Part shown: positions 1 to 40,866 of the stretch, piece by piece
How positions within the stretch are numbered: the first letter of the stretch is position 1
Layout: each line of letters starts with the position of its first letter
From: a virus
Reading direction: 5' to 3' (one strand)
Length of the DNA stretch: 40,866 bases
Virus record (IMG/VR): IMGVR_UViG_3300046004_002614
Location: 1-40,866 of that record
Program-made: the position numbers and the translations under genes
The notes under the pieces: model-generated
Database searches by the model: none
Told to the model about the DNA's origin: nothing
What the model saw: the letters and a program-made list of their open reading frames with translations, nothing else

Positions 1-24
1 TAGTTGGTAATAGGAGTTTTTCAT
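1..24 (-). CDS. Start of a gene running off the left edge
   Basis: Only the first eight codons (M-K-N-S-Y-Y-Q-L) are inside the window. The ATG follows the TAA of the upstream gene by one base, the same tight spacing as its neighbours, and is preceded by A-rich sequence. No function can be assigned. Confidence 0.45.
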
Positions 25-25
25 T

Positions 26-346
26 TTATTTTCCATATTCATTGTTCCAAGTACTTTCTTTAGTTTCGTAATCTACCCAACCCCATGTTTGCTTTGCTTT
101 CTCTACATCTCCATCATTATATTCATGTACCCACAACCACTGACACCATTCATCATCATCTCCTTGTTGTGCTCTGAATCCAAACCATAACCATTCAAAT
201 CTATAATATGGTTCTAGTTCGCAGCGTGGTGAATCAAATTTATCTTTCCACATTAGTTCTGGTAAACTTCTGTATATTGGCTTTCATTCAAACTGGTATG
301 TTTTATAGAATTGAAAGTTCCATTTTGGTTTTTTGTATTTAGTCAT
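26..346 (-). pseudogene. Small W/E-rich protein gene interrupted by an in-frame TGA
   Basis: The reading frame starts at an ATG that overlaps the end of the upstream 179-aa gene by 8 nt, a normal coupling arrangement here. It runs 20 codons (ending Y-Q-F-E), meets TGA at 284-286, then stays open for 86 more codons in the same frame. Without the TGA the product would be 107 aa. The second part is rich in Trp, Glu and Asp (EWLWFGFR, EWCQWLWVHEY). A TGG-to-TGA change would explain the break, since E-W-K fits the composition. Translation could restart at the ATG at 253, giving 75 aa. It could be a nonsense mutation, a sequencing error or recoding. The protein family is not recognised. Confidence 0.55.
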
Positions 347-878
347 TGGTTTGTTTGTTTAGTGAGTTGATATAGTTATTTACCCAATTACTATCTGTTT
401 CATCTATTTTACCAACATTTAAACCCTTTTGCATACCAAAACAAATAGCATTAACCATATCTTGTTCTGTATATGTTCTTTTAACTATACCATCTCTAAC
501 ACATTTAGGAGCTCTAACATCTTTAGATGTTATTCGCATTGCTTCGTCTACAATATCTTGAGTAACCGCTCTCTCTTGTTTACGACGTTTAAAATGTTTT
601 TCCTCGTTAATCAGATTAGCACACTTATACATTGTTGTACCATCTTCAACAGGTGCGATTATCTCCACTATCTCAAAATCGACAGTTTCAAATTCACCAA
701 CATTAGCTTGCCCCCATAATCCATCAGGGTATAATTTAGTATCAGGATGTACAGGAAGATAATTAGATTCAGGCATTCTACTATGACTACCCATAACACC
801 TTTTATACCTGGTATTGTTTTGCAGGTGGTATATTTAACCATCCACCCTTCTTTTGATTTATATAGTATCCCTTTCAT
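339..878 (-). CDS. Hypothetical phage protein, 179 aa
   Basis: This is a complete frame starting MKGILYK. The N-terminal half is beta-rich and contains a LPVHPD motif near residue 42, followed by G-E-F-E-T-V-D-F-E. The C-terminal half is basic then helical (FKRRKQERAVTQDIVDEAM). The two halves look like separate domains. It is the second gene of the short operon driven by the promoter at 1129-1160, directly after the 76-aa gene, and its last codons overlap the start of the next gene by 8 nt. I do not recognise the family with certainty, and no catalytic motif is visible. Confidence 0.8.
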   Translation of the reverse strand: MKGILYKSKEGWMVKYTTCKTIPGIKGVMGSHSRMPESNYLPVHPDTKLYPDGLWGQANVGEFETVDFEIVEIIAPVEDGTTMYKCANLINEEKHFKRRKQERAVTQDIVDEAMRITSKDVRAPKCVRDGIVKRTYTEQDMVNAICFGMQKGLNVGKIDETDSNWVNNYINSLNKQTND

Positions 879-879
879 A

Positions 880-1110
880 TTAGTCTTGTTTGTTTTCTTC
901 TATTTCATCCAATCTACAAGTTATTAACCATGAAATTCTTCTCCATTCCTCGTGTAGTGGAGTACCATAAACTACATTGTATGTTTTTCGAAAGCATCTG
1001 TCTATAAGTTTATCTGCTACTAGTACTTGAGAAACTGTTTCACATGACCAAATTATTTTTTCAATCCATCGTAAAACGTCCATTGGGTGTTTTGATCTAT
1101 ATTCTTCCAT
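880..1110 (-). CDS. Hypothetical helical protein, 76 aa
   Basis: This is the first gene after the promoter at 1129-1160, with a start preceded by AAAAAAGGTT. The product is small, predicted mostly helical and Trp/Cys-containing (VLRWIEKIIWSCETV, WRRISWLITCRLDEIEE). It has no signal peptide, and the hydrophobic stretches are amphipathic rather than membrane-spanning. The downstream 179-aa gene begins one base after its stop, so the two are probably cotranscribed. Function unknown. Confidence 0.75.
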   Translation of the reverse strand: MEEYRSKHPMDVLRWIEKIIWSCETVSQVLVADKLIDRCFRKTYNVVYGTPLHEEWRRISWLITCRLDEIEENKQD

Positions 1111-1128
1111 AACCTTTTTTATTTAAAT

Positions 1129-1160
1129 TAAATATATGACTAAGGATTTTGTAATCCAAA
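1129..1160 (-). promoter_or_regulatory. Bacteroidota-type -33/-7 promoter
   Basis: Read on the minus strand, TTTGGATTAC (TTTG at 1160-1157) is followed after exactly 20 nt by TATATTTA (1136-1129). This matches the Bacteroidota housekeeping-sigma consensus TTTG-N19/21-TAnnTTTG in all but the last base. It lies 18 nt before the ATG of the 76-aa gene. Confidence 0.75.
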
Positions 1161-1164
1161 TTTT

Positions 1165-1422
1165 TTAAACAAAGTAAGTGTATGATGAGTAAGTATATTG
1201 ATTTCCATTTTTTCTACATTCACCATGTCCCATGTAGTTTTGATAAATATACTCTTCTGCTTCTTGATATGTTGAATGAGAAAGTCTTTTTGTTCTTAAT
1301 GTAGAGTGAGTAACTAACACTTCTTTCCATCCCCAGAATGTTTTTTGCTCTACAATAAATTGTGAATTTATTTCTTTACCATCATTTACATTCTGTATTT
1401 CTTCAATTATTCTTAATTTCAT
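1165..1422 (-). CDS. Hypothetical protein, 85 aa
   Basis: Its ATG overlaps the TGA of the metallophosphoesterase gene (ATGA), indicating translational coupling. The product is beta-rich and polar, with a Y-Q-E-A-E-E-Y-I-Y segment near residue 54 and a Tyr/Ser-rich C-terminus (YTYSSYTY). The aromatic-E-A-E pattern echoes the YEEAEQ segments of the two paralogues just upstream, but the similarity is too short to claim homology. Function unknown. Confidence 0.75.
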   Translation of the reverse strand: MKLRIIEEIQNVNDGKEINSQFIVEQKTFWGWKEVLVTHSTLRTKRLSHSTYQEAEEYIYQNYMGHGECRKNGNQYTYSSYTYFV

Positions 1423-2093
1423 ATTTCAAATATATTTCCGTTACTACTTAATTTACCAAATTTACCATCAGTCACTACACTACCATTACTGTAGATAGTA
1501 TCTCTAATTGACAACTTCCTAGTTCCAGCATTGATAATATCTTTACAATTATGAATATGTCCAAACAAGCACAATTTAGGATTGATATCTAGCAAACGTT
1601 TCATTAATGCTGAGTCACCACAAAACTCTAATTGATTTTCTCTATTGTAAGATAAATCAAGTATAGTTGCTGGTGGTCCATGAACAACTACTATATCAGT
1701 ATCGTCAGGTATTTGTTGCCACAATTCATGAGTTTTGTGTCTTGCCTTCATAAACGCCCATTCACCAAAGGTAGGAGTGACTGGTGATCCCCATATTTTT
1801 ATTCCTTTAACTTCAATATAGTCGTTTTCTAAATAGATAATACCTGCTCTTTCAAAGTCATCTTTTTTAATAAAGTTTTTTTCAATGCAAACATCGTGAT
1901 TACCTGCTACAAATACTTTATGTTTGATTGGTAGTAAACTATACCAATAGATAAAGTTTTGCATTTCATCTTCGCTTAGATATGGATCTTTTGGATTCGT
2001 AGCATCACCACTATGAATCACCATATCAACATTTTCAGGAACGTCTAGTAAATTGTGGTAGGTGTGAGTATCGCTTATGTGCCATATCTTCAT
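1419..2093 (-). CDS. Calcineurin-like metallophosphoesterase
   Basis: This 224-aa protein has all the motifs of the metallophosphoesterase superfamily in order: D-T-H at residues 8-10, H-S-G-D near 27-30, G-N-H-D at 64-67, V-V-H-G-P-P around 136-141 and G-H-I-H near 178. These residues bind the two metal ions that hydrolyse phosphomonoesters or phosphodiesters. The single-domain length suits a small cytosolic phosphoesterase. Substrate cannot be told from sequence: nucleotides, cyclic dinucleotides, 2',3'-cyclic phosphates or nucleic acid ends are all possible. It sits downstream of the two paralogous genes and overlaps the next gene by 4 nt. An RNA or DNA end-processing role beside the ligase is an inference only. 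Confidence 0.9.
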   Translation of the reverse strand: MKIWHISDTHTYHNLLDVPENVDMVIHSGDATNPKDPYLSEDEMQNFIYWYSLLPIKHKVFVAGNHDVCIEKNFIKKDDFERAGIIYLENDYIEVKGIKIWGSPVTPTFGEWAFMKARHKTHELWQQIPDDTDIVVVHGPPATILDLSYNRENQLEFCGDSALMKRLLDINPKLCLFGHIHNCKDIINAGTRKLSIRDTIYSNGSVVTDGKFGKLSSNGNIFEI

Positions 2094-2094
2094 G

Positions 2095-2490
2095 TTATTT
2101 GTTTTTACAGATTTCTATTAGTTTATCTAGACAGGCTTGTTCTGCTTCTTCATAGGTTAAGAATGTTCCAATATATCCACCTGTATATGCTTCAAAATTA
2201 TTATGTTTTACATCTTCACTATATAAGTCTCTTATTTGAAATGTATAATCAATTGCACCCATATTCACAGTATAAACTTCACCACATAAATTATGTTTCT
2301 CTCTAAACCATCTAAATGCTTGTTGGTATAGTGGTGCTGAAATTCTTTTATTATTTAAGTTATAATTTAACCATTTTTGGTTAGTGTATAAAAACTTATC
2401 CACATCAATATAAAATGAAAAACAAGGTTCATCAAATCCTAGTTCTTTAAGAGCTACTGCGTGTTCATATGTGCAAAATTCTTTTTTCAT
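2095..2490 (-). CDS. Hypothetical protein, paralogue of the upstream gene (131 aa)
   Basis: Three blocks are shared with the 149-aa product just upstream: an N-terminal A-L-K-E-L-G-F-D-E block near residue 14, a central A-P-L-Y-Q-Q-A-F-R-W-F-R-E-K block near 72, and a C-terminal T-Y-E-E-A-E-Q-A-C-L-D-K-L-I-E block near 112. Proteins of this layout are common in phages and mobile DNA of Bacteroidota, from memory, without a known role. The ATG overlaps the upstream TAA. The divergent sequence between blocks suggests an old tandem duplication. Confidence 0.8.
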   Translation of the reverse strand: MKKEFCTYEHAVALKELGFDEPCFSFYIDVDKFLYTNQKWLNYNLNNKRISAPLYQQAFRWFREKHNLCGEVYTVNMGAIDYTFQIRDLYSEDVKHNNFEAYTGGYIGTFLTYEEAEQACLDKLIEICKNK

Positions 2491-2936
2491 TTATTATTTG
2501 TTTTAACCATTTCTATTAATTTATTCAGACAGGATTGTTCCGCCTCCTCATAGGTTTTAAAAGGACCATCGTCATAGTCTTTTTCTTCAAAGTCATCTGA
2601 TACCGTTACATAATCAAATGTATTGTTTGGAGATGCTTCAATATAGGAAAGTATATCATACTTTTCTCTAAAAAACTTGAAGGCTTGTTGGTATAGTGGT
2701 GCTGCTGTAAAAGGATTATCTAAATAATCTTTTAACAATGCAAGATTACTTGAAGCATTAAAGTTTTTAGGGTCTTTTAAACTACTGTTTGTTACATAAC
2801 CATCAGTTTCTTCTGAATTATATTCAAAAGGATCTTTAAAGTCTCCTTCATTATCATAGGAAGCTATGCATTCTTCATCAAATCCTAATTCTTTAAGAGA
2901 TAAGGCTTGTTCATATTTTACAAATTCATTTTTCAT
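2487..2936 (-). CDS. Hypothetical protein, paralogue of the downstream gene (149 aa)
   Basis: It shares the same three-block layout as the 131-aa neighbour: L-K-E-L-G-F-D-E-E, A-A-P-L-Y-Q-Q-A-F-K-F-F-R-E-K and T-Y-E-E-A-E-Q-S-C-L-N-K-L-I-E. An acidic, Asn/Ser-rich insertion of about 25 residues lies between the first and second blocks. Its ATG is exactly 4 nt downstream of the -7 element of the promoter at 2941-2972, so the mRNA is predicted to be leaderless. It is the first gene of the operon leading to the phosphoesterase. Function unknown. Confidence 0.8.
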   Translation of the reverse strand: MKNEFVKYEQALSLKELGFDEECIASYDNEGDFKDPFEYNSEETDGYVTNSSLKDPKNFNASSNLALLKDYLDNPFTAAPLYQQAFKFFREKYDILSYIEASPNNTFDYVTVSDDFEEKDYDDGPFKTYEEAEQSCLNKLIEMVKTNNK

Positions 2937-2940
2937 AATC

Positions 2941-2972
2941 TAAATATATGACTAAGAGTTTAGTAATCCAAA
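2941..2972 (-). promoter_or_regulatory. Bacteroidota-type -33/-7 promoter
   Basis: TTTGGATTAC (TTTG at 2972-2969), 20 nt, TATATTTA (2948-2941), minus strand. The -33 part lies in the last codons of the upstream 43-aa gene. The ATG of the 149-aa gene is 4 nt after the -7 element. Confidence 0.75.
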
Positions 2973-3083
2973 TTTATTCTTTATTATATCTTGAATTTGA
3001 GTGTAATTAGCAATTACAAAATCAATTAAATCGGTGTGAGCGATTGAGTCAGGACATAGTCCTATCACGTGAAGTATTTCCAT
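2952..3083 (-). CDS. Small conserved-looking protein, 43 aa
   Basis: A short frame starts MEILHVIGLCPDSIAH and ends with TAG inside the next promoter. It fills the gap after the 105-aa gene (2 nt away) in the same orientation, which supports it being real. The sequence reads like a folded small protein: hydrophobic start, C-P-D turn, then an amphipathic helix (DLIDFVIANYTQIQDII). Similar short peptides occur in other large phages as I recall, without a function. Confidence 0.6.
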   Translation of the reverse strand: MEILHVIGLCPDSIAHTDLIDFVIANYTQIQDIIKNKFGLLNS

Positions 3084-3085
3084 AT

Positions 3086-3403
3086 CTATTTTTCTATTAA
3101 TTCGTATGTTGAGTTTTGTGTTTGGAACTTAATATATCCAGGTCTTTGTTCTACTATTTCAGTAATAGCAGTTGTTAACCAAGTAAAATTTGTTCCTGGG
3201 TTAAGTATTAGTGAACGATTTACTTTTATGTCGTCATGTAATGAGTTATCTTCGCTGGTATTTTCATCCCATTCAATATATTGAACTCTACTACCTGTTT
3301 TAGTTAAACCATCGTTTAACCTTCTTAATGTGTACTTTGCTTTTGGTTCTTCCCTTGGAACAACTAAGTCAGCATTATATTTGTGTTGTAGTATCTTACT
3401 CAT
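3086..3403 (-). CDS. Hypothetical protein, 105 aa
   Basis: It starts MSKILQHKYN inside the last codons of the DNA ligase gene (8-nt overlap), so it is probably translated by coupling from the ligase message. It is polar and beta-rich, with a basic patch K-Y-T-L-R-R-L near residue 23. No motif, signal peptide or membrane segment is visible. Function unknown. Confidence 0.7.
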   Translation of the reverse strand: MSKILQHKYNADLVVPREEPKAKYTLRRLNDGLTKTGSRVQYIEWDENTSEDNSLHDDIKVNRSLILNPGTNFTWLTTAITEIVEQRPGYIKFQTQNSTYELIEK

Positions 3404-4469
3404 AATCTCTAATTGCTATACAATATGGGAATCTAGGTACGCCTTGTGGTGTTAAGTTAAAATATTTTACAGTTGCTTGCTTACCAATCAACGTTTCTCT
3501 CTGCTCCCACATTTCAGTACAACGTTCCCAGTTAAATTTAGGAGAGCAATTAAAACGTTTACCTGATTTGCTTTCAAATATAAATGAGCCAACCATACCT
3601 GTTTTGTTTCCTATTCCTTCTTCAACACCTAATATAATATACTCTTCATCTATAAATGATTTATGTTTTAAAAGTGATTTACTTCGTTTGTTTTCGTATG
3701 GTAAATCTAAACGCAACATTTGTCCTTCATATCCTAACTCAACATATTCATTATATGTATCCATTAATTCTTCTTCATTTGGAATATAGTGAGTAGGTAC
3801 TTTAACACAACATTTTGGTAATTCCATTTCCAACAATGTATCAGAACGTTGTTTAAAATTTTGTTTACAACTAGGTAAATCATAAATGTGATATTCCATT
3901 TGAGCAGCACTTAATGCTAAGTCTTCAGGAGTTGGTTTTGTTTTCTTAACTATTGAACATAAAGAGTCAAAATCATTAGCAAATTTATCTGAGTATAATT
4001 CACCATCAAATATTAAGTCAGGTGTTACTTCAAATAATGGTTTTAATGCTTCGAAGATGTGTGGTGCGGCAATTAATTGTTTACCTGTTCTTGTCCACAT
4101 ACCATCTTTTCTAATGATACAACGAATGCCGTCGAGTTTGGGCTGAGAATATAATGGGAATTTAACTTTTGCTTTTTCCTTGTTCCAGTCTTTAGCAAGC
4201 ATTGGCTCAAAATACGTTTCGATATCTATATCAGCAATATTTTCAAATGAACCCGTCTCCATTTTTTTACGATGAATAGCAGTTGCTTCTTTAAGCGCTT
4301 GCTCATCAGCAGTACAATATGTTTTTGCTTCACATACTGTCCAGTTAGAGGTTGTACGAACTCCATCTGTAAAACCAGTAATGGTTCTATATTTGTTGTT
4401 TTCTATTTCAATAGTAAACTCATTTGTTTTACCATTTACTGATCTTGAATATAATGTTTTTAATTTCAT
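3396..4469 (-). CDS. ATP-dependent DNA ligase
   Basis: The product is 357 aa. Nucleotidyltransferase motifs are in order from this start: motif I K-L-D-G-I-R at about 111-116, with the lysine that would be adenylated; motif III F-D-G-E near 154; motif IV Y-E-G-Q-M-L-R; and motif V K-H-K. A C-terminal OB-fold with N-W-E-R-C follows. It would seal nicks in replicated or repaired phage DNA. The start is placed at 4469 rather than the in-frame ATG at 4484, because the latter lies within the promoter; the chosen ATG is exactly 4 nt after the -7 element. The size is close to compact T7- or chlorella-type ligases. An RNA ligase is less likely given the motif IV/V pattern. Confidence 0.92.
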   Translation of the reverse strand: MKLKTLYSRSVNGKTNEFTIEIENNKYRTITGFTDGVRTTSNWTVCEAKTYCTADEQALKEATAIHRKKMETGSFENIADIDIETYFEPMLAKDWNKEKAKVKFPLYSQPKLDGIRCIIRKDGMWTRTGKQLIAAPHIFEALKPLFEVTPDLIFDGELYSDKFANDFDSLCSIVKKTKPTPEDLALSAAQMEYHIYDLPSCKQNFKQRSDTLLEMELPKCCVKVPTHYIPNEEELMDTYNEYVELGYEGQMLRLDLPYENKRSKSLLKHKSFIDEEYIILGVEEGIGNKTGMVGSFIFESKSGKRFNCSPKFNWERCTEMWEQRETLIGKQATVKYFNLTPQGVPRFPYCIAIRDYE

Positions 4470-4473
4470 ACTG

Positions 4474-4505
4474 TAAATATACAAAAAAGGGCCTGGTAAG
4501 CCAAG
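4474..4505 (-). promoter_or_regulatory. Promoter fused to a terminator hairpin
   Basis: CTTGGCTTAC (CTTG at 4505-4502), 20 nt, TATATTTA (4481-4474), minus strand. The -33 element is part of the 5' arm of the hairpin at 4487-4510. It drives the ligase gene, whose ATG is 4 nt after the -7 element. Confidence 0.7.
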
Positions 4506-4510
4506 CCCTT
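4487..4510 (-). terminator. Intrinsic terminator overlapping the ligase promoter
   Basis: On the minus strand the stem AAGGGCTTGG / CCAGGCCCTT (10 bp with one G-U) closes a CTTA loop and is followed by TTTT. It starts 4 nt after the stop of the 106-aa gene, so it should end that transcript. The same bases provide the -33 element of the next promoter. Confidence 0.75.
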
Positions 4511-4514
4511 AAAT

Positions 4515-4835
4515 TTATTTTGTTTTAAAGTATTTCTGTTTAGTTAGATATGTATAGGTATCTTTTAAATTTCTACATATTTCCTTTCCTGATTCGTCCC
4601 GTGCATTCATTTCTTTCCTACCTTTACCATCATGAATGTAGTTTTTCTCATATAAAAACCACTGCAACCAATCATATCCCTCTTCATTTAATAGTTGTTT
4701 CCATAACAGGCAAACCAATTGTTGATTGTCGTCATTAAACTCTAGTAAATCGATTTTTAAATCGTATATTGCATCTACTCGTTTGCTGTTATCAACCATT
4801 AAATCGATTATTGCTTTGAATTCTTTGAATGTCAT
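4515..4835 (-). CDS. Hypothetical protein, 106 aa
   Basis: A complete frame starts MTFKEFKAIIDLM. The product is helical and acidic, Trp-rich in the middle (CLLWKQLLNEEGYDWLQWFLYEK), with a polar C-terminus ending in T-K-Q-K-Y-F-K-T-K. From position 50 or so it resembles small phage proteins of unknown role. It begins 3 nt after the membrane protein gene upstream and ends just before the terminator at 4487-4510, so it closes an operon. Confidence 0.75.
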   Translation of the reverse strand: MTFKEFKAIIDLMVDNSKRVDAIYDLKIDLLEFNDDNQQLVCLLWKQLLNEEGYDWLQWFLYEKNYIHDGKGRKEMNARDESGKEICRNLKDTYTYLTKQKYFKTK

Positions 4836-4838
4836 TAT

Positions 4839-5108
4839 TTATCCGTTTATTTTTTGTTTTTCTACTTTTTTAACATATAATTCAGCCATTACTCTTTCAA
4901 AGTAATTAAGTTGTTCTTGAACATTTCTTCTATCAGCGTCACTTTGACTATCTATATAACTAAACCGACGATTTAAATCTTCTCTATCATCTCGAAGATA
5001 TTCCTCAATCTCTTTAATTTTATTCGTTTGTTTAAAAATTTTAACTAAGCTCCAAATAAATGCAGCTAATAATACTGTGGATACTACTCCTAATGTAAAT
5101 TCAATCAT
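4839..5108 (-). CDS. Small membrane protein with coiled coil, 89 aa
   Basis: One membrane segment lies at about residues 4-24 (TLGVVSTVLLAAFIWSLVKIF). A charged helical region follows (about 28-85: KIKEIEEYLRDDREDLNRR, then VQEQLNYFERVMAEL) with heptad-like spacing. This N-in, single-span-plus-coil plan also appears in the 44-aa and 71-aa genes at 5.5-5.9 kb. Such proteins can be inner-membrane spanins, holin regulators or membrane anchors; nothing in the sequence decides. It lies downstream of the tRNA-like region. Confidence 0.75.
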   Translation of the reverse strand: MIEFTLGVVSTVLLAAFIWSLVKIFKQTNKIKEIEEYLRDDREDLNRRFSYIDSQSDADRRNVQEQLNYFERVMAELYVKKVEKQKING

Positions 5109-5142
5109 GTTTTGTTTTTTGTTTTATTTTATTTATTTTAGG

Positions 5143-5242
5143 TAGTAGAGAAAGGAATCGAACCTTCACCTTTATCACATTTAATAGTGATTTGCGTTTA
5201 ACCTTCGATATTGATATCAATATACGTTTTCGCCACTCTACC
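5143..5242 (-). tRNA. tRNA-like gene with an enlarged D-loop
   Basis: The 7-bp acceptor stem GGTAGAG/CTCTACT is contiguous with a T-arm GAAGG-TTCGATT-CCTTT. A D-arm 3' half GGTTAAACGC pairs with GCG. Between the D-arm halves are about 23 extra bases containing the perfect palindrome ATATTGATATCAATAT, so the unit is 100 nt. The anticodon arm can be drawn as ATCAC/GTGAT with an 8-nt loop TATTAAAT, which would place UAA (Leu) in the anticodon, but the variable loop is then too short for a normal tRNA-Leu. CCA is not encoded. It may be functional with an odd D-loop, or a degenerate copy. Confidence 0.5.
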
Positions 5243-5297
5243 ATTTACAACCTTTACTAGGAACTTTCTAATGTGTGTCTACCAATTCCACCACCTA
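5243..5297 (-). other. 5' half of a tRNA-Leu-like sequence, degenerate
   Basis: The stretch TGGTGGAATTGGTAGACAC is a textbook tRNA-Leu D-arm, preceded by TTAGG as a possible acceptor strand. A possible anticodon stem ATTAG/CTAGT encloses AAAGTTC, which lacks U33. No T-arm follows before the next tRNA-like unit begins. It looks like the remnant of a second tRNA fused to the one at 5143-5242. Confidence 0.45.
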
Positions 5298-5303
5298 ATT
5301 ATT

Positions 5304-5335
5304 TAAATATATGTTACTTTGTTTTAAAAGTCACG
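5304..5335 (-). promoter_or_regulatory. Possible promoter for the tRNA-like region
   Basis: An exact TATATTTA (5311-5304) lies 20 nt downstream of CGTG (5335-5332), a poor match to the -33 TTnG. Its position, 7 nt before the tRNA-like sequence, is what makes it worth listing. Confidence 0.35.
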
Positions 5336-5337
5336 TT

Positions 5338-5514
5338 TTATTCTACAGGTACTGTTTCTATTGTTGTTGGTAAAGGTAACCCATATCTTTGAACTAGCAT
5401 TTTATAATATTTATCATTTTTATAACATTCTATCCAAGTCCCATTTTTTACACCATTTGTGGTGAGTGGTATTACAATTTTTTTTCTGAATAAATTTAAT
5501 AATCTTTCAATCAT
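5338..5514 (-). CDS. Hypothetical protein, 58 aa
   Basis: A short frame starts MIERLLNLFRKKIV and ends in T-V-P-V-E. The ATG overlaps the TGA of the upstream 44-aa gene (ATGA), strong support for real translation. The N-terminus is a short amphipathic basic helix. The rest is polar with Tyr-rich W-I-E-C-Y-K-N-D-K-Y-Y. No family recognised. Confidence 0.6.
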   Translation of the reverse strand: MIERLLNLFRKKIVIPLTTNGVKNGTWIECYKNDKYYKMLVQRYGLPLPTTIETVPVE

Positions 5515-5645
5515 AACTTGTGTTGTTTTTTTAATAACTCTAATTCTTCTTCTTTTAGATTGTTTACTCTTTTGAGTTGTGTAATAATGTCCATCAATGC
5601 AGCGACAATAAGTACTCCTACTATTCCTATAACTACTTCTACCAT
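5511..5645 (-). CDS. Single-span membrane mini-protein, 44 aa
   Basis: The product begins MVEVVIGIVGVLIVAALMDII, a membrane helix, followed by a charged helix rich in Lys and Glu (LKEEELELLKKQHK). It follows the 71-aa membrane protein gene by 2 nt and overlaps the 58-aa gene by 4 nt, so all three are one translational unit. Candidate for a holin-like, spanin-like or scaffold role; function is not determined. Confidence 0.6.
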   Translation of the reverse strand: MVEVVIGIVGVLIVAALMDIITQLKRVNNLKEEELELLKKQHKL

Positions 5646-5647
5646 TT

Positions 5648-5863
5648 TTATTTACTTTTAATTGTTTTAATAACTGATTCTAATAATATATTTTTATTTT
5701 TTATATCTCTCATTTCTCTCATCAACTCAAAATGATCATCTTTTAGATGTTTATATTCCTTCATTGCTTGTTCAGCTCGTTTTTTATGATCTGAATTTAA
5801 AACAAATAATTGAGCCGAGTATATAATAAGACCAATTGTAATCAATGCTAAAGTTAAGTTCAT
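5648..5863 (-). CDS. Single-span membrane protein with coiled coil, 71 aa
   Basis: An N-terminal membrane segment (about residues 3-22, LALITIGLIIYSAQLFVLN) is followed by a charged helix with heptad-like leucines and methionines to the C-terminus (EQAMKEYKHLKDDHFELMREM). The topology is the same as the 44-aa and 89-aa proteins nearby. The layout fits inner-membrane spanins, but no cognate outer-membrane lipoprotein is seen next to it. Transcribed from the promoter at 5961-5992. Confidence 0.7.
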   Translation of the reverse strand: MNLTLALITIGLIIYSAQLFVLNSDHKKRAEQAMKEYKHLKDDHFELMREMRDIKNKNILLESVIKTIKSK

Positions 5864-5875
5864 GGTGAGGTAGGT

Positions 5876-5956
5876 TTAAATGTGTGATAATATATTATTT
5901 ATTACTTTACTAACTCTTTTGATATGAATCAATTGCTGTTTTGACCTTTTTTCCAT
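5876..5956 (-). CDS. Possible 26-aa basic peptide
   Basis: A 26-codon frame starts M-E-K-R-S-K-Q-Q and ends L-S-H-I before TAA. It is very small, but its ATG is exactly 4 nt after the -7 element of the promoter at 5961-5992, the same spacing as five larger genes here. It ends 12 nt before the 71-aa gene. It may be a real leaderless mini-gene or a leader peptide. Confidence 0.4.
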   Translation of the reverse strand: MEKRSKQQLIHIKRVSKVINNILSHI

Positions 5957-5960
5957 GATT

Positions 5961-5992
5961 TAAATATACAAATAAGAGTTAGATAATCCAAA
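5961..5992 (-). promoter_or_regulatory. Bacteroidota-type -33/-7 promoter
   Basis: TTTGGATTAT (TTTG at 5992-5989), 20 nt, TATATTTA (5968-5961), minus strand. It lies immediately downstream of the terminator at 5998-6021 and reads into the small membrane protein operon. Confidence 0.75.
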
Positions 5993-5997
5993 TAAAA

Positions 5998-6021
5998 AAG
6001 GCAAGCCTTTCAGCCTGCCTT
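5998..6021 (-). terminator. Strong intrinsic terminator
   Basis: On the minus strand AAGGCAGGCT and GGCTTGCCTT form a 10-bp stem (two G-U pairs) closed by a GAAA tetraloop and followed by six T. It lies 18 nt after the stop of the HTH gene and separates it from the next promoter. Confidence 0.85.
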
Positions 6022-6039
6022 ATAGTTTAATCTATTTAA

Positions 6040-6264
6040 TTAAGCTGTTTCTTTAACTCGTCTACGAGAAATCGAATACATTGCTTCTGATAACTCAATA
6101 TTCACACTTCTACGACCAGCAGTCACATTTGAAATATGTGATGTTGATAACCCAGTCATTTCTGATAAGCGTGTGACATCTCCATTACGCTTGCGAGCAT
6201 TGTAAAAACTTAATACTGCAGTACGGTTCATTTTGCGTTTTAATTGTTTTGATTTTGTTTTCAT
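6040..6264 (-). CDS. Small helix-turn-helix DNA-binding protein
   Basis: The 74-aa product is very basic at the N-terminus (KTKSKQLKRKMNR). A lambda-repressor-type HTH follows at about 30-55: V-T-R-L-S-E-M-T-G-L-S-T-S-H-I-S-N-V-T-A-G-R-R, with the turn and recognition helix clear, then a helix resembling the end of the XRE fold. It has no dimerisation or protease domain. It stands alone between a dedicated promoter (6303-6334) and a strong terminator, as expected for an independently expressed regulator. Its targets may be phage promoters or host genes; not determinable here. Start could also be the Met at residue 12. Confidence 0.8.
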   Translation of the reverse strand: MKTKSKQLKRKMNRTAVLSFYNARKRNGDVTRLSEMTGLSTSHISNVTAGRRSVNIELSEAMYSISRRRVKETA

Positions 6265-6302
6265 TTTGTTTTTGTTTTTAATTTATAACTTATTTAACGT
6301 CA

Positions 6303-6334
6303 TAAATATAAGAATAAAAACTCAGGAATCCAAG
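6303..6334 (-). promoter_or_regulatory. Bacteroidota-type -33/-7 promoter
   Basis: CTTGGATTCC (CTTG at 6334-6331), 20 nt, TATATTTA (6310-6303), minus strand. It abuts the stop codon of the fibre gene and gives the HTH gene a leader of about 35 nt. Confidence 0.7.
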
Positions 6335-9300
6335 TTACTTTACTAAATAAGTAGCAATTTCTGGACTTATATCTTTTAACTTAATCCAAGTACTAGGTAT
6401 TTGTTGATTTTTAAGGACTTTGATTTGGCCTAATAAACCAACTACATTCCATTCAGGACGTTGTGCTCTAGGAATATAAATAAGTTCTGGGTTGAAGTTA
6501 GGACTAAGTACATTACCCATCATAATTTCAGTTTTATATTTACGGGGTCCATTTATATATTGTGGTTGAATTATAGAACCAGAAACATAATCATGATTTA
6601 GTATTTGTTCGTATCCATCAGGTACTTGGTATTCAATTTCTTGTGTTAATTTAATTCCCCAAATATCTTTTTGATATTTACCTATCCATTCATCACCTGT
6701 TCCTTCATCACTATTTCCTAATATACTTGGTTTTGCTGATATAACACCTATTGCGTTTGAAGCAGTAACACAAACTTTAATTTTTCCATCTTCTAATTCA
6801 ACTACTGTTCCATAAGGAATAGCTGTTCCATCTACTGATTCAAAGTATTCAGCGTAATCGGCGCCTCCATTAGTAAATGTAGTGCCTGAAAAACATTCTC
6901 CTGTTGAAGCTACTCTAAATGCATTTGATCTAGAACCATTACTTGTTCCATTTCCAACTAAAAAATAAGCACTTGAAAGAGAAGCAAAATCATTCCATCT
7001 TCCAACAACTGTTTGATATGACTCATAAGTAGATGTACCGTATCCTTCAGCGTGTGAATAAGAACCTGAGGATATTGTATTAACTCCTTCAGCGTGTGAA
7101 CCATCACCTATTGCTTGAGTATTAACTCCTTCAGCATGTGAATAAGAACCTATTGCTTGTGTACTACTTCCTTCAGCATGTGAATAAGAACCTGAGGATA
7201 TTGTACTAATTCCTTCTGCGTGTGAAAAATTACCTACGGCTTGAGTAGTATATCCTTCAGCATGTGAATGAGAACCTGAGGCTGTAGTAGTATATCCCTC
7301 AGCATGTGAAAAATTACCTACGGCTTGAGTACTTTCACCTTCAGCATGTGAATAAGCACCTGAGGCTGTAGTATTATATCCTTCAGCATGTGAAAAATCT
7401 CCTATTGCTTGTGTAGTATATCCTTCAGCGTGTGAATAAGAACCTGAGGATGTTGTAGAAATTCCTTCTGCGTGTGAACCTTGTCCTATTGCTTGTGTAT
7501 AAAGCCCTTCAGCATGTGAAGCAACACCTATTGCTTGAGTAATACTACCTTCTGCATGTGATGCCTCACCTATTGCTTGTGTACTACTTCCTTCAGCGTG
7601 TGAATAATCTCCAATTGCTTGTGTATCAAGTCCTTCAGCGTGTGAAGCAGAACCTGAAGATATTGTATCAAGTCCTTCAGCGTGTGAAGCAGAACCTGAA
7701 GATATTGTATCAATTCCTTCAGCGTGTGAACTATCACCTATTGCTTGAGTACTATCACCTTCTGCATGTGAATTATCACCATAGGCTATAGTATAATACC
7801 CTTCGGAATGGGATGAAAGCCCAATTGCTTGAGTACTATCACCTTCTGCATGTGCTCCTACTCCTGATGATACTGTATTGTTTCCTTCTGCATGTGAATT
7901 TAATCCAAATGATACAGACCCAGAACCTTCAGCATGTGAATTATTACCTTGTGCTATTGTTAATGTTCCTTCAGCATGTGAACTTATTCCTAATGATGTT
8001 GTTCCATTTCCCTCAGCATGTGAACTTATTCCTAATGATGTTGTTCCATTTCCCTCAGCATGGGAATAATCACCTGATGCTGTTGTAAAATATCCTTCAG
8101 CGTGAGATGTCTCTCCAATCGCTTGAGTATTATATCCTTCTGCATGTGAATAATCACCTGATGCTGTTGTAAAATATCCTTCAGCGTGTGAGGTCTCACC
8201 TATTGCTTGTGTATTACTACCTTCAGCATGGGAATAAGAACCTGAGGATATTGTACTAATTCCTTCAGCATGTGAAATATCACCTATTGCTTGTGTAATA
8301 TATCCTTCAGCGTGTGAATAAAGTCCTAATGCTTGAGTAATATATCCCTCAGCATGTGAAGCAACACCTATTGCTTGTGTATTACTACCTTCAGCATGGG
8401 AATAAGAACCTGAGGATGTTGTAGAAATTCCTTCTGCGTGTGAACCTTGTCCTATTGCTTGTGTATCAAGTCCTTCAGCATGTGAAACAAAACCTATTGC
8501 TTGTGTATCAAGTCCTTCAGCGTGTGAAGCAGAACCTGAAGATATTGTATCAAGTCCTTCAGCGTGAGATGTCTCTCCAATCGCTTGAGTATTATATCCT
8601 TCTGCATGTGAATTTAATCCAAATGATATAGATCCAGAACCTTCAGCGTGTGAAAAATCACCAGATGCAGTTGTATAACTACCTTCAGCATGTGAAAATT
8701 CTCCATCAGCTAATGTATTATATCCTTCAGCATGGGCTCCTTCTTTATTTGCTACTGTTAATTCTCCTTCAGCGTGTGAATAATTACCTACTGCTTGAGT
8801 ATCATATCCTTCAGCATGCGAATAATCTCCAATTGCTTGTAAAATGTTTGTTGGCCCTCCAGACCCACCTTCAGCATGTGAATAAGAACCTATTGCTTGT
8901 GTATTATTTCCTTCGGCATGTGAAAAATTACCTACGGCTTGAGTAGTAAATCCTTCAGCATGTGAAAAAGCACCTATTGCTTGTGTACTACTTCCTTCAG
9001 CGTGTGAATAAGAACCTGACGCTATATTTAAACGTCCTTCAGCGTGTGAAAAAGCACCTATTGCTTGTGTATTATTTCCTTCAGCATGTGAACCTTGTCC
9101 TATTGCTTGTGTACTATTTCCTTCAGCATGTGAATAAGAACCTGAGGATATTGTAAAATATCCTTCAGCGTGTGAAGCATCACCTATTGCTTGAGTACTA
9201 TCACCTTCTGCATGTGAATAAGTATTAGCAGCATTAGTATTATTACCCTCGGCATGAGAATGTAATCCTGTTGCCGTATTACCTGCTGATCCATTTTTCA

Positions 9301-9460
9301 ATGTCCCTTCTAACGTTAAACTACCACTTATACTAATATCATAATCATCAGCTGCTGTAAATGCATCTACTGACTGAGATACGTGCCATGATTCAATAAT
9401 ATAATTTTGTGCGATTTCATCAGTTCCTGCACTGAATATGTTCTGTAATACTTTTACCAT
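6335..9460 (-). CDS. Tail fibre/appendage with SHAEG repeats and C-terminal auto-processing chaperone
   Basis: The 1041-aa product has three parts. Residues 1-66 are a virion-attachment-like head. Residues about 67-806 hold 53 copies of a 14-residue repeat, [SA]-H-[AS]-E-G plus nine variable positions such as x-x-T-Q-A-I-G-x-x, which resembles the YadA/Hep-Hag left-handed beta-roll of trimeric fibres. The C-terminal 200 residues resemble the Peptidase_G2 intramolecular chaperone of phage appendages: G-A-D-Y-A-E-Y-F-E, D-G-x-x-I-P-Y-G-T-V-V-E-L, I-G-V-I-S-x-x-P and W-I-G-K-Y. In that family the domain drives trimerisation and is cut off by self-cleavage. Likely role: receptor-binding fibre. 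One repeat is lengthened by six residues (GSGGPTNIL) near residue 205. No early-type promoter precedes it; the lysin gene lies 45 nt upstream. Confidence 0.88.
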   Translation of the reverse strand: MVKVLQNIFSAGTDEIAQNYIIESWHVSQSVDAFTAADDYDISISGSLTLEGTLKNGSAGNTATGLHSHAEGNNTNAANTYSHAEGDSTQAIGDASHAEGYFTISSGSYSHAEGNSTQAIGQGSHAEGNNTQAIGAFSHAEGRLNIASGSYSHAEGSSTQAIGAFSHAEGFTTQAVGNFSHAEGNNTQAIGSYSHAEGGSGGPTNILQAIGDYSHAEGYDTQAVGNYSHAEGELTVANKEGAHAEGYNTLADGEFSHAEGSYTTASGDFSHAEGSGSISFGLNSHAEGYNTQAIGETSHAEGLDTISSGSASHAEGLDTQAIGFVSHAEGLDTQAIGQGSHAEGISTTSSGSYSHAEGSNTQAIGVASHAEGYITQALGLYSHAEGYITQAIGDISHAEGISTISSGSYSHAEGSNTQAIGETSHAEGYFTTASGDYSHAEGYNTQAIGETSHAEGYFTTASGDYSHAEGNGTTSLGISSHAEGNGTTSLGISSHAEGTLTIAQGNNSHAEGSGSVSFGLNSHAEGNNTVSSGVGAHAEGDSTQAIGLSSHSEGYYTIAYGDNSHAEGDSTQAIGDSSHAEGIDTISSGSASHAEGLDTISSGSASHAEGLDTQAIGDYSHAEGSSTQAIGEASHAEGSITQAIGVASHAEGLYTQAIGQGSHAEGISTTSSGSYSHAEGYTTQAIGDFSHAEGYNTTASGAYSHAEGESTQAVGNFSHAEGYTTTASGSHSHAEGYTTQAVGNFSHAEGISTISSGSYSHAEGSSTQAIGSYSHAEGVNTQAIGDGSHAEGVNTISSGSYSHAEGYGTSTYESYQTVVGRWNDFASLSSAYFLVGNGTSNGSRSNAFRVASTGECFSGTTFTNGGADYAEYFESVDGTAIPYGTVVELEDGKIKVCVTASNAIGVISAKPSILGNSDEGTGDEWIGKYQKDIWGIKLTQEIEYQVPDGYEQILNHDYVSGSIIQPQYINGPRKYKTEIMMGNVLSPNFNPELIYIPRAQRPEWNVVGLLGQIKVLKNQQIPSTWIKLKDISPEIATYLVK
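7043..9262 (-). repeat. 42-bp coding tandem repeat, 53 units
   Basis: Each 42-bp unit encodes one 14-residue SHAEG unit. Units differ mainly at the codons before S-H-A-E-G and in a choice between T-Q-A-I-G and T-I-S-S-G / T-T-A-S-G cores. Some adjacent units are identical at protein level (N-G-T-T-S-L-G-I-S-S twice in a row; Y-F-T-T-A-S-G-D-Y twice with one unit between), pointing to recent unit duplication. It is a protein repeat, not CRISPR. Confidence 0.92.
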
Positions 9461-9505
9461 TTATAAATTTTATTATAAATATTGCAAAAAGTTGAAAATA
9501 TTCTA

Positions 9506-10084
9506 TTAATCTTGGAATATTTCTTTAAGATTTTGTACTTCGATTATATGTTTTAATTTACTGATGTATGTTGTATCTTCAGCATACCTTTCATCTAATT
9601 TAGTAAAGTATTCAACTTCATTAGCTACATTACACATCATTGCACTCTGATACATTCCATAATCATGCACACAGTCAATCCAGTCTCTATAATATGCATG
9701 TCCATTTTTTTCACCTAAAGCAGTAGTAATACGTTGTCGAGGCAATTTCATTCCAAATAAATTAAAATTCTGCCTAAACATTTTTGATTTAAAATCACCT
9801 GACTCTAATTTAGCTTGAGCTAAAACAATGTGTGGATATTTGATATGGCAATCTTTAAGTAAACGAATTAATGCCTCTTCACTAAATCGTTCTCCATGTA
9901 TCAACATTGTATCAGTTACTTCGGTGGTATGGTTTATCTTATTAATGATATATTTATTGGTACCTGTAAACCAACCTAACATGAATAATAACCCTAATGT
10001 TAATAAAATACCAACATATATTTTTTTCTTTGGTCTTTCTAATCCGAGTGTTTCTTTATTATATATAAATATTTTCTTTTTCAT
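9506..10084 (-). CDS. Membrane-anchored glucosaminidase-type lysin
   Basis: The 192-aa product has a basic N-terminus, then one membrane segment at about residues 23-40, then a FlgJ/LytG-like glucosaminidase domain. Diagnostic are A-Q-A-K-L-E-S-G-D-F (catalytic Glu about 94), N-L-F-G-M-K, a Y-x-D-W-x-D-C-V-x-D-Y-G segment near 136 and Y-A-E-D-T-T-Y-I near 170. The enzyme would cut peptidoglycan glycan strands from the periplasmic face. The uncleaved-looking anchor suggests a signal-anchor endolysin or an enzyme acting during infection. Its ATG is 4 nt after the -7 element of the promoter at 10089-10120. It lies directly upstream of the fibre gene. Confidence 0.85.
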   Translation of the reverse strand: MKKKIFIYNKETLGLERPKKKIYVGILLTLGLLFMLGWFTGTNKYIINKINHTTEVTDTMLIHGERFSEEALIRLLKDCHIKYPHIVLAQAKLESGDFKSKMFRQNFNLFGMKLPRQRITTALGEKNGHAYYRDWIDCVHDYGMYQSAMMCNVANEVEYFTKLDERYAEDTTYISKLKHIIEVQNLKEIFQD

Positions 10085-10088
10085 ATTT

Positions 10089-10120
10089 TAAATATATATT
10101 ATTTTACATTATAAGCCTAG
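10089..10120 (-). promoter_or_regulatory. Promoter with weaker -33 element
   Basis: CTAGGCTTAT (CTAG at 10120-10117), 20 nt, TATATTTA (10096-10089), minus strand. The -33 differs from TTnGGATTA at several positions, but spacing and the 4-nt distance to the lysin ATG follow the family. Confidence 0.55.
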
Positions 10121-10842
10121 TCTTTTATTTTAAATATTTCATCTGCAAATCCTAGAGCTACTGTTTCCTCTGCATTTAAGATAGTATCAAAATTTAACAT
10201 CTCTTTTAGCACAATTCTAACTTCTTCTCTTTTCTTTACAGCTATTTTACTAAATAAATAATTTTTAGGTGGTGGTACTGGATACCCTAATGCACTTTGT
10301 TTAGTCATAATATCGCTTAGGTGTTTTGCTAAGTAACCGTGTCCTTCTTTTTCTTCTCTTTCTAACATAACATCTAAGTAAGTATTTTCCATTTCATAAC
10401 TTAAACGTTTTCCTTCATCAGCCCATTTCTCTACTATTTTTAAATGATCATTTCTACCATCATATCCATAATGAATCATAAATTTAGAGTTAGGCATCAT
10501 AATACGAACATCTGCTGCTTGTAAAATTACACTACCCATACTCATAGCATGTCCATACACTTTAATTGTGCAATGACAAGAAGAATATTTAATAGCATCA
10601 TATATGGCTAATCCATGAAAATAATCTCCACCAGGATTATTCATAATAATAATTATTGGATTTTTGTTTTTATGTTCTAGGACATGCATTCCTTTAATGA
10701 AATACTCTGCCATGAAGTTATCTACTCCTGATTCATAATCATCTGAAGTAGATTTAATTGAACCCATAAATAAAGTTCTATTATCAACATCTAAGTTGTT
10801 TTCAAACCATCTATCAATATTTTCTCTAATTAAATTTGCCAT
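10117..10842 (-). CDS. ClpP-like serine protease
   Basis: The 241-aa product has the S14 core: I-I-I-I-M-N-N-P-G-G-D at about 63-73 (oxyanion region), A-M-S-M-G-S with the likely nucleophile Ser101, and M-P-N-S-K-F-M-I-H with His124. The C-terminal half matches ClpP helices and ends A-E-E-T-V-A-L-G-F-A-D-E-I. It is longer than bacterial ClpP (about 200 aa) owing to an insert around residues 160-200 (G-Y-P-V-P-P-P-K). In many phages ClpP-like proteins serve as prohead proteases, in others they may join host Clp ATPases. No capsid or portal gene is adjacent, so either is possible. Confidence 0.87.
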   Translation of the reverse strand: MANLIRENIDRWFENNLDVDNRTLFMGSIKSTSDDYESGVDNFMAEYFIKGMHVLEHKNKNPIIIIMNNPGGDYFHGLAIYDAIKYSSCHCTIKVYGHAMSMGSVILQAADVRIMMPNSKFMIHYGYDGRNDHLKIVEKWADEGKRLSYEMENTYLDVMLEREEKEGHGYLAKHLSDIMTKQSALGYPVPPPKNYLFSKIAVKKREEVRIVLKEMLNFDTILNAEETVALGFADEIFKIKD

Positions 10843-10843
10843 T

Positions 10844-11161
10844 TTATTGTTCTATACAATTTACACACTCCCAAGAACTACCTACTGTGTTACATGCTTG
10901 ATCATAACAAAATGCTTGATCTACTTTTTCATGTCCATATTTTGCTTCTAGTTCATTTATATTGTCTGTCCATATTTCACCAGGGTGTGCTTCTGAAGTG
11001 TATTCATCTAATATTTGTTCGTATTCTTCTATCTTAGGACCTTCATATATTGCTCTAAATGTTTTGCCTAATTTTCTACTTTCATAAGTTGAACCACTAG
11101 GAAATTCAGATAGTTCAGATACTGGTTTAAAGCAGCGGTCGCATGTGTTTTCTTTTTCCAT
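10844..11161 (-). CDS. Small zinc-ribbon-like protein, 105 aa
   Basis: It has a C-D-R-C pair at residues 7-10, a C-V-N-C pair at the C-terminus and two more cysteines between (C-Y-D-Q-A-C), so one or two zinc sites are likely. The middle is acidic and helical. It lies 1 nt from the ClpP-like gene downstream and follows the 167-aa gene by 1 nt, so all are in one operon. Function unknown. Confidence 0.75.
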   Translation of the reverse strand: MEKENTCDRCFKPVSELSEFPSGSTYESRKLGKTFRAIYEGPKIEEYEQILDEYTSEAHPGEIWTDNINELEAKYGHEKVDQAFCYDQACNTVGSSWECVNCIEQ

Positions 11162-11162
11162 T

Positions 11163-11666
11163 TTATTTATATTCTACTGTTACATTTGTGTATCCTAATT
11201 TATTTAATACAGCTGTAAGTAATCCCTTTATGTATATGTTAGTACCATAATTATAGCAACAACCATCATCACATGTATGATCCCATTCTTCTAATTCAAT
11301 TAGTAGTTCTTCATCTTTATAATCTTCTAATGAAGCTCTTTCCCAATCTTCATCATCTTCATCTATAAAGTCTTCTGGGTCGTGTGCTTCAAACAATTCA
11401 TCTAATGTTTCTTTACTTAGAGTATGTCCAAATGTTGAGTTTTTTATTGGTTTACCTGTATTTTTATCAATAGCAAAATCTAAACAAGTACAAGCTATAT
11501 TGTAATTTTCTAAAAATGCAAAATGCAGAAATTCTCTAATTGTTTCATCAGTACATCTACTTAAAACATCCATAGCATTTCCTACAGCTTCCTCGGCTAC
11601 AATTTTTTTAACTTGTTTTTCTAATGTTTTGAGTAATTTATCATTTACTCCCCAATTTTTTTCCAT
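11163..11666 (-). CDS. Hypothetical acidic protein, 167 aa
   Basis: The start is taken as the ATG at 11666, just after the TAA of the upstream gene, rather than the in-frame ATG at 11681 inside that gene. The N-terminus is helical, and a very acidic segment follows (about 90-125, D-P-E-D-F-I-D-E-D-D-E-D). Near the C-terminus C-D-D-G-C-C-Y-N-Y-G could bind metal. No known family is evident. Confidence 0.72.
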   Translation of the reverse strand: MEKNWGVNDKLLKTLEKQVKKIVAEEAVGNAMDVLSRCTDETIREFLHFAFLENYNIACTCLDFAIDKNTGKPIKNSTFGHTLSKETLDELFEAHDPEDFIDEDDEDWERASLEDYKDEELLIELEEWDHTCDDGCCYNYGTNIYIKGLLTAVLNKLGYTNVTVEYK

Positions 11667-11668
11667 AA

Positions 11669-12265
11669 TTAATCCCACCAAGTGTTTATTTTATAATTTA
11701 ATATTTTAAATAATAATGCTTGACAACGACTTTGATTTAAATGACTTAAATATAATGCTAGACGTTGTTTATTTTCTTCTAATGCTAATTCAGGATCTTT
11801 TTTAAGTAAGCGGCGTGTTTGATTTTGATATTTCAAAAAGTAACCAGCAAAGTTTTCATCTAATATTTCTGAGTTATAAGTAGATGTATCATCACCATTA
11901 TCACTCCACCATATCTTTTCTCTAACATAATCTTGATATTCTAAGTTATATGTTTCATCTAAAATACGTTCAATTAAATTTAAACAAATAGTAATATCTC
12001 TATTTATAGCTTCTACTCCCATATGTCTATTTGCTTCAACTAATTCTTTACGTTGTTGAATCAATTTAAACTTAAGCATTTCAAAGATATGGTATTTATC
12101 CCAATCTCTATCTTTATAAATAGTAGGAGCCCACTTAACAATATTGGAAATACCAACTACAATTTCATTAAACCAAATTGGTGCATAATGTTTCCATGTT
12201 TTCCTTTCCCAAGCACTGTCACTTGGGATAGGTAACTGGAAGTGACGTTTAGTATTAGCGCCCAT
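11669..12265 (-). CDS. Hypothetical protein, 198 aa
   Basis: The start chosen is M-G-A-N-T-K at 12265, which overlaps the end of the 47-aa gene by 11 nt; an upstream in-frame ATG at 12343 would bury that gene. The product is helical and Trp/Arg-rich (W-E-R-K-T-W-K-H-Y-A-P-I-W-F-N-E) with regularly spaced basic residues. From about residue 60 it looks all-alpha. I see no catalytic motif. It heads the cluster leading to the zinc protein and ClpP-like protease. Confidence 0.72.
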   Translation of the reverse strand: MGANTKRHFQLPIPSDSAWERKTWKHYAPIWFNEIVVGISNIVKWAPTIYKDRDWDKYHIFEMLKFKLIQQRKELVEANRHMGVEAINRDITICLNLIERILDETYNLEYQDYVREKIWWSDNGDDTSTYNSEILDENFAGYFLKYQNQTRRLLKKDPELALEENKQRLALYLSHLNQSRCQALLFKILNYKINTWWD

Positions 12266-12398
12266 TGTATTTTCTGAATTTGACAGGTTCGTGAGCGATT
12301 GGAGTGTTTGAGGTAGTTGTTTGTTTTTTACCTTTTTTAACATCTTCTAACCACATTTTAAGTGTTTCTACTCTTAATCTTGCGTTTACTTTTCCCAT
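12255..12398 (-). CDS. Small basic protein, 47 aa
   Basis: The frame starts M-G-K-V-N-A-R-L-R-V-E-T-L-K-M-W-L and ends in R-K-Y-N-G-R. An amphipathic helix of about 25 residues is followed by a Thr/Pro-rich tail. It overlaps the next gene by 11 nt and sits 10 nt after the 100-aa gene, filling what would otherwise be a gap. Function unknown. Confidence 0.55.
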   Translation of the reverse strand: MGKVNARLRVETLKMWLEDVKKGKKQTTTSNTPIAHEPVKFRKYNGR

Positions 12399-12408
12399 GT
12401 TTTTGTTT

Positions 12409-12711
12409 TTAGATTGTTTCTATTAATTGTTCTTCTCTTATTTGTTCTAATATATTCTCTAATACTGAAGTAGCAAATTTATCATCTAACGGACGAAATA
12501 ATTTTGCTGAAATCCAATGTACTCCATTTTGTTTATATGGAGTACCACAACTACACAATCCATCTCTTGATGTTAATACACCAACATCTACTTTCAATTC
12601 TTTACAGTTAGTACAAGATTTAAATCCAAATATAGTATATATTTTATCTTCTATTACTGCTTTTTGTGAATGAGTTTTTATACAAACTACTTTTTGTCCT
12701 ACTTCAAACAT
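12409..12711 (-). CDS. Zinc-binding-like phage protein, 100 aa
   Basis: It begins M-F-E-V-G-Q-K-V-V-C-I, an SH3-like beta start. Then C-T-N-C near 33-36 and C-S-C-G near 53-56 form a probable zinc knuckle, followed by W-I-S-A-K-L-F-R-P-L-D. This layout is seen in small phage proteins of Bacteroidota, from memory, with no assigned function. The ATG lies 4 nt after the -7 element at 12716-12723, so a leaderless message is predicted. Confidence 0.8.
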   Translation of the reverse strand: MFEVGQKVVCIKTHSQKAVIEDKIYTIFGFKSCTNCKELKVDVGVLTSRDGLCSCGTPYKQNGVHWISAKLFRPLDDKFATSVLENILEQIREEQLIETI

Positions 12712-12715
12712 ATTT

Positions 12716-12747
12716 TAAATATATGATAATTAATTCAGTAATCCTAA
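12716..12747 (-). promoter_or_regulatory. Bacteroidota-type -33/-7 promoter
   Basis: TTAGGATTAC (TTAG at 12747-12744), 20 nt, TATATTTA (12723-12716), minus strand. The TAG stop codon of the upstream 92-aa gene is part of the -33 element. Confidence 0.72.
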
Positions 12748-13022
12748 TCTCTTTCCCCAGCTCTTTTATTGTAAAATGAATTAGGATTAATATCATCTAC
12801 AAATATTAATCCTGGTTTATTTAATTCTGTTACTTTAATATTTGTAGCAAACACGTATAATGGGCCTTCATAAGGTACTTCAAAAATACGTCTTACTCCA
12901 TTAAATGATCTAAAATCTCTAGCTGTAACTCGATACCATGTGTCTTCTACTTGTACTTCTAAGTTTGCTGATACATTAAAGTCGTAGATTAATTTTCCGG
13001 TATTTCCTCTTTTTTCACTCAT
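12744..13022 (-). CDS. Hypothetical protein, 92 aa
   Basis: It starts MSEKRGNTGK with ATGA overlap to the upstream gene. The sequence is beta-rich (LEVQVEDTWYRVTARDF, IFEVPYEGPLYVFA) and may form a small barrel. No motif known to me. Confidence 0.72.
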   Translation of the reverse strand: MSEKRGNTGKLIYDFNVSANLEVQVEDTWYRVTARDFRSFNGVRRIFEVPYEGPLYVFATNIKVTELNKPGLIFVDDINPNSFYNKRAGERD

Positions 13023-13222
13023 AAAAACATTTGCTCTAGATTAAGGTACGACATTTTTTTTAGATGGGAAAATTGTTTTTCATCATTAAGTGGTTTTGCT
13101 TCGTTCCAGTCATCACTGAATCTTAACTCATCCCCTTTAATACCGGTCCACACTTGTCCTTTTTCACTAATAACAACAAATTGAATAGGTGGTATATAGT
13201 TTGGGTTTTTCTTTTTTTTCAT
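13019..13222 (-). CDS. Hypothetical basic protein, 67 aa
   Basis: The start at 13222 makes an ATGA overlap with the 86-aa gene; an earlier in-frame ATG at 13234 would add four residues. After K-K-K-K-N-P-N-Y comes a beta-hairpin-like core (FVVISEKGQVWTGI). It is the middle member of three coupled genes. Function unknown. Confidence 0.68.
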   Translation of the reverse strand: MKKKKNPNYIPPIQFVVISEKGQVWTGIKGDELRFSDDWNEAKPLNDEKQFSHLKKMSYLNLEQMFL

Positions 13223-13479
13223 CTGAATTTCCAATTTTTTTCGTAATCAGGGCGACGTGGCCAAATGAAGTTCTCTGTTGCTATCCAAAAACGTTCTTTC
13301 CATGTTTCCATTTTGACTCCTTCAAGCAAATCTTTATCACCTAAACCTCCTATAGTGAAATGAGCTACTAATGCTATTCCTAGATCTAGTGTTTGTTCTG
13401 CTTGTTCAAATTGTTCTTCTTTTAGTAATTTTCTTGCTTGTAACCAAGTACTAGTAACCTTTCCTGCTTCCTTTTTCAT
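13219..13479 (-). CDS. Hypothetical helical protein, 86 aa
   Basis: Helical N-terminus with an A-R-K-L-L-K-E-E-Q-F-E-Q-A-E-Q-T segment that looks like one TPR-type helix pair. The C-terminus is Trp-rich and basic (W-P-R-R-P-D-Y-E-K-N-W-K-F-R). It is first in the operon from the promoter at 13490-13521, with AAATAAAAGTT before the ATG. Function unknown. Confidence 0.72.
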   Translation of the reverse strand: MKKEAGKVTSTWLQARKLLKEEQFEQAEQTLDLGIALVAHFTIGGLGDKDLLEGVKMETWKERFWIATENFIWPRRPDYEKNWKFR

Positions 13480-13489
13480 AACTTTTATT

Positions 13490-13521
13490 TAAATACACGT
13501 TTTATTGTTTTGTAATCCTAA
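13490..13521 (-). promoter_or_regulatory. Bacteroidota-type -33/-7 promoter
   Basis: TTAGGATTAC (TTAG at 13521-13518), 20 nt, TGTATTTA (13497-13490), minus strand. The -7 has one change from TATATTTA. The leader to the ATG is 10 nt, AATAAAAGTT. Confidence 0.68.
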
Positions 13522-13544
13522 TTTTTATATTTCCATTACATGGA

Positions 13545-13844
13545 TTACTTCTTTCCTTTCATTACTTGTTGATATCTTTGGTAAGATACTTCCTTACCGT
13601 TTGCTGGGTTGATATATTTTCTTTGTGTTTTGGGTAATTTTGCTTCTTTTTCTACATCAGCAACAAATCCATTTGGGTAGAAATTTTCCACACTAATTGG
13701 ACCGCTTGAATAAGCATCTAAATCATATTTCCATACTGATTTAATACCTATAAAATTAGTATATTCACGAGTAAATTTTCGTGGTTGCTGATCTATATCA
13801 GTTGAAGCGATTGTGGGTCTACCACGTCTTTCTATTTTTTCCAT
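13545..13844 (-). CDS. Hypothetical protein with AT-hook-like N-terminus, 99 aa
   Basis: The N-terminus E-R-R-G-R-P-T contains an R-G-R-P AT-hook core. A beta-rich middle (F-I-G-I-K-S-V-W-K-Y-D-L-D) and a basic C-terminus (K-T-Q-R-K-Y-I-N-P-A-N-G-K) follow. The N-P-x-x-G-K-E-V-S-Y-Q-R-Y end resembles other small phage DNA-binding tails. A minor-groove DNA binder is plausible but rests on one short motif. Confidence 0.7.
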   Translation of the reverse strand: MEKIERRGRPTIASTDIDQQPRKFTREYTNFIGIKSVWKYDLDAYSSGPISVENFYPNGFVADVEKEAKLPKTQRKYINPANGKEVSYQRYQQVMKGKK

Positions 13845-13857
13845 AACCTTTATTTAA

Positions 13858-14115
13858 TTAATAACCTCTTACTGGATCATAATTCTTCATATTTTCATTC
13901 CAAATTTCTTGTCCTGATCTATGATCCGATGCATATTTTGCTTCGTGATGTTGTTTTACTATTGGGTAACAAATAAAACATGATATTGTAAATGCCCAAA
14001 ATAAAACAGCATATTTTCCGAAATGTCCTGTTATGTACCACTTAATAAATGCAAACAATAAATAAAATAGAATAAAACCTTCTAATAATCTGAATAACCC
14101 ACCTAATAATTTCAT
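13858..14115 (-). CDS. Two-span membrane protein, 85 aa
   Basis: Two hydrophobic helices are visible at about residues 10-28 (LLEGFILFYLLFAFIKWY) and 35-53 (YAVLFWAFTISCFICYPIV). A soluble charged tail follows (H-H-E-A-K-Y-A-S-D-H-R-S-G-Q-E). The hairpin topology is compatible with a class II holin or a superinfection-exclusion protein, but the lysin gene is 4 kb away. Function undetermined. Confidence 0.75.
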   Translation of the reverse strand: MKLLGGLFRLLEGFILFYLLFAFIKWYITGHFGKYAVLFWAFTISCFICYPIVKQHHEAKYASDHRSGQEIWNENMKNYDPVRGY

Positions 14116-14138
14116 AACTTTTATTTTTTTATTATATT

Positions 14139-14170
14139 TAAATATACGTTAAATGGCCTGGTAACCCAAA
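14139..14170 (-). promoter_or_regulatory. Bacteroidota-type -33/-7 promoter
   Basis: TTTGGGTTAC (TTTG at 14170-14167), 20 nt, TATATTTA (14146-14139), minus strand. It lies just after the stop of the 107-aa tagged gene and reads into the two-span membrane protein gene. Part of the hairpin sequence seen at the ligase promoter (CCAGG) is kept but the stem is poor. Confidence 0.7.
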
Positions 14171-14174
14171 CTCC

Positions 14175-14498
14175 TTATTTTTTAACTCCATCTATAGCTA
14201 TTACTTTATAGCTACCACGTTTACCACGTGTTTTACCTTCAGCTTTTTCTATAGCTTCTTTCTCTGAAGTAGCCATCACTTCAATTGTCATACCTTCTGG
14301 ACCATAATTGGTGTATTCCCAATATCCTACTTCGTATTCTTGTTCTTTTGGAGCACGAAATTTATTCCTACCAGCTGGTTCAGATAAATTAATATCTGCT
14401 TGTTTAGCTAGATTTTGCATTGCTTGATCGTAATCAGATTCGTTTAATGCTTTTCTAACCTCTTCACGGATTATTTGTTTTAGTTCTGATTTTTTCAT
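14175..14498 (-). CDS. Head-targeting-tagged protein (107 aa)
   Basis: Residues 1-20 are the shared N-terminal peptide (M-K-K-S-E-L-K-Q-I-I-R-E-E-V-R-K-A-L-N-E). The A-L-N-E end fits the T4 prohead-protease rule L/I-x-E. The remainder is a short alpha/beta domain with E-V-G-Y-W-E-Y-T-N-Y-G and a V-M-A-T-S-E-K-E-A-I-E-K-A segment typical of small ferredoxin-like folds. It is last in the tagged series before the promoter at 14139-14170. If the tag is a capsid-targeting sequence, the mature protein of about 87 aa would be packaged in the head. The targeting role is inference by analogy. Confidence 0.8.
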   Translation of the reverse strand: MKKSELKQIIREEVRKALNESDYDQAMQNLAKQADINLSEPAGRNKFRAPKEQEYEVGYWEYTNYGPEGMTIEVMATSEKEAIEKAEGKTRGKRGSYKVIAIDGVKK

Positions 14499-14503
14499 AT
14501 TTT

Positions 14504-14905
14504 TTATACTAAATTTTCTCTTTTCATCATTTCAAGAGATGTTGAATCTGCTGGGTAGATGTTCGGGATGCTTTCAAACCAATCTTCATCTAATACAACT
14601 ATAGAAAAAACATCACCAGTTTCTACATCAACATAATCAAGAGTATGAGACATATTGTAATTTTCTCTATCTGTGTCTGTATTGTTTCTAGGTGATTGTA
14701 TTTGAGGGATAAAACGTGCTTTTTTTTCATTTTTTAAACCTCTAAAATATATAAATACTAATTCTAAGTTATCTTGATCATCAAAATTTAAATCTTCATA
14801 TACCTCTTCGTATTCTTTACCATAAGGTTTAAAGTAGTTAAGATTTTCATTTAATACTTTTCGTATTTCTTCCTTAATGATTTGCTTTAGTTCTGATTTT
14901 TTCAT
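14504..14905 (-). CDS. Head-targeting-tagged protein (133 aa)
   Basis: The start is placed at 14905, where the shared tag begins (M-K-K-S-E-L, ending V-L-N-E at residue 20). An in-frame ATG at 14947 would add 14 residues absent from the other family members. After the tag the sequence is acidic and Tyr-rich (Y-E-E-V-Y-E-D-L-N-F-D-D), then beta strands with L-V-F-I-Y-F-R-G and D-V-F-S-I-V-V-L-D-E-D-W-F. No known enzyme motif. Predicted mature size about 113 aa if cut at L-N-E. Confidence 0.78.
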   Translation of the reverse strand: MKKSELKQIIKEEIRKVLNENLNYFKPYGKEYEEVYEDLNFDDQDNLELVFIYFRGLKNEKKARFIPQIQSPRNNTDTDRENYNMSHTLDYVDVETGDVFSIVVLDEDWFESIPNIYPADSTSLEMMKRENLV

Positions 14906-14960
14906 ATAGTTGTTCCAGTATTGCTGAGTTTGGTATTCGTCGTTCATTTAATAATACATA

Positions 14961-15470
14961 TTAGGATTTTTTAGGACGTCCGCGTCTTCCATTACTATTC
15001 TTAGCACGTTCTGCTTTTTCTGCGTCTTTAATGGCTTTCAATGCCGGATCCATTGGTTTGCGGCCTCTTGAACCACCAGTTGGTACATACACTGCTTTCG
15101 TTTTTAATTCGCCATCTTTCTTTGGTCTGCCACGTTTGCCTGGTGTACCAGTAGATACCTTTTCTTTAACTACATTTTCTGACTTAGTGAAAAATTTACG
15201 CATATTTAACTCAAATGGATGGACAATTACTTCATCTAAGTAATAATTATATGTTCCACCTTCGGAATGCACTACTTCGAATCCACCATTAGGAAAATAT
15301 TTATTTTCACCGGGTTCGTATCTAGCTTTTAATGTAAAATAGGTGTTTGGTTCTTCAAAATAATTTGCCGGTAAAACACGACACTTTGGAACGAATGTGG
15401 TAAATTTTAAATCAACCTCCACGAAATGTTTACGTGGTGGGAATACTGCGTTGTCTGTAACTACTTTCAT
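14961..15470 (-). CDS. Triple AT-hook DNA-binding protein
   Basis: The 169-aa product has an N-terminal beta-rich domain (about 1-100) and a disordered, basic C-terminal tail with three AT-hook-like cores: K-R-G-R-P-K-K near 113, S-R-G-R-K-P near 133, and R-R-G-R-P-K-K at the very end. AT-hooks insert in the minor groove of AT-rich DNA, so it may coat or bend the AT-rich phage genome or host DNA. Its position among head-tagged genes would fit a packaged or early nucleoid-type protein, but it lacks the tag. AAATAAAAGTT precedes the ATG. Confidence 0.8.
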   Translation of the reverse strand: MKVVTDNAVFPPRKHFVEVDLKFTTFVPKCRVLPANYFEEPNTYFTLKARYEPGENKYFPNGGFEVVHSEGGTYNYYLDEVIVHPFELNMRKFFTKSENVVKEKVSTGTPGKRGRPKKDGELKTKAVYVPTGGSRGRKPMDPALKAIKDAEKAERAKNSNGRRGRPKKS

Positions 15471-15494
15471 AACTTTTATTTTTCTTGGTTGATA

Positions 15495-15526
15495 TAAATA
15501 TACGAAAGAGGGCCTGGTAATCCAAG
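15495..15526 (-). promoter_or_regulatory. Promoter fused to a hairpin
   Basis: CTTGGATTAC (CTTG at 15526-15523), 20 nt, TATATTTA (15502-15495), minus strand, upstream of the AT-hook gene. The -33 is in the 5' arm of the hairpin at 15509-15530. Confidence 0.72.
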
Positions 15527-15530
15527 CCCT
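15509..15530 (-). terminator. Terminator-like hairpin overlapping a promoter
   Basis: On the minus strand AGGGCTTGG / CCAGGCCCT (9 bp with one G-U) closes an ATTA loop and is followed by CTTTC. The T tract is weaker than at 4487 or 36580, so termination may be partial. It lies 4 nt after the stop of a tagged gene. Confidence 0.6.
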
Positions 15531-15534
15531 TTAA

Positions 15535-15891
15535 TTATTTTTTACGTAAAGCCACAAAATCGGCACCTGTTATTTTATCTGCAGGTGGCGCAGCTGATGC
15601 TATTTTCTTTTGTTTAGGGGAAAGTGCTTTCTCGTCTAATTGAGAATTGTAATTCTTTAAAAAATTATATACTTCTTCAACATCGTCTTTTGATGTTGTG
15701 ATGTGGTCGTTTGCCCAGTCATGTCCATTTGATAGAATTTGATCTACCATCATTGGATCCATTTGAAGCATTGCGTCAACTGCATCTTTAATGGTTTTGA
15801 GGTTTTGGAAAAACATATAGTTGGATGTGTTTTCCTTCAATACGATTTGAATTTCTTCGCGAATAATTTGTTGGAGTTGCGATTTTTTCAT
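15535..15891 (-). CDS. Head-targeting-tagged protein (118 aa)
   Basis: The tag reads M-K-K-S-Q-L-Q-Q-I-I-R-E-E-I and ends V-L-K-E, a protease-type L-x-E site. The body is helical (Q-N-L-K-T-I-K-D-A-V-D-A-M-L-Q-M-D-P) with an Ala/Pro/Lys-rich stretch near residue 95 (K-I-A-S-A-A-P-P-A-D-K). Last gene before the fused terminator/promoter. Function of the mature part unknown. Confidence 0.78.
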   Translation of the reverse strand: MKKSQLQQIIREEIQIVLKENTSNYMFFQNLKTIKDAVDAMLQMDPMMVDQILSNGHDWANDHITTSKDDVEEVYNFLKNYNSQLDEKALSPKQKKIASAAPPADKITGADFVALRKK

Positions 15892-15893
15892 GT

Positions 15894-16247
15894 TTAGTCT
15901 TTTCTAGAATGTTTTGGATATACTAAATCTTGCTCACTAGAGTCAGTATTTGTATTAACTCCTCCTGGATGTTCACGTTCAGCATTCCACCTTCCTATAA
16001 CAAATTTACCTATAATATACGATATATCATCACCAATTTCACCACCACCATACTTTTCATTATAATCAACTAATTCCCAATCTTTTTTGTCTTTACCCCA
16101 ATAATAATCAAGAGCTTTTTCAAAGTCCTCTTTATTATCATAAAGGTTAAATCCATTACTGTACGCTACTGGTTTAGGTGGTTCGTTTTCGTTTAATACT
16201 TTGCGTATTTCTTCTTTTATGATTTGTTTTAATTCTGATTTTTTCAT
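15894..16247 (-). CDS. Head-targeting-tagged protein (117 aa)
   Basis: It has a perfect copy of the tag ending V-L-N-E at residue 20, then a domain with E-D-F-E-K-A-L-D-Y-Y-W-G-K-D and a Gly-rich turn (K-Y-G-G-G-E-I-G-D-D). The C-terminus is polar and His/Lys-containing. Spaced 2 nt from each neighbour, so cotranslated in a run of five. No known family. Confidence 0.78.
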   Translation of the reverse strand: MKKSELKQIIKEEIRKVLNENEPPKPVAYSNGFNLYDNKEDFEKALDYYWGKDKKDWELVDYNEKYGGGEIGDDISYIIGKFVIGRWNAEREHPGGVNTNTDSSEQDLVYPKHSRKD

Positions 16248-16249
16248 GT

Positions 16250-16588
16250 TTATTTAGTCATATATAATTTACACTCAAATCCATGATCATCTAATAAATC
16301 ATTAACTTGTCTAATATATAGACTTTTATCAGATGTTTTAGGTTCAATACCAATTGAAAACTTTCCACCACCTATTGAATGGCCATCGCTATCCAATGCT
16401 TTAAGTGTGTTTTTTCCAAATGAGTGGGGTCGTAAGCCTTTGTTAGTTCTAACACCAGTATTAATAAAAGTAATAGCATCTAACAATTCGTCAATATTTG
16501 GCCCTATTAACTCAATATTTGATTGTTGTTCTTTTAATACCTTACTAATTTCTTCTTTGATAATTTGTTTTAATTCTGATTTTTTCAT
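16250..16588 (-). CDS. Head-targeting-tagged protein (112 aa)
   Basis: The tag ends V-L-K-E at residue 20. The body is alpha/beta: I-G-P-N-I-D-E-L-L-D-A-I-T-F-I-N-T-G, a Lys/His-rich turn, then G-G-G-K-F-S-I-G-I-E and a final helix with D-D-H-G-F-E-C-K-L-Y. No catalytic signature seen. Same 2-nt spacing as the neighbours. Confidence 0.78.
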   Translation of the reverse strand: MKKSELKQIIKEEISKVLKEQQSNIELIGPNIDELLDAITFINTGVRTNKGLRPHSFGKNTLKALDSDGHSIGGGKFSIGIEPKTSDKSLYIRQVNDLLDDHGFECKLYMTK

Positions 16589-16590
16589 GG

Positions 16591-16878
16591 TTAAATTTCG
16601 TTTTCTAGATCTTCTATCTCCATTGATAGCTTTTTTTGTATTAGTTTAAAAGCCTTAGCTTTGTCAATATTCATTCCTAATTGTTTAGCTGCCTTTATGA
16701 CAATGTTAAACTTTTCATCACCTGGAGTTATCAAATCAAACACATCTAATTTATTTAATAATTTAACTTCTGCTGGTGTTCTTTGGAATAGATGTTTAAT
16801 CTTATCAACGATAGACTCCTCTTTTAATACTTTTTGAATCTCTTCTTTAATTAGAGAATGTAGTTCGGATTTTTTCAT
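16591..16878 (-). CDS. Head-targeting-tagged protein (95 aa)
   Basis: The tag here is more diverged (M-K-K-S-E-L-H-S-L-I-K-E-E-I-Q) but keeps V-L-K-E. The body is helical and Lys-rich, with D-K-I-K-H-L-F-Q-R-T-P-A-E-V-K and a C-terminal amphipathic helix (F-K-L-I-Q-K-K-L-S-M-E-I-E-D-L). It is the smallest member of the run. Function unknown. Confidence 0.76.
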   Translation of the reverse strand: MKKSELHSLIKEEIQKVLKEESIVDKIKHLFQRTPAEVKLLNKLDVFDLITPGDEKFNIVIKAAKQLGMNIDKAKAFKLIQKKLSMEIEDLENEI

Positions 16879-16879
16879 A

Positions 16880-17227
16880 TTATTTAAACTTCATTGGAAA
16901 TCCATTTTCGTCTGTAATGGATAATTTATATTTATCAACTATTATCTCTTTAGCCTTCATCACAAACATCTTATTGCTTTTTAAGTCTGCTGATCCAGCC
17001 AACATCTCTTTTATGTTGTAGTAGAAGTCAGATAATTGATCTGCTGTTTTAATGTTTGCAGACTTTCTTCTTTCAGGTCTCATATCATCAACATATCCAC
17101 CACCTTTAACCATTGGTTCTGCAATATTAACTAGTTCTAATGCAGCAGCTGCAAAGGTATTAGTGGCTTCTTTTAAAACCTTACTAATTTCTTCTTTGAT
17201 GATTTGTTTTAATTCTGAGTGTTTCAT
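16880..17227 (-). CDS. Head-targeting-tagged protein (115 aa)
   Basis: The tag starts M-K-H-S-E-L-K-Q-I-I and ends V-L-K-E. The body is helical: A-A-A-L-E-L-V-N-I-A-E-P-M-V-K, a Gly-Gly-Tyr turn, a basic R-P-E-R-R-K-S segment and K-A-K-E-I-I-V-D-K-Y. It is first in the tagged run, directly after the 47-aa basic protein gene (3 nt), so the run is probably transcribed with that gene from the late-type promoter candidate at 17388-17395. Confidence 0.78.
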   Translation of the reverse strand: MKHSELKQIIKEEISKVLKEATNTFAAAALELVNIAEPMVKGGGYVDDMRPERRKSANIKTADQLSDFYYNIKEMLAGSADLKSNKMFVMKAKEIIVDKYKLSITDENGFPMKFK

Positions 17228-17230
17228 GTT

Positions 17231-17374
17231 TTATCTTCCTTGACCTGTGTACGCTTTAGCGTAATGTTTACCTGTTTTATGTACGCTATTTTTTTTCTTA
17301 CTATGAACTCCGGGGCGTTTTATTCTTGCCTTTTTTATAACTCCACGTGATGATGTTTCTTTTGCCTTTGCCAT
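17231..17374 (-). CDS. Small, very basic phage protein (47 aa)
   Basis: The product starts M-A-K-A-K-E-T-S-S-R and contains a K-R-P-G-V-H-S-K-K-K segment, ending in Y-A-K-A-Y-T-G-Q-G-R. About one third of residues are Lys, Arg or His. Short proteins with R-P-G-V-x-x-K and a G-Q-G-R end occur in many large aquatic phages, as I recall, without a known role. A nucleic-acid-binding head protein is plausible. The gene fills the gap before the tagged run and has A-rich sequence before the ATG. Confidence 0.68.
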   Translation of the reverse strand: MAKAKETSSRGVIKKARIKRPGVHSKKKNSVHKTGKHYAKAYTGQGR

Positions 17375-17387
17375 TATCTTAATAAAT

Positions 17388-17395
17388 TATTTATA
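17388..17395 (-). promoter_or_regulatory. Possible T4-type late promoter element
   Basis: An exact TATAAATA octamer, the T4 late promoter core, lies 13 nt upstream of the ATG of the 47-aa basic gene on the minus strand. No -33 element is needed by this type. In AT-rich DNA one octamer alone is weak evidence. Confidence 0.35.
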
Positions 17396-17419
17396 TTTTA
17401 CAATACATATATTAATTTA

Positions 17420-17722
17420 TTAATTGTCAACTAAAGTTTGAATACCAATATTAATTTTTGCACATTCTTCATATAATTCGCGTTCTTCAAAGTATTTTAA
17501 ATTTTCCTTCAAAGTATCAACAAAATTAGCTCGTTCTAACGTTATATCAAATATAACATTTTCTTCAACGCACTTTACAGAAAGCACGTGTACATTTTTC
17601 TTTCGCGTTTTTTTGTTGCTTAAAATGGCACTAACAATCGCTTCTGATATACTGAAATGTTTTTTGTTAACCATGTCTTGAAATTCCTCAAGTGTGTTAA
17701 CTTTAAATTCTTTAGGTTTCAT
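17420..17722 (-). CDS. Hypothetical protein, 100 aa
   Basis: Starts M-K-P-K-E-F-K-V-N-T-L-E-E-F. Basic middle (N-K-K-T-R-K-K-N-V-H-V) between two helical regions; beta strands V-L-S-V-K-C-V and V-I-F-D-I-T-L. The C-terminus contains E-E-R-E-L-Y-E-E-C-A-K. It follows the 51-aa gene by 2 nt. Function unknown. Confidence 0.7.
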   Translation of the reverse strand: MKPKEFKVNTLEEFQDMVNKKHFSISEAIVSAILSNKKTRKKNVHVLSVKCVEENVIFDITLERANFVDTLKENLKYFEERELYEECAKINIGIQTLVDN

Positions 17723-17724
17723 AA

Positions 17725-17880
17725 TTAAAATAATTTAAGGAAGTTTGGATTTATCTTCTTCTCTTTTAATAGTTGCATTTTTTCATCGTTTTTCAACATT
17801 TGAGTGGCTAATCTTTCTAGGTGTTGAGCTTTTTGACCCTCATAGTCTTTAACTAGTTTATTGTGCTTCTTGTTTTTCAT
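17725..17880 (-). CDS. Small helical basic protein (51 aa)
   Basis: Starts M-K-N-K-K-H-N-K-L-V-K and is one long charged helix with Leu/Met heptads (HLERLATQMLKNDEKMQLL), ending N-F-L-K-L-F. It ends 2 nt before the next gene, which supports expression. Coiled-coil or nucleic-acid-associated role possible. Confidence 0.6.
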   Translation of the reverse strand: MKNKKHNKLVKDYEGQKAQHLERLATQMLKNDEKMQLLKEKKINPNFLKLF

Positions 17881-17894
17881 CAATTATAAATATT

Positions 17895-18545
17895 CTACAA
17901 TCTTGAAATAAATTCAGAGCCGTCATTTTCAGGTGTAGGTGGTTGATATAATCCTAATTTTTCTAATTGTTGTTTTTGAAAGTCATCTAATTCAAATTCA
18001 ATTGCGTCAGTAGTTCCATTTGTTGGTGTATGTGTTTCTAACTGATGTAAGTCTTGTTTATTAAATATATCGCCGTGATTTAAGAAAAAGCAATTATAAC
18101 ATAAAAATCTAATGTTACCTAAGTTATAATGAGCTGGGTTGTTATCCTTAAAATTTAATATTATGGGCACCTTATAGTCACTAACTCGTCGTTCACTAAA
18201 TCCACATATAGCACATTCCTCTTTTAAGAAATTCTCCTCAATCATCCTCTTCTTGATTTCCTCAGGTTTAAAATGAGTGTGGGATATTCTTCCCTCAATG
18301 ATGTCTATTGTTTTAAACTTACTATTTTTCTTTGGATTTTTCCCCCATTTAGCAATACCTAATCCTTTAGGATTTAAATGTATATCAAATAATGTTCTAC
18401 CACCTTCAAATTCATTATATCGTTTAGCCCACATTTTATAATGACTATAAGAGCAATTCATAAATCTAGCAGCTGCCCTGTTAGACTTAGTGTTATGCAT
18501 AGCTAACAGTATTTGCTCCTTAGTAAGTGGTTTAGGTTTAGGCAT
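17895..18545 (-). CDS. Zinc-binding HNH-like protein with HTH
   Basis: The 216-aa product has an N-terminal helix-turn-helix-like segment (about 8-40, S-N-R-A-A-A-R-F-M-N-C-S-Y-S-H) and a central C-A-I-C-G (111-115) and C-Y-N-C (149-152) pair with N-F-K-D-N-N-P between them. This is the frame of HNH endonucleases, but the usual D-H-I-N catalytic His is replaced (I-I-L-N-F-K-D), so catalysis is doubtful. The C-terminus is Gln/Pro-rich. It may be a homing-endonuclease relic or a DNA-binding regulator that kept the zinc fold. Follows the DksA-like gene by 1 nt. Confidence 0.72.
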   Translation of the reverse strand: MPKPKPLTKEQILLAMHNTKSNRAAARFMNCSYSHYKMWAKRYNEFEGGRTLFDIHLNPKGLGIAKWGKNPKKNSKFKTIDIIEGRISHTHFKPEEIKKRMIEENFLKEECAICGFSERRVSDYKVPIILNFKDNNPAHYNLGNIRFLCYNCFFLNHGDIFNKQDLHQLETHTPTNGTTDAIEFELDDFQKQQLEKLGLYQPPTPENDGSEFISRL

Positions 18546-18546
18546 A

Positions 18547-18849
18547 CTATGCTAATTCAGTTGGATCTACTTCGTCATTTTCTACTTCTTCTTCTTCTTC
18601 AAATTCGTCTGGATGAGTAATTTCATCTACTCGTTTACCATTTTTTAAACGTTCTATTTCTTGAAATTTAACATATTCATCATGATCCATGATTATTGTT
18701 TCATTGTAAGTATGATCACCTGTTCCTTTTGTAACTGTAATTCCTGCTTTTTGTTTTGTGTTAGAACAAGCAACACATCTAGTAGCGCTTGGTAAAATCT
18801 CTAATCGTTTTGGGTGAATTTCTTCACCACATATGATACATTTTTTCAT
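18547..18849 (-). CDS. DksA/TraR-type zinc-finger protein
   Basis: From the ATG at 18849 the product is 100 aa. It opens with M-K-K-C-I-I-C-G-E-E-I and a second pair in R-C-V-A-C-S-N, spaced as in the C4 zinc finger of DksA/TraR proteins. An acidic C-terminal tail follows (E-E-E-E-E-V-E-N-D-E-V). The longer in-frame start at 18897 is rejected because TAAAAGTT lies just before this ATG. Phage DksA-like proteins can act on RNA polymerase; here the coiled coil that reaches the secondary channel is missing, so such action is uncertain. Confidence 0.78.
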   Translation of the reverse strand: MKKCIICGEEIHPKRLEILPSATRCVACSNTKQKAGITVTKGTGDHTYNETIIMDHDEYVKFQEIERLKNGKRVDEITHPDEFEEEEEVENDEVDPTELA

Positions 18850-18854
18850 AACTT

Positions 18855-19253
18855 TTATTTGTTTTTTTCTTCTTCTAATTTTTTTAAAAAATCCCAAAGT
18901 TCTTGGGGTGTACTTAAAATAATATTTTGTGGTTCTTTATCATTATTTTGTACTGCTAATGATTGCATGTTTCCATCCATATCTACTCTTCCAAATATAT
19001 ACCATAATATAATTTCAGATTTCCATGGACCATACTTTAATAAGATTAAATTCTCCATAATACGAAAATATTCTTCTTCATATTCTAAAAAACTAATTTT
19101 AAACATATCGTATAGTTTATTTGATCTATCCCAACATTTATATATTATTTCTATAGTTTCGACAAATAATTCCTCTTCAGAAATGGTTACTTCTTTTTTG
19201 GAGCGTTTGTTTAATTTTAACTTTTTACCAAAGTTACTTAGATTTAGTTTCAT
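18855..19253 (-). CDS. Hypothetical protein, 132 aa
   Basis: The N-terminus is basic (K-K-L-K-L-N-K-R-S-K-K). The remainder is helical and aromatic (I-E-I-I-Y-K-C-W-D-R-S-N-K-L-Y-D-M-F; L-L-K-Y-G-P-W-K-S-E-I-I-L-W-Y-I-F). It overlaps the upstream 61-aa gene by 20 nt and precedes the DksA-like gene by 5 nt. The aromatic core could suit a structural protein, but nothing specific is recognised. Confidence 0.72.
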   Translation of the reverse strand: MKLNLSNFGKKLKLNKRSKKEVTISEEELFVETIEIIYKCWDRSNKLYDMFKISFLEYEEEYFRIMENLILLKYGPWKSEIILWYIFGRVDMDGNMQSLAVQNNDKEPQNIILSTPQELWDFLKKLEEEKNK

Positions 19254-19419
19254 AAGAATTTATTATTTCAAATAATGTTAAAAATAAATGTTCCTTCATT
19301 TGTTTTCGATTTGCAAAATGCGTTAATGCGCTTTCAAAGTCAAATGCTAGAATTTTGTCGATCGCTTCCTTGTTTGGGTCGTTTTTAGCGTAGTAGTAGT
19401 AAGGTTTGTATTCTGGCAT
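19234..19419 (-). CDS. Hypothetical protein, 61 aa
   Basis: Starts M-P-E-Y-K-P-Y-Y-Y-Y-A-K-N, Tyr-rich, then a helix with A-L-T-H-F-A-N-R-K-Q-M-K-E-H. First gene after the promoter at 19436-19467. It overlaps the next gene by 20 nt in another frame. Function unknown. Confidence 0.65.
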   Translation of the reverse strand: MPEYKPYYYYAKNDPNKEAIDKILAFDFESALTHFANRKQMKEHLFLTLFEIINSYETKSK

Positions 19420-19435
19420 GATTTTTAATTTTTGA

Positions 19436-19467
19436 TAAATATATGAAAGAGAGTTCTAGAATCCTAA
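19436..19467 (-). promoter_or_regulatory. Bacteroidota-type -33/-7 promoter
   Basis: TTAGGATTCT (TTAG at 19467-19464), 20 nt, TATATTTA (19443-19436), minus strand. It restarts transcription just after the last gene of the glycan island. Confidence 0.74.
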
Positions 19468-19468
19468 T

Positions 19469-20227
19469 TTAAAGATATTTTGAGTTATCTAAAGGATTAT
19501 GTTTTATATAAGAACCCCATTTGTACTTAGCGTATTCATGTCCATTCATTTCAGCTTGTCTTCTTTTTTCTCCATTTACAGATATAGAAGCAAAGTGATA
19601 AAGGTGACATTCGTATGTTCTAAGCATCTTCATTCCTGATAATTGGCATTTAAGAAAGAAATCCCAATCCGCAACCATTCCTTGCTCATAATTTTCATCC
19701 CAACCACCTACTTTTAAGTAATCTATTTTAGACATAAAAATGGGTAGTGTAGAACCAGTTTCGTCTACTTTATATCCTGAGGTAACATGGTAATCAAACA
19801 TCCAAAATTTCTCTAAATCAAATGTTTTAGGATCTCTTCCTAAATTCTCAATTATAAATTGAGGAAACATACTAGGTGTAGGTTCTATTTGATTTGGAGA
19901 TACTACTGAGTTTGGTTGATAAGATTCTAGTAATGATAGATCCCAGTTTCGTGGAAATACATTATCATCATTTACTATTAAAACTAAATCATACTTTGCA
20001 TTATAAACGCCTAAATTAGTACCTCTACATAGTCCTACATTTTCTTTTAAATCCAGTATATCAATTGATTTAGCATATTTTTCGAGTACTTCTTTATTGA
20101 TATCGTAAAAACCATCTACAACTACTATAATTTGGTTTTTTCTATCTTGCTGTCCTTCGATTGCTGATTTAAGACATAAGTCTAAGGCATCTGGGGATTT
20201 ATAAGTGGGTATTATTACTGATATCAT
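19469..20227 (-). CDS. Family 2 glycosyltransferase
   Basis: The 252-aa product has the GT-A fold order of GT2 enzymes: I-S-V-I-I-P-T-Y-K-S at the start, V-V-V-D-G-F-Y-D near 36, E-N-V-G-L-C-R-G-T-N near 62, the metal-binding V-N-D-D-N near 83, and G-G-W-D-E-N-Y near 177 followed by W-D-F-F-L. It would move a sugar from a nucleotide donor to an acceptor. It is the last gene of the island operon and overlaps the preceding gene by 4 nt. Donor and acceptor unknown. Confidence 0.88.
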   Translation of the reverse strand: MISVIIPTYKSPDALDLCLKSAIEGQQDRKNQIIVVVDGFYDINKEVLEKYAKSIDILDLKENVGLCRGTNLGVYNAKYDLVLIVNDDNVFPRNWDLSLLESYQPNSVVSPNQIEPTPSMFPQFIIENLGRDPKTFDLEKFWMFDYHVTSGYKVDETGSTLPIFMSKIDYLKVGGWDENYEQGMVADWDFFLKCQLSGMKMLRTYECHLYHFASISVNGEKRRQAEMNGHEYAKYKWGSYIKHNPLDNSKYL

Positions 20228-20910
20228 ATTTTATTCCAATCCGTTAATGGTGACAAAAATGGTACTTCACAATGTGTTGAATAACCAGGTATAGAGGAAA
20301 TTAAATTAGATCCTTGCTCCCATAAATTAATAAATTTAGTGTGATCATAACCATCGTGAGTGTGTTCGGGACTACAATATTTCATATGAATATCCCAATG
20401 TTTTTTAAAAGTACTCCATTTACCAGCATATGTGTTACAAGTTGATGGAGTAGTTCTCCAATGGATAGATGGGGTATGTAAAATTTTTGATTGTAATTGT
20501 TCATACATTGCTAAAAAATACTTATCAGGGTGATCATATAACGTAACATAATCTACACTAAAATTATCAAAAGCCTCTTTTAATATTAATTCCCAGTTAG
20601 GAATGTGCATATAATCATCTTCAACTATATATATTATATCATCATTTTGTAAATTTGAATTTTTAATTGTTTCAAGACAAAATTTAAAACTAGCAGCGTC
20701 ACTTCCACCTGTATATTCTATTATATTATCTTCATCATCAAATTTAAAATGGTGATCCACTTTATTACCATCAAGTAATATTGTTAAATCAACATCCGCA
20801 TTCTTTATTGAACGATAACACCTTTCATAAGAAAACCAATTAGGTCTCACTTCTTGTTTTCTTAGATTAGCTTTATTATAGTGTCTTAAATATACTTTTA
20901 TTTTACTCAT
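20224..20910 (-). CDS. Glycosyltransferase-like protein (228 aa)
   Basis: A GT-A-like pattern is visible: I-T-L-type strand with L-T-I-L-L-D-G-N near 47, S-D-A-A-S-F-K-F-C-L near 70, and I-Y-I-V-E-D-D-Y-M-H near 92, where E-D-D is the probable DxD metal site. H-W-R-T-T-P-S-T near 147 is like the acceptor-side motif of related enzymes. Overlaps the next gene in the operon by 4 nt. Family is not certain, and the enzyme role is inferred from the E-D-D motif and context. Confidence 0.7.
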   Translation of the reverse strand: MSKIKVYLRHYNKANLRKQEVRPNWFSYERCYRSIKNADVDLTILLDGNKVDHHFKFDDEDNIIEYTGGSDAASFKFCLETIKNSNLQNDDIIYIVEDDYMHIPNWELILKEAFDNFSVDYVTLYDHPDKYFLAMYEQLQSKILHTPSIHWRTTPSTCNTYAGKWSTFKKHWDIHMKYCSPEHTHDGYDHTKFINLWEQGSNLISSIPGYSTHCEVPFLSPLTDWNKI

Positions 20911-21574
20911 GACATATCCATTTTGGGTTAATTAATGTTTTAATTGGTGATAAATCTTTATCTAGTGGTTTTCTAGGATATAAATGTAATTGAGTATTTT
21001 CTAAATTCAAAGTCTCAATTACAAAAAATAAGGCTGTAGAAACAGTATGTATTTCTTCTGCTTGTTCCAAAACACCACACCAGTCTAATAATGTAAAACC
21101 ACTAATATATTCTTGATAGACAATTTTTAAATTTGTTTGTAATTTAATATCTACTTTATAATTATACTCAGGTCCAGCGAAATTATTATTAATAAATATA
21201 AATTTATCCGTTGAAGATATATTTAGATGTTGTTTTAATTTATTTTCTTTTTCTTGATTTCTATTAAATGATAATGTCCTCCATAATTCAGGATCTACAT
21301 TTAACATATTGTATTTAGCTTGCATACAATCTTCTGCTTGAGGAATGATTGAATGAGCATGTTGGAAAGGAACCTCAGTATAATTTGTATAATCTGTTAT
21401 TTTATATTCTGATTGTTTTATGAATGTGAGATTATCTATTTTAATATATTCTTTTATCCAATAATAATGATCTACTATAGGCCATATGGCTTCCTCAATA
21501 TCTAAACGAGAAACTAATGGTTGAAGGAATAATATATCTCCAATACCAAAAGGTTGATTAATTATTACTTTCAT
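20903..21574 (-). CDS. GT9/GT-B-like glycosyltransferase, probable (223 aa)
   Basis: From the ATG at 21574 (ATGA overlap with the upstream gene) the product begins M-K-V-I-I-N-Q-P-F-G-I-G-D-I-L-F-L-Q-P-L, the nucleotide-sugar-binding start seen in ADP-heptose-type GT9 enzymes. E-I-H-T-V-S-T-A-L-F-F-V-I-E-T-L near 170 resembles the second Rossmann domain. At 223 aa it is shorter than a full GT-B enzyme, so it may be a reduced form. Acts within the island. Confidence 0.65.
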   Translation of the reverse strand: MKVIINQPFGIGDILFLQPLVSRLDIEEAIWPIVDHYYWIKEYIKIDNLTFIKQSEYKITDYTNYTEVPFQHAHSIIPQAEDCMQAKYNMLNVDPELWRTLSFNRNQEKENKLKQHLNISSTDKFIFINNNFAGPEYNYKVDIKLQTNLKIVYQEYISGFTLLDWCGVLEQAEEIHTVSTALFFVIETLNLENTQLHLYPRKPLDKDLSPIKTLINPKWICHE

Positions 21575-22323
21575 GAACAAATTTTTTCTAGGTAGGGTTT
21601 AACATCATCATTAAATTGATTAAAATCTAATTTAATAGGCATTGTACCTCCAGCTTGATGTAATACTTTTACTGTTTTATTATTTAGTTTTAATTTACCA
21701 TTTTCAACATATATTTGTTTCCATGAGTCCCAATGGTTTGTCTCACCCCAAACATTTGATAAACCGTAATATAAATCAGTACCAAAATCATCTATTATAT
21801 GTGAATTATATTTTTCTGAGTGGAATAACATATTTAATGTATCATTTTCTCCAAAAGGTAGATGGTCTGATAATTCAAAATTTAGGTTAATCCAATCTTC
21901 ATAAAATTCTTTATTAGATACAGCTACTAATCCAGCATTTATATATTTAGTATAATGAACATCTTTACAACTTATTGGATTATCTTTCCCTGCTTTATGA
22001 TAATCATTAGTATTTCTAACACCAATAACATCATACTTTGAAACATTTTCTAATAATTCATCAATCCTATCAACTAACATAGAATCAGCATCCATATGAA
22101 TAATTGTTTTATAATGATCAGTTAACATATAGGATACTATTGGGTGAATATTATTCCAATTAATTCTTGGATCCTCATCCATAATTTTATTTAAGGTTTC
22201 ATCTCCAAATACTATTAAATCTAATTCAGGGTGGAAAAATTGGATGGATTTTACTAATTTATGAGCTCCAATACTATCATATAAATGATCGGAAACATGA
22301 GTGCAAATAACTATATCTTTCAT
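21571..22323 (-). CDS. GT8-like glycosyltransferase (250 aa)
   Basis: The sequence shows an N-terminal D-I-V-I-C-T-H-V strand, then K-T-I-I-H-M-D-A-D-S-M-L near 72-83 with the D-A-D metal site of GT8-type enzymes, and Y-I-N-A-G-L-V-A-V-S near 125, the typical N-A-G motif. A late L-H-Q-A-G-G fits the family's C-terminal His-Gly. Probably transfers a hexose. Follows the 198-aa gene by 12 nt. Confidence 0.8.
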   Translation of the reverse strand: MKDIVICTHVSDHLYDSIGAHKLVKSIQFFHPELDLIVFGDETLNKIMDEDPRINWNNIHPIVSYMLTDHYKTIIHMDADSMLVDRIDELLENVSKYDVIGVRNTNDYHKAGKDNPISCKDVHYTKYINAGLVAVSNKEFYEDWINLNFELSDHLPFGENDTLNMLFHSEKYNSHIIDDFGTDLYYGLSNVWGETNHWDSWKQIYVENGKLKLNNKTVKVLHQAGGTMPIKLDFNQFNDDVKPYLEKICS

Positions 22324-22335
22324 ATGTAATAAAAT

Positions 22336-22932
22336 TTACGGTGTAATTAAAATAAAACCTTGTTCTGTATAATACTCAGTTATAGTCCTATCAGGAAAAA
22401 ATTGGTATATAAAACTCTCATCTCCTAATTTATAGAGTAACCGATCTTCCCAATTACCCCCCTCATATGGACCATCCTTATAAATTCTTAAATCATCTAA
22501 TATAATAACATCATTGAAGTTTGATCTATATTTCATTATTAATTCAAGTTCATCTTTTAGAGGTATGGCTTGATTCTTATAAAAGTCAATTGATTCTTGA
22601 TAGGTCATCTTTTTAAAATCAGCAAAAGGAAAATGTGCATCTAAGAAAAACAAAACATTATCTTTATCTATTAACTCATTTTGTAATATTTTATTTAAAA
22701 AATCAAATGAATTGTTACAACTATAGGTAACTCTATCCATACATCCTAATCGATTAGAGGCTTGGATTAACATATCAGGGTCTATATCAACTGTATATAT
22801 ATTGTTTAATGAGTTGATATTTAGTGCTACTTGTAGACTATTACCCTCTCCTGTACCTGTTTCTACATATGTTTCTATACTATAGAAATCACATAATTGT
22901 TTTAAATTAATTTTATTTAAAGGATTTCCCAT
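22336..22932 (-). CDS. SAM-dependent methyltransferase-like protein (198 aa)
   Basis: Class I features: Y-V-E-T-G-T-G-E-G-N-S-L near 18-29 (motif I), Y-T-V-D-I-D-P-D near 47 (motif II acidic residue) and N-V-L-F-F-L-D-A-H near 93 (motif IV). The layout resembles the O-methyltransferases found next to phage and capsule glycosyltransferases. Likely modifies the island's sugar. Adjacent to the split transketolase C-half. Confidence 0.72.
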   Translation of the reverse strand: MGNPLNKINLKQLCDFYSIETYVETGTGEGNSLQVALNINSLNNIYTVDIDPDMLIQASNRLGCMDRVTYSCNNSFDFLNKILQNELIDKDNVLFFLDAHFPFADFKKMTYQESIDFYKNQAIPLKDELELIMKYRSNFNDVIILDDLRIYKDGPYEGGNWEDRLLYKLGDESFIYQFFPDRTITEYYTEQGFILITP

Positions 22933-22935
22933 AAT

Positions 22936-23412
22936 TTATCGTTTTAAGTTTAAATAACAAGGTTCAGTACAATTAAATACTTCATCTAATATTTGATTAA
23001 TATTATCCATTTCAGGCCAGTATGATTTAATATTTTTAAAAGAATTTAACATCACATCTTCATCTTCCTCAGCCCAATGACTAAAACCATCATGAGAATA
23101 ATCTTTATCTCTTCCGGATCCAATTAGTTTTATGTTAAGTTGTTCTTTATTAACATAGTTTCTAATTAATTCAAATGGTCTATATATCAAAAATGGAGTA
23201 ATAGAATATGCTATAGGTTTTTTTCCTTCATAAGCAGCTCCAACACATAATCCAATCATTAGTTGTTCTGAAGCCCCACAGTTGATAAAATTATTAGGGT
23301 GGTTGGTTTTAATGCTATCAAACATACCATAACCCAAATCTGCTGTAATTAATAAAATAGAAGGATCTTGTTCTATTTTATTTTCTAAATATTTTGCGAA
23401 TGTTCTTCTCAT
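22936..23412 (-). CDS. Transketolase pyrimidine-binding half (158 aa)
   Basis: Residues 1-158 match the second (Pyr) domain of transketolase: M-R-R-T-F-A-K-Y-L start, L-L-I-T-A-D-L-G near 20, and N-C-G-A-S-E-Q near 44-50, where Glu49 is the expected ThDP-activating glutamate. The third, C-terminal domain is missing. The partner is the 206-aa N-half encoded upstream, separated by an FkbM gene. Together they would form a minimal two-subunit ThDP enzyme moving a two-carbon ketol unit, perhaps to build an unusual sugar. It overlaps the FkbM gene by 4 nt. Confidence 0.82.
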   Translation of the reverse strand: MRRTFAKYLENKIEQDPSILLITADLGYGMFDSIKTNHPNNFINCGASEQLMIGLCVGAAYEGKKPIAYSITPFLIYRPFELIRNYVNKEQLNIKLIGSGRDKDYSHDGFSHWAEEDEDVMLNSFKNIKSYWPEMDNINQILDEVFNCTEPCYLNLKR

Positions 23413-24098
23413 TTTCTATAACAATATAATGAATCTTCATTTAAATTTTCAACTTCCCAACCTAAACTAGAGAATAATGTATTATATTTATCTCTATATT
23501 CTCTATAATGGATTCCATTAGTTGTATGGAACTCTATGAAAAATTTCTTAACATATTCTCCTAAAGTTTTGATATTTTCTTCACTCAAAAATTTTATTTC
23601 AGAACCCTCAATATCTATCTTTAAAAAATCAATAACTTTTAAATCAAACATATCTACTATATTTTTTAATGTATATGTTTGAACAATTACTTCCATTCCC
23701 CCTTTTCCACTCATTAGCGAATTTTCAGTTGTATCGTCTAATATGTAAAAACTAGTTAATTCATTTTTATCTGAAATGGCTCCTTGTACACATTCTATAT
23801 TTTTAAAATCTTTTGTAAAATGTTTTAATATGTTAAAATGTGATGGTGTAGGTTCTACTGAAATTATTTTGTCAGCATAAGAGGATAAATGTATTGATAC
23901 TAAACCTATATTTGCTCCTAAATCAACAATTACTTTATCATCTTCATTTACAAATTTTTTATAGTAATCTGAATTTGTTTGGTTTAATATTGGTACGGTG
24001 CAACATCTTGGGTTATTAAAGTGGTTCTGAAGTACTTCAGATGATATATCTAAATTTAGAACATCGTTGTTTATAAGTTTTAATTGTTTTGTTTCCAT
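23409..24098 (-). CDS. FkbM-family methyltransferase
   Basis: The 229-aa product has V-I-V-D-L-G-A-N-I-G-L at about 56-66 (SAM-binding loop), I-I-S-V-E-P-T-P near 79, and F-L-K-I-D-I-E-G-S-E near 166, the hallmark of FkbM enzymes, which mostly O-methylate sugars or polyketides. It sits between the two transketolase halves, a suggestive location for methylating the same sugar. Spaced 1 nt from the N-half and overlapping the C-half. Confidence 0.88.
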   Translation of the reverse strand: METKQLKLINNDVLNLDISSEVLQNHFNNPRCCTVPILNQTNSDYYKKFVNEDDKVIVDLGANIGLVSIHLSSYADKIISVEPTPSHFNILKHFTKDFKNIECVQGAISDKNELTSFYILDDTTENSLMSGKGGMEVIVQTYTLKNIVDMFDLKVIDFLKIDIEGSEIKFLSEENIKTLGEYVKKFFIEFHTTNGIHYREYRDKYNTLFSSLGWEVENLNEDSLYCYRK

Positions 24099-24099
24099 A

Positions 24100-24720
24100 T
24101 TATTTAATTATAGTATTAAGGTTAGCTACTTCATAATGAGCGGCTAATGGGGTTTGAGTTTCAAAAATTTCATTAACATTAGTATAATGAATATTAATTT
24201 TTAGTAAAAATGATTTTAATCTTTGAGATAATTTTTCAACATTTACTGGTTTGTAAGCAGCCCAACCATTTATATTGGCATGTATTTCAATATTTGAAAT
24301 ATCATTTTCATCTATAAATCTTAACGCTTCCCAAATACTCCCTTCTGCACATTCTCCATCAGATATTAAACAATATACTTTAATTTTTGGATTAGCTAAT
24401 GCTATTCCTGTTGCTATAGTAATACCTAATCCTAAACTACCTGTTGATACTTCAATAAAATTTCCCAAATCACGTTCAGGATGAATTCCATGAGTTTCTA
24501 ATAAATATTCAGCATCAACCCCATGAAAATGTTCTAATACGACATATAAAGCTAATCCAGCATGTCCACTTGATAATATAAATTTATCTTCAGATTTTTT
24601 ATTATTATATATTTCATAAATTATAGGTAGAGCTGTAAAGCAACTTCCCAAATGAGATAATTTATGTTTGATACTTATTTCAAGTATTCTTTTATTTAAT
24701 TTATCTATATTTTTTTTCAT
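24100..24720 (-). CDS. Transketolase ThDP-binding half (206 aa)
   Basis: The N-terminal PP domain is visible: L-S-H-L-G-S-C near 21, L-S-S-G-H-A-G near 49, G-S-L-G-L-G near 94, and the ThDP motif S-D-G-E at 120-123 with Asn at 149. At 206 aa it is shorter than the roughly 270 aa of usual split transketolase N-subunits. It needs the 158-aa C-half for the active site. Overlaps the epimerase gene by 20 nt. Confidence 0.85.
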   Translation of the reverse strand: MKKNIDKLNKRILEISIKHKLSHLGSCFTALPIIYEIYNNKKSEDKFILSSGHAGLALYVVLEHFHGVDAEYLLETHGIHPERDLGNFIEVSTGSLGLGITIATGIALANPKIKVYCLISDGECAEGSIWEALRFIDENDISNIEIHANINGWAAYKPVNVEKLSQRLKSFLLKINIHYTNVNEIFETQTPLAAHYEVANLNTIIK

Positions 24721-25534
24721 AAATTTCTTTTAAACCAGTTTCTAAGTTATATTTTGGATTGAATTTATATTTTGATTTAGCATAAGTTATATCAGCTACC
24801 CAATTTAAACCATCGTATTTATTAAATATATTATCTATTTTTTCATATTTCAAATTTAAATTAAATATTTTTTTTATAATATGAAAAACTTCTAAATTTG
24901 AATATTGAACTCCACCCCCAAAATGAACTATATCTCCCAACATAATTTCTTTTTCGGAATAAAGTACTGAAAATATACCATCAATAAAATCATCTATATG
25001 GATAAAATCATGTACCCCTAAACTTATTTTAGATATATTATTATTTTTAAAATTTCTAAATAAAGTAGGTATTAATCTATTACTAGGTTCATTTATTCCA
25101 TATACACTAAATGGTCTAACTATAGCTATAGGTTTATTATATTCTCTAGCAAATCCTTGACATAATAATGAGCTGGCTCCTTTTGTCCCCTCATACATTG
25201 TTCTAGGTTTTAATGATTCTTTTTCAGACATAGGTATATTAGTTTCCCCATATTCAGAAGATGATCCTAAACTAACAAAAGCTTTATAATTAATATCCTT
25301 TGTAACATTTAAAAGCCAATTAGTCATTAATATGTTTGATTCAAATGTTTTTGAAGGATCTTTAATTTCAGCTGCACAATGAATTATATAATCTGGGTTG
25401 AAATTTTTGATATGATTAGATAATTCTAAAGAAGTTTGCCAATTTCTTCCTATTAGAAGTATGGTCTCACCAGATAATCTTTCTATTAAAGATTTCCCAA
25501 TAAATCCAGTACCTCCAGTTATTAAATATTTCAT
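24701..25534 (-). CDS. NAD-dependent sugar epimerase/dehydratase
   Basis: The 277-aa extended-SDR protein has G-G-T-G-F-I-G at 7-13 for NAD binding, a catalytic Ser near 91 in S-L-G-S-S-S-E-Y-G, and Y-x-x-x-K at 114-118 (Y-E-G-T-K). R-P-F-S-V-Y-G near 140 is the family motif. It probably converts a nucleotide-sugar feeding the island's transferases. Overlaps its neighbours on both sides, so tightly cotranscribed. Confidence 0.9.
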   Translation of the reverse strand: MKYLITGGTGFIGKSLIERLSGETILLIGRNWQTSLELSNHIKNFNPDYIIHCAAEIKDPSKTFESNILMTNWLLNVTKDINYKAFVSLGSSSEYGETNIPMSEKESLKPRTMYEGTKGASSLLCQGFAREYNKPIAIVRPFSVYGINEPSNRLIPTLFRNFKNNNISKISLGVHDFIHIDDFIDGIFSVLYSEKEIMLGDIVHFGGGVQYSNLEVFHIIKKIFNLNLKYEKIDNIFNKYDGLNWVADITYAKSKYKFNPKYNLETGLKEIYEKKYR

Positions 25535-26022
25535 TTTTTCTCTCCCATTACCATAAATGCATTATTTAGATCTACTCCTGATTTGAAAATATTAATATAT
25601 CCTCTGTCTTCCATGTAATCAGCAATTATTTCAGATGTAAAAATATTTAAGTGTTTTCTATTATTCCAAGGTCTCCAATATGCTTGTGAGTAATCTGGGA
25701 GGTAGAGAAATAATGTACCTCCTTTTTTAAGTTTGGAAGTCCAATAATCTAATACTTCCACCCAATCATATACATGTTCTAAACAATGTGAACTAAATAT
25801 ATAGTCTAACTTTTCATATGGAAAATCTAATGCTGTATATCCATTAAGATCAGGGTCAACTGTTTGAGCTCCGGGGAATGCCCAGTCTTCTTTCATACAA
25901 CCTACATCAACACCAAATCCTTTACATACATGTTTAGCAAATGGGATTGCAAATTGAGCAGCATATCCTTCTTCTTGGAATTTAGGATACACATTTGATT
26001 TATATTCTATTGTTTTTATCAT
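25531..26022 (-). CDS. Class I methyltransferase (163 aa)
   Basis: The short product has F-G-V-D-V-G-C near 36-42 (motif I), a D-P-D-L near 57, and I-F-S-S-H-C-L-E-H-V near 75-84, typical of Methyltransf_11-type enzymes. The C-terminal strands end in F-M-V-M-G-E-K-K. Likely acts on a sugar or small molecule. Coupled by ATGA overlaps to both flanking genes. Confidence 0.8.
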   Translation of the reverse strand: MIKTIEYKSNVYPKFQEEGYAAQFAIPFAKHVCKGFGVDVGCMKEDWAFPGAQTVDPDLNGYTALDFPYEKLDYIFSSHCLEHVYDWVEVLDYWTSKLKKGGTLFLYLPDYSQAYWRPWNNRKHLNIFTSEIIADYMEDRGYINIFKSGVDLNNAFMVMGEKK

Positions 26023-26672
26023 ATGTTTTCGTAAAATTTATTTTGTTTTTCTTGTCTTGTTATTTCTTTTGGATGATATAAACTCCAAACCTCTTCTGCT
26101 GGTAGTGGGGAGAATGTTTTAGTACCCTTAATTCGCTCATGTACTTTACCTTCCCATCTAATTTCAGGAATATTTTTGTAAATACGTGTTTGATAATCAG
26201 GAAAATTAACCCATCCTTTATCACTTACATTCCATCCCCATTTAGCAATATGTTCAGGTGTAAGACCTTCTACTGTATTTACTCTAGGAACTAAGAACAT
26301 ATCCACTTCTGGATTTTGTTCTAACATTAATGGTAAAAGTTTAACTAAATCGATGTGAGGTATTTCATCAGCATCTATAGAGAATATATAATCTCCTGTT
26401 GCTTGCTTAAATAATTCATTTTTAAACGTAGCAAAATCATTGTTTAATGGAAATTGATAACATTTACTGTTTGTAATAGCATCTATTAATTCCTCTTTAT
26501 GATTAAAACCAGTAAATAAATTACAAACTTCATGTACTTCATTTGTGGTGTTAACACTATCTAACTGAATTATTACCTCGTCTTCTTTACGAATATTTAA
26601 TTTTAAGAAACGAAGTAATTTTTCAAGTTCAATATGTTCATTACAAGCAGTAATACAATAAGATATTTTCAT
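26019..26672 (-). CDS. Family 2 glycosyltransferase, first gene of the island operon
   Basis: The 217-aa product shows I-S-Y-C-I-T-A-C-N-E at the start, E-V-I-I-Q-L-D near 32, and Y-I-F-S-I-D-A-D-E-I-P near 94-104 with the D-A-D metal site, typical of GT2. W-E-G-K-V-H-E-R near 173 resembles the C-terminal motif of SunS- or WaaE-like members. The ATG is 4 nt after the -7 element at 26677, so a leaderless transcript is predicted for the whole operon that follows. Confidence 0.87.
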   Translation of the reverse strand: MKISYCITACNEHIELEKLLRFLKLNIRKEDEVIIQLDSVNTTNEVHEVCNLFTGFNHKEELIDAITNSKCYQFPLNNDFATFKNELFKQATGDYIFSIDADEIPHIDLVKLLPLMLEQNPEVDMFLVPRVNTVEGLTPEHIAKWGWNVSDKGWVNFPDYQTRIYKNIPEIRWEGKVHERIKGTKTFSPLPAEEVWSLYHPKEITRQEKQNKFYENI

Positions 26673-26676
26673 ACTG

Positions 26677-26708
26677 TAAATATAAAAAATTAATTTTTAT
26701 AATCCAAA
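26677..26708 (-). promoter_or_regulatory. Promoter of the glycan island
   Basis: TTTGGATTAT (TTTG at 26708-26705), 20 nt, TATATTTA (26684-26677), minus strand. It separates the 152-aa zinc protein gene from the GT2 gene and probably drives the nine overlapping or adjacent genes to 19469. Confidence 0.75.
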
Positions 26709-27167
26709 TTATTCTGGAATGACTCCTATAAATGAAAGAGCATCCATAAATTCATTTTGCTCAAATGATTTCATTGTAGTCATGTCCATTCTCCATTCAT
26801 AAAATTTACCTGGTTTGCCTTTAATTGGGTATTTTGTTTTTTCTGCTTCAGTTACTTCTATTGCTTTAACAGCTGCCCATTTAGCATTTTCTTTGTTTGT
26901 ACCGTTGTAAAACACCATTCCGTTTTGAGGTAGGTTTACTGTTGTAGGCATCCAAATTAAGCCATTTACATCTGTAGATATTACATCTTTGTAGATTTCA
27001 GGTAATACTTCTAGTTGTTCTTCATAGAATTTTTCTCCTTCTTTCATTAATGAATTGGTTGTAAATCCACATCCAAAACAAGAATATGTTTTAACTGTTG
27101 GAGCTGATTCTACTTCGTAGCAAGCATCTGATCCACAGTGCTTACAAATTATTAAATTGTCTTCCAT
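26709..27167 (-). CDS. Zinc-ribbon protein, 152 aa
   Basis: The N-terminus has a four-cysteine zinc ribbon: C-K-H-C near 8-11 and C-F-G-C near 30-33. The rest is alpha/beta with W-M-P-T-T-V-N-L-P-Q-N-G-M-V-F and W-R-M-D-M-T-T-M-K near the end. The cysteine pattern suits a nucleic-acid or protein-binding domain. It lies directly after a GT4 gene and ends at the island promoter. Function unknown. Confidence 0.72.
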   Translation of the reverse strand: MEDNLIICKHCGSDACYEVESAPTVKTYSCFGCGFTTNSLMKEGEKFYEEQLEVLPEIYKDVISTDVNGLIWMPTTVNLPQNGMVFYNGTNKENAKWAAVKAIEVTEAEKTKYPIKGKPGKFYEWRMDMTTMKSFEQNEFMDALSFIGVIPE

Positions 27168-27168
27168 T

Positions 27169-28470
27169 TTATATTTTAGTTAATTTTGGTAATTCTATTT
27201 TTTTAAGTGTTGGTAGTTTTAAAGCTACTTGTTTTGGAAATTCAGGAATACGTTTTAAATGTTCAGCTAATCTTTCAGTCATTTTTTCAAATGAAAAATT
27301 AGTTTTAGAATAGAATCCTTGACGTTTAGCTCCATCCGTATAGTCTTTGTAGTTTTCAAACACATCTTTTAAATAAAATCCTACTCTGCTATTATCTGGA
27401 GTAAACCATTGTGATTCTTTCATCAACATATTATTAGCAGCACTCGGATGAACGTTAGTTAATGTACCACCTATTAATGATGTAAACTCTTGATTTAAAA
27501 AATCAACATGTCCACTCCAATTAGTTGTAATTAATGGCTTTTTACTTTGAGTAAACTCAAGTAATGGACGTCCAAAACCTTCACCTTTAGTTAACGAGAA
27601 CATCGCTTTTATTTTTGGGTGGTTGTATATTTCGTTTATTTCAGCGTCTGTAAATTCACCATTAAGTAAGTAGATATTTGGTAAGTCAGTTGAATTAATC
27701 GATGTTTTAATTTGATTAATGCGTTTTAGTACTTCATCTCTATCCATATAAGATGGACTTACTATTGATGTTTTTAAGATAAGTGCTGGTCTATTCTTTT
27801 TGTTTTTAAATGTTTCTAAAAATGCTTTAATTAACAAACCTACATTTTTTCTATCTTCACCTATATCTCCTGGTAGCCAGTGTCCTACAAATAAATAGCA
27901 GAATTCTTCTTTGATTGTATTTAAATCACCAATTTCTTTATTTGGTGTATCTAAGTATTTGTAGATGTTTGTATCAATTCCTTCAAACAATACTTCAATT
28001 GGAGTAGTTATTTCAATAGTTCCCTCAGGTTGTTTCGTTTGGTTATTCATTCTTTGATATTTAGAATCAATAAATGCTTTTTTAGAGTGTTCAGATGAAA
28101 CTAATACTAAATTCATTCTATTTACTCCTTCAACCCAATCACTAGGTACAATTGTTGTTTCTAATCCTGCAGTAATACCGATATTGTATTTTCCTACTTT
28201 TTGGAATTCTTGAGGTATAGTAATCCAAATAAAAATATCTGGTTGGTATGGTAGTTTTGGTGTTAGTATAAAACGTTCCTCTAAAAATTTCCATTCAGGA
28301 TTTTCTTCAATAAAACCTGTTGGGGTATTTCCCCATGCGCATGGAATAATTTTAATATCCCATTCATCTTTCTTTAAATCGATAATTGATTTAACTGTAT
28401 CTCTTGATCTTGAACCATAACCACTTAAAGTGTCTACGGGTGCATATATTACACAACTTGTTTTGTTCAT
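27169..28470 (-). CDS. GT4-type glycosyltransferase (433 aa)
   Basis: A two-domain GT-B enzyme. The second domain has G-E-G-F-G-R-P-L-L-E near residues 295-304, the E-x7-E site that binds the donor's phosphates, and I-T-T-N-W-S-G-H shortly after. The first domain holds I-Y-A-P-V-D-T-L-S-G-Y-G-S-R-S with the Gly-rich start of GT4 enzymes. It follows the other GT4 by 1 nt, so both probably act on the same product. Confidence 0.88.
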   Translation of the reverse strand: MNKTSCVIYAPVDTLSGYGSRSRDTVKSIIDLKKDEWDIKIIPCAWGNTPTGFIEENPEWKFLEERFILTPKLPYQPDIFIWITIPQEFQKVGKYNIGITAGLETTIVPSDWVEGVNRMNLVLVSSEHSKKAFIDSKYQRMNNQTKQPEGTIEITTPIEVLFEGIDTNIYKYLDTPNKEIGDLNTIKEEFCYLFVGHWLPGDIGEDRKNVGLLIKAFLETFKNKKNRPALILKTSIVSPSYMDRDEVLKRINQIKTSINSTDLPNIYLLNGEFTDAEINEIYNHPKIKAMFSLTKGEGFGRPLLEFTQSKKPLITTNWSGHVDFLNQEFTSLIGGTLTNVHPSAANNMLMKESQWFTPDNSRVGFYLKDVFENYKDYTDGAKRQGFYSKTNFSFEKMTERLAEHLKRIPEFPKQVALKLPTLKKIELPKLTKI

Positions 28471-28471
28471 T

Positions 28472-29920
28472 TTAGTATATTAATTTATGATTTAATTCTC
28501 TTTTTTCTACGTTTTTAGTATCTATAAGTTCAAATTTCTTTCTTGGTTTCCAAGTTGAAAATAAAGTGTCTAAATTTTTAATTATTCTTTGACCCATTTT
28601 TTCTCCTGTTAAACCTGCTTCATCACTTAAAGCCCATTCTCTACCTTTTAATCCTCTAGAGTTACGTTCTTCTTTAGACATATGATATGCTCTTCCTATT
28701 TGTTCAGCAGCATCTTCAGATGTACATCTGTCATCCCAAATATAAGGAGTAACTGGTGAACCTTGCATTGAACGATTTGTAGGATATACTGGTAAAGCCC
28801 ATTCACCATGTTTATCAATTGTACCATTGTGGTTTGAGGGTAAATCAGCACTTAATTCCATCCATGATCCATCTTCTTCTTCAAAACGCATTTGATCTTG
28901 CATTCCACCTGTTACGTTAGCGATAATCATTTTACCTGCTAAAATAGCTTCTGTTAATGCTAATCCCCATCCTTCATTTGATGTTAATAAGATTTGAGTA
29001 TCAGACATGTTATATAAATAATTCATTTTGTCTGGAGGTAATGGTGAGCTAGAAAATACAATGTTATATTTTTCTTCCCCTTTAAATAGGAAATCACATA
29101 CAGCACCTAAATCTGTTCCATTATCATCTACTACTTGAGTGTGAAGTAAAAAAGCACATTTTTTAGCTTTTTCTTCTGGTAGTAAATCAATGAAGTATTT
29201 GTATGCTAATAAAGTATCAGGTATTTGTTTACGACGAATGTTTCTAGAATTAAAGAATAAAACATAATCGTATTCTTTTCCTTTAAACATATTGTTTTTA
29301 AAATCAACATAATCTTTACTTGATTTTTCAGCATCAGTTAAAGGTCTAAACATATCATGATTTAAACCATGTGGTACGTATTTAATTAATTTATCCTTTG
29401 CTTTACCACCTAACACTAATTTATTAATGTTAACTGTTTGTTTTGAAATACCTAACAACGCATCACATGCTTCATAGAATGGTCTGTTATACATTGGTGC
29501 CGGATAGTTATCCCAAATATTTAAATACACAATAGGAACTTTTCTACGGATTTCATTTTCAATTTGAAACAACCACATAAAGTATCTTGGATCAGTAATT
29601 AAAAAGATAGCATCTGGTTTTTCTTGTTTGATCAAATGTCTAATTAAATTAGGATCACCATATCCATCTACTGGGTAGATCATTATTGAGGAATCAGTTA
29701 ATCCTGTATTGTTGTTTGTGTCTTGAGATAAATCTAGACGTTTACCTTTTTCAGGATGATTAATTGCACCTGCAACTTGTACCCAATTAAAATGTTGGGC
29801 AGTATTTAATACCATTTCACGAGCAACAGTAGCTACACCTGAGTGTACTCTTAAATCATCGCAAATAAGTAAAATTTTCTTCCTCTCATTCTGAGGAATG
29901 TAAGCAAAACTTGAATTCAT
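28472..29920 (-). CDS. GT4-type glycosyltransferase (482 aa)
   Basis: GT-B fold: K-I-L-L-I-C-D-D-L-R-V-H-S-G-V-A-T-V at the N-terminus, then I-F-L-I-T-D-P-R-Y-F near 110, R-N-I-R-R-K-Q near 227, and the donor-binding E-G-W-G-L-A-L-T-E-A-I-L-A-G near 321. It is the larger of the two tandem GT4 genes and starts the cluster. No promoter of the main family lies in the 32 nt before it, so it is likely read from the RHH gene's promoter. Confidence 0.88.
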   Translation of the reverse strand: MNSSFAYIPQNERKKILLICDDLRVHSGVATVAREMVLNTAQHFNWVQVAGAINHPEKGKRLDLSQDTNNNTGLTDSSIMIYPVDGYGDPNLIRHLIKQEKPDAIFLITDPRYFMWLFQIENEIRRKVPIVYLNIWDNYPAPMYNRPFYEACDALLGISKQTVNINKLVLGGKAKDKLIKYVPHGLNHDMFRPLTDAEKSSKDYVDFKNNMFKGKEYDYVLFFNSRNIRRKQIPDTLLAYKYFIDLLPEEKAKKCAFLLHTQVVDDNGTDLGAVCDFLFKGEEKYNIVFSSSPLPPDKMNYLYNMSDTQILLTSNEGWGLALTEAILAGKMIIANVTGGMQDQMRFEEEDGSWMELSADLPSNHNGTIDKHGEWALPVYPTNRSMQGSPVTPYIWDDRCTSEDAAEQIGRAYHMSKEERNSRGLKGREWALSDEAGLTGEKMGQRIIKNLDTLFSTWKPRKKFELIDTKNVEKRELNHKLIY

Positions 29921-29952
29921 ATAACTTGTTTTTGGTTTGTTTATTTATTTGT

Positions 29953-30126
29953 TTATTTTGTGTAGTTACTAACTTGTTTTCTAAAATTTTCATCTGTAAG
30001 ATACAAATCAATTGCTCGATTTACAAGCTTATTTAGTGAAAACTTTCTCTTTACACATTCGATCTTAAAAGTATCGAATAACTCTGGGTTTACTTTTACT
30101 GATGTTAAAATGTCTTTATTTTCCAT
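29953..30126 (-). CDS. Ribbon-helix-helix protein, 57 aa
   Basis: M-E-N-K-D-I-L-T-S-V-K-V-N-P-E-L-F-D-T-F opens with a short beta strand, then a helix, then F-S-L-N-K-L-V-N-R-A-I-D-L-Y-L, the pattern of Arc/MetJ-type dimeric repressors. Length matches the family. It sits between the nuclease gene and the glycan genes, and may regulate them. Promoter candidate at 30142-30173. Confidence 0.72.
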   Translation of the reverse strand: MENKDILTSVKVNPELFDTFKIECVKRKFSLNKLVNRAIDLYLTDENFRKQVSNYTK

Positions 30127-30141
30127 GTTTTAATTTATATA

Positions 30142-30173
30142 TAAATATACATATATTACTTAAGAATCGCCTT
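30142..30173 (-). promoter_or_regulatory. Possible promoter with poor -33
   Basis: Exact TATATTTA (30149-30142) but AAGG at the -33 position (30173-30170) instead of TTnG. Listed because it precedes the RHH gene at a plausible distance. Confidence 0.35.
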
Positions 30174-31109
30174 ATTGCATAATTCTTTTTTATCTTTATA
30201 TGGACAATAGTTACATGTTGATTTACTTGGTTGTGCTTGATGTTCAACATCTTTATAAGTACCATCTATACTAAACACACTTTCAATAAATGTAGTGAGT
30301 GATGTTTTAGCTTTATTTACTTTTGTCTTACCATTTGCAGGAGTAAATTGTTGTACGCGTTTTTGAGGAAATTCACTTGCTTCCCATATTTTACGTTTAA
30401 CAATAAAGAATTCAACATCGATGTTTTCTTCAGGAACTCCAAATTGTTCACTAAAAAATGATTTATAAAGTAGTATTTGGAATTGTTTAATTTCGTCTTT
30501 CTTTTCTTTATCTCCCCACCCACGAGTACTTGTTTTTATATCGTAGATAACGAATTTATTTGTTCCTTCATGATACATTACTAAGTCAATGAAGCCGTTG
30601 AATAAAACGTTGTTATGTGTTTTATTTGGCGCTATAACGATGGGGATCTCGATTCCTACTAAATGCCATCCTTTAATACTAAAATATTCGCCTCGTCTTT
30701 TTTTAATGAAATCCAATATAGCTACTCCATCATCAAAAAATTCTCTCATTTCATTTGGGTTGGTAAAATGGATATTATTGTTTGATTTGTATCCATTTAA
30801 ATATGTAGCACTAAAACAGTCTTCAAAATATTCCCATAGATTAATTTTATCAGCAGCTGCTCCTGATTCACTATACATTACAGATAAATAATTTTGTAAT
30901 GTTTCGTGTATTGCGGTTCCAAAAGTCATGTTGATAGAAAAACTAGGTACTTTATGTCCATCTCTGTATTGTAATGCCCATTTTTTAGGGCATTGCAAAT
31001 ACATTGACATTTGAGAATAGGAAATAGTTTTTTGAAATGCGTAGTTTATTTCCTGCGGTTTGTAGTTTTGGATTTGTTTTATTGTAGATGGAATTTTACT
31101 TTTAGCCAT
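30156..31109 (-). CDS. PD-(D/E)XK nuclease with Fe-S cysteines
   Basis: The 317-aa product has the Cas4/AddB-type plan: S-Y-S-Q-M-S-M-Y-L-Q-C-P-K-K-W near 31-45, G-T-A-I-H-E-T near 65, F-N-G-F-I-D-L-V-M with the metal-binding Asp near 175, and V-I-Y-D-I-K-T near 190, the D-x-K core. The C-terminus has C-x2-C-x8-C (C-N-Y-C and E-L-C), which with the N-terminal C-P could hold a 4Fe-4S cluster. Likely a DNA exonuclease in recombination or repair. Adjacent to the Nmad1-like gene. Confidence 0.87.
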   Translation of the reverse strand: MAKSKIPSTIKQIQNYKPQEINYAFQKTISYSQMSMYLQCPKKWALQYRDGHKVPSFSINMTFGTAIHETLQNYLSVMYSESGAAADKINLWEYFEDCFSATYLNGYKSNNNIHFTNPNEMREFFDDGVAILDFIKKRRGEYFSIKGWHLVGIEIPIVIAPNKTHNNVLFNGFIDLVMYHEGTNKFVIYDIKTSTRGWGDKEKKDEIKQFQILLYKSFFSEQFGVPEENIDVEFFIVKRKIWEASEFPQKRVQQFTPANGKTKVNKAKTSLTTFIESVFSIDGTYKDVEHQAQPSKSTCNYCPYKDKKELCNKAILK

Positions 31110-31110
31110 A

Positions 31111-31458
31111 CTATTTTTTCCAAAGACCTCTTTCTACTAACTGAGCAATAATGCCATAGTTAGTAATATCTTGATAAGTATCAGTTAATGCTTCATTTTT
31201 AGCAGTTTGTTTAGTAATGATAAGATTTTTCCATCTATTTACTTTATCTGATAAGCGATACCAAAGTCCAGTTAATGCAAAGTCTTTTTCTTCATCGTTT
31301 ACTAATTGAGTACCAGCAGCGATATTTGACATTCCATAGTCTATGTGCTTACGTGCAAACAATGTATATTGTTCTTTCATTATTTGTTTGTATCCTTGAG
31401 CGATAGTAGGATATTCTTTTTCTAGCTGTTCAATAACAGACATTTCTTCTTTTGCCAT
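31111..31458 (-). CDS. Nmad1/DUF1599-like protein
   Basis: The 115-aa helical product contains F-A-R-K-H-I-D-Y-G-M-S-N near 34, L-S-D-K-V-N-R-W-K-N-L near 68 and T-D-T-Y-Q-D-I-T-N-Y near 92, consistent with the nucleotide-modification-associated domain 1 family, whose members accompany phage DNA-modification genes. The exact reaction is unknown for the family. One nt from the nuclease gene. Recognition is from memory of the K-x2-D-Y-G and D-T-x2-D patterns. Confidence 0.6.
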   Translation of the reverse strand: MAKEEMSVIEQLEKEYPTIAQGYKQIMKEQYTLFARKHIDYGMSNIAAGTQLVNDEEKDFALTGLWYRLSDKVNRWKNLIITKQTAKNEALTDTYQDITNYGIIAQLVERGLWKK

Positions 31459-31467
31459 TTTTATATT

Positions 31468-31674
31468 TTACTTATTATTTACCCATTCCCATCCTAAACA
31501 TAATTTCATCATTTTTCTATGAAACCATTTTGGTTTAATTGTTAAATAGAAATGTAATCCTTGCTCACCACCTATTTTATAACATCCTACATGATTAGGT
31601 TGTGTTATAGCAATGGTTCCTGTAGGAAATGGAAGTTCATTTCCTAAAATTAATTTTTTTTCTTCTTTTATCAT
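31468..31674 (-). CDS. Hypothetical protein, 68 aa
   Basis: Beta-rich N-terminus (K-K-L-I-L-G-N-E-L-P-F-P-T-G-T-I-A-I-T) and a basic, aromatic C-terminus (W-F-H-R-K-M-M-K-L-C-L-G-W-E-W). ATGA overlap with the clamp-loader small subunit gene. Function unknown. Confidence 0.7.
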   Translation of the reverse strand: MIKEEKKLILGNELPFPTGTIAITQPNHVGCYKIGGEQGLHFYLTIKPKWFHRKMMKLCLGWEWVNNK

Positions 31675-32105
31675 TTTACTAGTTTTTTAATTTCTTTTTC
31701 ATCTATTCCTCTACTAGTTAAAATTTCCTCTAACCATTCTTTATCTACCATTTGAATATACTCTTCAGCTTCTGAAGTAGCACATTCAAATTGTTCAGAT
31801 ATATGTTTTAGTAATTCAGTTGGATATAGTTTTTTAGTAGTTGATCTGATGAATGGGGAGTAAGTGTTCTTTGATCTTGGGATCAAAAAACAATACACCT
31901 CATACAACTTTTTATTATCTTTAATATTTAATCCTTGAACGTAATTAACAACTTCAACATATTTAGGATTCATTGATAAAATTCTATTAACCATATATCC
32001 ATTAAACACCTTTTGTTTATCAGGAGACAATGAGTCCCATGATGGTTTAGTGTCAATGATTCCTTTAATTAAATCAAATACAGTATATATTTTGTCTTTA
32101 GTCAT
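31671..32105 (-). CDS. Clamp-loader small subunit, gp62-like
   Basis: The 144-aa helical product starts T-V-F-D-L-I-K-G-I-I and has N-G-Y-M-V-N-R-I-L-S-M-N-P near 34-46, a pattern seen in T4 gp62 relatives (F-x-x-Y-M-x-N-R-x-L-S). It is shorter than T4 gp62 (187 aa). Its place one gene downstream of the large clamp-loader subunit supports the call. In T4, gp62 with four gp44 loads gp45 at primer ends. Confidence 0.75.
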   Translation of the reverse strand: MTKDKIYTVFDLIKGIIDTKPSWDSLSPDKQKVFNGYMVNRILSMNPKYVEVVNYVQGLNIKDNKKLYEVYCFLIPRSKNTYSPFIRSTTKKLYPTELLKHISEQFECATSEAEEYIQMVDKEWLEEILTSRGIDEKEIKKLVK

Positions 32106-32362
32106 TACTTTTGCTCTAATGTAAATCCAATTTCTGAATATTCCTCTCTTATTTCTTTAGGAATCATATCTAATAAAATTTTCTTTGTTTCTACATCATA
32201 CATTATTGGAATTGGAATTAATGGATCTTTGTCTGTTCCTAAGATAAATTTACTTCCTTTACGTAAGATAGTTCCTTCAGCTAATAAAATTGGTTTTCCA
32301 TTTTCATCAACAACTGCTTTAGTTAATGTAATGTCGATTTGGGGTTGAGTTAAGTCTTTCAT
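32105..32362 (-). CDS. Hypothetical protein, 85 aa
   Basis: Beta-rich: Q-P-Q-I-D-I-T-L-T-K-A-V-V, I-L-R-K-G-S-K-F-I-L-G. It lies between the two clamp-loader subunits and its stop overlaps the next start by one base. No motif seen; a small replisome-associated protein is possible only from position. Confidence 0.7.
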   Translation of the reverse strand: MKDLTQPQIDITLTKAVVDENGKPILLAEGTILRKGSKFILGTDKDPLIPIPIMYDVETKKILLDMIPKEIREEYSEIGFTLEQK

Positions 32363-32377
32363 TTTGTTTTTATTTAT

Positions 32378-33298
32378 TTATTTTATTGTTTCTAAGATTT
32401 TAGCTATACAAGCCATTATGTTTATTTCTTTATCTAATCTAAAAGTAGCATGATACATATATTCTTCTAAGTAACATATAATTATACCTTCATTTCCATT
32501 AGAGTACTCATTTAATTTCTCGTATAAAAATTTATACACATCATCAAAATCTTCTAAATCAGTATTAGCAATAATTTGTCTAATGTTATTAAACGATTTA
32601 ACGGATGGTTTATTTAATTCAGCCAATAAAGCATCTTTATAGTTGTCGTCTGTATTAGACATTGTATCTAATTTTAAAACACCATCTATAGTATACTTTT
32701 GACAGTTATTGATAATCTTTCTAAAATCAGGAAAATATTTATTTACAATAGTTACTAAATCAGGTATTTCATATTCGATATTTTCTTTGTCTAAAATAAC
32801 TGAAATGTGTTGAGCAATTACTTTCTTAGATGGAGGAGCTAAATCAAATTCCTGACATCTACTTCTAAGTGGATCGATTAAACGTTCTGGGTAGTTACCT
32901 GTTAAGATAAAACGAGTAGTTAAACTATATGTTTCCATCATGTTTAACAAAATAACTTGTCCTGCTTGTAAGATGTGAGTTGCTTCATCTAAAATCACTA
33001 TTTTAAGTGGTTTAAATGATCCAGCAGCCGCAAATGCTCCTACTTTATCTCTCATTACATCAATTGAACGTTCATCAGTTGCATTGATATACAAATAATC
33101 ACAATCAATATTTTTGACTAATATTTTAGCGATTGTTGTTTTACCTGCGCCTGGTTTACCTGCGAATAGGAGGTGAGGGATATCTTGTTGTTTAATAAAT
33201 TCTTCGAATTTTAATTTAGTTTCATCTCGACAGATATAACCTTCTAATGTATCGGGTCTCCATTTTTCATTTAAAATTGTATGTAATCTTTTTGTCAT
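32378..33298 (-). CDS. Clamp-loader large subunit, gp44-like AAA+ ATPase
   Basis: The 306-aa AAA+ protein has Walker A G-K-P-G-A-G-K-T at 47-54, Walker B V-I-L-D-E-A-T near 101-107, and the S-R-C arginine-finger motif at 146-148, as in T4 gp44 and RFC. E-K-W-R-P-D-T-L near 11 is the family start motif. It uses ATP to open and load the clamp. The promoter at 33313-33344 precedes it, with AATAAAAGTT before the ATG. Confidence 0.93.
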   Translation of the reverse strand: MTKRLHTILNEKWRPDTLEGYICRDETKLKFEEFIKQQDIPHLLFAGKPGAGKTTIAKILVKNIDCDYLYINATDERSIDVMRDKVGAFAAAGSFKPLKIVILDEATHILQAGQVILLNMMETYSLTTRFILTGNYPERLIDPLRSRCQEFDLAPPSKKVIAQHISVILDKENIEYEIPDLVTIVNKYFPDFRKIINNCQKYTIDGVLKLDTMSNTDDNYKDALLAELNKPSVKSFNNIRQIIANTDLEDFDDVYKFLYEKLNEYSNGNEGIIICYLEEYMYHATFRLDKEINIMACIAKILETIK

Positions 33299-33312
33299 AA
33301 CTTTTATTTTTT

Positions 33313-33344
33313 TAAATATACAATCAATAATTTAGGAATCCAAA
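33313..33344 (-). promoter_or_regulatory. Bacteroidota-type -33/-7 promoter
   Basis: TTTGGATTCC (TTTG at 33344-33341), 20 nt, TATATTTA (33320-33313), minus strand. Drives the clamp-loader operon. Confidence 0.75.
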
Positions 33345-33345
33345 T

Positions 33346-33600
33346 CTAAAGATCTCCATATATATTGAATTTTTTTACTGGAGGGGGAGGAGGTGGTGCA
33401 ACATCTTCTGTTGTAATGATGTATAGTTCTCCTTTTAAAGGCGATAACTTAAAATCGTAAGGTGTATTTACTGTTTGATAATACGCTTCTAACGTTTCAG
33501 TTAGTGATAGATGAACAGTGTTTGTAGTATCATCTACTAAACACCATTTATCGCCTGGAGGGTTTCTCCGGGCGATTAATATGTATACTTCTTTTTTCAT
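33346..33600 (-). CDS. Hypothetical protein with polyproline, 84 aa
   Basis: Starts M-K-K-E-V-Y-I-L-I-A-R-R and ends with a run of seven prolines before V-K-K-F-N-I-Y-G-D-L. Overlaps the GroEL stop by one base, so probably cotranscribed with the chaperonin genes. The polyproline tail suggests a protein-binding or linker role. Function unknown. Confidence 0.7.
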   Translation of the reverse strand: MKKEVYILIARRNPPGDKWCLVDDTTNTVHLSLTETLEAYYQTVNTPYDFKLSPLKGELYIITTEDVAPPPPPPVKKFNIYGDL

Positions 33601-35234
33601 TAGTACATCCCAGGCATTCCACCCATTTCAGGTGCTTCGTTTTTATCGTCTTTTATTTCGATAATTGCTGCTTCAGTTAATAATACTGTACCTGCAATCG
33701 ACGCTGCATTTTCTAGTGCGTTTCTAGTTACTTTAGCTGGATCAATAATTCCTGCTTCTTTCATGTTTACAAATGTTTCAGATTTTAAATTATATCCTGT
33801 CCAATTGTCTTTACCCATTTGATTAATTAAACCATAACATTCACCTTCTGAATAACCAGCGTTTGCTAAAATTTTCATAAATGGAGCAGCACATGCTTTG
33901 TAAACAATTTCTTTACCAATATAAAGATCAGAATCTAATTCCATTCTTGTTCGTGTAATTGCTTCACGAGCATATAATAAAACAGAACCACCACCTGGTA
34001 CAATACCTTCTTCAATTGCTGCTTTTGTAGCATGTAAAGCATCGTCAACACGGTCTTTAGTTTCTTTCATTTCTAATTCACTATTTCCACCTACATGAAT
34101 AATAGCTACTCCACCAATGTATTTTGCTAAACGTTCTTGTAACTTTTCTTTTTCGAATGGCACAATTGATTTTTCAATTTGTTGTTGTAATTCATCAATT
34201 CGAGCTTCGATTTTATTTGTTTCGCCTTTACCATCAACAATTGTTGTTTCTTCTTTAGTTACAGTAACTAAACGAGCTTTACCAAACCAAGACTTATCAA
34301 ATTTATCTAATTTCATTCCTTTGTCTGGAGAAAATACTACACCACCAGTCATGATAGCCATATCTTCTAGTAATAATTTTCTACGATCACCAAAGTCAGG
34401 AGCTTTAACAGCACATACTTTTAATGTTCCTCTCATTTTATTTACAATAAGAGTAGATAAAGCTTCTCCATCAATATCTTCAGCAATGATTAATAATGAT
34501 TTTCCACTTGTTGAAGCATATTCTAAAATTGGTAATAAATCTTTTACTTGACCAAACTTTTTATCTGCGATTAAAACAAATGGTTCATCTAAAGTACAAG
34601 ACATGTCATTGTTATTTGTAACAAAGTAATGTGACTTATATCCTCTATCGAATTGCATACCTTCTACTGTTTCAAGATATGTTTCTCCAGTTTTAGATTC
34701 TTCAATATGAACTACTCCTTCACGACCTACTTTTTCCATTGCTGTTGCAATCAATTTTCCTACTTCAGGATCGTTGTTTGCGGAAATGGTAGCTACTTGT
34801 TCTAATTGGTTTTCTGAAGTGATGTCTTGTGCAATTTCTTTACGCATACAATTTACTACTTCTTTAATAGCTAAATCAATACCACGTTTAATTTCTACTG
34901 CATTTGCTCCTTTATCTAATGATGATAAACCTTCGTTAATCATTTTTTGAGCTAAGAGTGTTGATGTTGTTGTACCATCACCTGCATTATTTGCTGTTTT
35001 GATAGATGCTTGTTTAATCATCTCAACACCTAAATTTTCAATAGGATCTTCTAAATTTGAAATCTGTTTTGCAACTGATACACCATCTTTTGTTGATCTT
35101 ACTTCGCCATACTCAGTGTATATAACGTTTCTACCATTGGGTCCTAGAGTAGATGTAACTGCATCTGCTAGTTTATTAATACCCTTTACAATCTTTTTAC
35201 GGGCTTCAGGCCCAAATTCTACTTTTTTGTTCAT
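33600..35234 (-). CDS. groEL: GroEL chaperonin
   Basis: The 544-aa product is a full-length group I chaperonin. V-T-S-T-L-G-P-N-G-R-N-V near 27, G-D-G-T-T-T near 85 (ATP site with the catalytic Asp), A-P-D-F-G-D-R-R-K near 279, and G-G-G-S-V-L near 413 are canonical. The C-terminus ends G-G-M-P-G-M-Y, a short version of the GGM tail. It would fold phage proteins such as capsid or fibre in the host cytoplasm. Nearly all domains are intact, so it is likely active. The groES gene is 9 nt upstream. Confidence 0.97.
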   Translation of the reverse strand: MNKKVEFGPEARKKIVKGINKLADAVTSTLGPNGRNVIYTEYGEVRSTKDGVSVAKQISNLEDPIENLGVEMIKQASIKTANNAGDGTTTSTLLAQKMINEGLSSLDKGANAVEIKRGIDLAIKEVVNCMRKEIAQDITSENQLEQVATISANNDPEVGKLIATAMEKVGREGVVHIEESKTGETYLETVEGMQFDRGYKSHYFVTNNNDMSCTLDEPFVLIADKKFGQVKDLLPILEYASTSGKSLLIIAEDIDGEALSTLIVNKMRGTLKVCAVKAPDFGDRRKLLLEDMAIMTGGVVFSPDKGMKLDKFDKSWFGKARLVTVTKEETTIVDGKGETNKIEARIDELQQQIEKSIVPFEKEKLQERLAKYIGGVAIIHVGGNSELEMKETKDRVDDALHATKAAIEEGIVPGGGSVLLYAREAITRTRMELDSDLYIGKEIVYKACAAPFMKILANAGYSEGECYGLINQMGKDNWTGYNLKSETFVNMKEAGIIDPAKVTRNALENAASIAGTVLLTEAAIIEIKDDKNEAPEMGGMPGMY

Positions 35235-35243
35235 AACTTAATT

Positions 35244-35537
35244 TTAATCGTTAATAATTGCTAATACTATATTTTCACTGCACGACCAAAATTCTTCGCC
35301 ATCGCTTTCTATTTTGGTAGGACCCATTGGAGGTAAAATAACTTTTTGACCTACTTTAAGTGATGATTCGATGAATATTCCTGTTGCGGAGTGATAGCCA
35401 GGTCCTACAGATACAACAGTACCTCTAAGGCCTTTTTCACGCCCCAAATCCGGGACAACGATTGAACCATAAGTTTGCTCTTCCTCTTCTTGAGGTCTAA
35501 CGATGATGCTGTTGAATACAGCTTGTAATTTTGACAT
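35244..35537 (-). CDS. groES: GroES co-chaperonin
   Basis: The 97-aa product has the GroES fold: V-F-N-S-I-I-V-R-P near 7-15, a mobile loop with T-Y-G-S-I-V-V-P-D near 22-30, and R-G-T-V-V-S-V-G-P-G near 38. It forms a lid on the adjacent GroEL. The loop carries I-V-V-P in place of the usual I-V-L, still a hydrophobic tripeptide. Promoter at 35572-35603. Confidence 0.93.
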   Translation of the reverse strand: MSKLQAVFNSIIVRPQEEEEQTYGSIVVPDLGREKGLRGTVVSVGPGYHSATGIFIESSLKVGQKVILPPMGPTKIESDGEEFWSCSENIVLAIIND

Positions 35538-35571
35538 AGATTTTATTTTTTTATAACTTGTTTTACTTGTA

Positions 35572-35603
35572 TAAATATATTAATTTTCAATTACTTCACC
35601 AAG
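35572..35603 (-). promoter_or_regulatory. Promoter of the groES-groEL operon
   Basis: CTTGGTGAAG (CTTG at 35603-35600), 20 nt, TATATTTA (35579-35572), minus strand. The -33 lies within the end of the 76-aa gene. The leader to groES is 34 nt. Confidence 0.65.
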
Positions 35604-35810
35604 CTCACTTTCTTCTTCTTCAATTATTTGAGCTTCATCGATTTTTTGGATAAAATGTAATATTCCGTCTTTTTTTACTACGGTATCAGCTAATACGAAT
35701 TCTTTAAATTCTTGTATTAAATCTTGAGGTAAACGATCCTCTTTAAGAGAACGTTTGATAATGTATAGACTCCCGTTCCAATCTATAAATTGTTTAACTA
35801 TTGAAAACAT
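35580..35810 (-). CDS. Hypothetical protein, 76 aa
   Basis: Starts M-F-S-I-V-K-Q-F-I-D-W and ends in an acidic tail (E-E-E-E-S-E-L-G-E-V-I-E-N). The ATG overlaps the TAA of the clamp gene. Helical and small; a clamp-associated or regulatory protein by position only. Confidence 0.7.
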   Translation of the reverse strand: MFSIVKQFIDWNGSLYIIKRSLKEDRLPQDLIQEFKEFVLADTVVKKDGILHFIQKIDEAQIIEEEESELGEVIEN

Positions 35811-36550
35811 TATATATCTTTTTGAACTATGTAATAAATACTTTTTATGTTACCTGATTTAAATTCTAATTTCATCAATCCTTCTAAATTAATAGACAAT
35901 TTTGCTTCATCAGAATCTTTATTAACTACTAATATCTCTTTAAGTAAATCTGAGTTGAATCCTAATGTAAAATCATGTGATACATTGTTTTTAACAAAGT
36001 TAGCTAAGTAATAAGATACTTTGTTTGAGTATTCTATATCGCCTCCAAACACTAACTCTAACTCAAATTCACCATCCATATTTGTAGATGGTTTTAACAT
36101 CACAGTAGGACTTTCATCTAATGCTGATTTTGCTTTTATCATTGCTAATATAATATCCTTATCTAGTGATGTAGTTAAATTATAATCTTCAGATCCTTTA
36201 TAAGCACCTGATTTATTAATTGTTAACATATCAGCTAAAGTATAATTAGCGGTAAATTGATTGTCTGAGATAATTAGTTTAGAAAATGATTTACCATTCC
36301 TAACAAAACTCAACAATACATCTCCATTTGCTATACTAATTAATTTTAATAATTGAGAAGTATTACTTATACCAATGTTTGCATCAGGTAAGGTAAAATC
36401 AGTATGTGTTACTTCTCCAATCATTTCTTTTGTTGGTGAAGTAAACTTAATGTTTAAGTTTTTATCTTTAATATCCCATTTAACGGCTTCATTCATTCCG
36501 TTTAGGTAATATTTATTTATAACTGCTTGTAATTCAAATTTAGGTATCAT
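35810..36550 (-). CDS. Sliding clamp, gp45-like
   Basis: The 246-aa product has the two-domain beta-rich pattern of T4 gp45/PCNA: a hydrophobic start with I-N-K-Y-Y-L-N-G, D-F-T-L-P-D-A-N-I-G-I near 45 and a domain-joining region near 115-125. The C-terminal part ends in I-Y-Y-I-V-Q-K-D-I. Its place in the replication block with polymerase and loader supports the call. A trimer encircling DNA would tether the polymerase. Confidence 0.82.
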   Translation of the reverse strand: MIPKFELQAVINKYYLNGMNEAVKWDIKDKNLNIKFTSPTKEMIGEVTHTDFTLPDANIGISNTSQLLKLISIANGDVLLSFVRNGKSFSKLIISDNQFTANYTLADMLTINKSGAYKGSEDYNLTTSLDKDIILAMIKAKSALDESPTVMLKPSTNMDGEFELELVFGGDIEYSNKVSYYLANFVKNNVSHDFTLGFNSDLLKEILVVNKDSDEAKLSINLEGLMKLEFKSGNIKSIYYIVQKDI

Positions 36551-36565
36551 ATAACTTTTATTTTT

Positions 36566-36597
36566 TAAATATATAAAAAAAGACTTGGTATTCCAAG
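36566..36597 (-). promoter_or_regulatory. Promoter fused to a strong hairpin terminator
   Basis: CTTGGAATAC (CTTG at 36597-36594), 20 nt, TATATTTA (36573-36566), minus strand, upstream of the clamp gene with TAAAAGTTAT before its ATG. The -33 is in the 5' arm of the hairpin at 36580-36601. Confidence 0.72.
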
Positions 36598-36601
36598 TCT
36601 T
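36580..36601 (-). terminator. Intrinsic terminator overlapping the clamp promoter
   Basis: AAGACTTGG / CCAAGTCTT forms a perfect 9-bp stem with an AATA loop, followed by TTTTT on the minus strand. It begins within the stop codon of the metallopeptidase gene. Clear case of a terminator and the next promoter sharing bases. Confidence 0.82.
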
Positions 36602-37448
36602 AAATTAATTCTGTTCCTAATTTTTTTGTAAAACGTTGATATAAAGTTGGTTTAGTTGACCAAGTTTTCATTTTATATAATTCAGATTGGTATGCTTTGA
36701 AAACATCATTCCAATTTTTAGTATCCCATTCTTTTTTACTAAAGAACCAAGGTAATTTTTCATATTTATCATCATTAACTATTTGTTCAATGCTTTTAGT
36801 TTTTATATCTGATAATAATTGAATTAGTAAATTTCTATAGGCAGGATCATTTGGAAATTTATTTATATTAAATTTAAGAGTATTAATTAGTGGTGCTGAA
36901 AATGCATCAAACTCCCAAGGTGATTTTAAATATTTTTCATAATTTTTTTCAAATTCTGATTTAGTATTTCCTAGGGCAGATTTATCTAGAGAACGCGCAA
37001 AATTACTTCCAGCAGGTTCTGTTCCTTTATGAGCTATACCTTTGTATATACTCATGTCTTTAATTTTAGGGTCCATAGCATGAACTAATTCATGTTCAAT
37101 TAACTCTTCAAAATCTTCTAAATTATTAGGATCAAATAAAGATAAATTAATTAAAAGAATACCATCTGTAGTATCCATTCTTCCTGCACCTGCATCTTTA
37201 GGATCATTATAAAATCCTATGCTAATAACTAAATCTTGATTTTTAAGATCTTTAAATTTAAAATAATCCTTAAATTTAGAATCAATATACGGTTGGTTAT
37301 AATCTTTAGGTGATTTAGTTTTTAAATCTTCTAAATGAGATTTAATATAATTAAAAATTTCTTTACTTTTATTAAGTATTTCTTGAGGAACACGCACAAT
37401 GGCTTCATCAAGATATATTTCTTTTAATATATTAATTAATTTAATCAC
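36600..37448 (-). CDS. HExxH metallopeptidase-like protein
   Basis: The 282-aa product contains H-E-L-V-H at 119-123 in the context E-E-L-I-E-H-E-L-V-H-A-M, the zinc-peptidase motif, with a possible third ligand after it (Y-K-G-I-A-H-K-G-T-E near 135-144). The N-terminus, M-I-K-L-I-N-I-L-K-E-I-Y-L-D-E-A, contains L-K-E and L-D-E sites like the tag on its upstream neighbour. It may be a packaged protease or a cleaved head protein. It directly follows the tagged 104-aa gene with no gap. Substrate unknown. Confidence 0.75.
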   Translation of the reverse strand: MIKLINILKEIYLDEAIVRVPQEILNKSKEIFNYIKSHLEDLKTKSPKDYNQPYIDSKFKDYFKFKDLKNQDLVISIGFYNDPKDAGAGRMDTTDGILLINLSLFDPNNLEDFEELIEHELVHAMDPKIKDMSIYKGIAHKGTEPAGSNFARSLDKSALGNTKSEFEKNYEKYLKSPWEFDAFSAPLINTLKFNINKFPNDPAYRNLLIQLLSDIKTKSIEQIVNDDKYEKLPWFFSKKEWDTKNWNDVFKAYQSELYKMKTWSTKPTLYQRFTKKLGTELI

Positions 37449-37763
37449 TTATTTTGCTTCCATCTGTTTTAAAGCGCTAAAAACTTTAGATAAAGCTATA
37501 TCATCATTAGTAGTCATCATCTTTCTAAATACATCCGTTATAATTTGTTTTTCAGTCATTGATGGAGTATATTTAAGATTTTTTAATTTTCCAAGAATAT
37601 TAGTAATATTTGGGTCTGTGATGCCTATACCTTTTAATGCAGCTGTTAATGTTGATATTGAACCTCCTGCTACTGATCCGGTTTTTGCTGCGGGAGTTGG
37701 TGGAGCAGCCATTGCTTCTAGTATTTCTTCTCTAATTATTTGCTGTAATTCTGATTTTTTCAT
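37449..37763 (-). CDS. Head-targeting-tagged protein (104 aa), distant member
   Basis: Starts M-K-K-S-E-L-Q-Q-I-I-R-E-E-I-L-E, the same tag as the genes at 14-17 kb, but after residue 16 it changes to A-M-A-A-P-P-T-P-A-A. The I-L-E at 14-16 could be the processing site. The body is helical with G-I-T-D-P-N-I-T-N-I-L-G-K-L-K. It lies between the polymerase and the metallopeptidase genes, far from the other members. Confidence 0.75.
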   Translation of the reverse strand: MKKSELQQIIREEILEAMAAPPTPAAKTGSVAGGSISTLTAALKGIGITDPNITNILGKLKNLKYTPSMTEKQIITDVFRKMMTTNDDIALSKVFSALKQMEAK

Positions 37764-37788
37764 GGTATTTTATTATTTATTATACATA

Positions 37789-40374
37789 TTACGAAAAGTT
37801 AAAAAATTTACCAACATTTTTGTTAAGTGCTGGAAAATCCCATTTTAGATCAAGATATAATGATTTTAACTTATTGGCCAATAACGAGTCAAATATCTCC
37901 TCAACATCAATATATGTTTTAACGAATTCTTCTATTGCTGGAGGTACTTGGGCGTTTGGTAAACCAATTGTTTCTAAATTGTAGGGATTTTGTTTTAAGT
38001 TAATTACAAATATTTTATCTCCTTCAATTATAGATTCAAATTTTTTATCTAATTTTTTAAATTTAAGTAAATCATTGTAACGAATAGCTGCTTTAGTATT
38101 GTATGGTGCTTTTATTTTAAAACCACTAAACATATCTCCTGCTTTAGCTGGTAGATGGTAGTTATGTATTTGTTTTACTCCTGTTGGTTTACCTAATTGT
38201 CTTGGGTCTAATGTTTTTAGTGCTTTATAGAATGTAACTATATCATCATCTATTTCTGATTTTTCTTTACCAAATAATATATTTTTGATAAAATCCTCTC
38301 CAAATTTCTTAAATAACTTATTCATGTTAGACTTCATTAATTCAAGTCCTTTCATGTCTAGTTCTTCTACTGCAACACCTTCTTTATTAGTAACATACAT
38401 TGCATATCTTCGTTTACCTGTAGTTAATACACTAGAACAAATTACCTCTTGTTTTAATTGAAAGTAATGAGTGTTAAATGCTATATTAAATAAGTTTTTA
38501 CTTATACGATTTAAATCAGCATTTGCTTCGTCTTGTATTTCGATTGCTAATTTAAGTGTTTTATCATTTTTTTCTTCAGGTTTAAGATCTGGGTATCTAT
38601 GTTTAAGTAGATCTCCTAATACAATATACATTGAATCTGTATCTGAAATGCAGACATATTGTTTTTCAACTCCTAATTCAGTATTTATTTTATTATTTAC
38701 AAAGTCAATTGATTCACAAGTTAATCTTTGTCCTGAATTAGTAATAGCAGCACTACAAATTAATTGACCATCAGTATATCTCCATCCACTAATTGCAAAT
38801 GTACCATACATCGCATTCTGTAAAATCTTAAATGCATGTTGAAATAAGTCATATAATTTATAATTAGCCCAATCTTCGTCTTTACCTGCTTTTTTCTTTA
38901 ATCCTCGATAGTGCTCTCGTTTATTAAACCATCCTTCTAATATAGTTGCTACAACACTTTTTTCATCAGTTCTAAATATAGCTCCTGACGCTGATATAGT
39001 GTATTCGTTTTTTTCTATTAATTTAATTAAATCTCCTATTTTTATTTGAGCTGATTTAAGAGTATAATTACTTTTGTTTAATCTTTCAATAATTACTTGT
39101 TCATCAGGATTTCTTAATTTAAGTTTTTCTAATGAATGTTGTTGTTCATATGTTGGATTACTATCTACTTTAATTCTACCTACTAATGTTTCAATACCCA
39201 AATTCAATGATTTCATAATTGAGGGGTATAATGAGGTAAAGTCTAAATCAATTACATCAAAATATAGACCTGGAATTGGTTCTAATAAATAACCACCAGC
39301 ATACGATGCAGTATTTGCTTTTAAAGACGGATTATGGGTAGTCGGTTTGTTTGGTGATACAATACCTTCTCGTTTTAAATACTTTAGAATAGCACCTTCA
39401 TTCATTACTGTATTATAATAAATACTTTCATAAGGTATATTACAAATATGAGAGATCATAATTGTTAGCTCGATAAATTTTAATTTTTCCTCTAGTTTTT
39501 CAATGATTTCAACATCTCGTAAGTTATAATCTATAAAAGCATTTTTGTCATTTTTAAATAATGTATTTAGATTACCTTCATATTCTAACTTTCCCAACCC
39601 AACATATTTAGTTCCTATTTCTCCTAATTTATATGATGGCTCTTCCTTCATAATATACTTTTTATGAAGTAACATATAATCTAAATGGTTAACACCAGCT
39701 ATATTAACTTGTATTTCACCATTAAATTCTCTGTAATTTACTTTTCGTATAGGAGACATACGTAATACTTCATCACCTAGTATTTGTTGAATTCTAAAAT
39801 ATATGTAAGGAATATCAAAATAAGCACTATTCCATCCTACTACAATTGTTGGATCTAATTCTTCCCATTTGTCTAAAAAACGTTTAATTAGTTCCTTTTC
39901 AGAACCACAAGGAATAATTTGTTTACCATCTTGGTTTGTTTCTTCTATTTCTTTACTTTTATCTACAATAAAACATATTTTTGTTTTTGTAGTCATATCA
40001 ATTAAAGCAATTGAAGTAATAGGCATGGGAGCAGCTTTAATGTATTCAGGTGTTAAAGCGCCTCCCATCTCTATTTCAATATCTAAATGTACAATATTAT
40101 GAAATGAAGGAATTACGTCATCATACTTATAGTAAAGTTCTCGTAACACAACTAATTCTTTATTAATATCTTTTTCTAATAAGTTAGTGTCATCTTTATT
40201 ATATTTTGTAGTAGGTATAGCCCACCCTCCTGTTAATACAGGTTGTGCTCCTTCCTCATGCTCATCTACTCGTTTATAATAAGTGGGTTGAAATTTAAAT
40301 TCGTGCCAACCACTCTTATCATCACGAAGATGGTAAGTATAAGTAGAGAAATCATAATGGATTGCTTGATACAT
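37789..40374 (-). CDS. Family B DNA polymerase, gp43-like
   Basis: The 861-aa product has the exonuclease motifs D98-x-E100 (H-L-D-I-E), N182 to D187 and Y283 to D287, and polymerase motif A D-L-D-F-T-S-L-Y-P-S at 376-385, motif B K516-x3-N520-x2-Y-G and motif C D-T-D-S at 578-581. It is thus an active replicase with proofreading. The C-terminal K-F-F-N-F resembles the clamp-binding peptide of T4 gp43. The length is close to T4 gp43 (898 aa). It follows the MazG-like gene directly, ATG at 40374. Confidence 0.96.
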   Translation of the reverse strand: MYQAIHYDFSTYTYHLRDDKSGWHEFKFQPTYYKRVDEHEEGAQPVLTGGWAIPTTKYNKDDTNLLEKDINKELVVLRELYYKYDDVIPSFHNIVHLDIEIEMGGALTPEYIKAAPMPITSIALIDMTTKTKICFIVDKSKEIEETNQDGKQIIPCGSEKELIKRFLDKWEELDPTIVVGWNSAYFDIPYIYFRIQQILGDEVLRMSPIRKVNYREFNGEIQVNIAGVNHLDYMLLHKKYIMKEEPSYKLGEIGTKYVGLGKLEYEGNLNTLFKNDKNAFIDYNLRDVEIIEKLEEKLKFIELTIMISHICNIPYESIYYNTVMNEGAILKYLKREGIVSPNKPTTHNPSLKANTASYAGGYLLEPIPGLYFDVIDLDFTSLYPSIMKSLNLGIETLVGRIKVDSNPTYEQQHSLEKLKLRNPDEQVIIERLNKSNYTLKSAQIKIGDLIKLIEKNEYTISASGAIFRTDEKSVVATILEGWFNKREHYRGLKKKAGKDEDWANYKLYDLFQHAFKILQNAMYGTFAISGWRYTDGQLICSAAITNSGQRLTCESIDFVNNKINTELGVEKQYVCISDTDSMYIVLGDLLKHRYPDLKPEEKNDKTLKLAIEIQDEANADLNRISKNLFNIAFNTHYFQLKQEVICSSVLTTGKRRYAMYVTNKEGVAVEELDMKGLELMKSNMNKLFKKFGEDFIKNILFGKEKSEIDDDIVTFYKALKTLDPRQLGKPTGVKQIHNYHLPAKAGDMFSGFKIKAPYNTKAAIRYNDLLKFKKLDKKFESIIEGDKIFVINLKQNPYNLETIGLPNAQVPPAIEEFVKTYIDVEEIFDSLLANKLKSLYLDLKWDFPALNKNVGKFFNFS

Positions 40375-40851
40375 TTAGAAGAATTTTTTTAAGTCTGGTT
40401 TAAAGTAGTTTACTGATTTCATCACCTTCATATCTCTAGTTCTATACACAATATAATTGTCTCCTACTTTTTCAAAGTGACAACGTTCACCTTGTTGAAT
40501 AGTACGAACTCGTACAGTTTCAAGTGCTTCTTCTTCTGTTTTACAAACTTTAGATAAATTAGAGGCTTGTACTTCAGCATAACCTGGTTCAATTTTGTCT
40601 TTTAAACCAAACACCAAAGCGCCATTTCCTAATCCTACATAAGTAATATCTAATATAGCATCTAATACTCCTACTATATCATTTTCTTCTACTGCTTGTT
40701 TTAATTCATCAAGTTCTTCTTGAATAAAATTAATTACAAAATCAGCATCTGCTTTATCAATTGTTGGAGTAGTTCGATTTTGCCAACCTTTACCCATTAC
40801 TTCATTAAATGTCTCTACTTCCGAGACAAACGGTACGTGTTTTTTTTCCAT
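40375..40851 (-). CDS. MazG-like nucleotide pyrophosphohydrolase
   Basis: The 158-aa product contains I-Q-E-E-L-D-E-L near 44-51 and V-L-D-A-I-L-D-I near 61-68, the E-E-x-x-E and D-x-x-x-D metal motifs of all-alpha NTP pyrophosphohydrolases (MazG/PRA-PH). N-terminal half has the F-N-E-V-M-G-K-G substrate start. Phage members hydrolyse non-canonical or alarmone nucleotides. It lies next to the polymerase gene. The exact substrate is not visible. Confidence 0.82.
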   Translation of the reverse strand: MEKKHVPFVSEVETFNEVMGKGWQNRTTPTIDKADADFVINFIQEELDELKQAVEENDIVGVLDAILDITYVGLGNGALVFGLKDKIEPGYAEVQASNLSKVCKTEEEALETVRVRTIQQGERCHFEKVGDNYIVYRTRDMKVMKSVNYFKPDLKKFF

Positions 40852-40866
40852 ATATTTATTTTTTAT

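Follow-up and report, generated by a model that had tools for sequence, protein, structure and literature searches.

A putative tail fiber with a 53-unit YadA-type shaft and a Peptidase_G2 chaperone domain in an uncultured phage

Known repeat and chaperone modules and the fiber gene

Trimeric autotransporter adhesins (BpaC, 7o23; AtaA, 3wp8; YadA, 1p9h) carry a 14-residue repeat (Pfam PF05658) which the phage fiber protein described here matches in sequence and in part of the fold. Unlike these adhesins, the fiber has SHAEG as the repeat core, lacks both a secretion signal and a membrane anchor domain, and ends in a phage chaperone. The C-terminal domain of the pre-neck appendage protein gp12 of Bacillus phage phi29 (3suc, 3gqh) is homologous to that of the fiber in sequence and predicted fold, and the two cleavage motifs align residue for residue; however, the gp12 body is a beta-helix appendage without YadA repeats, whereas the domain in the fiber follows a 53-unit shaft. 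The gp12 chaperone reportedly cuts itself off, and self-cleavage has been reported for the Peptidase_G2 (G2) family to which it belongs. G2 chaperones occur in phi29 and in Staphylococcus and Bacillus phages, and one annotated “pre-neck appendage protein” of a Lachnospiraceae phage (H49) aligns with the fiber over both repeats and chaperone.

The tail spike Dpo31 (28nb) of Cobetia phage Carin-1 likewise ends in a homologous auto-chaperone, D4, but has a depolymerase beta-helix as its body; this marine relative loses its D4 domain on expression, and self-removal of the chaperone has been suggested (PMC13317679). Marine phage tail fibers with YadA-like domains are also known, and they share with the present fiber a modular host recognition with variable C-terminal halves, although the pelagiphage fibers differ in having a T7-type N terminus or a Peptidase_S74 chaperone (PMC3909814, PMC7029224). 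Among cultured Bacteroidota phages, Flavobacterium phage immuto (MW353175-7) has an annotated tail spike with 10 HAEG units, but without the Peptidase_G2 motif and with N and C termini that differ from those of our fiber. Both YadA domains in phage fibers and G2 chaperones are known, and the protein described here is a large, regular further example.

The window, i.e., the whole stretch of DNA analyzed, is a 40.9-kb virus fragment that encodes a T4-type DNA polymerase, a clamp loader, GroEL, a DNA ligase, and glycosyltransferases. The fiber gene (positions 6335 to 9460, minus strand) is an intact ORF of 1,041 amino acids (aa) with an ATG start. All of its parts are given here on the same strand. 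An N-terminal anchor module with a short linker (aa 1 to 67, 9260 to 9460; ..ESWHVSQSVDAF..YDISISGSL..), mostly 55 to 78% identical to relatives over about 54 aa, is followed by a shaft of 53 YadA-head-type 14-residue units (aa 68 to 815, 7016 to 9259), a cap or neck that links shaft and chaperone (aa 816 to 867, 6860 to 7015; QTVVGRWN..FLVGNGTSNGSRSNAFRV..), and a Peptidase_G2 auto-chaperone domain of 174 aa that is predicted to be released (aa 868 to 1041, 6338 to 6859). Only YadA_head and Peptidase_G2 were above the cutoff among the Pfam matches of the protein, with TPR_7 under its cutoff.

We consider it highly likely that this gene encodes a virion fiber, most probably a tail fiber, of an uncultured contractile-tail phage, built of an anchor, a probable 53-coil beta-roll shaft, a cap, and a probably removable chaperone, and we infer its trimeric state, cleavage, tail location, and receptor binding.

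Composition and turnover of the repeat shaft

A motif scan counted 53 [SA]H[SA]EG units, which occupy 71.9% of the protein, in line with the initial annotation of 53 units of 14 residues covering over 70% of it. The spacing between units is 14 aa in 51 of 52 cases and 20 aa in the other, with unit 10 (aa 194 to 213, 8822 to 8881; SHAEGGSGGPTNILQAIGDY) carrying a six-residue insertion as the sole off-length unit. The YadA head profile PF05658 matched six stretches of the protein (59.1 bits versus a cutoff of 25; E = 4.6e-16), and a PDB sequence search with the repeats returned the BpaC head (7o23, E = 9.2e-16) and other adhesin heads. In a model of the C-terminal part (aa 740 to 1041; mean pLDDT, 83), the repeats matched the adhesin heads 3wp8, 9gh4, and 7o23 with a probability of 1.00 and modest E values (4.5e-3 to 4e-2). 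A model of aa 1 to 151 had confident repeats, a low-confidence anchor, and no PDB fold match, a monomer model being a weak test of an obligate trimer.

The units are less alike than the “near-identical” repeats, with S-H-A-E-G in every unit, that had first been described. Their mean pairwise identity is about 60% in amino acids and 68% in nucleotides, with a minimum of 36% in amino acids; the motif is SHAEG in 50 units, AHAEG in two, and SHSEG in one, such that H, E, and G alone are kept in 53/53. To call the array unusually uniform is fair for one of its length, as SHAEG is present in 94% of units and mean amino acid identity is about 0.59 compared to 0.39 to 0.59 in nearly all of the 30 relatives listed, but a relative with 16 units (L062) exceeds it, at 0.70. 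The shaft is nevertheless among the longest and most regular of the YadA type in the relatives found (53 units; maximum, 59). As had been proposed, the units belong to two core classes, TQAIG-like and TISSG/TTASG-like, in about equal halves (26 of the 52 regular units have Q at position 9 of the unit), and units of the same class are more alike (72% versus 63% nucleotide identity). Their order, however, cannot be told from a random one (31 runs versus 27.0 ± 3.6).

Duplication has left clear traces within the array. Twelve exact direct matches reach or exceed 36 nt, the longest of which (71 nt) joins units 17 and 18 (8486 to 8569) to units 38 and 39 (7604 to 7687), whereas shuffling codons within columns yielded a mean of 0.03 such matches, the longest being 39 nt. 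As the exact matches extend no further than about 1.7 units and whole-unit shuffling yields similar values, pieces of one to two units appear to have been exchanged at scattered distances. Compared at equal sample size with the syntenic fiber of the related contig G004, 47 of the 53 units are nearer to a unit of their own array than to any G004 unit. Together, within-array homogenization and long exact duplications point to lineage-specific turnover, with shaft length evolving by gain and loss of units, and they bear out the earlier reading of repeated duplication and unit exchange. The identical neighboring units that were part of that reading are confined to one pair, units 29 and 30 (7982 to 8065), a tandem duplication with 97.6% nucleotide identity and the only adjacent pair identical in amino acids; overall, identity between adjacent units is 0.683, compared to 0.678 in permutations (P = 0.31). 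Tandem slippage as the dominant recent process was rejected, given that neighbors are no more alike than random units and that lags 1 to 4 give no strong signal (identity at lag 2 is slightly higher than expected; P = 0.035, uncorrected). A higher-order repeat period was likewise unconvincing, with only lag 23 slightly raised (P = 0.02, uncorrected).

Synonymous codon diversity is lower at most of the conserved unit positions than in the remaining window, for example for Ser (0.29 versus 0.71) and Ala (0.38 versus 0.59), His being the exception (0.48 in the array versus 0.36), a pattern that fits descent from few founder units plus selection on the protein. We propose that the array would grow and homogenize by in-frame duplication, deletion, and inter-unit recombination while selection preserves H, A, E, G, and T at the structural positions; shaft length and C-terminal module would thereby change between lineages, slowly, rather than within each population. 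On the plus strand, open frames lie opposite the array at 7813 to 8088 and 8650 to 8946 and are apparently a by-product of its repeat codon pattern.

Relatives were sought among viral contigs with the non-repeat ends of the fiber protein as queries, and proteins that share its N-terminal module or its chaperone have 0 to 59 units. The DNA polymerase of G004 is 84% identical to that of the window, and its syntenic fiber has 456 aa, 21 units, and no chaperone domain. In three pairs of relatives with unequal arrays, L007/L018 (18 versus 13 units), L167/L179 (12 versus 14), and L008/L030 (10 versus 7), the units at the C-terminal end are colinear and the differences lie elsewhere, and in L031/L057 the units at the N-terminal end are colinear. 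The expectation in the initial annotation that fiber length can vary is thus supported over evolutionary time, by the 21-unit syntenic orthologue, the 3 to 59 units of other relatives, and block differences between pairs, but rapid variation is not.

A rival reading would have the array act as a rapidly length-varying contingency element, in which slippage or recombination varies fiber length within one population and so tunes host reach. The long exact direct matches could recombine, and the lineage-specific homogenization and wide range of unit numbers agree with such a role. Against it, the near-identical sister contig G001 carries an identical 53-unit fiber gene despite 13 SNPs and one indel of about 210 bp over 36.7 kb; the three immuto isolates have 10 units each in genes of the same length; and in L193/L194, whose flanks are about 90% identical, the 11 units all keep the same order and none is nearer to its own array, which suggests that array turnover is real but slow relative to the 10% divergence of this pair. 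That neighbors resemble each other no more than random units do is, moreover, what is expected of old, since-diverged tandem duplications. Targeted scans found few near-identical phages that differ in unit number, in a sample of close pairs that is small and drawn from assemblies in which short reads could hide length variants. We regard the contingency role as improbable and favor slow change between lineages, unit number looking stable in the short term. Because coil number is evident from the sequence, the family offers a natural series for relating fiber length to adsorption, and it may also inform how phage repeat arrays stay homogenized and yet stable.

Two small differences between close relatives were also observed. 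At positions 14104 to 14129 of the window, G001 (L201, about 9911 to 10149) has approximately 210 bp extra; the junction is a TTTTCATAACTTTTATTTTTTT-like direct repeat of about 26 nt, from the start of a minus-strand gene. Recombination between the repeat copies has therefore probably removed or added a small gene. Between the immuto tail spikes L224 and L041, six substitutions within 28 nt (gene nucleotides 3101 to 3128) at the tip are the sole differences and look like a short recombination patch. A diversity-generating retroelement was rejected as their source, since the substitutions also affect bases other than adenine and the retrieved stretch contained no template copy.

The C-terminal domain and its predicted cleavage

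The assignment of a Peptidase_G2-type domain in the initial annotation is supported. The PF11962 profile scored 102.5 bits against a cutoff of 25 (E = 2.9e-29), a PDB sequence search with the C terminus matched the chaperone fragments of phi29 gp12 and Dpo31, and a Foldseek search with the model of aa 740 to 1041 returned pre-mature gp12 (3suc, E = 3.7e-13) and its released fragment (3gqh, E = 8.1e-9), placing the domain in the phi29 gp12 type. The Peptidase_S74 (endosialidase) chaperone was absent from the Pfam matches to an E value of ≤1.

The phi29 gp12 protein has 854 aa with D at position 692, and the solved released fragment 3gqh comprises 163 aa (692 to 854); because this fragment starts at D692, the phi29 cut falls at 691|692, and the equivalent in the fiber is A867|D868 (GGA|DYAEYFE, 6857 to 6862). 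The cleavage motif [SA]|D[YF]AEYFE is present and aligned with phi29 S691|D692, and from this alignment we judge that the domain is probably cut off at A867|D868. It is conceivable instead that an inactive G2 descendant is retained in the mature fiber and serves only for trimerization. This possibility draws on the residue before the cut, which is A here and S in phi29; yet A occupies this position in 71 of 72 aligned sequences, a set that was chosen by the cleavage motif, whose invariance there is partly built in. Further, D868, Y/F869, A870, and E871 agree with phi29 and Dpo31, and the sequence around the site mostly agrees with a family reported to cut itself, making retention of the domain unlikely.

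By analogy to phi29 gp12, trimerization and autocleavage of the fiber can be pictured as follows. The N-terminal module of about 55 residues would dock on the virion, the shaft would consist of 53 stacked 14-residue coils forming a YadA-type left-handed beta-roll, and the C-terminal domain would nucleate joint folding of three chains. After trimer formation, the Peptidase_G2 domain would cut A867|D868 and depart, leaving an irreversibly folded fiber of about 867 residues per chain. Coils of beta-solenoids stack at about 0.48 nm each, from which the shaft would be about 25 nm long.

The cap is predicted to be the C-terminal end of the mature fiber, and a similar cap (QTVVGSYN..FIVGIGNS..) is present in the chaperone-less G004 orthologue. 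With 52 residues left past the shaft after processing, the binding part could be the cap, the shaft itself, or an additional protein. That the near-tipless fiber uses its repeat surface as an evolvable, multivalent receptor-binding part is a speculative option that we think rather doubtful; if it does so, both the length and the variable positions 6, 7, 13, and 14 would be edited unit by unit by recombination.

Probable virion location and host

The anchor module is predicted to attach the fiber to the virion. It is common to many fibers with unrelated C termini, and relatives in virion gene clusters share the anchor or the chaperone, with C termini swapped. The fiber is part of a large modular family whose members swap the anchor, the length of the shaft, and the chaperone or tip at the C terminus. 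The module has no match in about 85,000 cellular genomes, and a prophage home was rejected.

In the window, a glucosaminidase/endolysin-like gene, a ClpP-like (head-maturation-type) protease gene, and genes for replication or metabolism are neighbors of the fiber gene; near it in this fragment, the ClpP-like protease gene was the sole virion gene recognized. The tail location is therefore deduced from relatives. A relative with the HVSQSV anchor, SHAEG repeats, and the G2 domain (L046/L029) lies directly upstream of two tail-sheath genes, an anchor protein in L177 is directly upstream of the tail sheath, and a SHAEG-G2 protein in L053 is upstream of terminase and portal.

A moron-like product, i.e., a secreted or cell-surface adhesin of the infected cell, might also be considered, since YadA repeats are typical of bacterial adhesins, the window has no tail genes beside the fiber gene, and the G004 fiber gene sits among genes for PKD and CHU_C (type IX secretion) proteins. 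However, inspection by eye found no signal peptide at the protein start (MVKVLQNIFSAGTDEIAQ), the YadA_anchor membrane domain was not among Pfam matches to an E value of ≤1, and Pfam gave no type IX secretion signal in the fiber protein. The Peptidase_G2 domain is, in addition, matched by phage appendage proteins, and the tail-sheath, portal, and terminase genes adjoining the relatives also speak for a virion protein. We therefore hold an adhesin of the infected cell to be very improbable and retain the virion fiber as our interpretation.

The best matches to the repeats include Flavobacterium phages, which, together with the CHU_C and PKD proteins encoded next to the G004 fiber, suggests a Bacteroidota host. 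In G004, the PKD-domain proteins and the CHU_C type IX secretion-signal protein are encoded at L204:12755-15296 and 16732-17508; phage-borne exported proteins that use the host type IX system would be unusual. No RNA families or tRNAs were found in the window. Closely packed ORFs at 19469 to 29920 include sugar genes encoding a GtrB-like protein, a nucleotide-sugar epimerase, and two phrog_2170 glycosyltransferases, and the phage-encoded GroEL (33600 to 35234; phrog_5725, E = 2e-149) is 81% identical in nucleotides to its counterpart in G004.
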